DNA of 64,000 nucleotides from Chitinophagaceae bacterium (GTDB lineage: Bacteria > Bacteroidota > Bacteroidia > Chitinophagales > Chitinophagaceae): positions 62,001 through 126,000 of the forward strand of contig JAHBTR010000005.1 of assembly GCA_019638475.1 (NCBI GenBank). Direction: 5' to 3'. The first letter of the stretch is position 1. Every line of letters begins with the position of its first letter. Shown here piece after piece: positions 1 to 64,000 of this stretch. The notes beneath the pieces are model-generated. The model was not told the DNA's origin. It saw only the letters and a list, made by a program, of their open reading frames with translations, and made no database searches. The position numbers and the translations under genes were made by a program.

Positions 1-32
1 CGCCTTCGGCAATACCCAGACCGTTGGCAGCA
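1..32 (+). repeat. attC-like site 0, right end only
   Basis: Only the right arm of a site is present. Its CTTCGGCAATACCCA followed by CCGTTGGCAGC closely matches the right arm of site 3 (3420-3448). The crossover is predicted between G23 and T24. The start of C1 (GTTGGCAGC) is the exact reverse complement of its end at 695-703. Confidence 0.75.
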
Positions 33-53
33 ATTTTACCCGACACAGTCCGT

Positions 54-569
54 ATGCAAAACGTAACGACAGACAACAGAAAATGGTATGTATTGACAAC
101 CAAGCCGAAAGCTGAAAAACAAGTAAGCAAACGGTTGACAGAAAACCGTGTTGAAAATTTTCTGCCGTTACAGCGACAGTTGAGAACTTGGCACGACCGA
201 AAAAAATGGATAGAAACACCACTTTTCAACTCATACATTTTTGTAAAGACAGAAGACAAATTACGAAGTAAAGTTTTTGAAGTTGGCGGACTTATAAAAT
301 ACGTTTCCATTGGCGGACAAATCTGTATTTTGACAGAACAAGAAGTAGAGCGGGTAAGACGGCTTTGCAGTTACAGCGAACCCGTAACAGTTGGACACGA
401 AAACTTTGAAAGAGGAGAAGAAGTAGAAATTTTGGAAGGACATTTTGTTGGGTTTTGTGGACAACTTCTCGAAAACGGAGACAAACATAAATTGAAAATT
501 TCCATTGCAGGACTTGGTTGTTTTGCAACGGTGTTTATAGACAAAAATATTGTGCGGAAAATTTTGTAA
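54..569 (+). CDS. UpxY/NusG-family transcription antiterminator
   Basis: 171 aa. An N-terminal NGN domain (about residues 9-105) starts with the family pattern W-Y-V-L-x-T-K-P-K-A-E-K and contains PLFNSYIFVK. A C-terminal KOW-like domain (about 115-168) starts near RGEEVEILEGHF. In Bacteroidota, UpxY proteins ride on RNA polymerase and promote read-through of long capsule or polysaccharide operons. I chose ATG 54; a TTG exactly at the crossover (24) is in frame but would add residues encoded by the cassette core. Sole gene of C1, with no polysaccharide genes beside it, so its target operon would be elsewhere. The family is clear; the target is unknown. Confidence 0.85.
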   Translation: MQNVTTDNRKWYVLTTKPKAEKQVSKRLTENRVENFLPLQRQLRTWHDRKKWIETPLFNSYIFVKTEDKLRSKVFEVGGLIKYVSIGGQICILTEQEVERVRRLCSYSEPVTVGHENFERGEEVEILEGHFVGFCGQLLENGDKHKLKISIAGLGCFATVFIDKNIVRKIL

Positions 570-599
570 GTAAATCCTGACACAGTATTTTTAACGACA

Positions 600-694
600 T
601 AAAAAAAGGTTGGTAACTTTTGGACTGTTACTGACGATGGCGAAGCCGTGAATAAGATGAAAGGACAAACAAAAACATCTGGGGACAAAAACCT
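600..694 (+). other. Gene-less stretch before site 1, possible coding remnant
   Basis: The 125 bases between the C1 gene and site 1 hold no complete gene. One + frame stays open for about 35 codons (reading GNFWTVTDDGEAVNKMKG around 612-659) and runs into the attC-like site without a start codon. It may be the tail of a lost small gene or chance. Confidence 0.25.
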
Positions 695-831
695 GCTGCC
701 AACATCGGCTTGCTACAAGCGGGGCGACAGTGGTAAATTGAACATTTGTGCTTCTAATAAACATTTGTGCTATGTTGAAAGTTAGTGCTTCTAAGCCCCG
801 CCTGACAGCAAGCCGCCGGACGTTATAGGGC
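695..831 (+). repeat. attC-like site 1 (C1/C2 boundary)
   Basis: Left core GCTGCCAAC (695-703), right core GTTATAGGGC (822-831), 137 bp. Arms GGCTTGCT...AGCGGGGC and GCCCCGCC...AGCAAGCC can pair. The central part carries the TTGAACATTTGTGCT-type units seen in most sites. The left core matches the start of C1, not the right core of this site, as expected in an array. Confidence 0.85.
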
Positions 832-848
832 ATTTTAAGTAAACAATT

Positions 849-1892
849 ATGAAATTCGCAAAATATAGCCTTTTGTCTTTATGTTTATTTTTGTTTGGGG
901 TTGTACATGCTCAAAACTTAAAACTATTCGGACTAATTCATCATTTGATTGAGGACAAAGAGCTTGGTACCATTAATTTTTACATTACAGACTCACTGCA
1001 CACATTAAGGAAGCCTTTATTATTATACCTTGACGGTTCGGGTGATAATCCACTATTCACTGTAGAATCAGACATCAATGGTGGTTTTAAAAAATATTCA
1101 TCCATCCCATTTGACTACAAATCCATTTCTACTAAATATCACGTTGTCTTTATAAGTAAACCAAATGTTCCATTAGTTGACACTATAAGGACTAAAGACC
1201 TTTCAATTACAAATTTCAAATACAATCAATTACTAAGTGCCGAATGGAGAGTAAATTCGGCACTAATGGTTTTGAAGTACATACAAAAAAAATACCCAGT
1301 TGATTCAAAGAAAATAGTTGTGTTTGGCTACTCAGAAGGGGCACAAATTGCCCCAATAATTGCTAATAAAAATAAAAAGGTAACACACTGTATTGCCTTG
1401 GTTGGAGGCGGATTAAATCAGTTTTTTAATCAGATTATTGATTTTCGAATTGCTGCTAAAAAAAATGAAATTAGTCAAGCAGATGCACAGAACAAAATTG
1501 ACAGCATTTACAATGAATTCGAAAAAATTTATAGTAATCCTAAGTCAACAAGTGAGTTTTGGTTTGGACACACATATTTACGTTGGAGTAGTTTTTGTGC
1601 CGTACCAACAATTGAATACTTATCCAATTTGTCAATTCCTATCTATATAGCACAAGGAACAGATGACGAAAGTACAAGCATTTTAAGTGCAGATTATATA
1701 CGAATGGAATTTTTAAGATTAGGAAAACAAAATCTGACTCAAAAAATTTACCCTAATTGTGACCATATATTTAATAGAAAATCTATAAATAATGGGGTAG
1801 CTGAATACGATAATATTATGGATATTGTGTTGGAAGATGCTTTTAATTGGATAAATGAAAAAAATAAACTCAAAAATATTAATACGAGATGA
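849..1892 (+). CDS. Secreted alpha/beta hydrolase
   Basis: 347 aa with a Sec signal peptide (hydrophobic residues 6-20, cleavage likely after VVHA). The nucleophile elbow is GYSEG (Ser about 162) after strand KKIVVFG. An Asp in GTDDES and a His in NCDHIF near the C-terminus complete a plausible catalytic triad. It is probably a periplasmic or secreted esterase or peptidase-like hydrolase; the substrate cannot be read from sequence. First gene of C2, overlapping the next by four bases (ATGA), so translation is coupled. Codons are more A/T-rich than in many other cassettes, suggesting a separate origin. Confidence 0.8.
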   Translation: MKFAKYSLLSLCLFLFGVVHAQNLKLFGLIHHLIEDKELGTINFYITDSLHTLRKPLLLYLDGSGDNPLFTVESDINGGFKKYSSIPFDYKSISTKYHVVFISKPNVPLVDTIRTKDLSITNFKYNQLLSAEWRVNSALMVLKYIQKKYPVDSKKIVVFGYSEGAQIAPIIANKNKKVTHCIALVGGGLNQFFNQIIDFRIAAKKNEISQADAQNKIDSIYNEFEKIYSNPKSTSEFWFGHTYLRWSSFCAVPTIEYLSNLSIPIYIAQGTDDESTSILSADYIRMEFLRLGKQNLTQKIYPNCDHIFNRKSINNGVAEYDNIMDIVLEDAFNWINEKNKLKNINTR

Positions 1893-2314
1893 CAGGATTT
1901 AAAATAACAACACAAGATGGACAAGAAATAAAGTTTGAATTATATCTTGACGATGCACCGGTAACATCGAGAGCATTTCTAAGTATTTTGCCATTTAATA
2001 GGACTTTTAATCACGCAAGAGTTTCTGGACAAGAAATATGGATAGATGATGTTCCCAAACTAGACATTATTCAGGAGAACGCTTCAGTTTTTACAGAGCC
2101 AGGAGAAGTTGTATTTGGTCCGACAAAACCAATCAGAACAAAGACTGCTAATTGTTTTGGTATTTATTACGGTGAAGGAAAGGGATTGGATGCTTGTAAC
2201 ATTTTCGCTAAAGTGGTTGATACAGACAAACAAAAATTAATAGATCTAGGAAATGAAATTTGGAAAAATGGTTCGCAGGAATTGACTGTTTCAATAATAA
2301 ACACAACTAAATGA
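1889..2314 (+). CDS. DUF3830-like (cyclophilin-fold) protein
   Basis: 141 aa. The layout FELYLDDAPVTSRAFLSILPF, then a RVSGQEIW segment, then TEPGEVVFGP, then ANCFGIYYGEG, fits the cyclophilin-like DUF3830 family of small beta-barrel proteins. That family has no established function. No signal peptide, so cytoplasmic. It starts inside the stop codon of the hydrolase gene and is followed after 28 bases by site 2, so both genes form one cassette. Family call from pattern memory; moderately sure. Confidence 0.6.
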   Translation: MTGFKITTQDGQEIKFELYLDDAPVTSRAFLSILPFNRTFNHARVSGQEIWIDDVPKLDIIQENASVFTEPGEVVFGPTKPIRTKTANCFGIYYGEGKGLDACNIFAKVVDTDKQKLIDLGNEIWKNGSQELTVSIINTTK

Positions 2315-2342
2315 CCTACATCGCAACGACAGAAAGAAAAAC

Positions 2343-2479
2343 GCCCTATAACACGGGTTTTGCGTCAGGCGGGCTGACGTGCAAAATTGGAGATTTGTGC
2401 TTCTATTCAAGTTTTGTGCTGGCAGACAGTTTTGTGCTCCGAAACCCGCCCGAACGCAAAGCCCGAGAACGTTAGCGGT
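2343..2479 (+). repeat. attC-like site 2 (C2/C3 boundary)
   Basis: Left core GCCCTATAAC (2343-2352) is the exact reverse complement of the C2 start GTTATAGGGC (822-831). Right core is GTTAGCGGT (2471-2479). Arms CGGGTTTTGCGTCAGGCGGG and CCCGCCCGAACGCAAAGCCCG pair almost fully. 137 bp. Confidence 0.88.
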
Positions 2480-2520
2480 CATTGTAGGACGACACACACC
2501 AAACAATTAAACGAACAGAA

Positions 2521-2889
2521 ATGACAAAGAAAGAAATAGCACAAGATTTTTTGAAACTTGCTTCAAAAGGACAATCACGGAAAGCTTTTGAACTCTATGT
2601 TTCGGATAACTTTAAACACCATAATGCGTGGTTTAAAGCGGACGGACAGACTTTAATGATTGCAATGGAAGAAAACGCTAAGAAAACACCCGACAAAGTT
2701 TTTGAAATTCAAAGAGCATTGGAAGACGAAAATTTAGTGGCAGTCCATTCCCGTGTTAGGCAGACACCGAATGATTTAGGTGCGGCTGTAATTCACATTT
2801 TCAAATTTGACGATGACAAAATTGTTGAACTTTGGGACTTTGGACAAGCTGTTCCCGAAAATATGATAAACGAAAACGGAATGTTTTAA
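2521..2889 (+). CDS. SnoaL-like / NTF2-fold protein
   Basis: 122 aa. The helix-rich start (KEIAQDFLKLASKGQSRKAFELYV), the segment HHNAWFKADGQTLMIAMEE and the closing strands VAVHSRVRQTP...IHIFKFDDDKIVELWDF match the SnoaL-like branch of the NTF2 superfamily, typical of small enzymes or binding proteins annotated as ester cyclase-like. Cytoplasmic. First gene of C3; a leader with the GTAGGACGAC block lies 13 bases after the crossover. The MarR-like gene follows after two bases, which suggests a regulator-effector pair. Confidence 0.75.
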   Translation: MTKKEIAQDFLKLASKGQSRKAFELYVSDNFKHHNAWFKADGQTLMIAMEENAKKTPDKVFEIQRALEDENLVAVHSRVRQTPNDLGAAVIHIFKFDDDKIVELWDFGQAVPENMINENGMF

Positions 2890-2891
2890 AA

Positions 2892-3293
2892 ATGAAAAAT
2901 AAATTACCGATAGGTTATTATCTCAAAAAAACCGACAATTTATTGACGGAAGGAATTAATAATATCCATAAAGAGTTGGGCATTACAAGAATAGTTTGGC
3001 AAATTTTAAACTCAATCAACGAAAATGCCGAAATAAACCGACAAAAAATTACTGAGCTACTTTCTGAGTTTGCAAACAAAGAAACAATTAGTGATGCTAT
3101 TTCAACTCTCTTGGACAGACAACTAATACGTGAAGAAAAATATTTGTCACTAACTAAAAAAGGAGAAGTTTTATATCAAACTTGTTTTCAAAGGCAAAAA
3201 GCATTTAGGCAGAAAGCAACGGAAAACATAACAGAACAGCAGTATTTGCAGACAATAGAAACTCTTGAAAAAATAATTGACAACCTGAAATGA
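2892..3293 (+). CDS. MarR-like winged-helix regulator
   Basis: 133 aa from ATG 2892. An in-frame upstream start would overlap the previous gene and is unlikely. The region LGITRIVWQILNSINEN, then helices around KITELLSEF and ISDAISTLLDRQLI, then the wing EEKYLSLTKKGE is the winged-helix DNA-binding layout of MarR regulators. Such proteins usually repress their neighbours and release DNA when bound by small aromatic ligands. Co-transcribed with the SnoaL-like gene in C3. No operator palindrome was recognised. Confidence 0.75.
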   Translation: MKNKLPIGYYLKKTDNLLTEGINNIHKELGITRIVWQILNSINENAEINRQKITELLSEFANKETISDAISTLLDRQLIREEKYLSLTKKGEVLYQTCFQRQKAFRQKATENITEQQYLQTIETLEKIIDNLK

Positions 3294-3311
3294 GTGAGAG
3301 AAAAACAACGA

Positions 3312-3448
3312 ACCGCTAACGAGCAGTTTGGCGTTATGGCGGGTGAACGGCTTCGATTGAACATTTGTGCAAAGTTCAACATTCGTTCTTCGATTGAACT
3401 TTTGTGCTAAAAATCCCCGCCTTCGGCAATACCCAATCCGTTGTGCGT
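3312..3448 (+). repeat. attC-like site 3 (C3/C4 boundary)
   Basis: Left core ACCGCTAAC (3312-3320) is the exact reverse complement of the C3 start GTTAGCGGT. Right core is GTTGTGCGT (3440-3448). The centre shows three tandem units: GATTGAACATTTGTGC, AGTTCAACATTCGTTC and GATTGAACTTTTGTGC. 137 bp. Confidence 0.88.
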
Positions 3449-3619
3449 CATGCTGTAATGGAATATTATCCATTGTAACAATCATTAAAAAACATTAATA
3501 ATCTTGAGGTTCAAACTACGGCGACAATGACTTATGTAAAATACATTGTTAACTTTAATGAGAGCACTCACTGCGATTTCGAAAAATCATTTTAAAACTA
3601 TCAACTAAATAGAAGGACA
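3449..3619 (+). other. C4 leader, no gene
   Basis: 171 bases with no plausible gene. Near its start is a short inverted repeat, AATGGA...TCCATT (3458-3475), a possible operator. GAAGGA about 7 bases before the ATG at 3620 could serve as ribosome binding site. The rest is A/T-rich without a clear TAnnTTTG promoter. Confidence 0.4.
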
Positions 3620-3817
3620 ATGAAATTTGTTAAACTTACCAATGAAAAAGATAACGCTTGGATTGCCATTGACAAAATAGCCGTGATATATTCTCCAATA
3701 GGACACGAAAAAGCAAAACTTAATAGCAGTGTTGTATTAATAGATGACAATACTCATGCGATTAATGTTTGTGAGACAGGAGAGGAAATTATGAAGTTAA
3801 TCCGAGACGCAAGGTGA
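3620..3817 (+). CDS. Small hypothetical protein
   Basis: 65 aa: MKFVKLTNEKDNAWIAIDKIAV then a strand-turn-strand segment and a short C-terminal helix (GEEIMKLIRDAR). The beta-hairpins-plus-helix layout loosely recalls FlbD-type small proteins, but no family is assigned. It is the only gene of C4. The ATG is preceded by GAAGGA and by a 170-base leader. Coding is supported by its position in a cassette with perfectly complementary ends and by a composition that looks like protein. Confidence 0.6.
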   Translation: MKFVKLTNEKDNAWIAIDKIAVIYSPIGHEKAKLNSSVVLIDDNTHAINVCETGEEIMKLIRDAR

Positions 3818-3949
3818 GAAAATTAATTTTTGAAACCGCATCAAGCAAATACGTCCTTGATATCGTGGACAACAAAAACTAACTCACACTTTTTGGAAAG
3901 GCTTAATAATTTTTATTAAATAGAAGCCTTCTAACAATAGAAAGCACGA
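3818..3949 (+). other. C4 tail, no gene
   Basis: Between the 65-aa gene and site 4, nothing is recognised: no gene, no hairpin with a T run, no repeat shared with other cassettes. Confidence 0.35.
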
Positions 3950-4150
3950 ACGCACAACAAAAGTATTTGCAAAAGCAGGGCTGGACAATGTAACATCAGC
4001 TATGTACAAGCATCAGCAGCGGTTCGGGCTCGACGTTCAATTTTCAGCTTTAGTTCTTAACTTCAACAACATATTTTCAAATGTGCATTTGTACCGGGCT
4101 GGACAATCAATGAATTCCCTGCCTTCGCAAATACTCGACCGTTAGCAAAC
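3950..4150 (+). repeat. attC-like site 4, long variant (C4/C5 boundary)
   Basis: Left core ACGCACAAC (3950-3958) is the exact reverse complement of the C4 start GTTGTGCGT. Right core is GTTAGCAAAC (4141-4150). At about 200 bp it is some 65 bp longer than the others. Arms AGTATTTGCAAAAGCAGGG and CCCTGCCTTCGCAAATACT pair well, but the centre differs from the common type, with its own inner repeat GGGCTGGACAAT (3979-, 4096-). Confidence 0.8.
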
Positions 4151-4167
4151 ATAAAAAAAAGGAAAAT

Positions 4168-4812
4168 ATGAGAACAATAGTTGCTTTGTATAAAAAATGT
4201 AAGAAATCAGATAGCAGTTTTATAATGGTATTTACGAGATTGCTTATTAATCAATTCATATATAAAAAGACTATCCTTTTGCATCAAAAAGTAACATTAA
4301 AAGGTATCAGAAATATTCAATGTCATAAAAAAATAGAGATTGGTATTGGATATGTTGGGTTTATGCACAAGACAGATAAAACATTTCTGAATATTAACGG
4401 ACATTTAAATATTAAAGGGAATTACAATATTGGAAGAGGGTGCCGATTTGATATTGGTAAAAATGCTACCGTATCTATAGGAGATGGGGGTTACATAAAT
4501 TGTAACTCATCTGTTATTATTATGCATAAATTAAGTATAGGTGACAATTGTGCTATTTCGTGGAATTGCCAATTCCTTGATGAAGATTTTCATGTAATTG
4601 ATTATGAAGGTAAAAAAAACACACCAAATTCTATTGAGATTGGTAACCATGTATGGATTGGATGTGGAGTAAAAGTATATAAAGGAACGAAAATACCTGA
4701 TGGATGCGTTATCGCTTCAGACTCTGTTGTTAAAGGAATATTTGACAAACAGAATTGTTTAATTGGTGGAAATCCAGCTAAAATTTTGCAAGAAAACATT
4801 CAATGGGAGTAA
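4168..4812 (+). CDS. Hexapeptide-repeat acyltransferase
   Basis: 214 aa. It contains the left-handed beta-helix repeats of the WbbJ/CysE acyltransferase superfamily, e.g. ISIGDG, LSIGDNC, IEIGNHVWIGCGVKVYKGTKI, and ends with the typical GGNPAKIL. A His near FHVIDYEG is the likely catalytic residue. Proteins of this type O-acetylate sugars of capsule, LPS or exopolysaccharide in the cytoplasm. Sole gene of C5, with ATG 17 bases after the right core. Its A/T-rich codon use differs from neighbours, suggesting capture from another genome. Confidence 0.85.
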   Translation: MRTIVALYKKCKKSDSSFIMVFTRLLINQFIYKKTILLHQKVTLKGIRNIQCHKKIEIGIGYVGFMHKTDKTFLNINGHLNIKGNYNIGRGCRFDIGKNATVSIGDGGYINCNSSVIIMHKLSIGDNCAISWNCQFLDEDFHVIDYEGKKNTPNSIEIGNHVWIGCGVKVYKGTKIPDGCVIASDSVVKGIFDKQNCLIGGNPAKILQENIQWE

Positions 4813-4819
4813 AAATTAC

Positions 4820-4954
4820 GTTTGCTAACATTGTGTAGCATTAATGGCGGGTGAAGCACGTTCCGCAAGGTTCGTTTCCCGCATTAGCCATCTAACGGTT
4901 TGATAGGAAATTCGCCCGCAATCCGCCACTAATGCTACACTGTCCGTTGGTGGC
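4820..4954 (+). repeat. attC-like site 5, divergent centre (C5/C6 boundary)
   Basis: Left core GTTTGCTAAC (4820-4829) is the exact reverse complement of the C5 start GTTAGCAAAC. Right core is GTTGGTGGC (4946-4954). Arms TGTGTAGCATTAATGGCGG and CCGCCACTAATGCTACAC pair strongly. The centre lacks the TTGAACATTTGTGC units. 135 bp. Confidence 0.85.
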
Positions 4955-4980
4955 AAGTGTAACGGACAACCCAAACGACA

Positions 4981-5490
4981 ATGACAAAACAAGAATTAAT
5001 AAAAGCGTTTTATGACAATCACAAAGAAATGAGTGATTACATAAATTCATTGACTGACGAACAATTTGTTTTCAGCCATAACGACAAATGGACTGCTGGA
5101 CAACAATTCAGCCACGTTTATTTGGCGTTGTTGCCATTTCCTAAAATACTTCCTTCAAAGGAATTTATTGTGCAGAAATTCGGAAAAATAGACCGCCCGA
5201 TTTGGAGTTCAGACACCGTAATTGAAAACTATTTTAAGACAAGCCGCCAAGCACCGCAACAATTTTTGCCCGAACAAGTAAGCTCTGAACAAAAGGCGAC
5301 AATTACAGCCGACTTACAAAAAATCACACTTACCATTCATCAGTTGTTAGACCAATACACAGACGAAGAACTTGACACGCTTGTTATTCCACACCCTTTG
5401 CTTGGAAAGTTGACAATAAGAGAAATGTTTTATCTAATGGCTTACCACGCAACACATCATCTTAACCAAACGAAGGAAAATTTGAAATGA
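4981..5490 (+). CDS. DinB-like (DinB_2/YfiT) protein
   Basis: 169 aa, four-helix-bundle DinB family. The metal-binding His residues expected are a His in the first helix pair (FSHVY, about residue 45) and the C-terminal YHATHH cluster. DinB_2 proteins include metal-dependent thiol transferases and damage-induced proteins. This one's substrate is unknown. It is the first gene of C6 and overlaps the next gene by four bases (ATGA). Confidence 0.8.
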   Translation: MTKQELIKAFYDNHKEMSDYINSLTDEQFVFSHNDKWTAGQQFSHVYLALLPFPKILPSKEFIVQKFGKIDRPIWSSDTVIENYFKTSRQAPQQFLPEQVSSEQKATITADLQKITLTIHQLLDQYTDEELDTLVIPHPLLGKLTIREMFYLMAYHATHHLNQTKENLK

Positions 5491-6089
5491 CAGAATTTTT
5501 AAGAATAGTTTTACCGATTTACTTCATTATTTATTTTGGAGTTGCTTTCGTTTTGAAATCGCTTGTAGTAGCAAAACGAATTGGGAAAAATCCGCTTGTT
5601 TTGCCAAAAGACGATAGTGCTTACGGACTTATCGGACTTTACTTCAAACTGACATTAATAGCAATGTTTATTTATGTTGTTGCTTATGCTTTGTTTCCAA
5701 CTTGGCACGACAAGTTTTTGCCAATCATACAGCTTGACAACCAGACAATAAAATATGTTGGACTTGCAATTCTTTTCATTTCATTGGTGTGGACAGTCAC
5801 TGCACAAGGACATATGAAAAATTCTTGGCGCATCGGCATTGACACGGACACAAAAACAGAATTGGTAACAAGCGGACTTTTTGCGTTTTCACGAAACCCG
5901 ATATTTTTCGGAATGATTTTAAGTTTGGTCGGACTTTTCTTGACAACACCAAACGCATTGACAGCATTGTTTTTGATTTTAGGTTACGTTCTTATTCAAA
6001 TACAAATTCGACTTGAAGAAGAATTTTTGACCAAAGAACACGGACAAACATACATTGACTACAAACAAAAAGTAAGACGACTGATATAA
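5487..6089 (+). CDS. Isoprenylcysteine carboxyl methyltransferase-like membrane protein
   Basis: 200 aa, about five hydrophobic segments. The C-terminal half has the ICMT/PEMT signature: LVTSGLFAFSRNPIFFGM, then EEEFLTKEHGQTYIDYKQKVRRLI. Members are SAM-dependent methyltransferases in the inner membrane or relatives of unknown substrate. Translationally coupled to the DinB-like gene in C6. The pairing is consistent with a small modification module, but no joint function is established. Confidence 0.8.
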   Translation: MTEFLRIVLPIYFIIYFGVAFVLKSLVVAKRIGKNPLVLPKDDSAYGLIGLYFKLTLIAMFIYVVAYALFPTWHDKFLPIIQLDNQTIKYVGLAILFISLVWTVTAQGHMKNSWRIGIDTDTKTELVTSGLFAFSRNPIFFGMILSLVGLFLTTPNALTALFLILGYVLIQIQIRLEEEFLTKEHGQTYIDYKQKVRRLI

Positions 6090-6100
6090 CAAAAACACCA

Positions 6101-6236
6101 GCCACCAACAGCGGTTTAGCGTAATGGGGGCGGACATTCTTCGTATGAACATTTTTGCTAAATTTGAACTGTGTGCTTCGTATCAAGTGCAGTGCTAAAA
6201 GTCCCGCACTTCGCCAAGCCCAAAACCGTTGGCTGC
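6101..6236 (+). repeat. attC-like site 6 (C6/C7 boundary)
   Basis: Left core GCCACCAAC (6101-6109) is the exact reverse complement of the C6 start GTTGGTGGC. Right core is GTTGGCTGC (6228-6236). Arms GCGGTTTAGCGTAATGGGGG and CCGCACTTCGCCAAGCCC pair. The centre contains TAAATTTG at 6159-6166. Confidence 0.88.
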
Positions 6237-6277
6237 CATTCTTCGGACAGCCGTTCACAATCTAAAACGGTTAAACA

Positions 6278-6502
6278 ATGACAAAATTTTTAAAAATTGT
6301 AGCGACTATCGTATTCTGCCTAATTTGGGGACAACTTCAACACGGTTGCCAACAAGGAGCAAGGGCATCAGGTTCTGGTGCAGGTTATGCATTAATGAAC
6401 ATTTTCGGACTTGTTCTGCTTATTGCAGGAATTGTCGGAATTTGGAAGTATAACCCAAACAAAGGAAATCAAGATGATAACCAAAAATTAGACAAGAGTT
6501 AA
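6278..6502 (+). CDS. Small membrane protein
   Basis: 74 aa. An N-terminal hydrophobic segment (KIVATIVFCLIWG) is followed by a Cys- and Gly-rich stretch (HGCQQGARASGSGAG) and a second membrane segment (LMNIFGLVLLIAGIVGIW), ending in a charged tail. No family recognised. Its stop codon overlaps the ATG of the J-domain gene (TAATG), so the two are translationally coupled in C7. Confidence 0.6.
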   Translation: MTKFLKIVATIVFCLIWGQLQHGCQQGARASGSGAGYALMNIFGLVLLIAGIVGIWKYNPNKGNQDDNQKLDKS

Positions 6503-6993
6503 TGCTACCCGACTACTACAAGATTTTCGGACTTCCCAAAACTGCGACAAAAGAAGAAGTAAAAAAACGCTATCGAGAACTTGCCAAAAAGTATCATCCT
6601 GATGTAAACAAAAGTCCTGACGCAACTGCAAAAATGCAGGAAATTCAGGAAGCATATTACATTCTGTATGACGATGAAGCACGAAGTCGTTATGACTTTC
6701 AATACGACAAGATTTATGGTAAGAAAAAAGAAGATTTCAAAAGTTCCAATACGCATAATCAGGCAAAAAGTGATAGTACCGAACAGAAAAACTACGAATT
6801 TGACGACCCAATTTTAGAGAAATGGATTTTAAACGCAAAAAGACAAGCAGTTGAATTTGTTAAGAATTTCTATCGAGATACGAAAGGAATTGCCGTAAGC
6901 GGTTGCAGCTATTATTTTAAAGCACTTGGAATTTGTATCATTGTTTTCTTTGTCATAATAATATTAATAAGGATTTTTGCTGCATTTACTTAA
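6502..6993 (+). CDS. Membrane-anchored J-domain (DnaJ-like) protein
   Basis: 163 aa. The J domain covers residues 4-66 with the HPD tripeptide in KKYHPDVNKSPDATAKMQEI, needed to stimulate DnaK ATPase. A charged linker follows, then a C-terminal membrane helix (ALGICIIVFFVIIILIRIF). It lacks the Gly/Phe and zinc-finger regions of true DnaJ, so it is a specialised co-chaperone tethered to the membrane. Middle gene of the three-gene C7; the partner genes also encode membrane proteins, so all three may form one membrane complex (inference). Confidence 0.85.
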   Translation: MLPDYYKIFGLPKTATKEEVKKRYRELAKKYHPDVNKSPDATAKMQEIQEAYYILYDDEARSRYDFQYDKIYGKKKEDFKSSNTHNQAKSDSTEQKNYEFDDPILEKWILNAKRQAVEFVKNFYRDTKGIAVSGCSYYFKALGICIIVFFVIIILIRIFAAFT

Positions 6994-6998
6994 TCAAA

Positions 6999-7601
6999 AT
7001 GGTTGATAAACTTCAAGAATATAAAGACAGGCAGAAAGAGTGGCGAAATATTTCAATATCGCAACTTTCGACAGTTAATAATGTTTTACTGACCTTGTCT
7101 TCGGGTTTGTTTGTCTTTTGCATAGACAAGAAAAAGGTAAGCGAAATTCACTTCAATTTTTGTCATTCAATCAATTGGCAAGTCGCATCTTATTGGGTTT
7201 CTGTATTAATTCTTGGAATATCTATATTCTTTGGTCTTGGCGTTCTATTTAGCAGACTGTATGATTTTCGGATTTCACGACATATTTCACTTACCCGACT
7301 TCGGTTTTATAAGGAATACAAAAACGCTGATAAAAAAGAGTTGCCATACAACGACTTTGGTAAGTTCAAAACATCTGACAGAGTTCAGGCTTTATTCAAC
7401 TGTATTTTCTGCGAGTTACCATTCATAAACTCTGACGATGCCAAAAAAGTTTTAGAGAACGATAAAGTGAAAACTGACTTTCAAAATTTAAGGAAGACTG
7501 CTGACATTTTGGGTTCAATAACTTGGAAGTGGACGAAAATTCAAATCGGACTTTTTTTAGTGAGTGGAATTATTTATTTACTTCATCAACTGACACTTTG
7601 A
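6999..7601 (+). CDS. Hypothetical membrane protein
   Basis: 200 aa from ATG 6999, five bases after the J-domain stop; an upstream in-frame start would overlap that gene. There are three hydrophobic segments (about residues 28-41, 64-86 and 180-197) with a charged cytoplasmic region between the second and third. The start KLQEYKDRQKEWRNISISQLSTVNNVLLTLS resembles small membrane proteins often found in accessory regions, but I recognise no named family. Last gene of C7. Confidence 0.6.
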   Translation: MVDKLQEYKDRQKEWRNISISQLSTVNNVLLTLSSGLFVFCIDKKKVSEIHFNFCHSINWQVASYWVSVLILGISIFFGLGVLFSRLYDFRISRHISLTRLRFYKEYKNADKKELPYNDFGKFKTSDRVQALFNCIFCELPFINSDDAKKVLENDKVKTDFQNLRKTADILGSITWKWTKIQIGLFLVSGIIYLLHQLTL

Positions 7602-7613
7602 AAAATAGAACGA

Positions 7614-7750
7614 GCAGCCAACAAACAGTTTTGCAATAGTGCGGCTGACGGTCATAGGCTCAACATTTGTGCTACTTTGAACTTTTATGCTAACTTCGGC
7701 TGACGAGCTTCGATTGCCGCACCATCGCAAAGCTGCCGGACGTTAGGCAC
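7614..7750 (+). repeat. attC-like site 7 (C7/C8 boundary)
   Basis: Left core GCAGCCAAC (7614-7622) is the exact reverse complement of the C7 start GTTGGCTGC. Right core is GTTAGGCAC (7742-7750). Arms CAGTTTTGCAATAGTGCGGC and GCCGCACCATCGCAAAGCTG pair well. 137 bp. Confidence 0.88.
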
Positions 7751-8004
7751 AAGCGTAGGACGACCGAACTACACAAACAAAGCAACGGACAACATTGACA
7801 GGTGGACAACATACAGACCATATTGCGACAGGACAACGAGTAAGCCGACACGCAATGCCTGACCCTATGTATTTTTTATTTTCCCCACCGCACATTTTTA
7901 TTCAATTTTGCCGACACACAGCAAGCACACCCAAGCCCACCCGCCACCCGACATTTCTAATTTTTGGCAATTTATCAACATTGCTGCCGTTTCATAGATT
8001 TTTG
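7751..8004 (+). other. C8 leader with shared blocks, no gene
   Basis: No gene is seen. It holds GTAGGACGAC (7755-7764), found at the same distance from the crossover in C3 and (as GTAGGACACC) C11, and a block starting CCAAGCCCACCC (7931-7953) shared with the leaders of C11 and C12. The strand is rich in A, C and GACA and poor in T. Confidence 0.6.
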
Positions 8005-8012
8005 TATCTTTG
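8005..8012 (+). promoter_or_regulatory. Bacteroidota -7 box of the AbiE/helicase operon
   Basis: TATCTTTG fits TAnnTTTG. A TTG-like element (ATTG, 7979-7982) lies about 22 bases upstream. Transcription would start near 8018, only about 10 bases before the proposed start of the antitoxin gene. Confidence 0.55.
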
Positions 8013-8027
8013 CTAAAATTTTAAGAA

Positions 8028-8774
8028 ATCATCGCAACAGACAAACTACATACCGACAAATTAAAACGCCATTTCAAGAACAAATCTGTTTTTGAAACAC
8101 AAGACATTGTTGCGTTCTACGAACAAATCGAAAAGGGCATCAAACCAACAACGGTAAATTGGCGTGTGTACACTTTGGTTCAAGAGGGCGTTTTGCAACG
8201 CATAGGCAGAGGAAAATTTACACTTGGCGAAGGCAAAAACTATGTTCCCGAAATTTCATCGGCAACAAAAACTGTTTTCAAGAAATTAAAAGCAGAATTT
8301 CCCTATGCCAATTTGTGCGTTTGGAACACTTCCGTTTTAAACGAATTTATGCAGCACCAACCTAACCGATTTTTTGTGTTAGTGGAAACAGACAAAGAAA
8401 CAACCAATTCTGTTTTTTACTTTTTGCGTGAAATAAAAAAATCGGTTTTTATTGAACCGACAAAAGATATTTTGGAAAAATATGTGCTAAAAGAAAATGA
8501 AGTGTTTATAGTAAAACCTCTTATTTCGGAAGCACCAACGCAAAACATAAACGGAGTTGAAACGGCAACCATAGAAAAAATGTTAGTGGATATTTTTTGC
8601 GATGACGTAATTTTTTCGGCTCAACAAGGTGCTGAAATGCGCACTATTTTCATAGAGACATTTAGAAAATACACCATTAACCAAAGCAAAATGCTTCGCT
8701 ATGCCGACAGACGAAGAAAAAAAGAAGAACTAAACCAATTTGTAAAAACAATTTCAAATTTATGGCAGCAATAA
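8028..8774 (+). CDS. AbiEi-like antitoxin (DUF6577 type), non-canonical start
   Basis: About 248 aa. The open frame runs from 8025 after a stop at 8022 and contains no ATG, GTG or TTG until GTG 8166, yet the translated N-terminus (KLHTDKLKRHFKNKSVF, DIVAFYEQI, TTVNWRVYTLVQEG, RIGRGKFTLGEG) is the expected winged-helix of AbiEi antitoxins. Start must be ATC 8028 or 8031, or a mutated ATG. The antitoxin represses its operon and neutralises AbiEii in type IV toxin-antitoxin systems. It is 22 bases ahead of the toxin gene in C8. The family is clear; the start is the uncertain part. Confidence 0.75.
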   Translation: MIATDKLHTDKLKRHFKNKSVFETQDIVAFYEQIEKGIKPTTVNWRVYTLVQEGVLQRIGRGKFTLGEGKNYVPEISSATKTVFKKLKAEFPYANLCVWNTSVLNEFMQHQPNRFFVLVETDKETTNSVFYFLREIKKSVFIEPTKDILEKYVLKENEVFIVKPLISEAPTQNINGVETATIEKMLVDIFCDDVIFSAQQGAEMRTIFIETFRKYTINQSKMLRYADRRRKKEELNQFVKTISNLWQQ

Positions 8775-8796
8775 AAATTAACTGCCGTTTTATAGA

Positions 8797-9864
8797 ATGA
8801 TAAATAGAACCGAAATATCAAGCGAGTGGCTTAATCAAGTATCAAAGCAACACCGAAATGCGGATAAAATTCTTGTAGAGAAAGTTATCCGTGCCTTGTT
8901 GCTGTTGGAAGGTTTGGCAAAGCAAAACCTTTCCTTTGTTTTCAAAGGCGGCACAGCGTTGATGTTACATTTCAATTCAACCAAACGACTTTCAATAGAC
9001 ATTGACATTATTCTGCCGAATGAAATCAAAGACTTGGAAAGTATTTTAGATGCAATCGTAAAAGAACAAGGATTTTTGAGAAAAGAACTGCAACACCGAA
9101 GCACAAACTCAAAAATCAAAAAAGAGCATTACAAGTTTTTCTACACTCCTCTGCACAAAACCAACAAAGATGAAGAATATGTTTTGTTGGATATTCTTTT
9201 TGAAGAAGTGAATTACGCCAACTTAATTTCCTTGCCAATCCATTCTGATTTTGTTCCGCAATCGGGCAAACCGCTCACCGTAAACGTGCCGAGCTTGGAA
9301 GATATTTTGGGCGACAAACTCACTGCGTTTGCACCCAACACCACAGGCATTCCCTACTTCAAAAAAGACGACAGTATGAGTATGGAAATCATCAAACAAC
9401 TTTACGACATCGGAAATTTGTTTGATGCAGTAAACGATATTGAAACTATTAAAACTACGTTTTATCGTTTTGCTAAAACCGAAATTGCTTATCGCAATTC
9501 CGCAGGAATTTCTGAAAGTGATGTATTGGAAGATATTTACGAAACGGCTCTTTGCATTGTAAGCAGAGGAACAGACGGAAAAGGCAATTTTGATGAACTG
9601 TTAAACGGTATTTTACGAATGAAAGGTTTTATATTTTCAGAAACATATCACATTGAAAAAGCAATCACCCACGCTTCAAAGGCGGCTTACCTTTCGGCTT
9701 TGATACAACACAATGCAAAAACGATTGATAAGTTTGAAAATCCGCTTCAATTAAAAGATTGGCAGATTGGCGAGCCGCTCAACAACAAGTTGAACAAGCT
9801 GAAAAAATCCAATCCCGAAGCGTTTTTTTATTGGTATAAGATTTATGAACTGAAAAGCAAATAA
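8797..9864 (+). CDS. AbiEii-like nucleotidyltransferase toxin
   Basis: 355 aa. The nucleotidyltransferase signature FVFKGGTALMLHF followed by RLSIDIDIILP gives the Gly-Gly-Ser/Thr motif and the two metal-binding Asp residues (about 70 and 72). A second block LEDILGDKLTAFAP is also typical of AbiEii. Such toxins transfer nucleotides, e.g. to tRNA, and stop growth when phage infection upsets the antitoxin. It follows the AbiEi-like gene by 22 bases and precedes the giant helicase by 23, so three genes form one operon within C8. Confidence 0.85.
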   Translation: MINRTEISSEWLNQVSKQHRNADKILVEKVIRALLLLEGLAKQNLSFVFKGGTALMLHFNSTKRLSIDIDIILPNEIKDLESILDAIVKEQGFLRKELQHRSTNSKIKKEHYKFFYTPLHKTNKDEEYVLLDILFEEVNYANLISLPIHSDFVPQSGKPLTVNVPSLEDILGDKLTAFAPNTTGIPYFKKDDSMSMEIIKQLYDIGNLFDAVNDIETIKTTFYRFAKTEIAYRNSAGISESDVLEDIYETALCIVSRGTDGKGNFDELLNGILRMKGFIFSETYHIEKAITHASKAAYLSALIQHNAKTIDKFENPLQLKDWQIGEPLNNKLNKLKKSNPEAFFYWYKIYELKSK

Positions 9865-9887
9865 AAACAAAGAAGTTGAAACTATAA

Positions 9888-12800
9888 ATGAACTCTATTG
9901 CATTCATTGATACGGAGGTTGAACCTAAGAGCGGAAAAGTTCTTGACATTGGAAGTGTCAAGGACAACGGGGCTTCTTTCCATAAAACTTCGGTAGCCGA
10001 CTTTATACAGTTTATCAATGGAACTCAATTCGTCTGCGGACACAACATTTTCAATCACGACATCAAATACATTGGCAAAGCTCTCAATGATGCAGGAATA
10101 AGTTCGGCAAACATCATTGACACCTTGTTTCTTTCGCCTTTGCTTTTCCCGACAAAGCCGTATCATAAACTACTCAAAGACGACAAACTTCAATCGGAAG
10201 ACACAAACAATCCGTTGAACGATTCTATCAAAGCAAAAGATTTGTTGAATGACGAAATTGCTACTTTCAAGCAGACAGACGACACGCTCAAACAAATTTT
10301 TTATTTGCTGTTATACGACAAAAAAGAGTTCCACGCATTTTTTCGTTACATCAGATACAATAGTACAAGCACAGACATTGAAAAACTAATTCGTGAAAAA
10401 TTCAAAAACGAACTTTGCGAACAAGTTGATTTAGCGAAAATTATTTCAGAAAAACCGATTGAACTTGCTTACTGTTTATCGCTGATAAATTCTTTTATTC
10501 AATACAAAAAAATCCATTCCATAACGCCACCATGGGTTTTAAAAAATTATCCCGAAGTTGAACGGATAATGTTTCGTTTACGAAACAAACCTTGTGTAAG
10601 CGGTTGTGAGTATTGCAACAGCGTTTTAGACGCACACAAAGGACTGAAACGATTTTTCGGTTTTGATTCCTACAGAAGTTACGGTGGCGAACCGTTGCAA
10701 GAAAAAGCGGTTAAAGCTGCGATTGACAATAAATCTATACTTGCTGTTTTTCCGACAGGTGGCGGAAAGTCAATCACATTTCAAGTTCCCGCTTTGATGA
10801 GCGGAGAAACTTCAAAAGGTTTAACCGTTGTGATTTCGCCTTTGCAATCGCTAATGAAAGACCAAGTTGACAACCTTGAAAAAGTTGGAATTACTGATGC
10901 GGTTACAATAAACGGTTTACTTGACCCAATTGAAAGAGCAAAGTCTTTTGAAAGAATTGAAGAAGGTTCGGCTTCTATTCTTTACATATCGCCAGAATCG
11001 CTACGCTCAAAAACGATTGAACGTTTAGTTTTGGGTAGAAAAGTTGCACGTTTTGTTATTGATGAAGCTCACTGTTTTTCTTCGTGGGGACAAGATTTTA
11101 GAGTTGATTATTTATACATCGGAGATTTCATCAAAACGATTCAAGAAAAGAAAAATCTTGAAGATGGTATTCCTGTTTCGTGTTTCACTGCAACAGCTAA
11201 ACAAAAAGTAATTGAAGACATACGAGATTATTTCAGAGAAAAACTTTCGCTTAATCTTGAATTGTTTACTTCAACAGCATCACGAACAAATCTTAAATAC
11301 AAAATTTTTGAAAAAGGAGACGAAGAAGAAAAATACCAAACAGCGAGAGACTTAATTGAAGAAAAAAATTGCCCGACTATCATTTATGTTTCACGAACAC
11401 GAAAAGCCTACACGCTTGCTGAACGCTTGAAAGAAGACGGTTTTAGTGCAAAACCGTATCACGGTAAAATGGATAAGCAGGAAAAATCTGAAAATCAAGA
11501 TTCGTTTATCAATGGAGAAACTCAAATAATGGTGGCTACTTCTGCTTTTGGAATGGGCGTTGACAAAAAAGACGTTGGAATGGTCATTCACTATGAAATT
11601 TCCGATTCACTTGAAAACTATATTCAGGAAGCAGGACGAGCAGGACGAGACGAAAATATTACAGCGGATTGTTTTGTGCTGTTTAACGAAGAAGATTTAA
11701 GCAAACATTTTATTCTTTTAAATCAAACCAAGCTTTCCATTAAAGAAATTCAGCAAGTTTGGAAAGCCATAAAAGATATTACAAGATTCCGTTCATCGGT
11801 TTCAAATTCCGCTTTGGAAATTGCACGAAAAGCAGGTTGGGATGACAATGTTGTTGAAATTGAAACAAGAGTTACAACAGCCATTGCAGCGTTGGAAGAT
11901 GCAGGATATTTGAAACGAGGACAAAATATGCCACGAGTTTTTGCCAATAGTATTCTTGCAAAAAATGCACAAGAAGCCATTGACAAAATCAATGCTTCGG
12001 AAAAATTTGTTGGAAACCAAAAAGAAAAAGGTGTAAGAATTATCAAGAAACTTTTTTCAAGCAAAAGCAGAAAGCAATCAAGCGATGAAGTTGCAGAATC
12101 AAGAATTGATTACATCAGCGACCATTTAGGAATTGTAAAAGAAGAAGTGATAAACATTGTCAATCTTTTGCGTGAAGAAAAGATTTTAGCCGATGCAAAA
12201 GATTTAACCGCTTTTATCAAAAAAGGAGAAAACAAAAATCGTTCGTTCAACATCGTTGACACATTCAGTAAAATTGAAAACTTTTTGCTTCCAATTGTTG
12301 AAGAACAAGAAAAAGTATTTCACATTAAAGAACTGAACGAACAAGCCGAAGAAAAAGGACTTGACGACATCAGCACCAATAAGATTAAAACCATTTTCAA
12401 TTTTTGGGCAATCAAAAATTGGGTTAAGCGACAACGTTTAGAATCAAAAAATCACGTTGCTGTTCTTTCATTACACCCGAAAGAATTATTGAAAGACAAA
12501 TTAGAGAAACGACACGCTTTGGCAAAATTTATTGTTGAGTTTCTCTATGAAAAAAGTAATGTGAACGCTTCGGAAAAAGATTCTACAAAAGAAGAAGTGC
12601 TCGTTGAATTTTCAGTTCAAGAATTAAAAACCGCTTACGAGAAAAGTTCAAGTTTGTTTAAAGTGGACATCAACCTTGACGATATTGAAGATACGTTATT
12701 TTACTTGTCAAGAATTGAAGCGATAAAGATTGAAGGCGGTTTTCTTGTTGTGTATAATCGTTTGACCATTGAACGAACTGAACAAGACAACAAAAAACGT

Positions 12801-14708
12801 TATACAAAAGACGATTATCAAAAACTGCATCAGTTTTACGAAAACAAAGTTCAGCAAATTCACATCGTTGGCGAATACGCCAAAAAAATGATTGAGGACT
12901 ACAAAAGTGCTTTGCAGTTTGTAGAAGATTATTTTCATTTAAATTATTCATCGTTTTTACACAGATATTTTCCGGGCAGTCGTCAAAATGAAATCAAACG
13001 AAACATTACGCCAGCTAAATTCAGACAACTTTTCGGAGAACTTTCGCCAACACAATTAAAAATCATAAACGACAACGAAACGAAACATATTGTTGTTGCT
13101 GCGGGTCCGGGAAGCGGAAAAACAAGAGTTTTAGTTCACAAATTGGCTTCATTACTTTTAATGGAAGATGTGAAACACGAACAGTTGCTTATGATTACGT
13201 TTTCAAGAGCAGCAGCAACCGAATTTAAAAAGCGTTTATTAAAACTTATCGGAAACGCAGCAAACTTTATTGAAATAAAAACTTTCCATTCTTACTGTTT
13301 TGATTTGTTGGGCAAAGTCGGCAGTTTGGAAAAATCAGACGAAATTCTAAAAAAGACAATTCAGAAAATAAAGAATAACGAAGTTGAAGCAAGCCGAATA
13401 ACAAAAACCGTTTTGGTAATTGACGAAGCACAAGATATGGACAAAGACGAGTTCGATTTGATAAGTGCGTTAATGGAACAAAATGAAGAAATGCGAGTAA
13501 TTGCCGTTGGCGATGACGACCAAAATATTTATGAATTTAGAGGCGCAAGTTCAAAACATCTTGAACAATTCATTCAGGCGAACAATGCAGTCAAACACGA
13601 ATTAGTAGAGAATTACAGAAGCAAAATCAATCTTGTTGATTTTTCAAATCAATTTGTAAAACGGATTTCTTACCGATTAAAACAAACGCCAATTATTGCA
13701 AAGCAAAATGACAACGGAAAAATAAAAATCGTGCGTTATCAAACTGGAAACCTGATCAATCCACTTGTGCAAGACATTCTCACAACAGGACTTTCGGGAA
13801 CAACTTGTGTATTGACAAAGACAAACGAAGAAGCATTACAAATTACAGGATTGCTTTTGAAAAATGGTATTCAAGCAAAATTAATTCAGTCCAATGACGG
13901 TTTCAGTTTATACAATCTTAATGAAGTCCGCTATTTTTTAAGCCATTTGAATTTAGCTGATGATGTTTACATAATCAACGATGATGTTTGGTTAAACGCA
14001 AAACGTGAAGTTGTAAACAAATATCGACACAGCACCAAATTGGAAATTTTAGGAAACATCATCAAAGAATTTGAAGCAAGCAATCCGAAAAAGAAATACA
14101 AATCCGACTTAGAAGTTTTCATTCGTGAATCCAAACTTGAAGATTTTTATAGCGAAAATGGCGAGGCAATTTTCGTTTCAACAATTCACAAAGCAAAAGG
14201 AAAAGAGTTCGACAATGTTTTTCTAATGCTGGACAGCTTTAATGCCGTATCAGACGAAGCAAATCGGCTGCTTTATGTGGCAATGACAAGAGCAAAAACC
14301 AACTTGACAATTCACCTAAACTCAAACTTTTTTGACAATCTCACAGCAGACAATTTAGAGCGAATTGAAAACAAAGAAACGCATTTACAACCGAACGAAT
14401 TGGCAATGCACTTGTTGTTAAAAGACGTTTGGCTTGACTATTTCATAACCCGACAAGGTTTGATTTCTCAACTAAAAAGCGGAGACAACTTAACACTAAA
14501 AGACGATGAATGTTTAGACGATAAAGGAAAATCTGTTTTAAAGTTCTCTAGGCAGTTCGTTGGACAAATTGAAAATATGAAAGCGAAAAACTATGTATTG
14601 AAAAGTGCAAAAGTGAATTTTATAGTTTATTGGAAAAAAGAAGACACAGAACAAGAAGTGAAAATTATTTTACCCGAACTTTATTTTGAAAGAAAAAATA
14701 ACGAATGA
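9888..14708 (+). CDS. Exonuclease-RecQ-UvrD fusion helicase
   Basis: 1606 aa, three enzyme modules. (1) DEDD-type 3'-5' exonuclease, residues 1-200: FIDTE at 6-10 and CGHNIFNHD near 50-58. (2) RecQ-type SF2 helicase: Walker A PTGGGKS near 290, DEAH near 391, motif VI QEAGRAGRDE near 580, then a winged-helix region. (3) UvrD-type SF1A helicase: GPGSGKTRVL near 1073, VIDEAQD near 1177, GDDDQNIYEFRG near 1206, and YVAMTRAK near 1462. A Cys cluster (PCVSGCEYC, about 240-248) precedes the RecQ part. It should unwind and degrade DNA. Sharing an operon with AbiE suggests phage defence, but this is inference. Confidence 0.9.
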   Translation: MNSIAFIDTEVEPKSGKVLDIGSVKDNGASFHKTSVADFIQFINGTQFVCGHNIFNHDIKYIGKALNDAGISSANIIDTLFLSPLLFPTKPYHKLLKDDKLQSEDTNNPLNDSIKAKDLLNDEIATFKQTDDTLKQIFYLLLYDKKEFHAFFRYIRYNSTSTDIEKLIREKFKNELCEQVDLAKIISEKPIELAYCLSLINSFIQYKKIHSITPPWVLKNYPEVERIMFRLRNKPCVSGCEYCNSVLDAHKGLKRFFGFDSYRSYGGEPLQEKAVKAAIDNKSILAVFPTGGGKSITFQVPALMSGETSKGLTVVISPLQSLMKDQVDNLEKVGITDAVTINGLLDPIERAKSFERIEEGSASILYISPESLRSKTIERLVLGRKVARFVIDEAHCFSSWGQDFRVDYLYIGDFIKTIQEKKNLEDGIPVSCFTATAKQKVIEDIRDYFREKLSLNLELFTSTASRTNLKYKIFEKGDEEEKYQTARDLIEEKNCPTIIYVSRTRKAYTLAERLKEDGFSAKPYHGKMDKQEKSENQDSFINGETQIMVATSAFGMGVDKKDVGMVIHYEISDSLENYIQEAGRAGRDENITADCFVLFNEEDLSKHFILLNQTKLSIKEIQQVWKAIKDITRFRSSVSNSALEIARKAGWDDNVVEIETRVTTAIAALEDAGYLKRGQNMPRVFANSILAKNAQEAIDKINASEKFVGNQKEKGVRIIKKLFSSKSRKQSSDEVAESRIDYISDHLGIVKEEVINIVNLLREEKILADAKDLTAFIKKGENKNRSFNIVDTFSKIENFLLPIVEEQEKVFHIKELNEQAEEKGLDDISTNKIKTIFNFWAIKNWVKRQRLESKNHVAVLSLHPKELLKDKLEKRHALAKFIVEFLYEKSNVNASEKDSTKEEVLVEFSVQELKTAYEKSSSLFKVDINLDDIEDTLFYLSRIEAIKIEGGFLVVYNRLTIERTEQDNKKRYTKDDYQKLHQFYENKVQQIHIVGEYAKKMIEDYKSALQFVEDYFHLNYSSFLHRYFPGSRQNEIKRNITPAKFRQLFGELSPTQLKIINDNETKHIVVAAGPGSGKTRVLVHKLASLLLMEDVKHEQLLMITFSRAAATEFKKRLLKLIGNAANFIEIKTFHSYCFDLLGKVGSLEKSDEILKKTIQKIKNNEVEASRITKTVLVIDEAQDMDKDEFDLISALMEQNEEMRVIAVGDDDQNIYEFRGASSKHLEQFIQANNAVKHELVENYRSKINLVDFSNQFVKRISYRLKQTPIIAKQNDNGKIKIVRYQTGNLINPLVQDILTTGLSGTTCVLTKTNEEALQITGLLLKNGIQAKLIQSNDGFSLYNLNEVRYFLSHLNLADDVYIINDDVWLNAKREVVNKYRHSTKLEILGNIIKEFEASNPKKKYKSDLEVFIRESKLEDFYSENGEAIFVSTIHKAKGKEFDNVFLMLDSFNAVSDEANRLLYVAMTRAKTNLTIHLNSNFFDNLTADNLERIENKETHLQPNELAMHLLLKDVWLDYFITRQGLISQLKSGDNLTLKDDECLDDKGKSVLKFSRQFVGQIENMKAKNYVLKSAKVNFIVYWKKEDTEQEVKIILPELYFERKNNE

Positions 14709-14937
14709 GAAACTCCAACAGCCACACACAGGTGCAAGCACATTTGCAAACCGCACAAGCCGAAACACAAACCAAAGTTTGTAAAAGAGCTTCCACTTTT
14801 CTACCCCTGACAAAAAATTGAATAAAAATTTCCTTCCCTTCTGAAAATAAAAAATACGCAACCACACAAACCGACACGACAATGACAGCCAAACCCACGA
14901 CAGACAAAAACTTGACAACACAGTGGACAAAACGCCT
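14709..14937 (+). other. C8 tail with block shared with C11, no gene
   Basis: 229 bases, A/C-rich, no gene. Positions 14736-14776 (starting AAGCACATTTGCAA, then CGCACAAGCCGA) are nearly identical to 25865-25906 in the tail of C11, although the genes of C8 and C11 are unrelated. Confidence 0.65.
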
Positions 14938-15076
14938 GTGCATAACAGCGGTTTGGTGCAAGCGGGGGGGGTTAGTGCTTCGATTGACAGTTTTTCGGTA
15001 AATTTGAACTTTCGGCTTCGTAGGAAGTTTTGTGGTAAAATCCCCCGCCTGCGCCAAGCCGCAAACCGTTGGCGGC
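14938..15076 (+). repeat. attC-like site 8 (C8/C9 boundary)
   Basis: Left core GTGCATAAC (14938-14946) matches the reverse complement of the C8 start (GTGCCTAAC) at 8 of 9 bases. Right core is GTTGGCGGC (15068-15076). Arms GCGGTTTGGTGCAAGCGGGGG and CCCCCGCCTGCGCCAAGCC pair. TAAATTTG lies in the centre at 14999-15006. 139 bp. Confidence 0.86.
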
Positions 15077-15154
15077 TATGCTAATAGACACCACGTTCCA
15101 ACAAACAGTTGACAATTTGACGACAATTTCAACTGACTTTACTAACATTTTGAG

Positions 15155-15162
15155 TATCTTTG
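15155..15162 (+). promoter_or_regulatory. Probable -7 box of the HindIII-family operon
   Basis: TATCTTTG matches TAnnTTTG, 25 bases before the ATG at 15188. No well-spaced TTG is obvious upstream. The short C9 leader (15077-15154) holds nothing else recognised. Confidence 0.5.
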
Positions 15163-15187
15163 AACTCAATAATTTGACAGATAATAA

Positions 15188-16102
15188 ATGAGTAAAATAA
15201 TATCAGACATAGCAATAAAAAGACGAGATTATTGGGTTGAAGAAATCCGTAAACTTAGTGGACACTTTGGAAACGACACAGAAAAATTAGAAAAGGAATT
15301 AGAAGCAGAAATAAAGAAAAATGGGGTTTCTTCACTAATTGACCATTTAAGACTGTGCGGAAATATCCCTGAGAGCTACGGACACGACACAAGCGAAGAA
15401 AAATTATACTCAAAATATACGGACTGTTTACTTTCTTTTGCTTACACCGCATTAGGTCTCAAAAGTTTAGTGCTAAAAGAAAGAGCAGATGCAGCAGACG
15501 TAGAAGCATTTGCAAAAGATTACAGTTTTGTAGCAGATGCAAAAGCATTTAGATTAAGTAGAACTGCAAAAAATCAAAAAGATTTCAAGGTTCAAGCAAT
15601 GCACGGTTGGAAACGTGGCAAACCTTATGCAATGGTTGTTTGCCCAATTTATCAACTTCCAACTTCTTCAAGCCAAATCTACCAACAAGCAACTACTCAA
15701 AATGTATGTGTTTTTACATATTCACATTTGTCTTTGCTTCTTTCCTATTCAAAAGTTGAAGGACAAGCAAAAGCCCAACAATTATTGAAGAAAATATTCG
15801 AGACAATCCAAGCTCTCAATCCTTCAAAAAATGCAACTGATTATTGGTTAGCAATCAATAAATCTATTCTTTCCTTTTCAAAGAAAATACAACCACTTTG
15901 GGACATAGAAAAAGGGGTAGCGACTGAAAGTATCGCAGTTGCAAAAGATGAAGCATTGACTTTTCTAGCACAAGAAAGAGAAAAAATAATGAGAATGGGT
16001 CATAAAGAAGCATTGAAAGAACTTATCAAAGTTCACAAAATTGAGAGCAGGATTAAAACAATCAATGGAATTTCTGACAACGGACTATTCACACTAAAAT
16101 AA
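15188..16102 (+). CDS. HindIII-family type II restriction endonuclease
   Basis: 304 aa, close to HindIII's 300. The stretch VADAKAFRLSRTAKNQKDFK (115-134) is nearly identical to the HindIII active-site region, giving the D117-x-K119 pair of the PD-(D/E)xK nuclease fold; D104 precedes it as the likely third acidic residue. PTSSSQIYQQAT also matches HindIII's PTTKSQIFKQS. HindIII cuts AAGCTT as a dimer; the same specificity is likely but not proven. The methyltransferase follows after five bases in C9. Confidence 0.93.
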   Translation: MSKIISDIAIKRRDYWVEEIRKLSGHFGNDTEKLEKELEAEIKKNGVSSLIDHLRLCGNIPESYGHDTSEEKLYSKYTDCLLSFAYTALGLKSLVLKERADAADVEAFAKDYSFVADAKAFRLSRTAKNQKDFKVQAMHGWKRGKPYAMVVCPIYQLPTSSSQIYQQATTQNVCVFTYSHLSLLLSYSKVEGQAKAQQLLKKIFETIQALNPSKNATDYWLAINKSILSFSKKIQPLWDIEKGVATESIAVAKDEALTFLAQEREKIMRMGHKEALKELIKVHKIESRIKTINGISDNGLFTLK

Positions 16103-16107
16103 AGAAG

Positions 16108-17037
16108 ATGAACATTGATAAATATATAAACCAAATCATTGAAGGCAACTGTGTTGAAGTAATGAAAAAATTTGATGATGAAGTTATTGATTTAACTGTT
16201 ACTTCACCACCATACGACAATCTTAGAAATTATAAAGGATTTGAATTTCCATTTGAAGATATAGCTAAAGAACTTTACAGAGTTACTAAACAAGGTGGCG
16301 TTGTTGTTTGGGTTGTTAACGATGCAACAATTGAAGGAAGTGAAACAGGAACAAGTTTTAGTCAAGCACTTTATTTCAGAGAAATTGGCTTTAATCTTCA
16401 CGACACAATGATTTTTCGCAAGACAAACCCAATTCCTCAAATTTACCGAAAACGCTACAATAATGAATTTGAATTTATGTTCGTTTTTAGCAAAGGAACA
16501 GTAAAGACACATAATCCATTAATGGTTGACTGTTTACACGCAGGTTTAGAACTTAACGGAACGACCTACAAAAACTTCTCTAAAAACGAGCAGACCAGAG
16601 AAAAAATGGCAAAACCTGTTAAGGACAAAAAAATTAAAGGCAACATTTGGGAATATGTAGTTGGCAAAAAACAAGAAGACCAAGAAGCAAAAGGACACCC
16701 AGCACCATTTCCTTGCGAACTTGTTAGAGACCACATAAAATCGTGGACAAATCAAGGCGACATAGTTTTTGACCCAATGAGTGGAAGTGGAACAGTTGCA
16801 AGAGTTGCAGCAGAAATGGGCAGACAATATATTGGCGTTGACATAAGCCAAGAATATTGTGAAATTGCAAGAAAACGAGTTAAATTAATTGAAAGTACAC
16901 CGACATTATTTATTGTAGAAGAACCCGAAATTGAGTACAACGCAACGACAGAAAAAGAAGCACAGCCACTAACAGGGGTTTTGCAAAATGGCGGGTTCAG
17001 TGCTAAATTGAACGGTAGTAATTCTATTAAAGTTTAG
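16108..17037 (+). CDS. DNA methyltransferase of the HindIII-like system, attC-encoded tail
   Basis: 309 aa, beta-type order: catalytic motif IV TSPPY (32-36) comes before the SAM motif I DPMSGSGTVA (about 222-231). It should methylate the site cut by the upstream nuclease, as an N6-adenine enzyme if that site is AAGCTT. The left core of site 9 begins at 16965 inside the gene, so the last 24 residues (from QPLTGVLQNGG to the end) are encoded by the attC-like repeat. The natural end was probably lost when the cassette formed, or the tail is dispensable. Confidence 0.9.
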   Translation: MNIDKYINQIIEGNCVEVMKKFDDEVIDLTVTSPPYDNLRNYKGFEFPFEDIAKELYRVTKQGGVVVWVVNDATIEGSETGTSFSQALYFREIGFNLHDTMIFRKTNPIPQIYRKRYNNEFEFMFVFSKGTVKTHNPLMVDCLHAGLELNGTTYKNFSKNEQTREKMAKPVKDKKIKGNIWEYVVGKKQEDQEAKGHPAPFPCELVRDHIKSWTNQGDIVFDPMSGSGTVARVAAEMGRQYIGVDISQEYCEIARKRVKLIESTPTLFIVEEPEIEYNATTEKEAQPLTGVLQNGGFSAKLNGSNSIKV

Positions 17038-17100
17038 TGCTAAATTGAACATTTGTGCCTTGAAATCCGCCACTTCGCAAAGCCCCAAAACGTTATGTGC
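16965..17100 (+). repeat. attC-like site 9 (C9/C10 boundary), overlaps a CDS
   Basis: Left core GCCACTAAC (16965-16973) matches the expected GCCGCCAAC at 7 of 9 bases, both differences being transitions. Right core is GTTATGTGC (17092-17100). Arms GGGGTTTTGCAAAATGGCGG and CCGCCACTTCGCAAAGCCCC pair. The methyltransferase stop codon lies in its centre. 136 bp. Confidence 0.86.
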
Positions 17101-17108
17101 AACCCTAA

Positions 17109-17978
17109 TTGAACCGCCGTCCTAAAACAAAATATAGTGTGACCATACAACATGCATATCAAACATTTCAAAACAAGCAGAAACGAAATATGCTGCTTGG
17201 GGCAGCTCTTTTGCTGCTGATTTTTGCAACCCTTGGCATAGACTTTCTTTTCGCCCAATTTCAAAATAGTTCATTTTATATTTCAGAATCGTTGCTTTTC
17301 AGTTCTTATTGGCTGCTGTTTTTACCGTTGTTAAACATTCAACGGAAGCTAGCGAAACAAACCCAAAAAACATCGTATAAATTATTAATTGTCGGATTAG
17401 CAACAACTGCCCATTTGCTTTGCTATCCAGCGTTGGTTTGGCTATTGTCAAAGTTCTTTTACTATCACACGTTTTCTTTTTGGCAAACTTTTGATTATGG
17501 ATTGACAGCCTATTTCATAAAAACGATAATTATTTATGGCTTATCATTGGTGATAATCACTATTCACAAAAACAACCTTTCAAACAATCCAATAACTGTT
17601 GAAGAGGAAATTCCGGTGCAGCGATTTCTAACCTCAATTATTGTTTCGGATAGCAACAACAAGAAAACAGCAATTGACACGAATGACATTTTATATTTTT
17701 CAGCTAGTTCGCCCTATGTGAACATTCATCATCAATCAAAAAAATACTTGCATACCGAAACGCTTAAGTCGATAGAAGCGAAATTGGACAACCATCAATT
17801 CATCCGCATACACAAATCCCACCTCGTTAATATTTGTAAGGTTGTTTGTTATAAATCACGCCTGAACGGTGATTATGATTTGACATTAACGGATGATACC
17901 GTTTTGCGGCTGAGCCGCAATTATGCAGCAGCTTTCAAAGCATGTTTTGAAGGGCGTCCTCATCTTACCACAAAATAA
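17109..17978 (+). CDS. Membrane-bound LytTR-type transcription regulator
   Basis: 289 aa from TTG 17109, or 279 aa from GTG 17139; neither start has a strong ribosome site. There are four hydrophobic segments in the N-terminal half (about 28-48, 60-75, 90-115, 130-158), then a LytTR DNA-binding domain at the C-terminus (SNNKKTAIDTNDILYFSASS, then FIRIHKSHLVNI). LytTR proteins bind short direct repeats; this class is membrane-tethered without a kinase. The gene starts 16 bases after the crossover, so its promoter would have to lie in site 9 or upstream. First gene of C10. Confidence 0.82.
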   Translation: MNRRPKTKYSVTIQHAYQTFQNKQKRNMLLGAALLLLIFATLGIDFLFAQFQNSSFYISESLLFSSYWLLFLPLLNIQRKLAKQTQKTSYKLLIVGLATTAHLLCYPALVWLLSKFFYYHTFSFWQTFDYGLTAYFIKTIIIYGLSLVIITIHKNNLSNNPITVEEEIPVQRFLTSIIVSDSNNKKTAIDTNDILYFSASSPYVNIHHQSKKYLHTETLKSIEAKLDNHQFIRIHKSHLVNICKVVCYKSRLNGDYDLTLTDDTVLRLSRNYAAAFKACFEGRPHLTTK

Positions 17979-18010
17979 CATCGTCTCATGTTATTTCACT
18001 TGCCAACCAA

Positions 18011-18040
18011 CCAATTGCAAATACATCTTTGCAAAAAGAT
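18011..18040 (+). promoter_or_regulatory. Possible promoter of the dioxygenase-like gene
   Basis: Two TTG triplets upstream of CATCTTTG (one mismatch to TAnnTTTG) lie ahead of ATG 18047; the first is spaced about 21 bases from the box. Suggestive only. Confidence 0.35.
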
Positions 18041-18046
18041 TAGCAA

Positions 18047-19249
18047 ATGAACCGACTACTTTTCTGTAAAACAGTTCTCATTTTGTGTTCCATTTTCACG
18101 GGTTGCAACGGACAAAAAAATGGAATACCATCCATTGGCAAAAATGAAATTGTCGGCGGTGGATGTGACGGTTGCGAGTTGATGTATGTAGGTATGCCGG
18201 AAAAAATCGGCTCTACCGCAACAAGTCCGGGTTGGAATGAAAAAGGGCAAAAATTAATTGTAACCGGCACTGTTTTTCAATTGGACGGGAAAACGCCAGC
18301 GCCAAACGTAATCGTCTATTATTGGCAAACGGACAATAACGGTTATTACTCACCAAAAGCAGGCATGGACGAACGAGCAAAGCGACACGGGCACATTCGA
18401 GGTTGGGTAAAAACGGATAAAAATGGAAAATATATGATTAAGACCATTCGTCCTGCACCTTATCCTAATGATGTCTTACCTGCACATATCCATTTATCCA
18501 TCAAAGAACCTGATGTAGTGAATGAATACTATACGGATGAAATCAATTTTGATGATGATAAGTTACTGATACCTCACTTTAAGAAATATCCACAGGAGAA
18601 TCGTGGTGGAAGTGGTGTTGTAAGAATATTATTAAAAGACAGTCTGCAAATAGCCGAACACAACATTGTTCTCGGTCTGAACATTCCGAATTATCCAAAG
18701 AAAATAAATTCCGAAAAACAATCGGGATTAAACATCGGAGAAGACCAACCGTCATTTACCCCGTTTCACGCTTTCGGACCTGACAAAGGAACACAAACCT
18801 GCCCAGTTTGTAAATACGGACGTTACCACGGAATTTTGTATTTCGTAGGAAATAATCCGAATTGGACGGAAACAAAGGAATGGTTACGTTTTTTAGAACA
18901 GGAAAGTGAAAAACGAAAAAAATACCTGAAAGTTTATTTTGTTTATGGAAACAGCAAAAGCTACAACAAACAAGAACGACAAATAGAATTGGATAAATTA
19001 GGAAATGAATTGAACATCAAAAATACCGCATTGACCTTTGTTCCATCTTTTACCGACAAAAACACCGAAGCCGACTTAAACAAAATAAATCCTTCCGTTG
19101 AAAATACTTTTATTATCTACAAACACAGGAGCATTGTGGACAAATACATTGACCTGAAACCAACCGTTGAAAATTTCAAAATTATTTCTCTTTCCCTTGA
19201 CAAAACACAAGGAGAATACTTTGACTTGCCCGAACCTATATATGACTAA
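18047..19249 (+). CDS. Intradiol dioxygenase-like lipoprotein with thioredoxin-like C-terminus
   Basis: 400 aa. A lipoprotein-type signal (LILCSIFTGC, Cys 19) is followed by an intradiol ring-cleavage dioxygenase-like domain (about 60-220) with GTVFQLDGKTPAPNVIVYYWQTDNNGYYSP, the Tyr of RPAPYP and PAHIH, which supply the usual Tyr/His iron ligands. From about 235 a second domain with a CPVCK pair (TCPVCKYGRYHGILYFV) looks thioredoxin-like. The fusion on an exported lipoprotein is unusual. Second gene of C10, possibly regulated by the LytTR protein before it. The aromatic substrate is unknown. Confidence 0.72.
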   Translation: MNRLLFCKTVLILCSIFTGCNGQKNGIPSIGKNEIVGGGCDGCELMYVGMPEKIGSTATSPGWNEKGQKLIVTGTVFQLDGKTPAPNVIVYYWQTDNNGYYSPKAGMDERAKRHGHIRGWVKTDKNGKYMIKTIRPAPYPNDVLPAHIHLSIKEPDVVNEYYTDEINFDDDKLLIPHFKKYPQENRGGSGVVRILLKDSLQIAEHNIVLGLNIPNYPKKINSEKQSGLNIGEDQPSFTPFHAFGPDKGTQTCPVCKYGRYHGILYFVGNNPNWTETKEWLRFLEQESEKRKKYLKVYFVYGNSKSYNKQERQIELDKLGNELNIKNTALTFVPSFTDKNTEADLNKINPSVENTFIIYKHRSIVDKYIDLKPTVENFKIISLSLDKTQGEYFDLPEPIYD

Positions 19250-19258
19250 AAAGGGTAT

Positions 19259-19394
19259 GCACATAACACGGGTTTGGCGATAGTGGCAGATAACGGCTTC
19301 GATTGAACGTTTCTGCAAAGTTGAAAGTTAGTACATCTATCAAACTTTCGTGCTAAAAGTGCCACCCTCGCCAAGTGAGTCAGACGTTACAGGC
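19259..19394 (+). repeat. attC-like site 10 (C10/C11 boundary)
   Basis: Left core GCACATAAC (19259-19267) is the exact reverse complement of the C10 start GTTATGTGC. Right core is GTTACAGGC (19386-19394). The inner arm GGTTTGGCGATAGTGGC pairs with GCCACCCTCGCCAAG, but the outer right arm (GAGTCAGAC) does not match the left arm, as in site 13. Confidence 0.85.
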
Positions 19395-19626
19395 TATGGT
19401 AGGACACCCCAACACCGACAGAGCAACCGTTGACAAACCACAAGCCGACACAAAAAAAATTAAAAAAATCCCACCGCACGGAAAATTTTTTAGCCCACAC
19501 CATTGGCACATTTTGTTTTGCCCCGACCCACAAGCCAACCCTTCGGCAAAACAAAAAGAGCCAAGCCCACCCACCACCCAATAATTGGGCTTAGACAAGG
19601 TAAATTTTACAGAAACGAAAAAAAAC
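19395..19626 (+). repeat. C11 leader with hairpin and shared blocks, no gene
   Basis: No gene. GTAGGACACC (19399-19408) is 13 bases from the crossover, as in C3 and C8. A perfect 12-bp inverted repeat TTTTGTTTTGCC (19511-19522) / GGCAAAACAAAA (19545-19556) encloses a 22-base loop. CCAAGCCCACCC and following bases (19561-19583) are shared with C8 and C12. Confidence 0.6.
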
Positions 19627-19657
19627 TTGCACAATCAAAAAACTGTTTCTATATTTG
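19627..19657 (+). promoter_or_regulatory. Promoter of the tetR gene
   Basis: TTG (19627-19629), 20 bases, TATATTTG (19650-19657): a consensus Bacteroidota primary-sigma promoter. The operator palindrome starts two bases further on, so repressor binding would block initiation. Confidence 0.8.
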
Positions 19658-19659
19658 CC

Positions 19660-19680
19660 GACTAAAATACGCTTTTAGTC
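19660..19680 (+). promoter_or_regulatory. TetR operator O1
   Basis: A 21-bp inverted repeat with perfect 8-base arms GACTAAAA / TTTTAGTC around TACGC, directly downstream of the -7 box and 8 bases before the tetR start. A similar 21-bp sequence lies before the efflux genes (20334-20354). Autorepression is inferred. Confidence 0.75.
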
Positions 19681-19687
19681 AATAAGT

Positions 19688-20287
19688 ATGAATATGGAAA
19701 AAGACGAAATTGTAATTCAGGACATAATAAACGGAGCTAAAAAGCTAATGCAACAATATGGGTTGAAAAAAACCACAATGGAAGATATTGCCAAAGCTGC
19801 GGGCAAAAGCAAAAGCACCTTATATTATTATTTCAAAGACAAAGAAGAAATATTTGACAGGGTTATCAACCTTGAAATAGACGAGTTTTTCCAAACAGTA
19901 AAAATTACCGTTAATAAACAGGCAGATGCAATCAGTATGCTGAAAGCATACATTGTAACAAAAGTCAAAACATTAAGGGATAAGACCAACCTGTATAGCT
20001 TTGCGATTGAAAATGATTTGCAGGGGCGGATTAATAAAGAGTTTACCAATCTGCGAAACAGGTACGACAATGAAGAAAGGAAACTGATAAGTTCTATTTT
20101 GACAAAAGGTGTTGAAAGTAAATTATTCACAAATGAAATCACACCTGAAATAGATACATTAAGCGAACTTTTAGTAAGCTGCATTAGAGGTGTAGAAATG
20201 GACATCATTGCACATAACAAGAATAAGGCTTTAGCAGATAAAGCAGACTTGTTGGTTCAAATCCTTATAAAAGGTATCGGCAGATAG
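19688..20287 (+). CDS. TetR-family repressor of the adjacent efflux operon
   Basis: 199 aa. The N-terminal helix-turn-helix matches TetR: AKKLMQQYGLKKTTMEDIAK then AGKSKSTLYYYFKDKEE. The C-terminal all-helical part should bind the inducer. ATG 19688 fits; a start at 19694 is also possible. It lies between the two operator-like palindromes and upstream of a complete RND system, so it is almost certainly the local repressor, released by substrates of the pump. Confidence 0.9.
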   Translation: MNMEKDEIVIQDIINGAKKLMQQYGLKKTTMEDIAKAAGKSKSTLYYYFKDKEEIFDRVINLEIDEFFQTVKITVNKQADAISMLKAYIVTKVKTLRDKTNLYSFAIENDLQGRINKEFTNLRNRYDNEERKLISSILTKGVESKLFTNEITPEIDTLSELLVSCIRGVEMDIIAHNKNKALADKADLLVQILIKGIGR

Positions 20288-20333
20288 TCTAAACAATTAT
20301 GCTTTTCGGAGCATTTTTTTTGAATTAAAAACT

Positions 20334-20354
20334 GACCATAAAACGTATTTAGTC
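20334..20354 (+). promoter_or_regulatory. TetR operator O2 before the efflux genes
   Basis: A 21-bp imperfect palindrome (GACCATAAAA ... TATTTAGTC) identical to O1 at most positions, 27 bases before the adaptor gene. It suggests direct control of the efflux operon by the TetR protein. Confidence 0.7.
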
Positions 20355-20380
20355 AAATAGTAAAAATAAAAAACAAAACA

Positions 20381-21409
20381 ATGAACAGGATAAATCATTT
20401 AGCATTAGCGGGAATACTTGTATTGGCAAGTTGTACGCACAAAGAAAATACATCAGTTGTAGAAAGCAACGGTGCAATAAACGTTCAGACAGAACAGCCT
20501 ACAAATTACACAGGGCTTATTCAATCGGGTTATTCGGGTGTGGTAGAAGCACAAAAAACAACGGCTTTGAGTTTTGCTACTATGGGTACAATCACAGAAA
20601 TTTTTGTTGATGAGGGGCAGGCAGTAACCAAAGGGCAGTTGTTAGCAAAAGTAGATGCTTCCAATGCCCAAAATGCCTATCAGATTGCCGCAGCTAAATT
20701 ACAACAGGCAGAAGATGCTTACCAAAGGCTGAAACCAATGAAAGATAACGGAACGCTGCCCGAAATAAAATGGGTGGAAGTAGAAACAGGAGTATCACAG
20801 GCAAAATCTGCCGTAGCCATTGCTAAAAAAAATATCAGCGATTGCAACCTGTATGCACCTGTAAGCGGTGTAATCGGCAAAAGAAATGTGCAAGCGGGTA
20901 TGAATGTAGTGCCAACAACAACCGTTTTGGAATTACTGAACATACAATCGGTGTACGTTAAAATCCCTGTTTCGGAAAATGAAATAAGCCTGTTTAAGAA
21001 AGGCGAAACCGCACAAATCACTATCAACGCCATTGATAAAACAGTTACAGGAACGATAAAGGAAATTGGCGTTACGGCTGATATTTTATCGCATACCTAC
21101 CCTGTAAAAATTGAAGTACAAAATACCACAGGCGACATAAAGCCCGGTATGATTTGTTCCGTTCAAACCGTTGCACAAGACAAGCGTTCAGGTGTGTTAG
21201 TTTCCAATAAAGCCCTGCAAAAAGACGTAAACGGCAGTCAGTTCATTTATGTTGAGGAAAACAGTAAGGCAGTAAAAATTCCTGTACAAACCATTGCCCT
21301 GATTGACAACAAAATGTTGATACAAGGCGAAGTGCCACAAAATGCAAACATCATCATTTCGGGACAACAAAAACTAAGTAACGGCACACCTGTAAAAATC
21401 ATCAACTAA
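20381..21409 (+). CDS. RND efflux periplasmic adaptor (membrane fusion protein)
   Basis: 342 aa lipoprotein (LVLASC, Cys 18). It has HlyD/AcrA-type architecture: barrel and lipoyl halves (GTITEIFVDEGQAVTKGQLLAKVD and YAPVSGVIGKRNVQAGMNV) around a coiled-coil hairpin (AAAKLQQAEDAYQRL), then a beta-barrel domain. It links the inner-membrane pump to the outer-membrane channel. Two bases separate it from the pump gene. Part of C11. Confidence 0.92.
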   Translation: MNRINHLALAGILVLASCTHKENTSVVESNGAINVQTEQPTNYTGLIQSGYSGVVEAQKTTALSFATMGTITEIFVDEGQAVTKGQLLAKVDASNAQNAYQIAAAKLQQAEDAYQRLKPMKDNGTLPEIKWVEVETGVSQAKSAVAIAKKNISDCNLYAPVSGVIGKRNVQAGMNVVPTTTVLELLNIQSVYVKIPVSENEISLFKKGETAQITINAIDKTVTGTIKEIGVTADILSHTYPVKIEVQNTTGDIKPGMICSVQTVAQDKRSGVLVSNKALQKDVNGSQFIYVEENSKAVKIPVQTIALIDNKMLIQGEVPQNANIIISGQQKLSNGTPVKIIN

Positions 21410-21411
21410 TT

Positions 21412-24400
21412 ATGACAACCAAAAATTTCAATATCATAGAATTGGCTATGAAGCATAAGCAGATAGCCATTATTATAACAAGCATTTTCGTTCTGTTTGG
21501 CGTATTCTCTCTGATAGTAATGCCAAGAAATGAGTTTCCCGAATTTACTATTCGTCAGGGCTTAATCATTGGTGTTTATCCGGGTGCAACATCTGCACAG
21601 GTAGAAGAACAATTAGCCACCAAAGTAGAAAGTTTTCTGTACGGATTTGAAGAAGTAAACAGAGAAAAATCCTATTCTATTTCCAAAGAAGGAATGTTGA
21701 TTGTGTTTGTAGAAGTCAATAACAATGTAAAAGACCCTGACGCTTTTTGGGATAAGATAAAATTCGGGCTGAACAATCTGAAAGCAGAATTACCACCACA
21801 GGTTTTAGCCCTGATAGCCAACAACGATTTTGGCAACACATCTGCCATTTTGCTTACCGTGCAATCCGATAGCAAAACCTATAAAGAACTTGACCGTGAA
21901 CTGAAAGTTATTGAAACGGAATTGCGAAAAATAAAAGCCGTTTCCAAAGTAAAACATTTTGGTTTGACACAAGAGCAAATTACCATTTACCCCGACAACG
22001 ATAAATTAGCTTATTATGCTGTAAAACCAATGAGTGTTTTGATTGCAGCACAGTTAGAGGGTGCTGTATATTATGGCGGGGAGTTAGATAATGCGGAGCA
22101 GATAACACCGATACACATTCCCGCTACTTACAACACGGAAGAAGATATTAAAAACCAAATCGTTTATACCGACCCCGCAGGTAACGTTATCCGTGTAAAA
22201 GACGTAGCCCGTGTAGTAAGAGAATATCCTAAGCCTGACGCTTACATAAAAAACAACGGTACAAACAGTTTGCTCATTTCTTTGGAAATGCAACCCGGCA
22301 ACAACATTGTTGCCTTTGGTAAAACAGTGGACGAAACCCTGCAATCCTTGAAAGGAAAAATTTCGCCTGATGTGCAAGTGTCCAAAATCGCTGATATGCC
22401 GCAAGCTGTCGGGCATTCCATTACACATTTCCTGAAAGAATTTGCCATTGCCATTTTTGCGGTAATTATCGTAACGATGCTATTACTGCCGTTTCGTGTA
22501 GCAGCCGTTGCAGGTGCAACTATTCCGATTTCTATTTTTATTACCATTGGTATTTTATATGCGTTGGGTGTGGAACTGCATACGGTATCGTTGGCAGGAT
22601 TGATTGTCGTGTTGGGTATGGTGGTGGACAACGCCATTGTGGTTTTGGACGGACACATTGAAAAATTAGACCACAAAGAAACCCCTTGGAACGCAGCTTG
22701 GAAAAGTGCCAAAGAATTGTTTGTTCCTGTTTTTTCCGCAACAATGGCAATTATAGCCACTTACGTTCCAATGGTATTTTTCCTTGACGGAATGGTGGGC
22801 GACTTTGTCGGTTCATTGCCTATAACCATTGGCGTAGCTTTAATTACGTCATTGCTGATAGCCTGTTTGCTTGTTCCGTATATGAGTTATGTGTTCATCA
22901 AAAAAGGAATTAAAAAAGAACAAGACAAACCAAAGAAAAAATCGTTATTGGATTGGGTGCAGAAATTTTATGACAGCACTTTGGAATGGGCGTTTCGTAT
23001 TCCTAAAACTACTATCCTGTTGGGCATTTTTTCGGTTGCATTAGGTGGGTTAATCCTTGCCTTAGTTCCACGTCAGTTATTCCCAAAGGTGGACAGAAAC
23101 CAATTTGCAGTAGAAATTTATTTGCCAGAGGGCAGTACGTTGGAGCAAACCGCTTTTGTTTCCGACAGCTTGGAACAAATGCTGATGAAAGACAAGCGGG
23201 TGGTGAATGTGGCTGCATTTATCGGTACAAGTTCGCCCCGCTTCCATACTACTTATGCCCCAAATTTTCCGTCAAAAAATTATGCTCAATTAGTCGTGAA
23301 TACGCAAACGGCTGATGATGCACTTGCCATTTTGAACGAGTACGAAACAAAATACCGAAATCTTTTTCCCAATGCGTATGTGCGAATGAAACAATTAGAC
23401 CTGTTGAGTACCACAGCACCCATTGAAGTGCGTATCAGCGGAGATAATATAGATACGATTAAAACATTGGCACAGCAGGTAAAAACTGTAATGGAAAAAA
23501 ATGAAAACATTATTTGGGCAAGAACTGATTACTTAAATCCACGACAAGGAATAAGCATACAGGTAAACGATGAAACGGCAAACCGATTGGGATTAACCAA
23601 AGGAGTAGTAGCAACATCATTGGCAGCAGGTTTATCAGGTTTACCCATCGGCACAATATGGGAGGGCGACTATCCGATAAGTATTAAGCTGATGAACGAG
23701 CCTCAACAAAAAAACAGCTTTGACGACATCGGCAATCAAAATGTAACATCGCCATTAACAGGGGCTACCGTTCCTGTAAGACAATTAGCAACAAGTATTA
23801 CCAACGATTGGAGCGAGGGGCAAATTATCCGAAGAAACGGCACAAGAACAATTACCGTTCGTGCCGATGTAAAACGTGGCGTATTGCCTTACAAAGTGCT
23901 GTCCGATTTAAAAACGCAAATCAAAAAGCTGTACAAAGACGAACAAGTTACTTTATCGTATGGCGGGGAAGAAGAAAGCGAAGTAGAAAACTATATCCCA
24001 TTGGCTAAGGCTTTGTTTGCAGGTGTTTTGCTTATCTTCTTTATCCTGTTGTTTCAATTCAAAAATCCAAAATTGGTTTTCTTGGTAATGATGACAATGC
24101 CGTTAAGTTTTTTGGGTGCAGCATTGGGATTAACCATTACAGGCTATCCGTTTGGATTAACTTCTTTCTTAGGTATAATGAGCCTGATGGGGATTGTTGT
24201 CCGCAATGGTATTATCCTCATTGATTATGCGGAAGAATTGAGAAGTAAAAACGGAATGTCGCTTTCCAATGCAGCCATAGCAGCAGGAAAACGCAGAATG
24301 CGACCAATTTTCTTAACATCATTTGCGGCTGCCGTTGGTGTTGTGCCAATGATAGTAAGCGGCTCTACCCTTTGGGGACCGCTTGGTGCGGTCGTGTGTT

Positions 24401-24483
24401 TCGGGTTATTGGTATCAATGATACTCACCCTGTATATGCTGCCTGTAATGTATCAGCAATTATTTAAAAAAAATCACGCTTAA
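21412..24483 (+). CDS. RND-family efflux pump (AcrB-like permease)
   Basis: 1023 aa, typical RND length, with the N-terminal membrane helix, two periplasmic loops and two six-helix bundles. The proton-relay motif VVDNAIVVLDGHIE in TM4 is present, as is the second repeat GIMSLMGIVVRNGIILIDYA. It exports toxic compounds using the proton gradient. Drug or metal specificity cannot be told; heavy-metal CusA-type hallmarks are not seen. Codons are close to those of neighbouring cassettes. Unusually large cargo for a cassette. Confidence 0.93.
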   Translation: MTTKNFNIIELAMKHKQIAIIITSIFVLFGVFSLIVMPRNEFPEFTIRQGLIIGVYPGATSAQVEEQLATKVESFLYGFEEVNREKSYSISKEGMLIVFVEVNNNVKDPDAFWDKIKFGLNNLKAELPPQVLALIANNDFGNTSAILLTVQSDSKTYKELDRELKVIETELRKIKAVSKVKHFGLTQEQITIYPDNDKLAYYAVKPMSVLIAAQLEGAVYYGGELDNAEQITPIHIPATYNTEEDIKNQIVYTDPAGNVIRVKDVARVVREYPKPDAYIKNNGTNSLLISLEMQPGNNIVAFGKTVDETLQSLKGKISPDVQVSKIADMPQAVGHSITHFLKEFAIAIFAVIIVTMLLLPFRVAAVAGATIPISIFITIGILYALGVELHTVSLAGLIVVLGMVVDNAIVVLDGHIEKLDHKETPWNAAWKSAKELFVPVFSATMAIIATYVPMVFFLDGMVGDFVGSLPITIGVALITSLLIACLLVPYMSYVFIKKGIKKEQDKPKKKSLLDWVQKFYDSTLEWAFRIPKTTILLGIFSVALGGLILALVPRQLFPKVDRNQFAVEIYLPEGSTLEQTAFVSDSLEQMLMKDKRVVNVAAFIGTSSPRFHTTYAPNFPSKNYAQLVVNTQTADDALAILNEYETKYRNLFPNAYVRMKQLDLLSTTAPIEVRISGDNIDTIKTLAQQVKTVMEKNENIIWARTDYLNPRQGISIQVNDETANRLGLTKGVVATSLAAGLSGLPIGTIWEGDYPISIKLMNEPQQKNSFDDIGNQNVTSPLTGATVPVRQLATSITNDWSEGQIIRRNGTRTITVRADVKRGVLPYKVLSDLKTQIKKLYKDEQVTLSYGGEEESEVENYIPLAKALFAGVLLIFFILLFQFKNPKLVFLVMMTMPLSFLGAALGLTITGYPFGLTSFLGIMSLMGIVVRNGIILIDYAEELRSKNGMSLSNAAIAAGKRRMRPIFLTSFAAAVGVVPMIVSGSTLWGPLGAVVCFGLLVSMILTLYMLPVMYQQLFKKNHA

Positions 24484-24493
24484 AAATCAATAG

Positions 24494-25843
24494 ATGAAAA
24501 AAATAACAATAATCGTTGTTGCTTTGATTACATCGGCAGCAGCATACAGTCAAACAACACTCACGTTGGAACAAAGCAAATCACTTGCTTTAAAAAACAA
24601 CAAAGCATTACAAAACGCAGCTTTGGAAATAGAAGCAGCAAATCAGATAAAGAAAAATGCTTTCACTAATTATTTTCCCAAAGTGAGTGCCAATGTTTTT
24701 GGGTTTCAGGCTATCAATCCATTGATTGAATACAAAATGGAGGGCGGAAACTTACCTGTATATGACGGCAATCCCGCTAATCTTGGCACAGCTACGCAGT
24801 TCGCTTATTTCCCCGGAATGGAATTGAGTATGCTGCAACGTTCAGCAATAGGCGTTCTGAATATTGCACAGCCCATTTATGCAGGTGGGAAAATAAGCAC
24901 AGGCAACAAATTGGCAGCCCTTAATGTAGATGTGAAAGAAAAGCAGCAACAACTGACTGAAAACGAAATATTACTTAAAACCGAACAGCAGTATTGGCAA
25001 CTAATTTCATTACAGGAAAAACAAAACACGTTGGAAAAATACGAACTGTTGTTAAACGATGTCCGCAAACAGGTAGATGACGCTTTCAAATCGGGGTTGA
25101 TTATTAAAAACGATGTACTGAAAGTGCAAATCAAACAAAGCGAATTAGAAGCCAATAAAAATAAATTGCTGAACGGAAAGAAATTAGCGACAATGCAATT
25201 CTGCCAAACCATAGGGATACCTTATGACAGCACATTGGTATTGCAGGAAGTAATTGATATAAGCCAAAGCCCTTACCAATATTACACCGACAACCAAAAC
25301 GCATTAACCCAAAGAACGGAGTACCAGCTTTTGGAAAAATCGGTAGAAGCCACACAACTACAAACTAAAATGAAAACAGGCGACTATATGCCCACCGTTG
25401 CCGTTGGATTGGCAGGTTATCATATCAATATGTTGGAAAAAGGAGTGAATAATTATACCAATGGATTGGCTTATGTGTCGGTTTCCATTCCAATATCCGA
25501 TTGGTGGGGCGGAAGCTATGCCATTAAAGAACAGAAAATAAAACAACGAATTGCAGAAAACACATTTGAGGACACCAAAGGTTTATTAAACCTGCAAATG
25601 GAAAAGGCTTGGACTGATGTAAACGAAGCGTGGAAGCAAATAGCCATTATGAAAGAAACAGCCATACAAGCCGAAGAAAATTTGAAAGTAAGTAAAACAG
25701 GTTATGAAAGCGGTATAGTAACATTATCCGATTTGTTGGAAGCACAGGCATTAGTTACCGAAACAGCCGATAAGCTGACAGATGCACAAACACAATACAA
25801 GTTGGCGGTTACTACTTATTTGCAGGTAACAGGAAGAAAATAA
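24494..25843 (+). CDS. TolC-like outer membrane efflux protein
   Basis: 449 aa with a signal peptide (IIVVALITSAAAYSQ). It has the duplicated TolC layout: LTLEQSKSLALKNNKALQNAALEIEAA in the first half and a long coiled-coil region ending LKVSKTGYESGIVTLSDLLEAQALVTETADKLTDAQ in the second, both classic for the family. It forms the outer-membrane exit duct for the RND pump. Ten bases after the pump gene; last gene of C11. Confidence 0.92.
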   Translation: MKKITIIVVALITSAAAYSQTTLTLEQSKSLALKNNKALQNAALEIEAANQIKKNAFTNYFPKVSANVFGFQAINPLIEYKMEGGNLPVYDGNPANLGTATQFAYFPGMELSMLQRSAIGVLNIAQPIYAGGKISTGNKLAALNVDVKEKQQQLTENEILLKTEQQYWQLISLQEKQNTLEKYELLLNDVRKQVDDAFKSGLIIKNDVLKVQIKQSELEANKNKLLNGKKLATMQFCQTIGIPYDSTLVLQEVIDISQSPYQYYTDNQNALTQRTEYQLLEKSVEATQLQTKMKTGDYMPTVAVGLAGYHINMLEKGVNNYTNGLAYVSVSIPISDWWGGSYAIKEQKIKQRIAENTFEDTKGLLNLQMEKAWTDVNEAWKQIAIMKETAIQAEENLKVSKTGYESGIVTLSDLLEAQALVTETADKLTDAQTQYKLAVTTYLQVTGRK

Positions 25844-25994
25844 AACTGCTGAACATACAGGGACAAGCACATTTGCAAGTCGCACAAGCCGACACACAAA
25901 GCCAAACTAAAAATGCAAAAGAGCTACCAAGCCAACGCACGACAGACAGCCCTCAACCTGACACGACAGACAATTGACCGAAAGAGAAGAACGA
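25844..25994 (+). repeat. C11 tail with block shared with C8, no gene
   Basis: No gene. 25865-25906 repeats the C8 tail block at 14736-14776 (AAGCACATTTGCAA, CGCACAAGCCGA). The rest is A/C-rich with several CACGACAGACA-like words. Confidence 0.6.
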
Positions 25995-26131
25995 ACGCAC
26001 AACAAGGGTTTTGTGAAATGGCGGGAAAACGGCTTCGATTGAAACTTTTGTGCTATATTTGAAGTCGGTGCTTCGATTGAAAGTTAGTGCAAATAATCCG
26101 CCACTTCACAAAGCCCCGAACCGTTAGGTGC
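25995..26131 (+). repeat. attC-like site 11 (C11/C12 boundary)
   Basis: Left core ACGCACAAC (25995-26003) does not match the C11 start GTTACAGGC; it would fit a cassette starting GTTGTGCGT, as C4 does. Right core is GTTAGGTGC (26123-26131). Arms GGGTTTTGTGAAATGGCGG and CCGCCACTTCACAAAGCCC pair well. 137 bp. Confidence 0.86.
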
Positions 26132-26242
26132 AACCCTACCGACCAACCGTGCAGACATCAACAGACTGACAGAAAAACGGACTGACCAAGCCCACCCACT
26201 ACCCGACAAGACAACGATTTAAAAACTTTTTTGCAGAAATTT
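26132..26242 (+). other. C12 leader, no gene
   Basis: The first about 55 bases resemble the C13 leader (27830-27880). CCAAGCCCACCC with following bases (26187-26209) is shared with C8 and C11. No gene. Confidence 0.55.
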
Positions 26243-26273
26243 TTGACTGCTCCAAATCTTTATCGTAATATTG
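26243..26273 (+). promoter_or_regulatory. Promoter of the arsR operon
   Basis: TTG (26243-26245), 20 bases, TAATATTG (26266-26273; one mismatch to TAnnTTTG). The ATG of arsR follows 26 bases later. ArsR operators usually overlap this region, but no clear palindrome was found. Confidence 0.6.
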
Positions 26274-26299
26274 CAATCTGAAAATAAAATAAGACGACA

Positions 26300-26632
26300 A
26301 TGGGAGCGACTAAAACAGACCATTTTACAGACAAGCAAAACGCCATTGCGACACTTACAAAAGCAATCGGACACCCTGCACGAGTGGCAATTATTGAGTA
26401 TCTAATGAAAGTGGACACTTGCATTTGTGGCGACATCGTAAACGAATTGCCACTTGCACAGCCGACAGTTTCGCAACATTTGAAAGAACTCAAAAACGCA
26501 GGACTGATAAAAGGTAGCATTGAAGGCAACGCTATTTGCTACTGCATTGACGAAAAAGCCATTGAAAAACTGCAAAACTATTTCGGAAACATTTCAACCA
26601 AACTCACAAACAAGAAAAAAGATTGTTGTTAA
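26300..26632 (+). CDS. arsR: ArsR-family metalloid-responsive repressor
   Basis: 110 aa. Winged helix: AIGHPARVAIIEYLMK, then LPLAQPTVSQHLKELKNAGLI, then a beta wing. Metal-binding Cys are likely in TCICGDIV (the usual ArsR CxC) and at the C-terminus (DCC). It releases the operon promoter when arsenite or antimonite binds. First gene of the four-gene C12. Confidence 0.88.
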   Translation: MGATKTDHFTDKQNAIATLTKAIGHPARVAIIEYLMKVDTCICGDIVNELPLAQPTVSQHLKELKNAGLIKGSIEGNAICYCIDEKAIEKLQNYFGNISTKLTNKKKDCC

Positions 26633-26649
26633 GCTAAAAACGAATAAAA

Positions 26650-27123
26650 ATGAAACTTTCACAAGTAAAAGCACTTTTGCCGACATTAGACAATGTTGCG
26701 TTCAAATTAGAAAACGGAACTTTTGTTCCCGAACATTTCCACGTTACCGAAGTTGGAACGGTAACAAAAAACTTTATTGATTGTGGCGGAACAATCCGCA
26801 ACGAAAAAACAGTAAATTTTCAGCTGTGGAACACAAACGATTTTGACCACAGGCTAAAACCAATAAAATTGTTGAACATCATTGAACTTTCAGAAAAAAA
26901 ATTAGGTATTAAAGATGCCGAAATTGAAGTAGAATATCAAAGCGATACGATTGGAAAATATGCGTTAGCGTTTGACGGAACAAATTTTATTCTGCAAAGC
27001 AAAACAACAGCTTGTTTAGCACAAGACCAATGCGGAATACCGCAAGAAAAACAGAAAATAAAATTGTCGGAACTACAAACAGCTCAAACTTCTTGTTGTT
27101 CGCCAAATTCAGGCTGTTGTTAG
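26650..27123 (+). CDS. DUF6428-like protein of arsenic operons
   Basis: 157 aa. It contains NGTFVPEHFHVTEVG and QLWNTNDFDHRLKP, seen in a small family found beside arsR in Bacteroidota (annotated DUF6428). The C-terminus is Cys-rich (TACLAQDQCG and SCCSPNSGCC), which could bind arsenite or another soft metal. Seventeen bases after arsR. The function is not established; a metalloid-binding role is inferred from context and the Cys cluster. Confidence 0.7.
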   Translation: MKLSQVKALLPTLDNVAFKLENGTFVPEHFHVTEVGTVTKNFIDCGGTIRNEKTVNFQLWNTNDFDHRLKPIKLLNIIELSEKKLGIKDAEIEVEYQSDTIGKYALAFDGTNFILQSKTTACLAQDQCGIPQEKQKIKLSELQTAQTSCCSPNSGCC

Positions 27124-27125
27124 AA

Positions 27126-27251
27126 ATGAAAGAAAAAATTATCAAATACAAGAAACCAATTATCATCACAACATCTGTAATTGGGTTGCAACTCATTTTC
27201 GGCTTTGACCCGAAGTTTTGTATCATCAACATCATTTGGTTATTTGTTTAA
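27126..27251 (+). CDS. 41-aa single-pass membrane peptide
   Basis: MKEKIIKYKKPIIITTSVIGLQ followed by a hydrophobic tail. Its ATG is two bases after the DUF6428-like stop and its end is three bases before arsC, so it looks like a translated link in the operon. One or two hydrophobic segments; a single Cys. No family recognised. A longer in-frame start at 27012 would overlap the previous gene. Confidence 0.5.
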   Translation: MKEKIIKYKKPIIITTSVIGLQLIFGFDPKFCIINIIWLFV

Positions 27252-27254
27252 ACT

Positions 27255-27674
27255 ATGGACAAAAAGAAAATATTAGTGCTTTGCACCGGAAACAGTTGCA
27301 GAAGCCAAATAGCCGAAGGCTACTTGCGACACTTCGCAGACAACAAAGCTGACATTTACAGTGCCGGTGTGGAAACACACGGAGTGAACCCGAAAGCTAT
27401 TGCGATAATGCAAGAAGACGGTATTGACATTTCCAATCACACCTCAAATAACATTGATGAATATTACAACATTGATTTTGACTTTGTAATTACAGTTTGC
27501 GACAACGCAAAAGAACGTTGCCCTTTCTTCCCGACAAAAGCAAAAAAGTTTCATCAAAACTTTCCCGACCCAGCGAAAGCGACAGGAACAGACGAAGAAG
27601 TTAAAGAACAGTTTAGACAAGTCAGGCAACAAATCAAAGATTACAGCAGACAGTTTGTTGCGGACAACTTGTAA
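27255..27674 (+). CDS. arsC: Arsenate reductase, thioredoxin-coupled (LMW-phosphatase type)
   Basis: 139 aa. The P-loop LCTGNSCRSQIAEG holds the catalytic Cys and Arg of the CX5R motif. The second pair of redox Cys lies in VCDNAKERCPFFP. It reduces arsenate to arsenite in the cytoplasm using thioredoxin. No arsenite pump (ArsB/Acr3) gene is in the cassette, so export must rely on a gene elsewhere. Last gene of C12, 17 bases before the left core of site 12. Confidence 0.92.
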   Translation: MDKKKILVLCTGNSCRSQIAEGYLRHFADNKADIYSAGVETHGVNPKAIAIMQEDGIDISNHTSNNIDEYYNIDFDFVITVCDNAKERCPFFPTKAKKFHQNFPDPAKATGTDEEVKEQFRQVRQQIKDYSRQFVADNL

Positions 27675-27691
27675 CCCGACAAAAAAAGGCA

Positions 27692-27829
27692 GCACCTAAC
27701 AGCGGTTTGGCGTAATGGCGGATGAAGTGCTTCGTATCAAATTTTTTCGTAAATTTGAACATTCGTGCCTCGTATCAACTTTGGTGCTAAAAATCCCGCC
27801 CGAACGCAAAGCCCGAAAACGTTAGGTGC
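27692..27829 (+). repeat. attC-like site 12 (C12/C13 boundary)
   Basis: Left core GCACCTAAC (27692-27700) is the exact reverse complement of the C12 start GTTAGGTGC. Right core is GTTAGGTGC again (27821-27829), so this site is also self-complementary. TAAATTTG lies at 27750-27757. 138 bp. Confidence 0.88.
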
Positions 27830-27930
27830 AACTCTGCCGAACGACCGTGCTAACATCAACTTTCAGACAGAAAAGCGGACTTTGTGCAAACTTTTTGACA
27901 ACTTACGACTGACAGACCGAAAGAAAAAAC

Positions 27931-27938
27931 TACCTTTG
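27931..27938 (+). promoter_or_regulatory. Probable -7 box of the C13 restriction operon
   Basis: TACCTTTG fits TAnnTTTG, 25 bases before ATG 27964. The upstream element is not clear. The preceding leader (27830-27930) resembles that of C12 over its first 50 bases and holds no gene. Confidence 0.5.
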
Positions 27939-27963
27939 TGGGAATTGATTTAACAGTGAAAAA

Positions 27964-29550
27964 ATGATAGCAACAGCCGAACTTTTGACCATAAAAGAAG
28001 CAAGCGAATGGGCGACACAGCACACTCGCAAAACCGTTACGACTGCTAACATTTCCTATCTCATTCAATACGGACGAATTAAGAAAATTGGCGACAATGG
28101 CTCAACGCAAGTTGTCTTGCAAGACCTGATAAACTACTACAAATCTTACAACGGACAACGTGAAAACTTTTGGAAAGACCAACTTGGCAGCGACCTGAAT
28201 TGGGCTTTGTCGTTCGACCAATACAAAGAAGCGGAAACCACAAAACACGTTCACAGACTGCACCCATACAAAGGCAAATTCATTCCGCAATTGGTGGAGT
28301 ATTTTTTGGACAACCACACCGACAACTTTAAAACCGAAACCTACTTCAAAAATGGCGACATTGTGCTTGACCCATTTTCAGGAAGTGGCACAACTATGGT
28401 GCAAAGTTGCGAACTTGGAATGAACGCTATAGGCATTGACGTTTCGGCTTTCAACGCTTTGATTGGGAATTGCAAGGTAACAAAGTATGATTTAGCCGAT
28501 ATTCAAAACGAAATCAATCGCATTTCAAAAGCATTGAAATCGTTTATTGAAAATTCGCATACAACCGAATTTGAAGCAAGATTATTGCAAGAACTCTACG
28601 AGTTCAACAACAAATATTTTCCTGCAACAACTTACAAATACAATTTGCGACAAGGCAAAATCAACGAGAAAGAATACGGAGCAGAAAAAGAAAAGGAGTT
28701 TTTACCTGTTTACAACAAACTCGTAAAACAATACAACATAAAACTGCGACAAGACAAAGCCGATAATTTTCTTGACAAGTGGTATTCACAACACATCAGA
28801 GAAGAAATTGAATTTGTGTTTAACGAAATCAAAAAGATTAAAAACGCTGACACAAAGAAAATCATAAGTGTAATTTTAAGTCGGACAATTCGTAGTTGCA
28901 GAGCAACTACACACGCTGACTTAGCTACGCTTGTTGAGCCGATTACCACAACTTACTATTGTGCAAAGCACGGGAAAATGTGCAAACCGCTTTTTTCAAT
29001 TCTCAAATGGTGGGAAACTTACGGAAAAGACACGGTTAAACGACTTGCACAGTTTGACAATTTGAGAACCCATACATTTCAAACTTGTTTGACAGGCGAC
29101 AGCAGAACGATTGACATTTTTGCTGAACTCAAAAAGAAAAATCCTGCATTTGCAGAGTTAGCCGAGAAGAAAAAAATCAAAGGTATTTTTTCATCACCGC
29201 CTTACGTTGGCTTGATTGATTACCACGAACAACACGCCTACGCTTACGATTTGTTTGGTTTTGAACGCAAAGACGATTTAGAAATCGGTCCGCTTTTCAA
29301 AGGACAAGGAAAAGAAGCGAAACAAAGTTACATACAAGGCATTTCAAGCGTTTTAAACAATAGCAAAAAATATCTTGCTGACGACTACGATATTTTTCTT
29401 GTTGCAAACGACAAATACAATATGTATCCGACTATTGCCGAAAATGCAGGAATGAAAATCGTCAATCAGTTTAAACGACCAGTATTAAATCGAACTGAAA
29501 AAGATAAAGGAGCATATTCGGAAATAATTTTTCATTTAAAGAGTAAGTAA
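27964..29550 (+). CDS. Site-specific DNA methyltransferase (TdeIII-type system)
   Basis: 528 aa. An N-terminal helix-turn-helix-like region (LTIKEASEWATQHTRKTV, residues 8-25) is followed by SAM motif I DPFSGSGTTM (about 136-145) and, far downstream, catalytic SSPPYVGLIDYHEQHAY (about 404). The motif order (I then IV, long insert) fits the alpha/TRM11-like amino-methyltransferases. It should protect the host site of the nuclease at 31314. Head of the three-gene C13; the next gene follows immediately. Confidence 0.88.
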   Translation: MIATAELLTIKEASEWATQHTRKTVTTANISYLIQYGRIKKIGDNGSTQVVLQDLINYYKSYNGQRENFWKDQLGSDLNWALSFDQYKEAETTKHVHRLHPYKGKFIPQLVEYFLDNHTDNFKTETYFKNGDIVLDPFSGSGTTMVQSCELGMNAIGIDVSAFNALIGNCKVTKYDLADIQNEINRISKALKSFIENSHTTEFEARLLQELYEFNNKYFPATTYKYNLRQGKINEKEYGAEKEKEFLPVYNKLVKQYNIKLRQDKADNFLDKWYSQHIREEIEFVFNEIKKIKNADTKKIISVILSRTIRSCRATTHADLATLVEPITTTYYCAKHGKMCKPLFSILKWWETYGKDTVKRLAQFDNLRTHTFQTCLTGDSRTIDIFAELKKKNPAFAELAEKKKIKGIFSSPPYVGLIDYHEQHAYAYDLFGFERKDDLEIGPLFKGQGKEAKQSYIQGISSVLNNSKKYLADDYDIFLVANDKYNMYPTIAENAGMKIVNQFKRPVLNRTEKDKGAYSEIIFHLKSK

Positions 29551-31314
29551 ATGGACAGCATATCAAAATCACATTTAGATAATTTCATCACAAAATTCGG
29601 CTTCAATTCATCTATAAAAGAATCCGAAGCATTTGAACATTTCTCGGCTTTTACCCTTTTAACGCAAGAAGTGAATGGCAATTTGTTAAAACCTGATTTG
29701 GAAGCTATTTCAACAGGGCAGGCAAAAGGAGTTGATACAATTGCGTTTTGTATAAATGAAAAACTTGTTTTAACCAGCGATGAAGTAGATAATTTTGAAA
29801 ATCAGAGTTTGTTGGTTGATATATTTTTCCTTCAATCAAAAACTACCGAAGGTTTTAGCGATACAGAGTTAGGGAATTTTTTAGATGTAGTAATTGATTT
29901 CTTTTCTGACAAGCCACAATACAACATTGCGGAACTTGAAGGTCCAAAAGAAATCTATAAAAAACTACTCAAAAAATTAGCGACTATTAGAGAATTTAAT
30001 TTGCATTGTTTATATGTTTCGTTAGGTCAAAAACAACAGAACGAAACCACAATGGACTCAACAAAAAACATTAAAAAAGCATTATTAGCAAATTACAACC
30101 TCTTCAAGAATATTGACATTGATTTAATTGATAAATCAACATTGATAAATGCACACAAAAAAGCAATTAGTCCTTTGCGAGCAACAATTAAATTTGATAA
30201 TAAAATTCAACTCACAGGCATTGCGGACGTTGATGAAGCATATATCGGATTTATACCATTTTCAGAATTTAAAAACCTGATAATGGACGATAATCAAATA
30301 AAAATTAAAAGTCTTTTTAATGATAATTTGCGTGATTTCTTAGGACTTGACAATCCTATCAATCAAGGAATTAAAAAGACGTTAGAAGACAAAAAGTTTA
30401 ATGAGTTTTCGCTTTTAAATAATGGTGTTACCGTTATTGCTGACAGCAATACAGGAAAAGGCAACACGCTAATTCTTGAAAACTATCAAATTGTAAATGG
30501 TTGTCAAACATCTAATGTTTTATTTGAGTGCAAGGAAATTCCTGAAATGGAAAAAGTTTTAATTCCATTAAAAGTTGTCATCACAAAGAAAGAGGAGTTA
30601 AGGGACGAAATAATTTTGACAACAAATAGCCAATCAAAATTTACGGAAGAACAACTTTTTGCAATCACTCAATTTCAAAAAACGCTTGAAGACTTCTATA
30701 ATGCAAACAAAACAACTGACAATTTGTTTTACGAAAGAAGAACAAATCAATTTTCTAATTCAAGCATCAGCAGAAGTAGCATTATTGAAATAAAAGAGCA
30801 ACTTAAAAGTTTTATGGCAATGTTTTTTGATTTGCCTCACTTGGTTGCCGGAAATATCGGTAAAGTAGTATCTACTCACAAAGATAAATTCTTTCAAAAG
30901 GACCACAGCCCTATTCCTTATTACATTTCGGGGTTATTATCTACAAAGTGGGATAAACTTTTATTGAATGATGATAATTATAAAGAGTTCAATAAATATC
31001 GTTATCATATTTTTATGGGATTTAGGTATTTGGTTGAAGATTTGCAATTTCAAGAAAGTTATCTAAAAAGTCCGAAAAATTATTCAATCAAAGTTGAGCA
31101 AAAAAGAGAAAACAGCTACGATAAATTACTTAGTGTACTTAGAAATGATGAAGAATTAAAAAATACAATAGATTTGGCAATTGAATTATTTAAAAAATCA
31201 GATTATAATCGTGCTAAAGGAGCATACTCAAATCCGATAACACAAGAGTATAAAAAGAATTTACAAGATTACATTAACTCTGACACAGAAGCAGAAGTAA
31301 CAGCAACAATATAA
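29551..31314 (+). CDS. AIPR-family (abortive phage infection) protein
   Basis: 587 aa. The AIPR signature is clear: KFNEFSLLNNGVTVIAD followed by ENYQIVNGCQTSNVLFE and then LTTNSQSKFTEEQLFA. AIPR proteins were named for phage-abortive effects and often sit in restriction-modification loci; their biochemistry is poorly known. Here the gene starts right after the methyltransferase stop and overlaps the nuclease ATG by one base (TAATG), so all three are coupled. Confidence 0.88.
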   Translation: MDSISKSHLDNFITKFGFNSSIKESEAFEHFSAFTLLTQEVNGNLLKPDLEAISTGQAKGVDTIAFCINEKLVLTSDEVDNFENQSLLVDIFFLQSKTTEGFSDTELGNFLDVVIDFFSDKPQYNIAELEGPKEIYKKLLKKLATIREFNLHCLYVSLGQKQQNETTMDSTKNIKKALLANYNLFKNIDIDLIDKSTLINAHKKAISPLRATIKFDNKIQLTGIADVDEAYIGFIPFSEFKNLIMDDNQIKIKSLFNDNLRDFLGLDNPINQGIKKTLEDKKFNEFSLLNNGVTVIADSNTGKGNTLILENYQIVNGCQTSNVLFECKEIPEMEKVLIPLKVVITKKEELRDEIILTTNSQSKFTEEQLFAITQFQKTLEDFYNANKTTDNLFYERRTNQFSNSSISRSSIIEIKEQLKSFMAMFFDLPHLVAGNIGKVVSTHKDKFFQKDHSPIPYYISGLLSTKWDKLLLNDDNYKEFNKYRYHIFMGFRYLVEDLQFQESYLKSPKNYSIKVEQKRENSYDKLLSVLRNDEELKNTIDLAIELFKKSDYNRAKGAYSNPITQEYKKNLQDYINSDTEAEVTATI

Positions 31315-32099
31315 TGGCACTAACTCAACAACAGATACAGCAAGTTGAAACAGTTTTAAGAAACAGTTTACGCAATAAATTTCAAAGCTATAATCCTGAA
31401 CCAGCTTCAATGCCTTTTCACACAAGGCTTTTAGGAAAGGATAGAATGGCGTTGTTTTCGTTTATTCATTCATTAAACACAAATTTCGGAACAAGCATTT
31501 TTGAGCCGGTTGCTTTGGCATTGGCTTCAACAACTTTCAAAGAAGCAAAAACACAAGCTACGGCAGGGACACAAATCAGCGAAGCAGCACAACGTGTTAT
31601 TCAAGATATTATGGACGATTTGACCGCAGCAAATTCGCAACCAAACAAAGTGAACGAAATTGAAGCAATCAGAAAAGTTGCTCAAGCAGGAAATATGAAA
31701 ACGGTTAAGCCAACAAAAGTGGACATTTGGTTGCAAAGCAACGACAATCAATTTTACTTGTTTGACATCAAGACTGCAAAACCAAACAAAGGTGGTTTCA
31801 AAGAATTTAAGCGAACGCTTTTAGAATGGACAGCTTGCATTCTTGCTGATAATCCAAAAGCAAAAATCAACACTTTAATTGCAATTCCTTACAATCCTTA
31901 CGAACCAAAACCATATTCACGTTGGACAATGGCAGGAATGTTAGACTTACAAAACGAACTAAAAGTTGCAGACGAATTTTGGGACTTTCTTGGCGGACAA
32001 GGAACATACAAGCAACTGTTAGACACTTTTGAAAAAGTTGGCGTAGAATTACGACCAGAAATTGACAATTATTTTGCGAAATACAACAAGAAGAAATAA
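31314..32099 (+). CDS. TdeIII-family type II restriction endonuclease
   Basis: 261 aa. The core TKVDIWLQSNDNQFYLFDIKTAKPNKGGFKEFK contains a PD-(D/E)xK-like active site (D140 area, then FDIKTAKPN), and the order of segments fits the TdeIII family, whose founder cuts GGNCC as far as I recall. With the methyltransferase at 27964 it forms a type II system with the AIPR gene in between. Six bases separate its stop from the left core of site 13. Confidence 0.8.
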   Translation: MALTQQQIQQVETVLRNSLRNKFQSYNPEPASMPFHTRLLGKDRMALFSFIHSLNTNFGTSIFEPVALALASTTFKEAKTQATAGTQISEAAQRVIQDIMDDLTAANSQPNKVNEIEAIRKVAQAGNMKTVKPTKVDIWLQSNDNQFYLFDIKTAKPNKGGFKEFKRTLLEWTACILADNPKAKINTLIAIPYNPYEPKPYSRWTMAGMLDLQNELKVADEFWDFLGGQGTYKQLLDTFEKVGVELRPEIDNYFAKYNKKK

Positions 32100-32104
32100 G
32101 AGCA

Positions 32105-32241
32105 GCACCTAACAGCGGTTTGGCGAAATGCGGGGTAAAGTGGTTAATTGAAAGTTTGTGCATCTTTCATACATTTGTGCTTAGTGAAAGTGTAGTGCTT
32201 CTAAGTCCAGCACTTCGCCAAGCGAGTCAGACGTTGGTGGC
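32105..32241 (+). repeat. attC-like site 13 (C13/C14 boundary)
   Basis: Left core GCACCTAAC (32105-32113) is the exact reverse complement of the C13 start GTTAGGTGC. Right core is GTTGGTGGC (32233-32241). The right arm CGCCAAGCGAGTCAGAC is the same type as in site 10 and does not pair with the outer left arm. 137 bp. Confidence 0.86.
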
Positions 32242-32274
32242 AATTATAAAAGAGACTACAAAAACATTATTAAT

Positions 32275-33015
32275 ATGACAGAAGATAAACTTGCAGTATT
32301 AATTGACGCAGACAATGTTCCTTATTCGAATGTGAAAGAAATGCTTGAGGAAATTGCAAAAAACGGGACACCGACAATTAAGCGAATATACGCTGACTGG
32401 ACTAAGCCGACTGTTTCGGGCTGGAAAAACGTTCTTTTAGAAAATGCAATAACACCAATTCAACAATACAGTTATACTACTGGAAAAAACTCCAGCGATA
32501 GCGCTTTAATAATTGATGCTATGGACATTTTATATTCTGAAAAAGTAAATGGTTTTTGCATTGTTTCCAGTGACAGCGATTTTACAAGGTTAGCGACAAG
32601 ACTGAGAGAAGCGGGTATGACGGTTATTGGTTTTGGCGAAAAGAAGACACCTAAACCTTTTATTTCTGCGTGTGATAAATTTATCTATTTAGAAATCCTA
32701 AAAACTGTAACAGTTGACACAAAAGCTACGACAAAACTTGTTTCTAAGCCGAAGAAGGAAGAACCAATTAGTAAGGTTGATGCAGAAACAATACGAGTGA
32801 TAACAGAGAGTGTAAATGATTTAGCAGATGAAACAGGTTGGACATTTTTGGGAAGTTTAGGTAGCTATATTCTCAAAAAGCAGCCTGACTTTGACCCAAG
32901 AAATTACGGGTTTCCTAAACTACTACCATTAATAAAAGACATAAACAAGTTTGATATTGACGAAAGAAATACAGGAGTAAGTAACATCAGACACATATAC
33001 TTAAAACAAAAATAA
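32275..33015 (+). CDS. NYN-domain RNase-like protein with OST-HTH/LOTUS domain
   Basis: 246 aa. The NYN (PIN-like) domain has acidic metal-binding residues in VLIDADNVPYSNV (start), SSDSALIIDAMDIL and IVSSDSDFTRLATRLREAG. The C-terminal part (about 165-245: TIRVITESVNDLADETGW, SLGSYILKKQPDFDPRNYGF) is an OST-HTH/LOTUS RNA-binding module. The combination points to RNA cleavage or processing, perhaps structured RNA or tRNA; bacterial roles are little known. Sole gene of C14. Confidence 0.87.
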   Translation: MTEDKLAVLIDADNVPYSNVKEMLEEIAKNGTPTIKRIYADWTKPTVSGWKNVLLENAITPIQQYSYTTGKNSSDSALIIDAMDILYSEKVNGFCIVSSDSDFTRLATRLREAGMTVIGFGEKKTPKPFISACDKFIYLEILKTVTVDTKATTKLVSKPKKEEPISKVDAETIRVITESVNDLADETGWTFLGSLGSYILKKQPDFDPRNYGFPKLLPLIKDINKFDIDERNTGVSNIRHIYLKQK

Positions 33016-33017
33016 CT

Positions 33018-33153
33018 ACCGCTAACAGCGGTTTGGCGTAATGGGGCAGATGTGGTAAATTGAACAGTTCTACTTCTAATAAACATTTGTACTTGGTTGA
33101 CAGTTTTGTGCTCCGAAAGCCCCCACTACGCCAAGCCGCAGACCGTTATCGGC
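33018..33153 (+). repeat. attC-like site 14 (C14/C15 boundary), last site
   Basis: Left core ACCGCTAAC (33018-33026) agrees with the expected GCCACCAAC at 6 of 9 bases; all differences are transitions. Right core is GTTATCGGC (33145-33153). Arms GCGGTTTGGCGTAATGGGG and CCCCACTACGCCAAGCCGC pair. 136 bp. Confidence 0.85.
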
Positions 33154-33159
33154 AACCTT

Positions 33160-33241
33160 ATGGCGACCAGCAAAATTACATTGACACTTCTTTTAATTTC
33201 ATTTTGCTTTTCCTCTTGTGGACAGACAAAGCTGAATAAAA
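33160..33241 (+). pseudogene. Truncated lipoprotein gene, 5' end only
   Basis: ATG 33160 begins MATSKITLTLLLISFCFSSC, a lipoprotein signal with Cys 20, then GQTKLNKID. At about 33240 the sequence switches to a transposase in another frame. It is the first gene of C15, cut by an insertion or deletion. Confidence 0.7.
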
Positions 33242-33602
33242 TTGACTCGGCACGCAGACATTACCGAAATCCAAACGGCAGACGGAAAAACATCGTACAT
33301 TTATTTTGTGGTTGATAATTTTTCACGATATATCACATCGTGGAGAGTGGCAGATAACATTTCGGCTAAAATCCAATTGGAAACTTTTAGCGAAACAATC
33401 AACAACGCAGAAATTGAACCAAGCGAAAAGCAAGAAACCGTTGCTTCGCTCATCGTGGACGGAGGAACAGAAAATAACAACAAACACGTTGAAACCTTTA
33501 TCAAAGATTATCCGATTGAAAAACTCGTTGCTCTCAAAGACATTTTGAAATCTAACGCAATGATTGAAAGCATAAACAAAATTATCAAATACGATTACTT
33601 GT
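33242..33602 (+). pseudogene. Transposase (DDE/rve type) fragment
   Basis: The frame reads HADITEI (first Asp), then YIYFVVDNFSRYITSW, VDGGTENNN (second Asp) and NAMIESINKIIKYDYL (Glu), the order of an rve/DDE integrase core as in IS3-like elements. Both ends are missing: no start, no N-terminal DNA-binding part, and the 3' end runs into an unrelated gene fragment. No inverted repeats were found. A dead remnant. Confidence 0.75.
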
Positions 33603-33816
33603 TTCCCAATACTTTAAAGACAATAAAATTTGGGTTGGTTACAATAGTAGAGATATGGAATTTAAAGTTCCAGACTATTATGAGAAACGTGAAACTCGTT
33701 TTAGACAAGACGAAAACGGTCAAAAATGGCGGAGTTTAGGGAATATTTGTTGGTTTACCAACCTTGATATTTCTAAACGCCACGAAGATTTAATCCTTTA
33801 CAAAGTAACGCATTAA
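33603..33816 (+). pseudogene. 3' fragment of an EcoRI-type adenine methyltransferase
   Basis: In a different frame from the transposase: FKDNKIWVGYN, then NGQKWRSLGNICWFTNLDI, then KRHEDLILYK and a stop at 33814-33816. These blocks are typical of the C-terminal half of EcoRI-family adenine-specific methyltransferases. The catalytic N-terminal half is absent. Confidence 0.65.
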
Positions 33817-33906
33817 AAAGTACTGCCACCGTACCGCGACAAGACCATATGTAATTTTTGACATTTTACTACGATTTATAGACTTCAAATTATTACCTTT
33901 ACGCCT

Positions 33907-34083
33907 ATGAAATTATCGCAAGACAAACTCGATGTATTAACTAAAAAACGGTCTAACCTATTCAATTGGCGTGGACAGTTTACTCCTGAGTTTGTTAAAT
34001 ATATCTTGCAAACATTTACCAAAAAGGGCAACTTTGTTCTTGACCCAGCAATAAACTTTCTGACAACCCAAACAGTATATTAA
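33907..34083 (+). pseudogene. 5' fragment of a DNA methyltransferase
   Basis: 58 codons: MKLSQDKLDVLTKKRSNLFN, WRGQFTPEFVKYILQTF, then GNFVLDPA where motif I (DPFxGSGT) should follow; instead it runs into INFLTTQTVY and a stop. The start of an amino-methyltransferase gene truncated inside its SAM motif. It marks the junction between accessory DNA and core chromosome. Confidence 0.65.
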
Positions 34084-34102
34084 TTTTTCAATGAAAAACC
34101 CC

Positions 34103-34110
34103 TACTTTTG
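34103..34110 (+). promoter_or_regulatory. Probable -7 box upstream of fusA
   Basis: TACTTTTG fits TAnnTTTG about 80 bases before the fusA start, within an A/T-rich leader. The spacing of an upstream element is unclear. Confidence 0.45.
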
Positions 34111-34190
34111 CCGCCTCAAAAAAATGGTTGAATACTGTTTGAATAAATAAATTTTCATCAAAAAAAATAAAAACAATAAATACAAGTGTT

Positions 34191-36341
34191 ATGGCTGATT
34201 TGAAATTTCAACGAAACTTTGGTATTGCTGCTCATATTGATGCAGGTAAAACCACTACTACCGAACGTATTTTACGCTATACAGGTATGATTCACAGAAT
34301 TGGTGAAGTGCATGATGGCGCTGCTACCACAGACTGGATGGAACAAGAAAAAGAACGTGGTATTACTATTACTTCAGCAGCAGTTAGCTGTCAGTGGAAT
34401 TTTCCTACCAATAAAGGTGTAAAAACAGATGATACAAAAAGTTATTACTTTAATATTATTGATACTCCAGGACACGTTGATTTTACAGTAGAAGTAGAAA
34501 GAAGTATGAGGGTATTGGATGGCTTAATTGCTTTATTTAGTGCTGTAGATGGTGTAGAACCTCAATCTGAAACTGTTTGGCGTCAAGCAAATCGTTATAA
34601 AGTACCACGTATTGGTTTTGTTAATAAAATGGACCGTAGTGGTGCAGATTTTTTAAATGTGGTAAAACAAGTTAAAGAAATGTTGGGTGCTAATGCAGTG
34701 CCTTTACAATTACCCATTGGTGCAGAAGATAATTTTAAAGGTGTGGTAGATTTAATTAAAATGAAAGGCATTATCTGGCACATGGAAACTGAAGGTATGA
34801 CTTATGATGAAATTGATGTACCAGCAGATATGCTTGAAGAAGCTAATGAATGGAGAGCCAAATTGGTTGAAAGCGTAGCAGAATATGATGATTCATTGAT
34901 GGAAAAATTCTTTGAAGACCCTAACAGCATTACTGAAGATGAAATGCATGTAGCAATACGCAAAGCATGTATTGATTTAAGTATTGTGCCAATGATGTGT
35001 GGTTCTTCTTTTAAAAATAAAGGTGTTCAAACAGCATTAGATGCAGTTTGTCGTTATTTACCATCTCCTATGGATATTGAAGATACAAAAGGTGTTAATC
35101 CAGATACAGGCAATGAAGAAATAAGAAAAGCAGATGCTAAAGAACCTTTTGCTGCATTGGCTTTTAAAATTATGACTGACCCATTTGTAGGTCGTTTAGC
35201 ATTTTTCCGTTGTTATAGTGGTCATTTAGATGCAGGCTCTTATGTATTGAATGTAAGGAGTGGAAAAAAAGAACGTATTAGCCGTATTATGAAAATGTTT
35301 GCCAACAAACAAAACCCAGTTGATTTTATTGAAGCTGGAGATATTGCTGCTGCAGTAGGATTTAAAGAAATTAAAACTGGTGATACTTTGTGCGATGAAA
35401 AACATCCTATCACTTTAGAAAATATGTTTATTCCAGAACCGGTTATTGCTATTGCTGTAGAACCTAAAACCCAAGCAGATGTAGATAAAATGGGAATGGC
35501 TATTGCCAAATTGGTTGAAGAAGACCCTACACTTCGTGTAAATACAGATGAAGATACAGGTCAAACCATTTTGAGAGGAATGGGCGAATTGCACTTAGAA
35601 ATTATTATAGACCGTATGAAACGTGAGTTTAAGGTAGAAGTAAATCAAGGTGCACCTCAAGTAGCTTATAAAGAAGCATTTGGTACAACCATAGAACACA
35701 GAGAAGTATTGAAAAAACAATCTGGTGGTCGTGGTAAATTTGCTGATATACAATTTGAATTTGGACCTGCTGATGAAGAATGGATAAAAGAAAATGAAGG
35801 TAAAAACTTCCAATTTGTAAACGATTTATTTGGTGGTTCAATTCCTAAAGAATTTGTTCCTGCTATTATAAAAGGTTTTGAATCTGCTATGACAACTGGT
35901 GTATTAGCAGGTTATCCTGTAAATAACATGAAAGTTCGTGTATTTGATGGAAGTTACCATGATGTAGATTCTGACTCTATGAGTTTTGAATTATGTGCAA
36001 AATCTGGTTTTAGAGAAGCAGGTAGAAAAGCAAAACCAACTTTGTTAGAACCTATTATGAAAGTAGAAGTATTGACACCAGACCAATACATGGGTGATGT
36101 AACAGGCGACTTGAACAGAAGACGTGGAATGTTAGAAGGTATGGACAGCAGAAATAACTTACAAGTTATTAAAGCCAAAGTTCCATTAAGTGAAATGTTT
36201 GGTTATGTAACTCAGTTACGTTCTCTTTCATCTGGACGTGCAAGTTCTACTATGGAATTTTCTCATTACTCTGCTGCTCCTAATAATATTGCAGAAGAAG
36301 TAATAGCTAAGAGTAAAGGAAAAGTAAAAATTGAAGAATAA
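34191..36341 (+). CDS. fusA: Translation elongation factor G
   Basis: 716 aa, normal length. G1 [15 protein letters not shown] near residues 16-30, G3 DTPGH, G4 NKMD, followed by domains II-V (e.g. [18 protein letters not shown] and RRGMLEGMD). It drives ribosomal translocation with GTP. It stands alone rather than in a str operon with rpsL-rpsG. First intact core gene to the right of the cassette array, with a terminator at 36372. Confidence 0.97.
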
Positions 36342-36371
36342 TTTTATTACTGACTTTTGATAAAAGAAATG

Positions 36372-36398
36372 CCCACTTAAAAGAGTGGGTATTTTTTT
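36372..36398 (+). terminator. Rho-independent terminator of fusA
   Basis: CCCACT (36372-36377) pairs with AGTGGG (36384-36389) and is followed by a T run (36392-36398), 30 bases after the fusA stop. Confidence 0.85.
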
Positions 36399-36434
36399 GG
36401 CTTAATCATTCAACAAGTAGATACTTCATCCAAA

Positions 36435-36467
36435 CAAAGAGGCTGTCAAAATTTGACAGCCTCTTTG
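36435..36467. terminator. Bidirectional terminator, perfect inverted repeat
   Basis: Arms CAAAGAGGCTGTCAAA and TTTGACAGCCTCTTTG (16 bp each) around one A. It lies between convergent fusA and the T9SS protein gene, with A/T-rich flanks, and can stop transcription from both sides. Confidence 0.75.
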
Positions 36468-36492
36468 TTATTAATATAATGTATTATAATTT

Positions 36493-37701
36493 TTATTGAA
36501 CTACTACTTTATCATAAAATACAGAAGTTCCTTTAGTATTCAATACTTTAATAAAATACAAACCTGATGAAGAGGCTTTAGGTAAATTTATTTTTTCATT
36601 TTGTAATCCAGAAACTGTAACAGCTTTTGTAACAACTCTTTTACCATTTATATCACTTATTTCTACTGAATAAGTACCAGCAGGTAATTTATCAAACTGC
36701 ACAGCAAATGTTTTGTTTACTACTGGATTAGGATAAACAGAAATATTATTTTTAAAAGTATTTTCATTGGTTACTACACCACTTTTTGCAGCACTATAAG
36801 CTAAATTACTATTAGCCAAATCAGAAGCATTATATACAGCTTCATTATCTGCTTTAATAATTTCAGTAGCATTGAGTGTAGAAAGATTTACTCTGTAATA
36901 ATTGTTAGTTAATACAGCACTGGTAATAAATACATCTCCATTTGCATCTACAGCAGCACCATTAGTTGTAAAGTTTGAAGGAAGGTTTTTTACAGTACCA
37001 ATATGCTCTGCAATTTTTGTAACAGGATTAATTTTAAACACATGATTACGATAAGTAAATAAATACAAATTACCATAAGCATCGCCAATTAAATCTCCTC
37101 CCCAACTGGTACATTGTGCATGAACACTAATATCTTTATTGTTTTTACTATCTATTAAAGCACCCAAGTTTGTAATAACAGGATTTTTGTCTGTAGTAAA
37201 TTGAATTAATTGATTACCATCGTTTGTAAGAGCATAGCCATTGCCATCTGCACCAATAGCCATACGTGTTATAACATTGCTCTCATTTACTCTAACACCT
37301 GTAGAAAAACGAGCATCATTGTTAATAACAACACTCATTTCGTTTGAATTCAAATCTATAAAACGTAAGTCTGTACCCCACATTGGTGTAAAGTATAAAC
37401 GATTACTTTTAGCATCATAAGCAGCTGCTGCAACACCATTTACAGTAGGAGAAGAAGTTTGTAAACTTCTATTAGCTACCCCTTCAGAATTTAAGAAACT
37501 ATAATTTACATGTTGAGTATTTGTATTACTATACAAAGTTCTCAGTACATTACCATTGCTTAAATCAATTTCACGAATGGCAGTCCAGTTATAAGTACCT
37601 TTGGTTTCTGCTGTTATAGCATAAGCTTTATTGGTTTGAGCTTGAGATTTTACTGCAAACAAAGCAGTAAATAACATAATAGGTAAAGTTGCTTTCTTCA
37701 T
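36493..37701 (-). CDS. Exported protein with type IX secretion sorting domain
   Basis: 402 aa from the ATG at 37701; an upstream in-frame start adds eight residues before the signal peptide and is unlikely. Signal peptide KKATLPIMLFTALFAVKSQA. The middle has repeated short segments (GNVLRTLY, YDAKSNRLYF, GNLYLFTY, GDVFITS) suggestive of a beta-propeller. The C-terminal about 80 residues form a T9SS type A domain (ISVYPNPVVN ... GLYFIKVLNTKG). Surface-exposed or secreted; ligand unknown. Confidence 0.8.
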   Translation of the reverse strand: MKKATLPIMLFTALFAVKSQAQTNKAYAITAETKGTYNWTAIREIDLSNGNVLRTLYSNTNTQHVNYSFLNSEGVANRSLQTSSPTVNGVAAAAYDAKSNRLYFTPMWGTDLRFIDLNSNEMSVVINNDARFSTGVRVNESNVITRMAIGADGNGYALTNDGNQLIQFTTDKNPVITNLGALIDSKNNKDISVHAQCTSWGGDLIGDAYGNLYLFTYRNHVFKINPVTKIAEHIGTVKNLPSNFTTNGAAVDANGDVFITSAVLTNNYYRVNLSTLNATEIIKADNEAVYNASDLANSNLAYSAAKSGVVTNENTFKNNISVYPNPVVNKTFAVQFDKLPAGTYSVEISDINGKRVVTKAVTVSGLQNEKINLPKASSSGLYFIKVLNTKGTSVFYDKVVVQ

Positions 37702-37820
37702 AGTTGTAAAATTTTTATAGCCCAAATTAGGGATAATAATTGATATATAAATATTTTTTTTAAGAAAGAAAAAATTATTTAACGAACCATAAGGAAATTG
37801 ATAAGAAAAACTTCTTCAAT

Positions 37821-38324
37821 TTATTCATTGAACAATACTTGAATACCATGAGTTACCCTAAACTCATGTTGTAATAACCATTTTTTTCGCCACATACCAC
37901 CTGAATAACCTATCAGGCTTTTATCACTTCCTATAATTCTATGACAAGGAACAATAATAGAAATTTTATTTTTTCCATTGGCAGCAGCAACAGCCCTTGT
38001 TGCTTTAGCATCTCCAATTTTTTTGGCAAGTTCTAAATAGCTTAATGTTTTTCCAAAAGGCACATTGAGTAATTCGTTCCAAACATTTTGTTGAAAGGCT
38101 GTACCTTCTTGATGAATAGGAATAGTAAATTCTTTTCTTCTGCCTGCAAAAAATTCAATTAATTGTTCTGTACAATAATGAATCATATCACTTACACCAG
38201 GTTCTCCATATTTTATTTGTTCTTTATTATCTATAAAACTAAGTTCTGCAATATATGTATCTGTTCCTCCTATTTTAATTAAACCAACAGGGCTTTCATA
38301 ATAAGTATAATACAGTTCTTGCAT
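37821..38324 (-). CDS. ogt: Methylated-DNA-protein-cysteine methyltransferase
   Basis: 167 aa. The active-site motif IVPCHRIIGSD contains the acceptor Cys, and FQQNVWNELLNVPFGKTLSY is the DNA-binding helix region. It removes alkyl groups from O6-alkylguanine in DNA by a suicidal transfer. Next on the same strand, 57 bases upstream, is the CsaA-like gene. Confidence 0.93.
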   Translation of the reverse strand: MQELYYTYYESPVGLIKIGGTDTYIAELSFIDNKEQIKYGEPGVSDMIHYCTEQLIEFFAGRRKEFTIPIHQEGTAFQQNVWNELLNVPFGKTLSYLELAKKIGDAKATRAVAAANGKNKISIIVPCHRIIGSDKSLIGYSGGMWRKKWLLQHEFRVTHGIQVLFNE

Positions 38325-38381
38325 ACAAACTACTTTAATATGGTAAAAGTATAAGAATTTACGGTAAAAAAATTTTGTCTA

Positions 38382-38711
38382 TTATCCTATCTGCAATCCA
38401 TTACTTATTTTTTTATCTGGTGTTAATAATACTACCTCATTATTTTCATCATAAATGCCTAATACCAAACATTCACTTATAAAATGAGCAATTTGCTTAG
38501 GAGGAAAATTAACTACTGCAATAATTTGTTTACCTATTAATGCTTCAATAATATAATGATGTGTAATTTGTGCAGATGATTGTTTTATTCCTAATTCTCC
38601 AAAATCAATCTTTAATTTATAGGCAGGTTTTTTTGCTTCGGAAAAATGCAATGCCTCAATAATAGTTCCAGTACGAATTTCTATTTTTTCAAAATCTTGC
38701 CAACTTATCAT
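38382..38711 (-). CDS. CsaA-like tRNA-binding-domain protein
   Basis: 109 aa, a single OB-fold tRNA-binding domain: FEKIEIRTGTIIEA at the start and IIAVVNFPPKQIAHFISECLVLGI in the second half, the CsaA pattern. CsaA acts as an export-related chaperone in Bacillus and binds tRNA in other settings. Length is as expected. Confidence 0.88.
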   Translation of the reverse strand: MISWQDFEKIEIRTGTIIEALHFSEAKKPAYKLKIDFGELGIKQSSAQITHHYIIEALIGKQIIAVVNFPPKQIAHFISECLVLGIYDENNEVVLLTPDKKISNGLQIG

Positions 38712-38771
38712 AATTTATTTTTGATAAAAGTAGCATTAAAAAAATAGGTATCAAGCACACTGTATATTTAG

Positions 38772-38779
38772 TATATTTG
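38772..38779 (+). promoter_or_regulatory. -7 box of the deaminase gene
   Basis: TATATTTG matches TAnnTTTG, 68 bases before the ATG at 38848. Confidence 0.5.
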
Positions 38780-38847
38780 TAATACCGAAAGATAATAGTC
38801 TATTGTAGAAATAAAATTTGTATAACAAGCTAAAAATAATTTTTAAT

Positions 38848-39321
38848 ATGGATAACAGATTGCACTTTATGATAGAAGCCATTAAACTTTCTGAGCATGG
38901 AATGAATAATAATGATGGTGGACCTTTTGGGTGTGTAGTTGTAAAAGATGGAAAAATTGTAGGTAAAGGTTGGAACAGAGTTACAGGAACAAATGACCCT
39001 ACTGCACATGCAGAAGTTGTAGCTATTAGAGATGCTTGTAAAACTTTAGGAAGTTTTCAATTAGATGGTTGTGAAATTTATACTTCTTGTGAACCATGCC
39101 CTATGTGTATGGGAGCTATTTATTGGGCAAGACCAGACAGGGTTTTTTATGCCAATACAAGACAAGATGCTGCAAATATTGGTTTTGACGATTCTATGAT
39201 TTATGAAGAACTTACACTTCCTTTACACCAAAGAAAAATAACTATTGAATCATTAGGAAGAGAAGATGCTTTAAAAATTTTTAAAGATTGGGAAAGCAAA
39301 CAAGATAAAACGGAATATTAA
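38848..39321 (+). CDS. Nucleoside/guanine deaminase (CDA fold)
   Basis: 157 aa from ATG 38848; an in-frame TTG 30 bases upstream is less likely. Zinc-binding and catalytic residues are in PTAHAEVVAI (His-Ala-Glu) and SCEPCPMCMGAIYW (two Cys). Close to GuaD-type guanine deaminases, which turn guanine into xanthine; a tRNA adenosine deaminase is less likely given its length and C-terminus. The purine nucleoside phosphorylase gene follows after 75 bases, consistent with purine salvage. Confidence 0.88.
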   Translation: MDNRLHFMIEAIKLSEHGMNNNDGGPFGCVVVKDGKIVGKGWNRVTGTNDPTAHAEVVAIRDACKTLGSFQLDGCEIYTSCEPCPMCMGAIYWARPDRVFYANTRQDAANIGFDDSMIYEELTLPLHQRKITIESLGREDALKIFKDWESKQDKTEY

Positions 39322-39369
39322 AATTGTAGTAAACATATTAACATTTATGGTAGCATAAGTCTATGGCTA

Positions 39370-39377
39370 TATATTTG
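39370..39377 (+). promoter_or_regulatory. -7 box of the PNP gene
   Basis: TATATTTG matches TAnnTTTG, 20 bases before the ATG at 39397. Confidence 0.55.
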
Positions 39378-39396
39378 CCCACTTAATTATTTTTTT

Positions 39397-40218
39397 ATGA
39401 GCAATTTAATGGAACAACTGAAAGAAACTGTTACCTACATTAAAAGTAAAGTAACTCCTGAAGCTACAACAGGTATTATATTAGGTAGTGGTTTAGGAAA
39501 TTTAGCCTCTGTTATTGAAACAGATGTTGCATTGTCTTATACAGATATTCCACATTTTCCAGTAAGTACTGTAAAAGGGCATGGAGGTAAATTAATTTTT
39601 GGAAAATTAGGTGGTACAAAAGTGATAGTAATGAGTGGACGTTTTCATTTTTATGAAGGCTACTCTGCTCAACAAGTTATTTATCCTGTTCGTGTAATGA
39701 AAATGTTGGGCGTACAAAATTTATTATTATCTAATGCAGCAGGTGCTGTAAATGCAAGTTATAAAGTAGGCGACTTAATGTTGATTAATGACCATATAAG
39801 TTTCTTTACAACCAATCCATTAATAGGAAAAAATGAAGAAGATTTAGGTACTCGTTTTCCTGATATGAGTGAGCCATATAATTTTGAAATTCTTGCAAAA
39901 GCAAAAGCTATTGCAGTAGCAAATAATATTCATGTACACGAAGGTGTTTATACTGCTGTAACAGGACCTACATTTGAAACCCATGCAGAATACAGATTAA
40001 TAAAAACAGTAGGAAGCGATGTAGTAGGTATGAGTACAGTGCAAGAAAATATTGCTGCTGTGCATTGTGGTATGAAAGTTTTTGCAGTAAGTGTAGTTAC
40101 AGATTTGGGTATAAGAGAAGATAACAATGTTATTACACATGAAGAAGTTTTGCAAGCTGCTAAAGAAGCAGAACCTAAACTTACTTTATTATTTACAGAA
40201 TTGGTTAAGGTGATATAA
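39397..40218 (+). CDS. Purine-nucleoside phosphorylase, trimeric type I
   Basis: 273 aa. PNP-I motifs: GIILGSGLGNLA (phosphate-binding), SNAAGAVN, VTGPTFETHAEYR and DVVGMSTVQE. It splits purine nucleosides with phosphate. A second ATG at codon 5 is possible. It sits behind the deaminase gene on the same strand but has its own promoter box. Confidence 0.94.
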   Translation: MSNLMEQLKETVTYIKSKVTPEATTGIILGSGLGNLASVIETDVALSYTDIPHFPVSTVKGHGGKLIFGKLGGTKVIVMSGRFHFYEGYSAQQVIYPVRVMKMLGVQNLLLSNAAGAVNASYKVGDLMLINDHISFFTTNPLIGKNEEDLGTRFPDMSEPYNFEILAKAKAIAVANNIHVHEGVYTAVTGPTFETHAEYRLIKTVGSDVVGMSTVQENIAAVHCGMKVFAVSVVTDLGIREDNNVITHEEVLQAAKEAEPKLTLLFTELVKVI

Positions 40219-40296
40219 GTACTTACAGTAGTATTTACACCTGCTGTTGCTATTATATATAATATTGCACATAACTGTTTATAAAAAAATCTATTT

Positions 40297-40515
40297 ATGG
40301 AAATTAGTGAATGGTTATCTATTGCAATCATTGCATACGTTTTAGCAATTCAGTTGTTAAGAATTGTTTATCTTTTGTTTAGACCAAAATTTTTGAATGA
40401 GAGGAGATTTGGTATTCCTCAAACAAAAATTATGATGCTGGCTTACTATGTACTTGCTACTTATTTTTTAACAGCAGCAATTTTGTTAAAATTTGATATT
40501 CGTATAATCCCATAA
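40297..40515 (+). CDS. Small two-helix membrane protein
   Basis: 72 aa: hydrophobic segments at about 8-26 and 47-65 around a basic loop (RPKFLNERRFGIPQTK). No family recognised. The downstream gene is convergent. Confidence 0.55.
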   Translation: MEISEWLSIAIIAYVLAIQLLRIVYLLFRPKFLNERRFGIPQTKIMMLAYYVLATYFLTAAILLKFDIRIIP

Positions 40516-40535
40516 ACATTAACACAATAAGCGTA

Positions 40536-41282
40536 CTAATTTTTGCATCTTTGCTTCATAGCCTCATACAAAATCATTCCAGAGGCAACACTTACATTAA
40601 GGCTTTCAAAATTATTTGCCATCGGAATAGAAAATTGTTCATCGCATATTTTCATTAATGCAGCAAACACGCCTTTGTCTTCACTACCCATAATTATTGC
40701 ACAAGGGTCTTGTAAGTTAAGATGAAAAAGTTTTGTAGTAGCCGTCATTTCACTTGCATAAACTTTTATGCCATTTAAGTGCAGTTCATCTACAGCTTTC
40801 ATTAAACTATTTACCCTGCATATATGAATCATTTCTAAAGCCCCAGCACTTGTTTTTACTGCATCTTCATTTAATGCACCAACACCTTTATCTGGAATAA
40901 TAATGGCTTGTGCTCCACAACATACAGCAGTACGTGCAATAGCTCCTATATTTCTTACATCAGTAATTCCATCTAATATTACAAATAAAGGAGTATCGCC
41001 TTTTTCTGTAATAAAATCTATTACTTGTTGCAAGTTTTGGTATTGAACAGCACTTTTAAAAGCAATGATACCTTGATGCTGAATATTGGTTAAGCTATTA
41101 ATTTTTTCAGCAGGTACATATTGTAGTGGAACATTGTTTTCTTTAGCTAAAGTTTTTATTTCTACAATATTATTGCCAGTAGCTTTTTTAGAAATCAATA
41201 TTTTATCAATAGCCTGATGTTGTTTTAAGGCTTCTATAATAGGGTTTCTTCCTGCTATAATATTTTTCTTAGAAATGTACAT
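40536..41282 (-). CDS. rlmB: 23S rRNA (guanosine-2'-O-)-methyltransferase RlmB-like
   Basis: 248 aa from the ATG at 41282 (MYISKKNIIAGRNPIIEAL). Upstream in-frame starts add residues read from the previous gene and are rejected. N-terminal substrate-binding domain, then SpoU/TrmH knot motifs: DGITDVRNIGAIARTA, AIIMGSEDKGV and IPMANNFESLNVSVASGM. It methylates 23S rRNA G2251 in the family. Its ATG overlaps the stop codon of the membrane gene upstream. Confidence 0.92.
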   Translation of the reverse strand: MYISKKNIIAGRNPIIEALKQHQAIDKILISKKATGNNIVEIKTLAKENNVPLQYVPAEKINSLTNIQHQGIIAFKSAVQYQNLQQVIDFITEKGDTPLFVILDGITDVRNIGAIARTAVCCGAQAIIIPDKGVGALNEDAVKTSAGALEMIHICRVNSLMKAVDELHLNGIKVYASEMTATTKLFHLNLQDPCAIIMGSEDKGVFAALMKICDEQFSIPMANNFESLNVSVASGMILYEAMKQRCKN

Positions 41283-41782
41283 CAGCTTTTTTTCTTTGAT
41301 AATAAAAGGAAATACAAAGACATAGATAAGATGTATAAAATAACCAATGCTGCTAACGAAAATTTTATAATAGCAGACCACCTGCTTATACTTATACTTA
41401 TATTGCTTCCATAACCTCCTAATGTAATAAGCATAGCAATATTTTCTACCAAATCTAATACCCCTACTAATACACTTAATTCTAAAAATATGAGTCCAAT
41501 AGTTTTGCCAGTATTGGTATTATATTTACTCATTAATGCTTTGCAACATAAAAATAAAAAAAGGCAATAAGCAATAATGAATGCAAAATCAACAGCAATA
41601 TTTATTTGTAATGGTTTTATGCCAACAGCAGCCATAATAGCATAAGCATCTTTCATATTTTTGGCAAGCTCAAAACTTACAATACCCATAGGACTATAAT
41701 CTGTTACCAAGCCTACTGAGAAATATCGTAGAACAATAATCATGATAACTGTAACAATACCAGCTATAATAATTTTTTTCAT
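41282..41782 (-). CDS. Hypothetical four-helix membrane protein
   Basis: 166 aa with about four hydrophobic segments (IIIAGIVTVIMIIVL at the start, VDFAFIIAYCLFLFLC, IGLIFLELSVLVGVLDL, FSLAALVILYILSMSLYF). Not assigned to a family. It overlaps rlmB by one base and is transcribed ahead of it. Confidence 0.65.
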   Translation of the reverse strand: MKKIIIAGIVTVIMIIVLRYFSVGLVTDYSPMGIVSFELAKNMKDAYAIMAAVGIKPLQINIAVDFAFIIAYCLFLFLCCKALMSKYNTNTGKTIGLIFLELSVLVGVLDLVENIAMLITLGGYGSNISISISRWSAIIKFSLAALVILYILSMSLYFLLLSKKKS

Positions 41783-41869
41783 TCTTTGTATTAACCTTGA
41801 TGTATTTAATAATATCCTTTCGGCAAAAGGAGTTTAATGTAATATTGACTACTCACTTTTTTACAAGTA

Positions 41870-42949
41870 TTAGTCATATTTTCCTAATCTTCTTAAAAAA
41901 TGTATATGAGCTACCACAGCTTTGTACATAGTTGGATATTCTATGTATTGTACCTGATATTCTACACACACGTTTTTAATAATATTGCTGATAGCAGGAT
42001 AATGCACATGAGAAATTTTAGGAAATAAATGATGTTCTATCTGAAAATTTAATCCTCCTAAAAGCCAACTAATTGTTTTATTTTTTGTAGCAAAATTTGC
42101 AGTAGTTTTTAATTGATGTGCTGCAAATTCATCTGGTAGTTTATTACTATCATTATCTGCAAGAGGAAAATGTGTATCTTCTACAGTATGTGCCAACTGA
42201 AATACAATACTTAATACAAAACCAGAAACTAATGTAACCAATAAAAAACCCATAAGCCAATTAAACCAACCTACCATCATAATGGGTAATGCAAGAAAAA
42301 TAAAACCATGATAAAGTTTTACTAACCAAAATTCTATATGGTCTTTTAATTTCATTTTCTTTAGTGGCACATTGCCTATTTTTTTAGAAAAATATTTTCT
42401 ATAATCTGTAAAAAATATCCAAAACACATATAACAACATATACAAAAACCAAAAATAAAAATGCTGAAAACGATGCATCCAAAAACGTTTTTGTGTAGGT
42501 GCCATTCTCATTAAAACACCAATTTCAATGTCATCATCTACCCCATCTACATTGGTAAAACTATGGTGTAGAATATTGTGTTTCATATTCCACATAAAAT
42601 GGTTAGCACCTAACATACTTAAAGAGGCTGCTGCTAATTTATTTTTCCATTTACTCTTACTAAAACTGCCATGACTACCATCGTGCATAACATTAAAGCC
42701 AATAGAGGCAATTAAACACCCTAATACAATACACTCAGGAATAGCAATATACCAAGCTGGTGTAAAAAAAATAAGATGAATGTACATAGCTATAAAAGCT
42801 GTAACTAATATTATTGCTTTTGAAAACAAAGTAATGTTTCCAGTAACTGAAATACCTTTTTCATCAAAATATTCTTGTACTCTTTTTTTTAATTCTAAGT
42901 GTAAAGAATTTTTAACTACTGGAAATTTTGGGGTAATGGTAGCAGTCAT
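41870..42949 (-). CDS. Membrane fatty acid (acyl-lipid/acyl-CoA) desaturase
   Basis: 359 aa with all three His boxes: HDGSHGSF, HNILHHSFTN and QIEHHLFP. Hydrophobic pairs lie around residues 45-90 and 150-235. The order fits the front-end/linoleoyl-CoA desaturase-like group common in Bacteroidota. It inserts a double bond in membrane fatty acids using a di-iron centre. Confidence 0.93.
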   Translation of the reverse strand: MTATITPKFPVVKNSLHLELKKRVQEYFDEKGISVTGNITLFSKAIILVTAFIAMYIHLIFFTPAWYIAIPECIVLGCLIASIGFNVMHDGSHGSFSKSKWKNKLAAASLSMLGANHFMWNMKHNILHHSFTNVDGVDDDIEIGVLMRMAPTQKRFWMHRFQHFYFWFLYMLLYVFWIFFTDYRKYFSKKIGNVPLKKMKLKDHIEFWLVKLYHGFIFLALPIMMVGWFNWLMGFLLVTLVSGFVLSIVFQLAHTVEDTHFPLADNDSNKLPDEFAAHQLKTTANFATKNKTISWLLGGLNFQIEHHLFPKISHVHYPAISNIIKNVCVEYQVQYIEYPTMYKAVVAHIHFLRRLGKYD

Positions 42950-43084
42950 TTTTGTTAAGTTGAAATTACGCAGGCAAGATAACTATTTATTGAGAAAAAA
43001 AACACAATATGTTCATAAACTTATACGAATTTGATTTCTACAATATAGACCTCTCTTTTTTTGTAAAATGCTTTCGGTATTATA

Positions 43085-43579
43085 CTATTTTCTTTCCCAC
43101 AATTCAAAACTATAACTATATAAATGCTTGTCATCTGCTGGGTTTAATTGTGATGATGTTTTGTGCCATTTATTAGTATCAATTTCAGGAAAAAAAATAT
43201 CTCCTTCAATGGTTGTATGTACACGTGTTAAGTATATTTTTTCAGCTTTATGAACAGTTTGATTAAAAATTTCTCCGCCACCAACTACAAATATTTCTTT
43301 ATAGTAATGGCTTTTTGCAATAAATATTGCATCATCAAAACTGTTTACAATAACCACTCCTTCTGCTTTCAATTTTTTCTGCTTAGTAATAATAATAGTC
43401 AATCTTCCTTTCAATGGTTTGCTACCCATGCTTTCAAAAGTTTTTCTTCCCATTACTATTGGCATAGCCCATGTAGTATTTTTAAAAAATTTTAAATCGT
43501 TTGGCAAATGCCAAGGAAGTTGGTTATTTACTCCAATAACATTGTTTTCAGAAGCTGCTACTAATAATGAAATAATCAT
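43085..43579 (-). CDS. folA: Dihydrofolate reductase
   Basis: 164 aa. NVIGVNNQLPWHLPNDLKFFKN (substrate site with the catalytic Asp), VMGRKTFESMG, and IFVVGGGEIFNQTV (NADPH site). It lies 15 bases after thyA on the same strand, the classic pairing, since thymidylate synthesis makes the dihydrofolate that this enzyme recycles. Confidence 0.96.
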   Translation of the reverse strand: MIISLLVAASENNVIGVNNQLPWHLPNDLKFFKNTTWAMPIVMGRKTFESMGSKPLKGRLTIIITKQKKLKAEGVVIVNSFDDAIFIAKSHYYKEIFVVGGGEIFNQTVHKAEKIYLTRVHTTIEGDIFFPEIDTNKWHKTSSQLNPADDKHLYSYSFELWERK

Positions 43580-43594
43580 TGTTATATTTATTTT

Positions 43595-44389
43595 TTAAAC
43601 AGCTACAGGAGCTTTAATATGTGGATGAGATTGATAATTTTCTAACATAAAATCTTCAAACTTAAAATCAAAAATATTTTTCACCTCAGTATTTAATTGC
43701 AATGTTGGTAATTGATAAGGTGTTCTTTGTAATTGTAGTTTTGCTTGTTCTATATGATTGCTGTATAAATGCACATCGCCAAAACTATGTACAAAATCGC
43801 CTAACTGCAAATTGCACACTTGTGCTATCATCATAGTTAATAAAGCATAAGAGGCAATATTGAAAGGAACACCCAAAAATACATCTGCACTTCTTTGATA
43901 TAATTGACAACTTAATTTATTATCGGCTACATAAAATTGAAACAACGCATGACAAGGCATTAAAGCCATCTTTGGCAAATCTGCCACATTCCATGCACTT
44001 ACTATTATTCTTCTACTATCTGGGTTTGTTTGTAACTGATTGATAACATCTTTTATTTGGTCAATTACTACGCCATTTTCGCCTTGCCAACTACGCCATT
44101 GTTTACCATACACTGGACCAAGTTCTCCATTTTCATCTGCCCATTCATTCCATATACTTACACCATGCTCTTTTAAATATTGAATATTAGTATCACCTTT
44201 TAAAAACCAAAGTAGTTCATAAATAATACTTTTTAAATGTAGTTTTTTTGTGGTTACTAATGGAAATCCTTTTTGCAAGTCAAAACGCATTTGATAGCCA
44301 AAGCAACTAATAGTGCCTGTACCTGTTCTATCTTGTTTTTGTACACCTGTATCTAAAATGTGCTGTAATAGTTGTTGGTATTGTTCCAT
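43595..44389 (-). CDS. thyA: Thymidylate synthase
   Basis: 264 aa, as in E. coli. Active-site region [14 protein letters not shown] (nucleophilic Cys), [16 protein letters not shown], and [12 protein letters not shown] near the start. It makes dTMP from dUMP with methylene-tetrahydrofolate. First gene of the thyA-folA unit. Confidence 0.97.
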
Positions 44390-44605
44390 GTTTGCAAATT
44401 AAGCAATGCTACATGAATATTGGCTTACTTGTTCTTGTTTGGGGAATAGTTGTGTATAGGTTTTATTAATTGACTTGAATTTACAGAAAGTATCTATTTG
44501 TGCATAACCTAAAAAATATTTTTTCTTTATTCACAAGTATCTCTTTTTTATAATTATGAATTTAGTATAAGTTAGTTTTACATCAGCTTACTAATCCCTT
44601 TATCT

Positions 44606-45121
44606 ATGATGTCCAAAAAATATTACATCCATTTCGTATGGATGTTTCTTTTAACGATTGGTGTAGCAAATGCTCAAAATAGTTTTAATCCTATGGGTTA
44701 TGCTACATCATTAAGAGATGCTTTAAAAGAGCCAGAAAACATTTCTACTGTTAGTGTATATTATACACGTGGAATGATTTTTGACATTGAGCAAGGTAAA
44801 CCAGCTCCAGATGCTTCTTTTGAAAAGTTGTCGGAGTTGAATAACCTGAAAACTTTTCGGTTGAATGGTTGTCCTTTTGATTTTAAACAGGAAAACTTTT
44901 TTTGCAACCTGTCTAAATTAAAACAGTTAGAAGTGCTTGAATTGAGAATGAGTTTTAGACAACTTGGTATTCTTTCAGAGCATTCTGTAAAATGTTTAAA
45001 AAAATTGAAAAACCTACGAAGGCTGAATTTGCCTTATCTATATCCGCAGGAAGACTATTTAAAATTGCAGGAAGCATTGCCTAACTGTGAAATTGTTATT
45101 AACGTTTATCCAGGAGAGTAA
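44606..45121 (+). CDS. Exported leucine-rich-repeat-like protein
   Basis: 171 aa with a signal peptide (FVWMFLLTIGVANA). It has LRR-like spacing (FEKLSELNNLKTFRLNGC, LSKLKQLEVLELRMS, LKKLKNLRRLNLPYL). No named family. It stands alone between divergent or convergent genes and ends in a strong terminator whose stem contains the stop codon. Confidence 0.65.
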   Translation: MMSKKYYIHFVWMFLLTIGVANAQNSFNPMGYATSLRDALKEPENISTVSVYYTRGMIFDIEQGKPAPDASFEKLSELNNLKTFRLNGCPFDFKQENFFCNLSKLKQLEVLELRMSFRQLGILSEHSVKCLKKLKNLRRLNLPYLYPQEDYLKLQEALPNCEIVINVYPGE

Positions 45122-45140
45122 ATTTACTCTCCTTTTTTTT
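45112..45140 (+). terminator. Terminator overlapping the stop codon of the LRR-like gene
   Basis: A 22-bp perfect palindrome (AGGAGAGTAAA / TTTACTCTCCT, 45112-45133) followed by a T run to 45140. The TAA stop (45119-45121) lies in the stem. Confidence 0.88.
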
Positions 45141-45177
45141 ATTTTTTAGTCTTATGCTTTCACAAAGATTATACAAT

Positions 45178-45912
45178 TTACACCTGCTTTACTTTTTCAT
45201 ACATCACATTAAAAACCTTTTCTTTTAACGCTTTTGTAGTTAAATTTTCTGGATATATTGGTGGTAAAAAATGTATGGCTAATTTACAAGGAAGTAAATA
45301 AAATGTTTTATCATTTGGCATTGCTTTCTTAGTATTATATATAATAGAAGGAATAATGGCTTTTGAAGAATCAACAGAAAGTTTAAATGCCCCATCATAA
45401 AAAGATTTTAAAGGATTGCCTGTTCTATTTCTGGTACCTTCTGGATAAATACAAACATGAATTTTTTCTTCTAATGTACGTTTCATCAATTCAAAACCTT
45501 TTCTTCTACTTGCATCACTTTTTCTATCTACCAAAATAGATCCTTTTGCATAATACCAACCAAACAAAGGAATTTTTGCAAAACTCATTTTAGCAATAGT
45601 TTTATTAGCATCAGGAATAAATGGACTTGATAATGGCACATCTAATAAAGTATTATGATTACAAGTAAAAATATATGTTTCGCCTTTTTGAATATTTTCT
45701 TTACCAAGTACTTTTACAGGACAGCCAATAAGTGTAAGCCAAACATTCATCCATATACGAGATATAGCAATAAATATTGTTTGTCCTTTTTTGCCAGGTA
45801 TTAAATAAGTAAGCATAGAAGGAATATAAATTATGATGAATGTAATAATAAAAGTGATAATTCCCCACAATGCCCAAATACGAGCAAATATATTTTTAAA
45901 AATTTCTTTCAT
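45178..45912 (-). CDS. plsC: 1-acyl-sn-glycerol-3-phosphate acyltransferase
   Basis: 244 aa. The HX4D motif in CNHNTLLDVPL and the block YPEGTRNRTG are the PlsC/LPLAT signatures; the N-terminal hydrophobic segment anchors it to the membrane. It makes phosphatidic acid. Last gene of an operon with ung (10-base gap) and the glycosyltransferase upstream. Confidence 0.92.
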   Translation of the reverse strand: MKEIFKNIFARIWALWGIITFIITFIIIYIPSMLTYLIPGKKGQTIFIAISRIWMNVWLTLIGCPVKVLGKENIQKGETYIFTCNHNTLLDVPLSSPFIPDANKTIAKMSFAKIPLFGWYYAKGSILVDRKSDASRRKGFELMKRTLEEKIHVCIYPEGTRNRTGNPLKSFYDGAFKLSVDSSKAIIPSIIYNTKKAMPNDKTFYLLPCKLAIHFLPPIYPENLTTKALKEKVFNVMYEKVKQV

Positions 45913-45922
45913 GTATGTAATA

Positions 45923-46597
45923 TTATAAATGCCAGTTAATAGGTTCTACTCCATTTTTTACAAGTACTTCATTTGTTCTGCTAAAATGTTTACACCCAAA
46001 AAATCCATTATATGCACTTAATGGTGATGGATGTGCAGCTTTAAAAATAGTGTGCTTGGTTTCATCAATCAATATTTGTTTTTCTTGTGCAAACCTTCCC
46101 CATAACAAAAAAACAATGCCTTCTTTTTCTTCAGATAATTTTCTTATTACAGCATCAGTAAAATTTGTCCAACCAATTTTACTATGACTTGCAGCTTCAT
46201 TTGCCCTTACTGTTAAAACTGCATTTAATAAAAATACACCTTGCTTTGCCCATGAAGTTAGATTGCCTGTATCAGGAATAGGCATACCAATATCTGTATG
46301 TAATTCTTTAAAAATATTTTGTAAAGAAGGTGGTGGTGCTATTCCATCTGGTACACTAAAACACAAACCCATAGCTTGCCCTATACCATGATAAGGGTCT
46401 TGACCCAAGATAACTACTTTTACTTTATTAAAAGGTGTACAAGCAAAAGCATTAAAAATTAATGTACCTGGTGGGTATATTACAGTTTTTGTAGCTTTCT
46501 CTGTTCTTAGATGTGCTATAATTTGCTGAAAATATGGTTTATTAAATTCTTGTTGTAACACTTCTTTCCAGCTTTCTTCTATCTGTACATTTACCAT
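45923..46597 (-). CDS. ung: Uracil-DNA glycosylase
   Basis: 224 aa, family 1. VVILGQDPYHGIGQAMGLCFSV (water-activating Asp) and AAHPSPLSAYNGFFGCKHFSR (His of the minor-groove loop) are both intact. It removes uracil from DNA at the start of base excision repair. Between the glycosyltransferase and plsC genes. Confidence 0.97.
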   Translation of the reverse strand: MVNVQIEESWKEVLQQEFNKPYFQQIIAHLRTEKATKTVIYPPGTLIFNAFACTPFNKVKVVILGQDPYHGIGQAMGLCFSVPDGIAPPPSLQNIFKELHTDIGMPIPDTGNLTSWAKQGVFLLNAVLTVRANEAASHSKIGWTNFTDAVIRKLSEEKEGIVFLLWGRFAQEKQILIDETKHTIFKAAHPSPLSAYNGFFGCKHFSRTNEVLVKNGVEPINWHL

Positions 46598-46626
46598 AAA
46601 ATTAATTTATGAATAAAACTGCTTTA

Positions 46627-47376
46627 TCATTGCTTATGCTTATATATAGCAGCATTATATAAACCCAATCTTTTAAAAAAATATCCAAAAGAAACGCCTA
46701 ATACACCTAAACCATATTGAATACTTCTTTTAAGATTGATAGATGATGCATCATCAAAATATTTTGTAGGGCAAGTAACTTCTCCAATTTCAAAACCAGC
46801 ATCAAAAATTTGGGCTATCATTTGATTGTCAAAAACAAAATCATCGCTATTGGCTTCATAATTTACTTTATCTAATACTGTTCTACTAAATGCTCTATAA
46901 CCAGTATGGTATTCACTCAATTTTTGATTCATCAAAATATTTTGCATTAGTGTAAGCAATCTGTTAGCAATAAATTTATACATAGGCATACCACCTTTTA
47001 ATGCTCCTTTTCCTAAAATTCTTGATGCAAAAACAACAGGATATACTTCATTAGCTATAATACTACACATAGCTATAATTAGTTTGGGTGTATATTGATA
47101 GTCTGGGTGAAGCATAATAACAATATCGCCATGTAGTTCTAATGCCTTGTTATAACACGATTTTTGATTGCCTCCATAACCTCTGTTATTAGTATGTGTT
47201 ACAATGTGTTTAATGCCTAAGCGTTCAGCTTCACCAACAGTATTATCTCTGCTGGCATCATTTACCAAAATCACTTCATCTACAATATCAAAAGGTATTT
47301 CATTATATGTTTGTTCAAGTGTTTTTTCTGCATTATAAGCAGGTAAAACCACAATTATTTTTTTCCCATTTAGCAT
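46627..47376 (-). CDS. Family 2 glycosyltransferase
   Basis: 249 aa from the ATG at 47376 (MLNGKKIIVVLPAYNAEKTL). Upstream in-frame codons lack a hydrophilic start and are rejected. Motifs: VLPAYNAEKTL, ILVNDASRDNT and HPDYQYTP (metal-binding DxD-like). It resembles DPMS/DolP-mannosyltransferase-like enzymes that use polyprenyl phosphate. No C-terminal membrane helices. First gene of the operon. Confidence 0.88.
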   Translation of the reverse strand: MLNGKKIIVVLPAYNAEKTLEQTYNEIPFDIVDEVILVNDASRDNTVGEAERLGIKHIVTHTNNRGYGGNQKSCYNKALELHGDIVIMLHPDYQYTPKLIIAMCSIIANEVYPVVFASRILGKGALKGGMPMYKFIANRLLTLMQNILMNQKLSEYHTGYRAFSRTVLDKVNYEANSDDFVFDNQMIAQIFDAGFEIGEVTCPTKYFDDASSINLKRSIQYGLGVLGVSFGYFFKRLGLYNAAIYKHKQ

Positions 47377-47524
47377 ATAGTGTAATAATATATTATGACT
47401 GTAAAAATAGTATAGTTGAATAAGAAACAAATCAAAATAAGTTGTTGAAGCAATGTAATTTTTTAGTCCTTTGGTCTATTTTGCAAATCAAGATGCTATA
47501 AATTGCTTACACGCAAATCTAACA

Positions 47525-47556
47525 AAAAAGCTGCTCCTTTTCAGAAACAGCTTTTT
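47525..47556 (-). terminator. Terminator downstream of greA
   Basis: On the minus strand, AAAAAGCTG (47556-47548) pairs with CAGCTTTTT (47533-47525) and ends in a T-rich stretch. Confidence 0.7.
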
Positions 47557-47573
47557 CATCTTTAGTAGAAAGT

Positions 47574-48041
47574 TTATATCATAATATTTTCAACCTTAAA
47601 TTTCACTACACCACTGGGTACTTGTACTTCAGCAATTTCTCCTTTTTGTTTACCAATTAGACCTTTACCAATAGGTGAAGATGCAGAAATTTTACCTGCT
47701 TTTAAATCAGCTTCACTCTCTCCCACTATTTGGTAAGTTACTGTTTTTTTTGTAGTTACATTGGTAATAGTAACTTTGGTTAAAATACTTACCCTATCTG
47801 TATTAATGGTAGAAATGTCTATAATTTTAGCAGTAGCAATAGCTCCTTCTAATTGTTTAATTTTTGCTTCTAATAATCCTTGAGCATCTTTTGCACTATG
47901 ATACTCTGCATTTTCTTTTAAATCGCCTTTTTCTCTTGCTTCTGCAATTGCCTCAGCTGCTGCTGGTCTATCAACAGATTTAAGCTTTTGTAGCTCTTCT
48001 CTCATTCTGTCAAATGTTTCTTGTGTTACATATTCACTCAT
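47574..48041 (-). CDS. greA: Transcription elongation factor GreA
   Basis: 155 aa from the ATG at 48041 (MSEYVTQETFDRMREEL); the longer frame upstream has no supporting homology. N-terminal coiled coil with the acidic tip (GDLKENAEYHSAKD), then the C-terminal FKBP-like domain (ASSPIGKGLIGKQKGEIAEVQVP). It rescues backtracked RNA polymerase by stimulating transcript cleavage. Confidence 0.96.
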   Translation of the reverse strand: MSEYVTQETFDRMREELQKLKSVDRPAAAEAIAEAREKGDLKENAEYHSAKDAQGLLEAKIKQLEGAIATAKIIDISTINTDRVSILTKVTITNVTTKKTVTYQIVGESEADLKAGKISASSPIGKGLIGKQKGEIAEVQVPSGVVKFKVENIMI

Positions 48042-48204
48042 AACTTTTGGTTTTAGAAGATATAAAAAAAATACAACGCCGCATAATAAAATATGCAGCG
48101 TTGCATTGAATTTCAAAGATAGGTGAAACAGTACTATTAAACAAAATAAAACTCCTCAAAAAATATATTTTAAAAAATAATTTGGTTTATATTGTAAACT
48201 ACTT

Positions 48205-48212
48205 TACGTTTG
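48205..48212 (+). promoter_or_regulatory. -7 box of the TonB receptor gene
   Basis: TACGTTTG fits TAnnTTTG, 18 bases before the ATG at 48231. Confidence 0.55.
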
Positions 48213-48230
48213 CATTGTCAATTTATCAAA

Positions 48231-50468
48231 ATGAAAAAAGTTATTCTTTCTTTTACATTCATGTTTGCAGTTATTTTTTCTTATACACAAACAGTTATTA
48301 CAGGTACTGTGAAAGATAATAGGAATAAGACATTACAAGGTGTTAGCATTACCATTATTGGCACTTATGATGGAGGAACTTCTGACTCTGTAGGGAAGTT
48401 TAATTTTAAAACTTACGAGAAAGGTGCTTTTATTATTGAAGCAAAAATATTGGGATATAAAACTGCAACACAAAATATTCATATCAATAATGAACCATTG
48501 CATATTGTTTTTAATTTAAAAGAAGAAATAAGTGAACTTACTGCTGTAACTGTTACTGCTGGTAGCTTTGAAGCAGGTGATAAAAAAAGAGCAGCTACCG
48601 TTTTATCTGCTCTTGATGTTTATACAACAGGTGGAGCAAATGGAGACATTACTTCTACAGTAAAAACATTGCCTGGTGCACAACAAGTAGGAGAACAAGA
48701 AGGCTTATTTGTACGTGGTGGTGCAGGTTATGAAACAAAACAACTAATAGATGGCATGGTCGTAAACAATCCTTTTTATACAGGTTCTCCAGATATTGCC
48801 TCAAGAGGTAGATTTGCTCCTAATCTTTTTAAAGGAACTATATTTAGTACAGGAGGTTATAGTGCATTGTATGGACAAGCATTAAGTAGTGTATTACTAT
48901 TGGAAAGTATTGATTTACCTGAACGTTCAGAAGCAAGTGCTTCCATCTCTACTGTATTTGTTGGTGCAGGTTTTCAACACTTGGCAAAAAATAAAAAATC
49001 TTCTTTAGGAATAAATTATGGCTACACCAATCTTCTACCCTATTTTACTGTAGTAAAACAAAAGCCAGACTATTTTTCTGTACCTGAATTTAATAGTGCA
49101 GAAGCAAATTTTAGATTAAAAACAAAGAAGAATGGAATAATAAAATACTATACCAATTTTACCAATAGCAACTTAGGTTTAAGAAATGCAGATATAGATA
49201 GTAATGTATTAAAAAATGCAATAGACATAAGTAATTATAACTGGTATAATAATCTTACCTATAAACAAAATATAGGTAAAGGCTGGAAAATGCAATTAGG
49301 CTTTAGTTTCAGCATTAATAAAGACAAAATAAATACTACTATTCAAGATAAAAATAATAACCCTACCAATACAGGTATAAGTTATATTGATAGTAAAAAT
49401 GTAGACCTAACAAGAAAAGAAAATTTGACAGTTGCAAGAGTAGATATTGAAAAAAAAATTAGTGGTATTAATACTATAAGATTTGGTACAGAATATTGGT
49501 ACTCTTTCAACAAATATCAATTTTATGGGAATAGTTTAATACTAAAAGATAATTACAATGCCCTTTTTGGAGAAACTGATGTATATATTACCAACAACCT
49601 TGCCTTTAAAGTTGGTGGAAGATTAGAACATAATTCTATCATTAATAAAACAAACTTTGCTCCTCGTTTATCATTTGCCTATAAAACAGGCAAAGGTTCT
49701 CAAATGAGTATTGCTTTTGGAGAGTTTTATCAAAAACCAGAGCTACTACAAATTATGGATTATTCAGGAGGAGTAAAACAAACAGGTTATACAAAAGCTA
49801 CGCACTTTTTAGTAAACTACATTAAGAAAACTTCTTTACAAACATTTAGAGTAGAGGTATATTATAAAAAGTATAACAACCTTATCAAAACATTTCCTGA
49901 TACTACTGTTGCAGGGAATGGCTATGCAAAAGGCATTGAGCTTTTTTGGAGAGATAAAAAAACATTTAAGTTTATTGATTATTGGGTAAGTTATAGCTAT
50001 TTAGATACTAAAAGAGATTTCTTACATTATCCAACCCAAATACAACCAACATTTGCTACTCCACATACATTAAGTATTGTAACCAAAACCTTTATTGTAA
50101 AATGGAAAACTGGTTTTAATGTAACGTACAATTTTGCAACTGGTCGTCCATATTACAATATAGTTTTAAACAATAACACCAATCAATATGAAATGAAAGA
50201 TGAAGGCAAAACCATTGATTATCACAATCTCGGTTTTAGTATGAATTATTTGCCTAATCTTGGTAAGCAAAATGCCAAAACATTTATAGTGTTGGTAGCA
50301 AGTGTAACCAATGTTTTAAACTTTAATCAAATTTATGGATATAGATATTCTTATAATGGATTAAATAAAGTAGCTATTACACCTCCAGCAAGACAGTTTT
50401 TCTTTTTAGGATGCTTTTTAAGTTGGGGAGTTGATAAAACACAAGATGCAATTAATAATAATTTGTAG
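48231..50468 (+). CDS. TonB-dependent receptor with N-terminal CarboxypepD_reg-like domain
   Basis: 745 aa from ATG 48231. Signal peptide (FTFMFAVIFSYTQ), a carboxypeptidase-regulatory-like domain (TGTVKDNRNKTLQGVSITI ... GYKTATQN), a plug with VRGGAGYETKQLIDGMVV and NPFYTGSPD, then an outer membrane beta-barrel ending in aromatic residues. It imports an unknown ligand. A short exported TPR-like protein follows 108 bases later. Not part of a SusC/SusD pair: no SusD is present. Confidence 0.92.
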   Translation: MKKVILSFTFMFAVIFSYTQTVITGTVKDNRNKTLQGVSITIIGTYDGGTSDSVGKFNFKTYEKGAFIIEAKILGYKTATQNIHINNEPLHIVFNLKEEISELTAVTVTAGSFEAGDKKRAATVLSALDVYTTGGANGDITSTVKTLPGAQQVGEQEGLFVRGGAGYETKQLIDGMVVNNPFYTGSPDIASRGRFAPNLFKGTIFSTGGYSALYGQALSSVLLLESIDLPERSEASASISTVFVGAGFQHLAKNKKSSLGINYGYTNLLPYFTVVKQKPDYFSVPEFNSAEANFRLKTKKNGIIKYYTNFTNSNLGLRNADIDSNVLKNAIDISNYNWYNNLTYKQNIGKGWKMQLGFSFSINKDKINTTIQDKNNNPTNTGISYIDSKNVDLTRKENLTVARVDIEKKISGINTIRFGTEYWYSFNKYQFYGNSLILKDNYNALFGETDVYITNNLAFKVGGRLEHNSIINKTNFAPRLSFAYKTGKGSQMSIAFGEFYQKPELLQIMDYSGGVKQTGYTKATHFLVNYIKKTSLQTFRVEVYYKKYNNLIKTFPDTTVAGNGYAKGIELFWRDKKTFKFIDYWVSYSYLDTKRDFLHYPTQIQPTFATPHTLSIVTKTFIVKWKTGFNVTYNFATGRPYYNIVLNNNTNQYEMKDEGKTIDYHNLGFSMNYLPNLGKQNAKTFIVLVASVTNVLNFNQIYGYRYSYNGLNKVAITPPARQFFFLGCFLSWGVDKTQDAINNNL

Positions 50469-50535
50469 GGAGTAGTAAATAGTTAATAGCTAATAGTAGA
50501 TAGTTAATAGTAGATAACCATAACCTTTAAAACTT
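50469..50535 (+). repeat. Degenerate A/T-rich direct repeats
   Basis: About 60 bases made of variants of TAGTTAATAG and TAGTAGATAG between the TonB receptor and TPR-like genes. It may be slipped-strand-prone DNA; no function is seen. Confidence 0.4.
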
Positions 50536-50576
50536 GTGAACCTGTGAACTTTTTAAACTTTAATAAAACAACAATT

Positions 50577-51209
50577 ATGAAAAAGTTATTCATTATCATT
50601 TCGTTGCTTACAGCAACAGTTGCTATGGCTCAAAGTGAAAAATATATGAATGCTATGAGCAGTACATTACAGCAATTTGGCGATGCCAATACAACTGAAG
50701 AATTAACAGCAGTAGCTCAAAAGTTTGAGAGAATTGCTGATGCAGAAAAAACACAATGGCTTCCGTATTATTATACAGCTTTTGTTAAAACAATCTTATG
50801 TTTATCTGGAAAAATTACTGATATTGATGCTATGGCAGATGAAGCTACTATAGCATTAGACAAAGCAGCATCTTTAGAGCCAACCAATAGTGAAATTTAT
50901 TGTGTAAGAAGTTTGATAGCTACTGCTAAAATGATTGTAAACCCACAAGCAAGATACATGGAGTATGGACCAAAAATTAATCAATACATAGAAAAAGCAA
51001 AAGCTGCTGACTCTACAAACCCACGTCCTTATTATATTCAAGCAAGTAATTTAGCAAATACACCAAAACAATTTGGTGGTGGATGTGATAATGCAAAACC
51101 ATTAGCATTAAGAGCCTTAGAACTATATAATAGTTTTAAACCAGCCAGTGAATTACATCCAAATTGGGGAAAAGAAACAACTGAAAAAATAATAGAAAAT
51201 TGTCAATAA
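50577..51209 (+). CDS. Exported TPR-like helical protein
   Basis: 210 aa from ATG 50577 (MKKLFIIISLLTATVAMAQ, signal peptide); the longer frame starts before the signal peptide. Helical repeats include AVAQKFERIADAEKTQWLPYY and AADSTNPRPYYIQASNLANTP, of TPR type. Periplasmic; function unknown. The same family occurs beside TonB receptors in Bacteroidota. Confidence 0.7.
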   Translation: MKKLFIIISLLTATVAMAQSEKYMNAMSSTLQQFGDANTTEELTAVAQKFERIADAEKTQWLPYYYTAFVKTILCLSGKITDIDAMADEATIALDKAASLEPTNSEIYCVRSLIATAKMIVNPQARYMEYGPKINQYIEKAKAADSTNPRPYYIQASNLANTPKQFGGGCDNAKPLALRALELYNSFKPASELHPNWGKETTEKIIENCQ

Positions 51210-51253
51210 TATATAGCCTTTAAAAAGTATTAAGTTATTATAACCTTATTATT

Positions 51254-51838
51254 ATGGAAAAAGAAATTTCTGCACAACAAAGCCTTGAAATAATTGAAGG
51301 CATGATAAACAAAGCAAAAAATAAATTCAGCGATAACAGTTTTTTATACCTGTTATGGGGTTGGGTTATTTTTATTTGTTCTGTTGGACATTTTATCATG
51401 ATAAAATTCAGTCTATTCAACAATCCTGAATATATATGGGCTGCTACATGGGTAGCTGTTATTTATCAAATTATTTATTTGGTAAAGCAAGGAAAAAAAG
51501 AAACAGTAAAAACTTATACCGATGAAGTCATTAACTATTTATGGGTAAGTTTTGGTATATCTATGTTTATCATAACAGTTATTTTAGGGCGTGGTAATAC
51601 ATGGATTACTTTATACCCCATTATACTTATGATGTATGGCACACCTACCTTTCTAAGTGGTGTTATTATGCGTTTTACACCATTAAAAGTGGGGGGTATT
51701 TGTTGTTGGTGTTTAGCTATTGCTGCTACTTTTACACCTTCATTATATGTTTTATTATTGTTGGCATTAGCAGTTGTAACTGCATGGATAATTCCTGGTT
51801 ACTTATTAAAAGTAAAATATAAAAAAGATAATGTATGA
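51254..51838 (+). CDS. Membrane protein, paralog of the next gene
   Basis: 194 aa with about five hydrophobic segments after a charged N-terminus (QQSLEIIEGMINKAKNKFSD). The beginning and the helix pattern resemble the downstream protein (EQESLQLITTMIQKAKASYHE). The two genes overlap by four bases (ATGA). Unknown function. Confidence 0.72.
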   Translation: MEKEISAQQSLEIIEGMINKAKNKFSDNSFLYLLWGWVIFICSVGHFIMIKFSLFNNPEYIWAATWVAVIYQIIYLVKQGKKETVKTYTDEVINYLWVSFGISMFIITVILGRGNTWITLYPIILMMYGTPTFLSGVIMRFTPLKVGGICCWCLAIAATFTPSLYVLLLLALAVVTAWIIPGYLLKVKYKKDNV

Positions 51839-52521
51839 GCAACGAAAAAAAACTAACAGAGCAAGAAAGTCTGCAACTCATTACTACCATGATACAAAAA
51901 GCAAAAGCAAGTTATCATGAACGTGGTATAAGTGCTATTTTATGGGGTACAGTAGTAGCAGTTGCATCGTTGGTTACTTACCTTCGTAGAGAGTTTGATT
52001 TTAATGTTCCTTTTGACCCCTTTTTACTTGTATTGGCAGCCATTATACCTCAAATATTTATTTCCATTAAACAAGGAAGAGAAAACAAAGTAACTAAGTT
52101 TGAAGATACAGCTATCAATGCAGTATGGTTAGTATATGGCATATCTATTTTTGCACTTATTTTTTATCAAAATGTAGTACCCTCTGCTACTATTGAATTA
52201 TGCAGACAAGATGGATGGCAGTTAATGATACATTATTTAGATGGTAGTAAACCTGATGAGCCTTTACATCCATTTGTACCAAGTGTATATTCACTTTTCT
52301 TATTGCTATATGCTTTTCCTACGTTGGTAACAGGTATTGCTAAAAAATATGCACCCATGACAGTTGGTGCAATTATTACTTATATTTTATTTATTGCATC
52401 ATGCTATACAGCCTCTAAATATGATATGTTATTTGGAACAATAGCAGCATTGGTATGTTGGCTAATTCCAGGAATTATTTTAAGAAGAAAATATTTGAAA
52501 CAAAAAAGCAGTAATGTTTAA
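51835..52521 (+). CDS. Membrane protein, paralog of the previous gene
   Basis: 228 aa, about six hydrophobic segments, starting EQESLQLITTMIQKAKASYH. It overlaps both neighbours (four bases upstream, eight downstream), so the three genes form one tightly coupled operon with a winged-helix regulator at its end, a common Bacteroidota arrangement. Function unknown. Confidence 0.72.
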   Translation: MSNEKKLTEQESLQLITTMIQKAKASYHERGISAILWGTVVAVASLVTYLRREFDFNVPFDPFLLVLAAIIPQIFISIKQGRENKVTKFEDTAINAVWLVYGISIFALIFYQNVVPSATIELCRQDGWQLMIHYLDGSKPDEPLHPFVPSVYSLFLLLYAFPTLVTGIAKKYAPMTVGAIITYILFIASCYTASKYDMLFGTIAALVCWLIPGIILRRKYLKQKSSNV

Positions 52522-52807
52522 AGAGCTTGACCCCATATTACACTCTCAACTTAGGCTTGCAGTAGTGAGTTTGCTTATTGGTGTGAAAGAAGCAGAGTTT
52601 ACTTTTATAAAAGAAAAAACCAATGCTACTGCTGGTAATCTTTCTGTGCAAATACAGAAATTAAAAGATGTAGGCTATATAGAAGTAGAAAAGCAATTTA
52701 AAGATAATTATCCTTTAACTACTTGTTCTATTACCAAAAAAGGGGTTGAGGCTTTTGAGAAATATGTAAAAGCATTACAGAGCTATTTAGATGCTGGAAA
52801 AAAATAA
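52514..52807 (+). CDS. Winged-helix regulator (HTH_34 type)
   Basis: 97 aa: LHSQLRLAVVSLLIGVKEAEF, TNATAGNLSVQIQKLKDVGYI (recognition helix), then a beta wing and STKKGVEAFEKYVKAL-like end. It matches the small MarR/PadR-related HTH_34 family. It probably controls the two membrane-protein genes it is fused to transcriptionally. Confidence 0.85.
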   Translation: MFKELDPILHSQLRLAVVSLLIGVKEAEFTFIKEKTNATAGNLSVQIQKLKDVGYIEVEKQFKDNYPLTTCSITKKGVEAFEKYVKALQSYLDAGKK

Positions 52808-52861
52808 ACTATCAACACACAAAAAAAAATCGGTAAAATACTTTCTTGGTTAAAGCTAAGT

Positions 52862-54304
52862 TTACAAAGTAGAGTAAATAATTCTTATCCTCATTTTTCT
52901 ATTTTGCTGTGGATTATTACCTCCTAATAATCTTACTCTTCCAGCAGCAGGTGTATTTAATGCAGAAGAAGCTATAGGATATACACCATTGGTCATTCCT
53001 TCTCCTGCATATACATAATCTGTTACAGGAGCAAACAAGTATAAATCATATACCTTTTGTTGAAAGGTTATAATACTTTGAACATATCTGGATATATTAA
53101 AATTATATGATGCAATTCTTTTACCATTAGCATCATTTTTATATATAATATTACCTCCAAAAAGTCCAAGATTATCTACAATGCCTCCTTGTCCTAATAC
53201 AATATCTTTAGGTATATAAAATCTGTAAGCAGCAGAATCTGGATGTGTACTTATAGCACACAAGAAAAGATTGGGTGCTGTAAAAGTGTTATAAAAAGCA
53301 TCGTTATCTGCTTCTTGCTCCATAATCAATTCTGCACGATGTATAATTCTGTTGCTAATACCAGCAATACCAGGTGTTTTTATTCTTACATAATTACCTT
53401 GACCTGCTTGTAAAAACAATAAATCATCTTGTGTAGTAACAGCATTGTTTAAATATTGTTCAGACTGTGAACCTGCTCTATTTCTTGTAATATTATTAGA
53501 AGCACCAGTCATACCAGCTACTGTTCTAAAAAATGTAACTACAGTAGTATCTACTCCATTACGTTGTTTGTATTTATAATATAAAGCTACTTTACTATTA
53601 GTATCAGTAAGAGAAACTTTTAAGAGTGTGTTTGAAGTACCTTGAGGAACGATAGAGAACCCTCTAAAAATACTTGAAAATTGTAAGCTACTATAATAAG
53701 CATTACTGCTATCAAATTGTTTGAGCAATTTATTGCCAAAAGAAGTTGTTAGCGGTATTCTTATTTGATTGATAGAATTTTCGCTAAATGCCTTGACAGA
53801 ATCTGAAAGTTTTCTTGGGTCTGTAATATGCAACTCTCCTATTTGTCCTGCTAAATTCATAGATGCAGAAGCAGGGTAAATTGAATCTACATTAAATTTA
53901 CTTGATTGACTTATTTCATACACTTTTAAGTGCATAGGATTGGTGCTATCTCCATATAAACCAGTATAACTTAAAACCAATACAGCAGAATCTAAAGTAA
54001 GGCTATCTTTACCTACAGGAAAATAAAATGGGAAAATGGGTGGTTTAAATTCAGTATTTACAATAGCTTTTGTGCCTCCCATTAAAGGGTCATTACTAAT
54101 AGTTCCTAATACCATTTCCTGAGATTTGGAAATACGAAAGGAATCTAATAAAATATTATACGTTTCTACATCAATAGTTGTATCAAATGTATGTACACCA
54201 TCTATAGGTGGTATAAGTTCACTACCTATTTCTGTAACTGAAATTTTAGTACAAGATACTATGGCAAAACAAATAATAAAGGCTGGAAATAAAAACTTCT
54301 TCAC
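52862..54304 (-). CDS. DUF4270 lipoprotein
   Basis: 480 aa lipoprotein (FAIVSC, Cys 18) starting CTKISVTEIGSELIPPIDGV, the DUF4270 layout, then beta-rich with LMGGTKAIVNTEF and LTLDSAVLVLSYTG. Outer-membrane or periplasmic; the family is widespread in Bacteroidota and unstudied. It follows the glycogen-synthase-like gene by 30 bases, a conserved pairing. Confidence 0.88.
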   Translation of the reverse strand: MKKFLFPAFIICFAIVSCTKISVTEIGSELIPPIDGVHTFDTTIDVETYNILLDSFRISKSQEMVLGTISNDPLMGGTKAIVNTEFKPPIFPFYFPVGKDSLTLDSAVLVLSYTGLYGDSTNPMHLKVYEISQSSKFNVDSIYPASASMNLAGQIGELHITDPRKLSDSVKAFSENSINQIRIPLTTSFGNKLLKQFDSSNAYYSSLQFSSIFRGFSIVPQGTSNTLLKVSLTDTNSKVALYYKYKQRNGVDTTVVTFFRTVAGMTGASNNITRNRAGSQSEQYLNNAVTTQDDLLFLQAGQGNYVRIKTPGIAGISNRIIHRAELIMEQEADNDAFYNTFTAPNLFLCAISTHPDSAAYRFYIPKDIVLGQGGIVDNLGLFGGNIIYKNDANGKRIASYNFNISRYVQSIITFQQKVYDLYLFAPVTDYVYAGEGMTNGVYPIASSALNTPAAGRVRLLGGNNPQQNRKMRIRIIYSTL

Positions 54305-54334
54305 GCAGTAGAATTAAATAAAAATTTTAATGAA

Positions 54335-55150
54335 TTATTTGTCTGCAAGGTCGTTGTACAAATCTAAATACTCTGTTAAATCAGTATCCCATCCTTTAAA
54401 TGGTAATATTTTTTTACCTCTTACTTTAGAAAATTCTTCTACTAATTTTTTATCAGGTTTTGGTGTACCAAAAGTAATGGCATCTGCATAAGTAGCACCA
54501 CCTCTAAACATAGCAGTATTATTAAGTCCTTTAAATATTTCTAAATCTTTTGAAGCAATGCTATTATTTATCAAAGCTAATTTAAACAGTTCATTACCCA
54601 ATTTTTCTGTAAAAGTGTTTTCACCAATAGTAAAAATGGTTTTGCTATGAAGAAAAACAGGTTCTCTTTTATAAGCAGTTTTTATAAATGCAGGAATTAA
54701 ACCACTCATCCATCCACTACAATGCACTATGTCTGGGGGCCAACCAAATTTTCTAACAGTTTCTAATGCTCCTTTAGCAAAAAAAACAGTTCTCATTGCA
54801 TTATCATTAAACCAATTATTGTCATCATCATGAAATACACTTTTCCTTTTGAAAAATTCTTCATTTTCTAAAAAATATATCTGAAGTCTTGCATTGGGTA
54901 AAGAAGCTACTTTAATTTGCAATGGATAATCGTCATCATTAACAGCAACATTGATACCACTTAGTCTTACTACTTCGTGCAATCGATGCCTTCTTTCATT
55001 AATAACACCAAATCGTGGCATAATACAACGTACTTCCATACCACTCTCATTACTTTTTACAGCAAGTTTATTGACAATTTCTGCAAATTCTGTCAGCTCT
55101 AAATAGGGCGACATTTCTGTTGCTATAAATAAAATTCTTTTCTTAGACAT
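54335..55150 (-). CDS. Glycogen/starch-synthase-like protein, N-terminal domain only
   Basis: 271 aa, homologous to the GT5 N-terminal domain (RILFIATEMSPYLELTEFAEIVNKLA, CSGWMSGLIPAFIKTAYK). True synthases are about 480 aa and carry a second Rossmann domain plus a KxGGL motif near the N-terminus. Here the motif reads LELTEFA and the C-terminal domain is missing. Catalysis as a glycogen synthase is therefore doubtful. The conserved link to DUF4270 suggests another, perhaps envelope-related, role. Confidence 0.85.
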   Translation of the reverse strand: MSKKRILFIATEMSPYLELTEFAEIVNKLAVKSNESGMEVRCIMPRFGVINERRHRLHEVVRLSGINVAVNDDDYPLQIKVASLPNARLQIYFLENEEFFKRKSVFHDDDNNWFNDNAMRTVFFAKGALETVRKFGWPPDIVHCSGWMSGLIPAFIKTAYKREPVFLHSKTIFTIGENTFTEKLGNELFKLALINNSIASKDLEIFKGLNNTAMFRGGATYADAITFGTPKPDKKLVEEFSKVRGKKILPFKGWDTDLTEYLDLYNDLADK

Positions 55151-55342
55151 CAGCTCTATTTGATTTTGAAATAGCTTTATAAGGCTGCGAAATTAAGAAA
55201 AATACCTCTAATGACAAAAGGTTTAGCCTTTTAAAGGCATTTTATCTTTAATTTAATAAGCAATCTAAGTATATCAGTAATAACTAAATGCGATTGAATT
55301 AAATTGTTGTAGAGTAGTAACCTAACCCTGATTATAAAATTA

Positions 55343-55374
55343 AAGCCTCATTACAAAAATTTGTAACAAGGCTT
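55343..55374 (-). terminator. Terminator downstream of the giant T9SS gene
   Basis: AAGCC ... ATTACAAA / TTTGTAAC ... GGCTT forms a hairpin just after the stop of the 1601-aa gene, with a T-rich tail on the minus strand. Confidence 0.65.
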
Positions 55375-55405
55375 ATGCTTTTTTTAATGAATAATTTTTT
55401 GCTAA

Positions 55406-58400
55406 TTATTCTACAATAATACTTTGAGTGTTGTTATAATCTTTCCCTTTTATTACTAATTGATATATACCAGATGTTATTCTATTAGGTAATGTAATGC
55501 TATAAGAGGCTGAAGTGCCAGCATGATTTAATGTTTGACTATACAATAATTGACCTGATAAATTATATACTTGAACATCATAATCACCTTTTGCAAGGTT
55601 TTCTGAAAGTATATTTAACTTTCTGTCCTTTATTGGATTAGGATATACTGTAATTGATGTTGCTTTATCACTCATTCTAACTAAAACAGTAGAGCTATAA
55701 GTGTTTTTCCCATCTTTACCAATTGCTTTTATACGATAGTAGTTATTACCATTAAATGGTGTTGCATCTATCCAATCATATTTTTCTGTAGAAGCAATAT
55801 TAGAGCCTTTAGCCATAACATTACCAACTGTAGTAAACTCATTGGCATTGCTACCTTTTTCTATTTCATATTTAGAAATATTATTTTCAGCCACACGCCA
55901 ATTTACATTAATTTTCTTATCTGCTTGTGTAGCATTTACGCTAATAAATGAAACAGGTAAAGTACCACTTGTTTTAAACACAATAGCAAAACGTAAGTTA
56001 TATGTGTTGGCATTGGTAGTTACAGTATAATTGTAAGTAGATGTACCGCCCATGCTTAATGGAGTTAAAGTATTGGTGTACTTATCTAATAAATAGGCTT
56101 CTAAACCATTTGCTTCAAAATATTCTGTATTGATTGAAAGTTGATAGTTGCCTCCAACTGTACCTGAAGTACCATAATACATACGCAACGTAACTGTATC
56201 ATCTGCTACAGCTTCTTGTCTGCCTTCTATACTCCATTGTTTATTACTTTTACTAATAATGCTGATATTCTCAAAACCATTACTTATTTTACTTGCATCT
56301 TCTGGTCCATCGCCATCATTAAAATCACTTCTAAAACCAACAGCTATACCATCCATCAAAATATAATTTGAGGTATTTTGATTTTTATTCAAGTTAATAT
56401 ATATTCTTGAAGTATTTTGTTGAGATGAATTGGCAGAACGAAAAGTTTCTGTAAAGTCGCCATTAGGTGCTTTATGTGATTCTCTAAATGTAACAGTTGG
56501 AGAAGTAGTAGTATTTCTTACAAATATTGCTTGCCCTGGTTGTATATATCTATTTGCAGCAGAAGCAACTGGTACAGTTATATCGCTAGTACTATTATAC
56601 GTTACATAAACACCTCCACTTGGTGATACATTAGGGTCATATAAATAATATGATGATGAAATATTAGAAGCATCTGCATATACTAAACTCCAATCTACAA
56701 TACAAGCATAAGGATTGGCTATAATAGAAAAACCTGTTGCTGATGCAAAGTTTAGCTTTACTGAATTATCTGTTACAGAGTTAGCCGTTGTACCTGTTGT
56801 GTTATATACTACATCTCCAGTAACTAAAGAACCCCTTGTACGCAAGGTAGCAGGAGCATTCATTCCTGTTGGGGTTGGTGCTTGATAAAGATTAACCAAT
56901 CTATTACCTCTAATTAATACTCTATATCCTTTAAAAGCATTTAGTGCTTCTTTTGTAGTATGACTTGTAGAAGTACTCCAAGTAGTCCATATACTTGCAC
57001 CAGAACCATCTACATCATAAGTACTTAATGAGCCCAAACCTGTTTGGGTTAAATCATAACCTGTTGTAGCATCTACACCACCAGGATTAGCACCATACTG
57101 TCCTGTAACATGTGTACCATAATAAACACCATTATCTAAACCACTTGTTCCACCTTCTTGCCAATTATCAAATACTGTTCCTCCGTTAGGGTTTACTCCT
57201 GTTGCTATATCTCTATAAGCTCTAAAACCAGTACCACCTGTTTGTGGTATAAATCTTTCTACGTTAAAAGCAGCATCAGTACCATAAGTAATATTTCCAG
57301 TAGCACCAATTGGTCCTACTTGTGCTGTATTTGTTATTGAAGTTGAACGTAAGGTAAATAAATAATTATTAGGTAAAATAAGTGTACCTGCATCTAATGA
57401 AAGTACACCTCTCAAAAAGAAGTTTTGATTATTTAATGTTAAAGAGTTAGTTCTATTAACAGTAAAATTCAGAAACTCAGGGCTTGCGGCTGAAAATACA
57501 TCATTTGGAATAGTGAAAGCACTTCCTTCTAAATTGCCTGGTTGTCCAAAAGCAAGGCTTGAGTTATTGCTTAAATGAATAGTACCTGCTGTACGAACAA
57601 TAGGTATATTAGATGTATGAAAAGTAAGTGTATTAGCACCTACGGACAACTCCCCATTTGTTAACCTTAAAGGTGTGTTATTTGAAGTTGCGGTAAATAC
57701 GGCACTACCTGCTAAGGCAAAATTATTGGTACTGTTAAGTTCTACATGAGAATATTCCATTCCTGCAAGTGATGCAACTCCAGGATTACCTGTCATAATA
57801 ATTCTACCTGTTGTACCTGATTGTTTTGCAGTTCCTGATGCCACAACAATATCTCCATTTACTGTTAAAGTACCTGTGGTGGTGGCAATTGAAGTTCCTA
57901 CCCCATCTGAACTGAATATTACATTACCATTTATGGTAAGGCTGCCTGCTGCATTATTCAAACTGAATGTAGTATTAAAATCTCCTGAATTGATGGTAAG
58001 ATTGCCCGAAACAGTAAGTGTATTTATTCCCCAACTTACAGTTCTGGCAGCAGTATTTGCCCTGTTAATGGTTAACGAAGCAATAGAAGGTGAACCGGAA
58101 AATATATTATTAGCAATAGTTACGTTTGAGCCTCCCCCAAAAATTAATTCTGTACCTGCTGCAACATTAAGAAACCCTGCTGTTTTCTGAAGTTGATTGC
58201 CTTGTGTAAGAAGTGTAAGTATATTATTGCCTACTACTAAATTACCGGATGTTAAAGTAATAGTTCCTGTAAATGTGGTATTGCCTGTTAAACTTACATT
58301 TCCTGCTGAATTAATCTCAACATTATCATAAGTAACGTCTGAGGATAATGTAGTACCTGAACCAACCATTATGATTCTTCCTGTAGTATTCTGGGTTTCA

Positions 58401-60211
58401 GTTCCTGTTCCTGTAACATTACCATGTACAGTTACGGTAGCTCCAGCTACTATTCTTAAAGTAGTAGCAGATGAAAAATTCACATCTCCTTCTACTTCCA
58501 TACTACCATTATTAACATTCAAATATAATGGAGATGAAATATTTAAATCTCCTGTAATTGCTACAGGATTATCCCCCCAATTTGTAGTTCCTGATATTTT
58601 ATTTACTGAAAGACTACCTAATGTAGTAGGCATTTCAAATATTTCATTGGGTATAGTGATATTTCCTGTTTGTGTACCATCGCCAATTACTAAGTGAGAG
58701 TTTGAACCTACTACCATTTTACCTACTTGTGAAGTACCATTTCTTTGTATTGAAGACCCACTAAATAAAAGTGTTAGTGTGTTACTTCCTACTACTAAAT
58801 TACCTGAAGTTAATCTTATAAATCCTACAAATGATGTAGAACCTGTTAAACTTACATTACCTGTAGAATTGATTTCAACATTATCATAAACGATGTTATT
58901 AGTAAGTGTAGTACCAACCCCTACCATAACTATTCTTCCACTTGAATTTGTTAGTGTTCCAGTACCTATAACATTTCCACTTACTGTTACAGTAGCGTTA
59001 GCATTGGTCAATCCTAATATACCATCAATTAATACATCACCAACTACACTTACATCAACTGCTGTGCTAACTCTAAACTCTCCATCATTAATATTTAAAT
59101 TACCTCCTATTGACATTGTACCAGAAGCATTACTCACTGCAAAATAGCTTGTTCCAGTATTTGTGTTTACATTTCCTGTAATAGTTATTGGATTATTTCC
59201 CCAACTTGAAGTTCCAGATGTTTTATTTACTGCAAGACTACCTAATGTAGTAGGCATTTCAAACATTTCATTCGGCATAGAAATAGCTGCCGTTTGTGTA
59301 CCATCGCCAATAATTAAATGAGTATTTGCACCTACTACTATTTTACCTACTTGCGAGGTGCCATTTCTTACTACTGGAGTACCATTGTAGAAAAGAGATA
59401 AAGTATGATTGCCTACTGCTAAATTTCCTGAAGTTAATGTAATTCTTCCATTTAGGGTTAAATCACTTGAAGCAGTTACAGTAGCTGCTGCATCATTTAT
59501 TATTATATTGGTATATTCTGGCATAAAAGAACTACCTGATGCAAGTCCTGTACCATGAACAACTGCATTAGCCAAAGTCATAGATTGTGCAAAAGTAGTA
59601 GCTCTTAGTGTGAAATTATCAATTTTAAGCACCCCATCAGAGGCATCTGGACTTGCCCCAGCACCATATCCTAATACAATTATATAAATGCCCGTTTTAT
59701 TATCTGCAGTAGTCCCTAAAGAAAAAGTAACTGATTGATAACTACCAGCCAAAGTTGGGTTAGTACTTATTCTTGTATAAGTAATATCATCATCACTAAC
59801 ATACACATTTACATTACTTGGCATTTTGGCACCTATACCCATAACATCCATTGTTAATGTAATTGTAGAAAGCCCCTCAGTATTGAAGGGACCAAATTTT
59901 ATATGAGGAGATGTAAGTGCAGCACCAGCAGCAGGTCTTCCTCCTGAAGTAAAACCATAATAGCCTATAGCCATACCATCAATTACGCCTCCATAGGTTG
60001 TAGCATTACCAGCACCATGAGCATCTGATAAAGAATTAGTGGTAACTACTGGTGCTCCTATTGTAGAAACAGAAGTTTCCATAGTAGTTTGTACTGTTGT
60101 ACTTCTTGCAGCATTATCTTCAAAATCATAATAAGCTATAGGAAATTGTGCATTAGCTACAAAGCCCACAAACATTATTAAAAGTAAAAGTGTACATTTT
60201 AAACTTTTCAT
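55406..60211 (-). CDS. Giant repeat-containing surface protein with T9SS sorting domain
   Basis: 1601 aa. Signal peptide (LLLIMFVGFVANA), a jelly-roll-like N-terminal domain (about 25-210: IDGMAIGYYGFTSGG, LYVSDDDIT-like), then several copies of a beta-rich module (LTSGNLVVGNNTLTL, QVGKMVVGSNSHLVIGDG, FEMPTTLGSL), a fibronectin-like segment (INVNWRVAENNISKYEIEK) and a T9SS type A C-terminus (ITVYPNPIKDRKLN). It should be exported to the cell surface. Adhesion or matrix role is inferred. Long antisense frames here are shadows. Confidence 0.88.
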   Translation of the reverse strand: MKSLKCTLLLLIMFVGFVANAQFPIAYYDFEDNAARSTTVQTTMETSVSTIGAPVVTTNSLSDAHGAGNATTYGGVIDGMAIGYYGFTSGGRPAAGAALTSPHIKFGPFNTEGLSTITLTMDVMGIGAKMPSNVNVYVSDDDITYTRISTNPTLAGSYQSVTFSLGTTADNKTGIYIIVLGYGAGASPDASDGVLKIDNFTLRATTFAQSMTLANAVVHGTGLASGSSFMPEYTNIIINDAAATVTASSDLTLNGRITLTSGNLAVGNHTLSLFYNGTPVVRNGTSQVGKIVVGANTHLIIGDGTQTAAISMPNEMFEMPTTLGSLAVNKTSGTSSWGNNPITITGNVNTNTGTSYFAVSNASGTMSIGGNLNINDGEFRVSTAVDVSVVGDVLIDGILGLTNANATVTVSGNVIGTGTLTNSSGRIVMVGVGTTLTNNIVYDNVEINSTGNVSLTGSTSFVGFIRLTSGNLVVGSNTLTLLFSGSSIQRNGTSQVGKMVVGSNSHLVIGDGTQTGNITIPNEIFEMPTTLGSLSVNKISGTTNWGDNPVAITGDLNISSPLYLNVNNGSMEVEGDVNFSSATTLRIVAGATVTVHGNVTGTGTETQNTTGRIIMVGSGTTLSSDVTYDNVEINSAGNVSLTGNTTFTGTITLTSGNLVVGNNILTLLTQGNQLQKTAGFLNVAAGTELIFGGGSNVTIANNIFSGSPSIASLTINRANTAARTVSWGINTLTVSGNLTINSGDFNTTFSLNNAAGSLTINGNVIFSSDGVGTSIATTTGTLTVNGDIVVASGTAKQSGTTGRIIMTGNPGVASLAGMEYSHVELNSTNNFALAGSAVFTATSNNTPLRLTNGELSVGANTLTFHTSNIPIVRTAGTIHLSNNSSLAFGQPGNLEGSAFTIPNDVFSAASPEFLNFTVNRTNSLTLNNQNFFLRGVLSLDAGTLILPNNYLFTLRSTSITNTAQVGPIGATGNITYGTDAAFNVERFIPQTGGTGFRAYRDIATGVNPNGGTVFDNWQEGGTSGLDNGVYYGTHVTGQYGANPGGVDATTGYDLTQTGLGSLSTYDVDGSGASIWTTWSTSTSHTTKEALNAFKGYRVLIRGNRLVNLYQAPTPTGMNAPATLRTRGSLVTGDVVYNTTGTTANSVTDNSVKLNFASATGFSIIANPYACIVDWSLVYADASNISSSYYLYDPNVSPSGGVYVTYNSTSDITVPVASAANRYIQPGQAIFVRNTTTSPTVTFRESHKAPNGDFTETFRSANSSQQNTSRIYINLNKNQNTSNYILMDGIAVGFRSDFNDGDGPEDASKISNGFENISIISKSNKQWSIEGRQEAVADDTVTLRMYYGTSGTVGGNYQLSINTEYFEANGLEAYLLDKYTNTLTPLSMGGTSTYNYTVTTNANTYNLRFAIVFKTSGTLPVSFISVNATQADKKINVNWRVAENNISKYEIEKGSNANEFTTVGNVMAKGSNIASTEKYDWIDATPFNGNNYYRIKAIGKDGKNTYSSTVLVRMSDKATSITVYPNPIKDRKLNILSENLAKGDYDVQVYNLSGQLLYSQTLNHAGTSASYSITLPNRITSGIYQLVIKGKDYNNTQSIIVE
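58609..58745 (-). repeat. Internal duplication in the giant gene, copy 1
   Basis: About 137 bp that recurs at 59232-59369 with roughly nine of ten bases conserved (both contain GTAGTAGGCATTTCAAA and TTTGTGTACCATCGCCAAT). The 623-bp spacing shows a recent duplication of a whole protein module. Confidence 0.75.
59232..59369 (-). repeat. Internal duplication in the giant gene, copy 2
   Basis: Second copy of the module segment at 58609-58745, 623 bp apart and in the same orientation. Encodes QVGKIVVGANTHLIIGDG and FEMPTTLGSLAVNK. Confidence 0.75.
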
Positions 60212-60642
60212 AAATTAAGGTATAAATATTTTTAATAAATTAATTATCTTTTTTGTTCAGTTGTATTTTCTTTATTTTATTTGGTTAAAGCATACCTATA
60301 TCAGCGTACAAAATAAGGGTATTTTATATTATTTATAACAATTATTTATTAAGATTAATTTTCCCTTAGATATTGAGATTCTTATAATACATAAAAATTA
60401 CAGCTAAACATTAACCCTTATAAACTACATTTTTTCCTATTAATTTTTATAGTGTAAGTTTAAAGATAAAATATTTTTTTTAAATGCTGCTTTTACAAAA
60501 AGAATTATCAAACCTCCTCTAAAATTATTCATTATACTTTAAGTTGAATATTAATAACTGATATTATCCTTCAATTATTGTACATATTTAAGATAAATAA
60601 ATGATAGGATTTCTATTTTGAGGTTTGCATAGCCTTAAATGC
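60212..60642. other. Long A/T-rich intergenic region
   Basis: About 430 bases between divergent genes. No gene, RNA, clear hairpin or repeat is recognised. It must hold the promoters of the giant protein (minus) and the E1 gene (plus). Confidence 0.5.
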
Positions 60643-60650
60643 TATATTTG
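60643..60650 (+). promoter_or_regulatory. -7 box of the E1 alpha gene
   Basis: TATATTTG matches TAnnTTTG, with a TTTG about 22 bases upstream (60617-60620) and the GTG start 20 bases downstream. Confidence 0.65.
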
Positions 60651-60670
60651 CCATCCTAAATTTTGTACAA

Positions 60671-61666
60671 GTGGCAACCAAATTTTCTAAAGAAACCTAC
60701 TTATATTGGTACGAATTAATGCAATTAATACGTCAGTTTGAATTAAAAGCTGAAGAAATGTATAAAATGGCTGGAAAAATTCGTGGATTTTTTCATTCTT
60801 ATGCAGGACAAGAAGCTATAGCAGCAGGCTGTTTAACAGCTACAAGGCATGAAGACCCTTTTATTACTGCCTATAGAGACCATGGACTATCTTTAGCCAA
60901 AGGCACTTCTGCTAATGCTTGTATGGCAGAATTATATGGAAAAGCTACAGGATGTGCTAAAGGTAAAGGTGGTAGTATGCACTTTTTTGATGTTAAAAAT
61001 TATTTTTTTGGTGGACATGGCATTGTAGGAGCACAAATAGGTACTGGTGCTGGTTTGGCTTTTGCAGAAAAATATAAAGGAACTGATAATGTAGTACTTT
61101 GCTTTTTTGGTGATGGTGCTGCAAGACAAGGCATTCTACACGAATCTTTTAATATGGCAATGACTTGGAAATTGCCAGTAATATACATTTGCGAAAATAA
61201 TCACTATGCAATGGGTACTTCTATTGAAAGAGCAAGTAACATTACAGATATTTATAAATTAGCAGATGCTTATGAAATGCCTGCAGACCAAATAAATGGC
61301 ATGAGCCCTGAAACTGTTCATGATAGTGTAACAAGAGCTGTAAAACGTGCAAGAGAAGGAGATGGTCCAACCCTTATAGAAATGAAAACTTATCGTTATA
61401 AAGGACACTCTATCAGCGACCCTCAAAAATATAGAACTAAAGAAGAGGTAGAAGAATACAAAGAAAAAGACCCAATAGGGCATGTATATAATACTATATT
61501 AGAAAACAATTTTGCCAATGTGGAAGAATTGGCTGCTATTGATGCAAAAATAGCAGCAGTAGTAGAAGCAAGTGTACAATTTGCCGAAGAAAGTCCATTC
61601 CCTGATAATAGTGAAGTTTTAAAAGATGTATATGCAGATGAAAACTATCCTTTTATTACTGATTAA
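60671..61666 (+). CDS. pdhA: Pyruvate dehydrogenase E1 component, alpha subunit
   Basis: 331 aa from GTG 60671. The thiamine-pyrophosphate motif GDGAARQGILHESFNMAMTWKLPVIYICENN-type region (about 155-185; key GDG and N) and YRDHGLSLAKG are typical of E1 alpha; the phosphorylation-loop region YRYKGHSISDPQKYR is present. It decarboxylates pyruvate for acetyl-CoA. The beta subunit is not adjacent. Confidence 0.92.
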   Translation: MATKFSKETYLYWYELMQLIRQFELKAEEMYKMAGKIRGFFHSYAGQEAIAAGCLTATRHEDPFITAYRDHGLSLAKGTSANACMAELYGKATGCAKGKGGSMHFFDVKNYFFGGHGIVGAQIGTGAGLAFAEKYKGTDNVVLCFFGDGAARQGILHESFNMAMTWKLPVIYICENNHYAMGTSIERASNITDIYKLADAYEMPADQINGMSPETVHDSVTRAVKRAREGDGPTLIEMKTYRYKGHSISDPQKYRTKEEVEEYKEKDPIGHVYNTILENNFANVEELAAIDAKIAAVVEASVQFAEESPFPDNSEVLKDVYADENYPFITD

Positions 61667-61739
61667 ATAAAAATTTTACTATTCTAAAATTATTTGCAAA
61701 AAAATATGCACTTTTGCGACCTTTAAATTAAACCAAAGT

Positions 61740-62423
61740 ATGAGTGAACAAGCAGTAAAGAAAGATTTATGGCTTCAATTAGAAAGCCTATGGCATAAAA
61801 ACAGTAAAATAATTATTATTGTAGTATCTGCAATAGTGCTAATATCAGCAGGATTATATGGCTATAAAGAATATGTAGTATTACCCAAAGAAGAAAAAGC
61901 AGCAGATGCTTTGTATAAAGTACAGCAATGGTATGCACAAGATTCTTCTAACTATGTAATTAATGGAGATACAACAGGAGCAAAAGGTGCTCTATATATC
62001 ATTAAAAATTTTAGTGGTACAAAGTCTGCCAATCTTGCCCATTTTTATGCAGGTGTTAGTTATTTAAAACTAAAAGATTTTTCCAATGCAATAAAACATT
62101 TAAAAGATTTTAGCACAAAATCTTTACCTATTCAAATGGCTGCATATACAGCTTTAGGACATGCTTACGCAGAATCTGATAAAAAAGAAGAGGCTGTAAA
62201 ATATTACAAAAAAGCAGGTACTACTTTTGAAGATGATAAAGACAACTCTGCTGAAAATTTGTTTTTAGCTGCACAGTTATTAGAAACTATGAACAAAGGA
62301 AAAGAGGCTTTAGAATTATATAAAACTATTAAACAAAAATATCCTCAAACCAATAAAGGAAATCAAGCAGATAAATATATTTACAGATTAAGCATAGAAA
62401 AAAACGATTTTAGTATTAATTAA
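61740..62423 (+). CDS. TPR membrane protein (YfgM-like)
   Basis: 227 aa. One N-terminal membrane helix (KIIIIVVSAIVLISAGLYGY) followed by TPR units (FYAGVSYLKLKDFSNAIKHL, AAYTALGHAYAESDKKEEAVKYYKKA, LLETMNKGKEALELYKTI). The layout resembles YfgM, which assists periplasmic chaperone delivery at the Sec translocon. It precedes ribH by four bases, same strand. Confidence 0.8.
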   Translation: MSEQAVKKDLWLQLESLWHKNSKIIIIVVSAIVLISAGLYGYKEYVVLPKEEKAADALYKVQQWYAQDSSNYVINGDTTGAKGALYIIKNFSGTKSANLAHFYAGVSYLKLKDFSNAIKHLKDFSTKSLPIQMAAYTALGHAYAESDKKEEAVKYYKKAGTTFEDDKDNSAENLFLAAQLLETMNKGKEALELYKTIKQKYPQTNKGNQADKYIYRLSIEKNDFSIN

Positions 62424-62427
62424 ACCT

Positions 62428-62913
62428 ATGGCTACACAAGGAAATAAAACATTACTTAAAGGCATCCCAAAAACAAAGGATGCCTTTATAATAATTGTAA
62501 AAACAGAATGGAATAGTAGTATTGTCAATAAATTAGAAGCAGGTGTAAAAAAAATATTACAAGCTGCTAATGTTTCTTACAAAACAATTACAGTACCTGG
62601 TGCAGTTGAAATTCCATTTGCTGTAAAACAACATTATACTTACGCCAATAAATTGCCAGATGCATATATAACTTTAGGAACAGTTATTAAAGGCGATACT
62701 CCACATTTTGATTATGTATGCAAGTTTGTAACTGATGGAGTTTTGCAATTAAATTTATCAATGAATGTGCCTGTTATTTTTGGCGTACTTACTGTAAATA
62801 ATGAAACTGAAGCTAAAGATAGAACTACAGGAAAGCATGGAAATAAAGGTGAAGAATTTGCACTTACAGCATTAAAAATGGTTGCTTTAAATCGTACTAT
62901 ACAGAAAGGATAA
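62428..62913 (+). CDS. ribH: 6,7-dimethyl-8-ribityllumazine synthase
   Basis: 161 aa. VPGAVEIPFAVKQH and LGTVIKGDTPHFDYVCKFVTDG are the family's substrate-binding blocks, including the catalytic His. It makes the riboflavin precursor in the penultimate step. Starts four bases after the TPR gene; no FMN riboswitch is seen. Confidence 0.95.
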   Translation: MATQGNKTLLKGIPKTKDAFIIIVKTEWNSSIVNKLEAGVKKILQAANVSYKTITVPGAVEIPFAVKQHYTYANKLPDAYITLGTVIKGDTPHFDYVCKFVTDGVLQLNLSMNVPVIFGVLTVNNETEAKDRTTGKHGNKGEEFALTALKMVALNRTIQKG

Positions 62914-62936
62914 GTGATTTTTCAGTAAGCAATTTT

Positions 62937-63875
62937 CTATTTTTCTTCTTCTTTAAAATCAAACAAAGTAGCTGTAAAAATAGACCTCTCTCTTTTCTTA
63001 AACATTACATCCCAGTTGCCTATATATCTTAATAGTTTTGGTACTGTATAGCCTTTATAAGTGGTCATTTGTACTTCCATACTTACATCAAAATCATACA
63101 CACCAGCACTATAACTTAATGAATAGCTTCTATAAGCTACTTCTAAAGTTTTAGGGTCAAACCAAGTTATCATTTCATCTACTACTACTTTATCTCTTCT
63201 AAAAATGCCTAACTTATTTTTTGGTACTATTGACAATACATAGTAGAGTTTATTTTCTTTTTCCTGCAAGTCTAATTTGTAATCATAAATTTTATTAGCA
63301 GCATCATCGTACAAATCTAATTTGCCACCAATAAAAGGAATACCTGGAATTTTTTTACCTGGGTTAAAAAACAACATTTTTAATTGTTCTTTGTGTTTAT
63401 CCATTCCTTTTTTATCTGCTACAGATAAAGTATTTCCTGCTACAATATTTGTTTCGTTACAAACAGTTCCTTTGGTAAAAAATAAAGAGGCATACATTTG
63501 TGCAGTAGTATAATGATAATTTTTATTTTTATCATAAAAGTTACCAGTAGTAGTTTCTTCTAATACTTGCATTGTACGACAGTTATTGGCTCTTTCTTGT
63601 TTTGTTTTGCTAAATAAAGAGGCTTTTATTTTTCCTTTTTTATCCAACATTTTAATATCGTTATAAGCAGTAAACCCTATAATACGAAGGTTTTTAAAGG
63701 CTTTATAAAATGAAGTATCTTCTTTTATTTGTTTTAATAAAGTGTTGTAGTCAAATCCATTTCTTACCACAACTTCAGTAAGTGTAAATTTCTTTTTATC
63801 AATGATAATGGTAGTGTCTTGTGCTTGAATTGTATTACAGCAAAATAAAATAAATATAAAAGCAGTTAGCCTCAT
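62937..63875 (-). CDS. Exported hypothetical protein
   Basis: 312 aa with a signal peptide (TAFIFILFCCNTIQAQ). It reads LTEVVVRNGFDYNTLLKQIKEDTSFYKAFKNLR and ends beta-rich (YTVPKLLRYIGNWDVMFKKRERSIFTATL). The LTEVVV element recalls the region after carboxypeptidase-like domains in Bacteroidota outer-membrane proteins, but no plug or barrel follows. Its ATG overlaps the upstream stop codon (ATGA). Function unknown. Confidence 0.7.
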   Translation of the reverse strand: MRLTAFIFILFCCNTIQAQDTTIIIDKKKFTLTEVVVRNGFDYNTLLKQIKEDTSFYKAFKNLRIIGFTAYNDIKMLDKKGKIKASLFSKTKQERANNCRTMQVLEETTTGNFYDKNKNYHYTTAQMYASLFFTKGTVCNETNIVAGNTLSVADKKGMDKHKEQLKMLFFNPGKKIPGIPFIGGKLDLYDDAANKIYDYKLDLQEKENKLYYVLSIVPKNKLGIFRRDKVVVDEMITWFDPKTLEVAYRSYSLSYSAGVYDFDVSMEVQMTTYKGYTVPKLLRYIGNWDVMFKKRERSIFTATLFDFKEEEK

Positions 63876-64000
63876 TTCAAAAAAGTCATTTTATAATCCA
63901 CCTTTACTTTTCCTTTTGATATATCATTTAATTTTCCTTGCAGTAATTTCTTTTTTAGTGGCTTTAAATAATCAATAAATAATTTTCCTTCAATATGGTC
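63872..64000 (-). CDS. 3' end of a gene cut by the window edge
   Basis: 42 codons open from the edge to TGA (63874-63872), reading DHIEGKLFIDYLKPLKKK ... VDYKMTFLK. Its stop overlaps the start of the next minus-strand gene, so the two are co-transcribed. Family not recognisable from this fragment. Confidence 0.6.
   Translation of the reverse strand, partial: DHIEGKLFIDYLKPLKKKLLQGKLNDISKGKVKVDYKMTFLK

Follow-up and report, generated by a model that had tools for sequence, protein, structure and literature searches.

Where does translation of an antitoxin gene begin when its reading frame offers no standard start codon at the 5' end? The window considered here is a stretch of 64,000 nucleotides from a Chitinophagaceae bacterium (contig JAHBTR010000005.1, positions 62,001 to 126,000). 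Inspection of its open reading frames showed the abiEi frame (8025-8774) to be open directly after a TAA at 8022-8024. A sequence-only reading had stated that this frame has no standard start before GTG 8166, and a codon scan confirmed that no in-frame ATG, GTG or TTG precedes that position. Reading onward from the transcription start predicted at 8017, the scan met no ATG, GTG or TTG in any of the frames until a TTG at 8092. The same reading had offered ATC 8028 or ATC 8031 as the start, and a fresh ATG-to-ATC mutation as another explanation.

Read from ATC 8031, the coding sequence (8031-8774, forward strand) encodes 247 amino acids plus the stop, and the proposal that it is an AbiEi-like antitoxin was borne out. 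The product matched DUF6577 (PF20217, 3.5e-78) in Pfam, AbiEi_4 being weak and below the cut-off, matched AbiEi in PADLOC (9.2e-91), and showed an AbiEi fold in the predicted protein. The AlphaFold2 model was built from a 42-sequence alignment that included five distant homologues outside the 48-sequence set described below; it consists of a winged helix and a C-terminal domain (mean pLDDT 88.8, pTM 0.82). Its best match in the PDB was the Streptococcus agalactiae AbiEi 6y8q_A (Foldseek E 9e-6). VIA-align superposed 130 residues of the C-terminal part (76..242) on 6y8q with Z 10.5 and rmsd 3.2, and the N-terminal winged helix aligned to many other winged-helix chains. A phmmer search of the PDB sequences gave no AbiEi match; two other matches were not taken as relatives, one of them (E 9.9e-11) covering 21 residues of a designed repeat protein. 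The expected N-terminal winged helix is present in the model at residues 2-65, with the ATC as residue 1 (8034-8225, forward strand; VIA-align rows over residues 1-67), and comprises helices 2-6, 8-14, 23-33 and 39-51 and strands 55-59 and 62-65. GTG 8166 is residue 46 and falls within helix 39-51, the third helix of the winged helix. As had been foreseen, a start there would delete about 46 residues including the DNA-binding part. The Pfam DUF6577 model starts at residue 43 of the frame, which may reflect truncation by gene finders.

The toxin gene abiEii follows on the forward strand (8797-9864, ATG start, 355 amino acids; Pfam AbiEii 7.6e-23, PADLOC AbiEii 7.9e-139). An open reading frame was found downstream of abiEi in 41 aligned loci; its start codon is ATG in 40 of them and GTG in 1, the rows for L002 and L022 having picked a frame other than the toxin. 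Because the downstream toxin frames start with ATG, the weak start appears peculiar to the antitoxin. An open reading frame of 1606 amino acids (9888-14708) lies 23 bp after abiEii and carries DEAD/Helicase_C and UvrD-like helicase domains, the former part being what we take to be RecQ-like; its best PADLOC labels were DpdF and PsyrT, and it possibly belongs to a defence island. A repeat search also found degenerate palindromic repeats of families D1-D5 between genes, roughly 1-7 kb apart (about 726-793, 2375-2442, 3326-3454, 6114-6242, 7620-7750, 14992-15082, 16996-17100 and 19272-19368). Two of them flank the abiE genes together with the helicase frame; the repeats look like cassette or attC-type sites.

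A scan of genome contigs for abiEi homologues gave 58 loci, which by record title belong to Bacteroidota, Ignavibacteria, Marinimicrobia and a few others. The whole-genome searches found matches in 5/196, 44/395, 9/92 and 28/395 genomes. Matches were found in 4 of 72,556 plasmid records, all under 60% identity, and among viral contigs 13 stretches fitted a pattern, none of them a relative. Forty-eight sequences from Bacteroidota, Ignavibacteria and Marinimicrobia, picked by tree position and codon alignment plus L027, L049, L050, L095 and L096, were used for comparison, together with a subset of 35 representatives under 80% identity. Outside the set were left five nested relatives whose ATG lies two codons further downstream (L023, L024, L040, L042 and L046), the near-identical L081, distant homologues, fragments and a TTC sister group. 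The homologue of Sphingobacterium lumbrici (L006) is 89% identical.

The alignment that had been suggested as a check, for ATG at this codon in homologues, gave a clear result. At the position of 8031, ATC stands in 42 of the 48 sequences, ATA in 2 (L011 and L048), ATT in 1 (L015), ATG in 2 (L087 and L027) and ACC in 1 (L038); once the five nested relatives are counted, the figure for ATC is 42/53. Among the representatives ATC is found in 30/35, and the remaining isoleucine codons of the same genes are ATT 431, ATA 238 and ATC 127 of 796 (16% ATC). The probability of at least 30 ATC among 32 isoleucine codons is about 4e-22, a value that treats the sequences as independent, which is only partly true. 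Eleven further conserved isoleucine columns were all led by ATT, with a tie of ATT and ATA in one. Counted on the tree, the third base of the 8031 codon underwent 5 changes; the median for the 242 other columns is 14, and 12 of those columns show 5 changes or fewer. A later search added six relatives of at least 48% identity, with ATC in L103, L104, L106, L111 and L107 and ACC in L105; in the printed start regions L107 equals L050 and L105 equals L038, so that the clearly new relatives have ATC in 4 of 4. Both ACC sequences (L038 and L105) have a TTG two codons upstream, and L108, at 44% identity, has ATG at this position.

The relatives outside the set show what else can occur here. The nested group with its later ATG implies that AUC is not indispensable. 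Four sister sequences (L064, L075, L078 and L083) have TTC at the same place with TCGC kept, and in each of them a further weak candidate (GTG, ATT, ATC or CTG) lies a few codons before it. Both groups fit an exchangeable start codon. Upstream of the TTC, the sister genes offer only weak or promoter-embedded start candidates. The family search that gave these sisters also gave L095 and L096, which have ATC. In the distant homologues L055 and L053 (Mucilaginibacter and Nafulsella) an in-frame ATC was seen near the expected start, with no ATG there.

Of the two ATC codons proposed, 8031 stood and 8028 did not. In L019, L022 and L029 an in-frame stop lies two codons before the ATC (stop-NNN-ATC), which places the start at 8031 and not at 8028; the preceding codon is also not conserved. 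Pairwise differences among the representatives at codon positions 1/2/3 were 0.40/0.24/0.48 within codons 2-12 and 0.37/0.24/0.59 within codons 46-120, against 0.58/0.69/0.68 in the four triplets upstream of the ATC. Coding constraint thus starts at the ATC, since the pattern of second below first below third is present from codon 2 and absent upstream. Counted in the alignment, 29 of the 42 ATC genes lack an in-frame ATG, GTG or TTG between the upstream stop and codon 12. An ATG in any frame is missing from -12 to +42 in 42/48 sequences, compared with about half of downstream windows, which fits the under-representation of AUG near starts reported for Bacteroidetes in the accessible part of PMC6847099. 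ATG, GTG and TTG taken together, in any frame, are reduced near the start and not absent (zero in 13/48 versus 11% of downstream windows).

A -7 promoter element TATCTTTG lies at 8005-8012 on the forward strand and agrees with the Bacteroidota consensus TAnnTTTG, which is perfect in 41/48 aligned homologues; in 41/48 the best -7 box also sits 17-20 nt before the ATC codon. The Bacteroidota box is placed at -12 to -5 relative to the transcription start in the available text of PMC9723704, and taking 8005-8012 as -12 to -5 predicts a transcription start at 8017. The leader predicted from the box would be 14 nt long (8017-8030, forward strand), so the start codon would indeed lie shortly after the transcription start, at 14 nt by our recomputation instead of the approximately 10 bases first estimated. 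No Shine-Dalgarno sequence was seen in the abiEi leader, and 8017-8080 is predicted to be unstructured (RNA fold MFE 0). A is dominant at -3 (29 of 42 sequences counted) and at -13 (37/42), which resembles the favourable start context of Flavobacterium johnsoniae, given as -3, -6 and -11 to -15 in the accessible sections of PMC7366714. The ATC (8031-8033, forward strand) is a codon kept across species at the place where translation appears to begin, and on the comparative evidence AUC 8031 is very probably the true and conserved start of abiEi.

Four other explanations were weighed. AUC could be the real start and still be neutral, kept by drift because it is good enough for ribosomes that do not use Shine-Dalgarno pairing. 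The use of ATG in related lineages (the five nested relatives and L108) speaks for this, but drift has led to ATG in only 2/48, of which the L027 gene contains an in-frame stop, and mutation should yield ATT and ATA freely, yet these occur in only 3/48. We regard neutrality as distinctly unlikely. Probably the weak start has been maintained as a means of control and is neither a mutation nor a sequencing error.

The ATCGCA could instead be kept as a DNA or RNA signal (an operator, a downstream promoter element or a protein-binding site), with translation starting elsewhere nearby. The whole hexamer is well conserved (2.0, 1.84, 1.56, 1.47, 1.12 and 1.45 bits) and the TTC sisters retain TCGC, so part of the codon conservation could be due to a nucleic-acid signal. 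Against this, the mRNA of the window offers no other standard start before 8092, and the ATC persists when GCA becomes GTA, GAA, AGA, GGA, ATA or ACA. Where the codon differs within the 48 aligned sequences it is ATA, ATT or ATG, and in one case ACC; CTC, GTC and AAC do not occur. An operator half-site at the start codon was rejected because the operator matrix has no match there above the locus background in most loci. Such a signal as the whole explanation seems very unlikely to us.

A longer protein from an upstream start, in which the ATC would be a conserved isoleucine, is hardly credible: in-frame ATG, GTG or TTG codons do occur upstream in 15/48, but these codons fall within the promoter, several of them in the untranscribed -7 box, in-frame stops lie 2-5 codons upstream in many homologues as in the window (TAA 8022-8024), the coding signature is absent upstream of the ATC, and about 84% of isoleucines would be expected as ATT or ATA. 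Almost no credence is left for a fresh ATG-to-ATC mutation, a sequencing error or a start at GTG 8166, for which nothing speaks beyond the absence of ATG, since the 42 of 48 sequences with ATC come from separately assembled genomes and GTG 8166 lies inside the winged helix and is GTG in only some homologues.

Pairs of inverted half-sites were scored with a matrix at a fixed spacing of 25 bp, chosen after an earlier scan had shown that spacing. The first pair, O1, lies over the promoter, with a left half-site upstream of abiEi that is a weak match (7956-7973, reverse strand) and, 25 bp from it, a right half-site TTGCTGCCGTTTCATAGA (7981-7998, forward strand) between the -33 and -7 elements that includes the -33 TTG; it was among the two best pairs of its locus in 48/48 sequences. 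The second pair, O2, has its left half-site within the last abiEi codons (8754-8771, reverse strand) and its right half-site ending one base before the abiEii ATG (8779-8796, forward strand). A pair in the corresponding position, where abiEi ends ahead of the toxin gene, was found in 35/47 homologue loci. The 25-bp-spaced inverted repeat is presumably the AbiEi operator; the accessible part of PMC7319586 describes binding of AbiEi and of Mycobacterium tuberculosis Rv2827c to inverted repeats at promoters. O2 (8754-8796) could act as a transcription roadblock or as an RNA hairpin. When its RNA was folded, L017 and L018 gave a hairpin-like form (z about -2.5), and in the window the fold did not go beyond shuffled sequences (z -0.40).

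Our conclusion is that a type IV antitoxin and autorepressor has AUC as its conserved and inefficient start codon, where the low initiation and the dependence on IF3 are drawn by analogy. The codon would have become fixed in this AbiEi subfamily and then been kept by selection. The normal initiator tRNA would read AUC 8031 on a leader that is short (about 14 nt), unstructured and lacking a Shine-Dalgarno sequence; initiation would be inefficient as IF3 discriminates against AUC, and little AbiEi would be made per mRNA. The expected lowering rests on the repression of non-canonical starts by IF3 (PMC5472188, accessible part) and on reporters with AUU and AUA starts in Staphylococcus aureus, which in poor medium reached about 10% of the AUG level (PMC13009471, accessible part). 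Repression of the abiEi promoter by AbiEi itself presumably acts through O1, so that with a weak start the repressor level would be low and more mRNA would accumulate. With more mRNA, O2 would become necessary to restrain the toxin, and the ATG-started toxin may be held down separately, by AbiEi acting as a roadblock at O2 or through coupling to the translation of abiEi. From this separate control at O1 and O2 we propose, in line with the sequence-only reading, that the weak AUC start tunes the antitoxin:toxin ratio, a role for which we see an even chance; it is plausible and fits the precedents. That the AUC serves as a sensor of initiation fidelity is unlikely. In that case a rise in IF3 activity, or a disturbance of initiation by a phage or stress, would make AUC initiation on abiEi fail first while the ATG-started AbiEii would still be made, and the toxin would be freed.

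Several known systems resemble the proposed one in part. According to the available text of PMC5472188, the sigR-rsrA pair of Streptomyces has a noncanonical GTC start that is repressed by IF3, and shares with abiEi that the first gene of a cotranscribed regulator pair carries a conserved start ending in C, whose weakness sets, or in abiEi would set, the product ratio. It differs in that the weak start is GUC and lies on the sigma factor, the active partner, whereas in abiEi it is AUC and lies on the antitoxin and repressor, and the role of IF3 is by analogy. The same source gives ATT in Escherichia coli and ATC in Streptomyces as the start of infC, so that AUC as a start codon, within a conserved AUH, already has precedent; infC is autoregulated by its own product IF3, and the infC of the window's own genome, checked for AUU or AUC, has an ATG near its start instead. 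In the accessible part of PMC13009471, Staphylococcus ccpN (AUA) and cvfC1 (AUU) likewise have conserved non-canonical starts, and ccpN encodes a transcriptional repressor, as abiEi presumably does; these genes have extended Shine-Dalgarno pairing and are not antitoxins, and abiEi has no visible Shine-Dalgarno sequence.

The locus has the marks of an AbiE type IV toxin-antitoxin system: an antitoxin modelled with a winged helix and C-terminal domain, AbiEii downstream, and promoter inverted repeats to which binding is presumed. In this it is like the S. agalactiae AbiEi and M. tuberculosis Rv2827c systems (PMC7319586, accessible part), in which a nucleotidyltransferase toxin also follows a winged-helix antitoxin and the promoters have inverted repeats; it differs in its subfamily, DUF6577, in half-sites 25 bp apart and in a second operator before the toxin. 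The accessible part of that source makes no mention of an AUC start for either antitoxin. Non-canonical starts are mentioned for type I toxins in the available text of PMC8167048, and an antitoxin with a conserved AUC start was not found in the open-access papers searched. Gene finders limited to ATG, GTG and TTG will truncate DUF6577 antitoxins. The bacteria concerned initiate without Shine-Dalgarno pairing. With so weak a start codon conserved in an antitoxin across a deep tree, control of translation initiation would join the means by which toxin-antitoxin systems are tuned.

Follow-up and report, generated by a model that had tools for sequence, protein, structure and literature searches.

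An exonuclease-RecQ-UvrD fusion carried in an integron-type cassette of Bacteroidota: a candidate one-gene defense enzyme

What does a single polypeptide do that joins a nuclease to two different helicases, and how does its gene travel? The question is raised by a gene in the window, as we call the whole stretch of 64,000 nucleotides from a Chitinophagaceae bacterium analyzed here. A preliminary description had read the product as a DEDD exonuclease, a RecQ helicase and a UvrD helicase fused in 1606 amino acids, and this architecture is borne out by the open reading frame, Pfam and NCBIfam matches, predicted folds and invariant carboxylates. The gene and its parts are as follows.

9888..14708, + strand: exonuclease-RecQ-UvrD fusion gene (ATG start, 1606 aa; 80 relatives align near full length)
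9888..10277, + strand: DEDD exonuclease domain (residues 1-130; D8, E10, D58, D112; N107 replaces the DEDDh His)
10278..10637, + strand: helical Cys bridge, probable metal site (residues 131-250; C177, C236, C240, C243, from alignments)
10638..11732, + strand: RecQ-type SF2 helicase core (residues 251-615; TIGR00614; fold match to RecQ, BLM, RECQL5)
11733..13019, + strand: long helical linker (residues 616-1044; no Pfam match; low-confidence model)
13020..14372, + strand: compact UvrD/PcrA-type SF1A helicase (residues 1045-1495; Pfam UvrD-helicase and UvrD_C; UvrD fold)
14373..14705, + strand: strand-rich C-terminal domain in the predicted model (residues 1496-1606; no Pfam match)

The RecQ and UvrD assignments are certain. 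Residues ~252-635 match the RecQ family model TIGR00614 of NCBIfam (E 4.5e-82, 276 bits against a cut-off of 219.8), and the predicted model of this core matches the folds of RecQ cores, including the BLM, RECQL5 and WRN structures. Pfam places the N part of UvrD at ~1053-1145 and its C part at 1380-1479; the predicted model of this region matches UvrD, PcrA and Rep, with Z up to 31.5 for UvrD, and the SF1A motifs GPGSGKT, DEAQD and GDDDQ are present in the sequence. In the alignments, both Walker A motifs, the DEAH box, the UvrD motifs and the DEDD carboxylates are intact and invariant over four phyla. A chance fusion or an assembly error is ruled out, since the 80 aligned relatives, and also homologs of distant phyla, share the architecture of ~1600 aa. 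Most bacterial RecQ proteins have an RQC zinc site, a Cys4 after the core, and the short RecQ5-type forms are without it; residues 600-760 of the window protein contain no Cys. Pfam gives no HRDC match in the linker, which is poorly modeled and of low confidence. A HIRAN-like identity of the C-terminal domain, suspected on a look at the sequence, found no support, with no Pfam match in this region.

The exonuclease is assigned by its catalytic carboxylates and predicted fold. No Pfam family matches this region of the window protein at E 0.01, the best meaningful among the weak Pfam matches of the N-terminal part is DNA_pol_B_exo1 (7 of 36 members, E 0.006), a PDB sequence search with this part was empty, and a fold search with the whole N-terminal model was filled by RecQ and DEAD-box cores. 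The RNase-H-like order of strands and helices is confident in the predicted model, and all four carboxylates (D8, E10, D58, D112) are conserved without exception in 36 Bacteroidota relatives as well as in homologs from three other phyla. When the fusion profile was compared with DEDD exonucleases by hhalign, the carboxylates aligned, with E 2.5e-4 for one pair at a probability of 43%. Assuming this hhalign register, the position of the catalytic His of DEDDh enzymes, five before the last Asp, is taken by Asn107, invariant in the aligned relatives; with this residue in place of His, nuclease activity may be slowed, changed or lost.

The cysteine cluster that had been noticed just before the RecQ part is likewise real, consisting of C236, C240 and C243 plus C177, all invariant in Bacteroidota. 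The four are kept in Alpha- and Gammaproteobacteria, gone from two cyanobacterial proteins and mostly gone from Aliarcobacter. That they are kept and lost together is consistent with a single metal site (zinc or iron-sulfur), and the Cys4 bridge is likely to bind a metal and to keep the exonuclease and RecQ together.

The identity of the motors bears directly on the suggestion of the preliminary description that the protein unwinds in both directions as a one-chain relative of RecBCD. RecBCD, AddAB and AdnAB do resemble the fusion in combining a motor or motors with a nuclease acting on DNA, here with a nuclease and both motors on a single polypeptide, and the UvrD part also matches the RecB, AddA and AdnB folds. 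However, they differ from it in nuclease type and motor polarity, and no matching subunits accompany the fusion. The RecB and RecD motors are of opposite polarity, whereas the RecQ and UvrD/PcrA families are both 3'-5' translocases on single strands, so that a joint run along two strands in the manner of RecB and RecD is not expected. In addition, Pfam and NCBIfam detect no PD-(D/E)XK nuclease, RecC or Chi-type module in the fusion. Bidirectional, RecBCD-like unwinding is not supported, and a one-chain end-processing machine of this type, with two motors moving on both strands in the same direction, is hardly credible.

The nearest working analogy is WRN, or Bacillus DinG, plus an added UvrD motor. 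In WRN, as in the fusion, the chain opens with a 3'-5' exonuclease of DEDD type and continues with a RecQ core; WRN differs in its DEDDy exonuclease, its RQC and HRDC domains and the lack of UvrD, while in the fusion RecQ leads into a helical linker of another kind, the UvrD helicase and the C-terminal domain. DinG of B. subtilis, described in the accessible text of PMC12525004 as a DEDD exonuclease with helicase domains that is linked to replication stress, is also a bacterial exonuclease-helicase fusion. Unlike the protein considered here, it has a single motor, an XPD-type helicase of a different family.

These analogies give rise to an alternative, in which the fusion is an accessory DNA-repair or replication-stress enzyme, a Werner or Bacillus DinG analogue that resolves forks, gaps and R-loops and has spread horizontally. 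Its domain logic fits WRN and B. subtilis DinG, the gene has no fixed partners, and conservation is high: of 299 relatives detected across 84,980 species genomes, the 80 kept are 71-94% identical. The occurrence of the gene, however, is very patchy. It is present in 14 of 296 genomes drawn evenly from the phylum of the window, and beyond Bacteroidota it has homologs in Campylobacterota, Pseudomonadota and Cyanobacteriota. Copies are found in integron-type cassettes, described below, and on plasmids of Bacteroides, Aliarcobacter, Rhodobacterales, Rhizobium, Thiothrix and cyanobacteria. Moreover, the host genome has separate RecQ-like and UvrD-like ORFs of its own; together with the patchy occurrence, they rule out that the fusion is the housekeeping RecQ or UvrD. 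Some homologs are broken (L014 and L063), and on the Nostoc sp. ATCC 53789 plasmid pNsp_a (L136, 4954-11699) the gene is apparently split by an IS1634 element, with the RecQ-containing piece before the transposase and the UvrD piece after it, as fits a dispensable gene. On balance we consider a repair function unlikely, although it deserves to be kept in mind.

Purifying selection acts on all parts of the fusion, with dN/dS of about 0.02-0.18. Patchy spread, carriage by plasmids and one viral contig, purifying selection and broken copies point to an accessory, mobile gene, and the picture that these sequences suggest is of a gene useful yet dispensable and often moving. The possibility that its homologs are mostly housekeeping genes in conserved chromosomal contexts, raised at the outset as a check, is not what was found, as the contexts vary freely and the gene is patchy. 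In phage records the matches are limited to the RecQ part, at ~35%. Many of the plasmid homologs carry 'RecQ family ATP-dependent DNA helicase' as their sole annotation, a database name that hides a distinct and mobile three-engine enzyme.

How the gene moves in the present genome is indicated by its surroundings, listed below with the covariance model scores of the attC-type sites.

7609..7753, + strand: attC-type site, 5' cassette border (106.7 bits, E 5e-24 with covariance model R1; one of the sites used for building R1)
8166..8774, + strand: AbiEi-type antitoxin, DUF6577 (PADLOC AbiEi E 9e-79 from model position 44; Pfam DUF6577)
8797..9864, + strand: AbiEii-type nucleotidyltransferase toxin (PADLOC AbiEii E 8e-139; Pfam AbiEii)
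14933..15079, + strand: attC-type site, 3' border of the cassette (125.1 bits, E 1.8e-28)
15188..16102, + strand: HindIII-type restriction enzyme of the next cassette (Pfam RE_HindIII E 7e-118)
16108..17037, + strand: N6/N4 methyltransferase of the HindIII cassette (Pfam N6_N4_Mtase E 2e-47)
16960..17103, + strand: attC-type site, end of the HindIII cassette (130.9 bits)

The intergenic direct repeats of ~145 bp are attC-like, with ends of the RYYYAAC and GTTRRRY types and an imperfect palindrome, and the AbiEi, AbiEii and fusion genes form one 7.3-kb cassette between the sites at 7609-7753 and 14933-15079. A scan that applied a strict energy filter yielded no attC site; the covariance model subsequently detected 12 strong ones between 690 and 33156 of the window, every one on the + strand. 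In the genome, it finds ~40 on contig C8 (671-95156, all +) and additional ones on contig C7 (1-10252, all -), the latter beside a tyrosine recombinase; we infer that C7, reversed and joined to the start of C8, makes a single array of more than 100 kb. Similar attC-type sites occur in congeners of the host. A comparison within the genus for an empty site revealed no shared locus, just attC repeats and scattered pieces.

The recombinase gene near the array (G000:C7 ~11.4-12.4 kb; L100:658-1728) encodes a protein with an IntI-like SPLD tail, which matches the integron integrase model TIGR02249 below cut-off. Relative to VchIntIA, it is shorter by ~43 aa between residues 261 and 283, the stretch of the IntI-specific insert, which is thus absent. 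Integrons are reported to be rare in Bacteroidota, and with IntegronFinder 2.0 a complete integron was found in Bacteroidetes solely in Salinibacter ruber M1, others being in Chlorobi and Ignavibacteriae (PMC9024848). Integron cassettes that carry defense systems have been described (Kieffer et al. and Darracq et al. 2025, references 10 and 11 of PMC13092281). The present cassette is like them in being bounded by attC, in its defense genes and in belonging to a long chromosomal array; it differs in its Bacteroidota array, its size of 7.3 kb with three genes, and the neighboring integrase without the VchIntIA insert. Restriction, AbiE and helicase-nuclease genes are here stored side by side in a member of Bacteroidota. 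A further cassette of the array, at 27964-32099, contains a DNA methylase, an AIPR protein and a TdeIII-type restriction enzyme.

Carriage of the fusion by cassettes is not confined to this genome. In Sphingobacterium lumbrici (L058), whose copy is 94% identical, these three genes are likewise enclosed by two attC-type sites, and DNA homology with the window extends from 7716, inside the first attC, to 15075, the core end of the second. In L009 the fusion stands alone between two attC sites, and in L003, L026, L016 and L027 one attC site is directly adjacent to it, in all five cases without AbiE. Overall, attC flanks the fusion in six of the 80 relatives, with seven sites against 1.0 expected (p 1.5e-4). 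Occurrence of attC sites at several loci indicates that the fusion has repeatedly been a cassette, mostly without AbiE.

The preliminary description had the fusion traveling with the AbiE pair as one mobile cassette. This stands for the window and for L058, where the unit is bounded by attC, whereas the 80 relatives show that AbiE is not its general partner. One may still ask whether the fusion belongs to an AbiE toxin-antitoxin module as its third gene and acts jointly with the pair: AbiEi and AbiEii lie directly upstream on the same strand, with gaps of 22-23 bp, and the one-cassette arrangement is shared by two genomes of different families. Of the 80 relatives, however, L058 alone carries this AbiE pair immediately upstream of the fusion, and the neighborhoods of these relatives rule out AbiE as a constant partner. 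The lone gene of L009 also argues against such a module, as does L002, where all that is left of AbiE upstream of an intact fusion gene is a remnant of 146 bp, so that the fusion outlives AbiE. A three-gene module is therefore very improbable, and AbiE is, judging from these neighborhoods, a separate passenger in the cassette and no required subunit. As for the antitoxin itself, its frame is open upstream to ~8061, the ATG of L058 corresponds to TTA in the window in the alignment, and the first 35 codons contain no ordinary start codon. The window AbiEi may be 35 residues shorter or begin at an unusual start codon, while its toxin partner AbiEii is intact.

The suggested role in defense is plausible in view of the neighbors of distant homologs. 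The Scytonema homolog lies directly 3' of DISARM drmABC, that of Pseudanabaena is near Druantia druE and a WYL/CARF gene, that of Allochromatium adjoins a type I R-M system, that of Thiothrix has Cas6d (CRISPR) nearby, and the Nostoc homolog (L136) has a viperin gene 4 kb downstream, the plasmid contexts in this set of distant homologs having been chosen by match rank, with no matched controls. On a viral contig (L129, 5507-7440), the fusion (56% identical) has a cytosine methylase and a restriction enzyme of type II as neighbors, and in L007 the fusion overlaps an HNH restriction-type gene by 4 bp. In the host array, the HindIII-type R-M cassette (15188-17037) follows the fusion cassette, and the TdeIII-type R-M cassette (27964-32099) is also present. 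Close relatives show no defense enrichment near the fusion, with 86 PADLOC families adjacent and 115 at >5.5 kb, a weak comparison that counts families matched and not proteins with matches.

Neighbors of another kind suggest an alternative, namely that the protein helps the plasmid or other element that carries it to be maintained, to recombine or to become established, and does not defend the host. Several plasmid copies adjoin partition or replication genes: ParA/ParB adjoin the Aliarcobacter copy, ParA and SSB are near the copy on a Bacteroides plasmid, and other copies are on conjugative cyanobacterial plasmids. At the same time, most of the relatives found are on chromosomal-type contigs with varied neighbors, functions for an element are not carried by integron cassettes, and several distant copies have the defense neighbors listed above. 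We regard a helper function of this sort as improbable.

Whether the combination is already listed as a defense system, a point left undecided in the preliminary description, was checked against PADLOC 2.0.0. Among the best 25 of 62 matches no model spans the whole fusion, and single helicase parts only are matched, by DpdF (327.7 bits), PsyrT (273.7 bits) and also GajB models. The RecQ core gives the best match in this set, and it is this core that PsyrT and DpdF have in common with the fusion; their models end after the helicase region, with no exonuclease or UvrD, and PsyrA and the Dpd operon are absent from the fusion locus. Gabija GajB, as well as UvrD/PcrA, shares the SF1A UvrD core, and the compact size of this part is GajB-like. 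In contrast to Gabija, however, the helicase is part of a larger chain and has no GajA (OLD-type nuclease) partner: there is no GajA adjacent to the fusion, whose neighbors are AbiEii upstream and the HindIII-type enzyme downstream. A search of the open-access literature, with many subscription journals outside its reach, returned no description of the fusion. The parts are known, and their assembly of exonuclease, RecQ and UvrD looks undescribed.

Taken together, we favor, with some but not great confidence, the reading in which the fusion is a stand-alone, horizontally mobile DNA-processing enzyme that serves as a one-gene defense against invading DNA. If so, it would be a one-gene system joining three activities that are usually split over several proteins. 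A more specific version, which we put forward tentatively as being a little short of an even prospect, is a widely transferred single-gene defense in which a WRN-like exonuclease-RecQ unit, whose DEDD site is of the Asn type and whose Cys4 cluster forms a metal site, is combined with UvrD to destroy invading replicating DNA; this version includes a range from Bacteroidota to Cyanobacteriota, carriage by integron cassettes and plasmids, and absence from defense catalogs.

A possible course of action of such an enzyme can be outlined from the properties of the families involved. The fusion would load where a DNA intermediate, such as the replicating forks of a phage or plasmid or a recombination intermediate, offers a single-stranded 3' end or a gap. 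RecQ and UvrD, motors of 3'-5' families, would unwind or remodel the intermediate, and the DEDD domain would trim the exposed 3' end, with the result that the intermediate is destroyed or blocked from completion. Two 3'-5' motors in one chain could either pull along the same strand or move apart on opposite strands.

Finally, two minor observations concern genes near the fusion and elsewhere in the array. On the viral contig L129, a LexA/CI-like repressor is encoded close to the fusion and the type II R-M pair. At 20381-25843 of the window, a row of genes of ~342, 1023 and 449 aa follows a TetR gene; by gene size and order alone, they resemble an efflux pump operon. The single attC interval that contains them, 19254-25990, would amount to a cassette of 6.7 kb.
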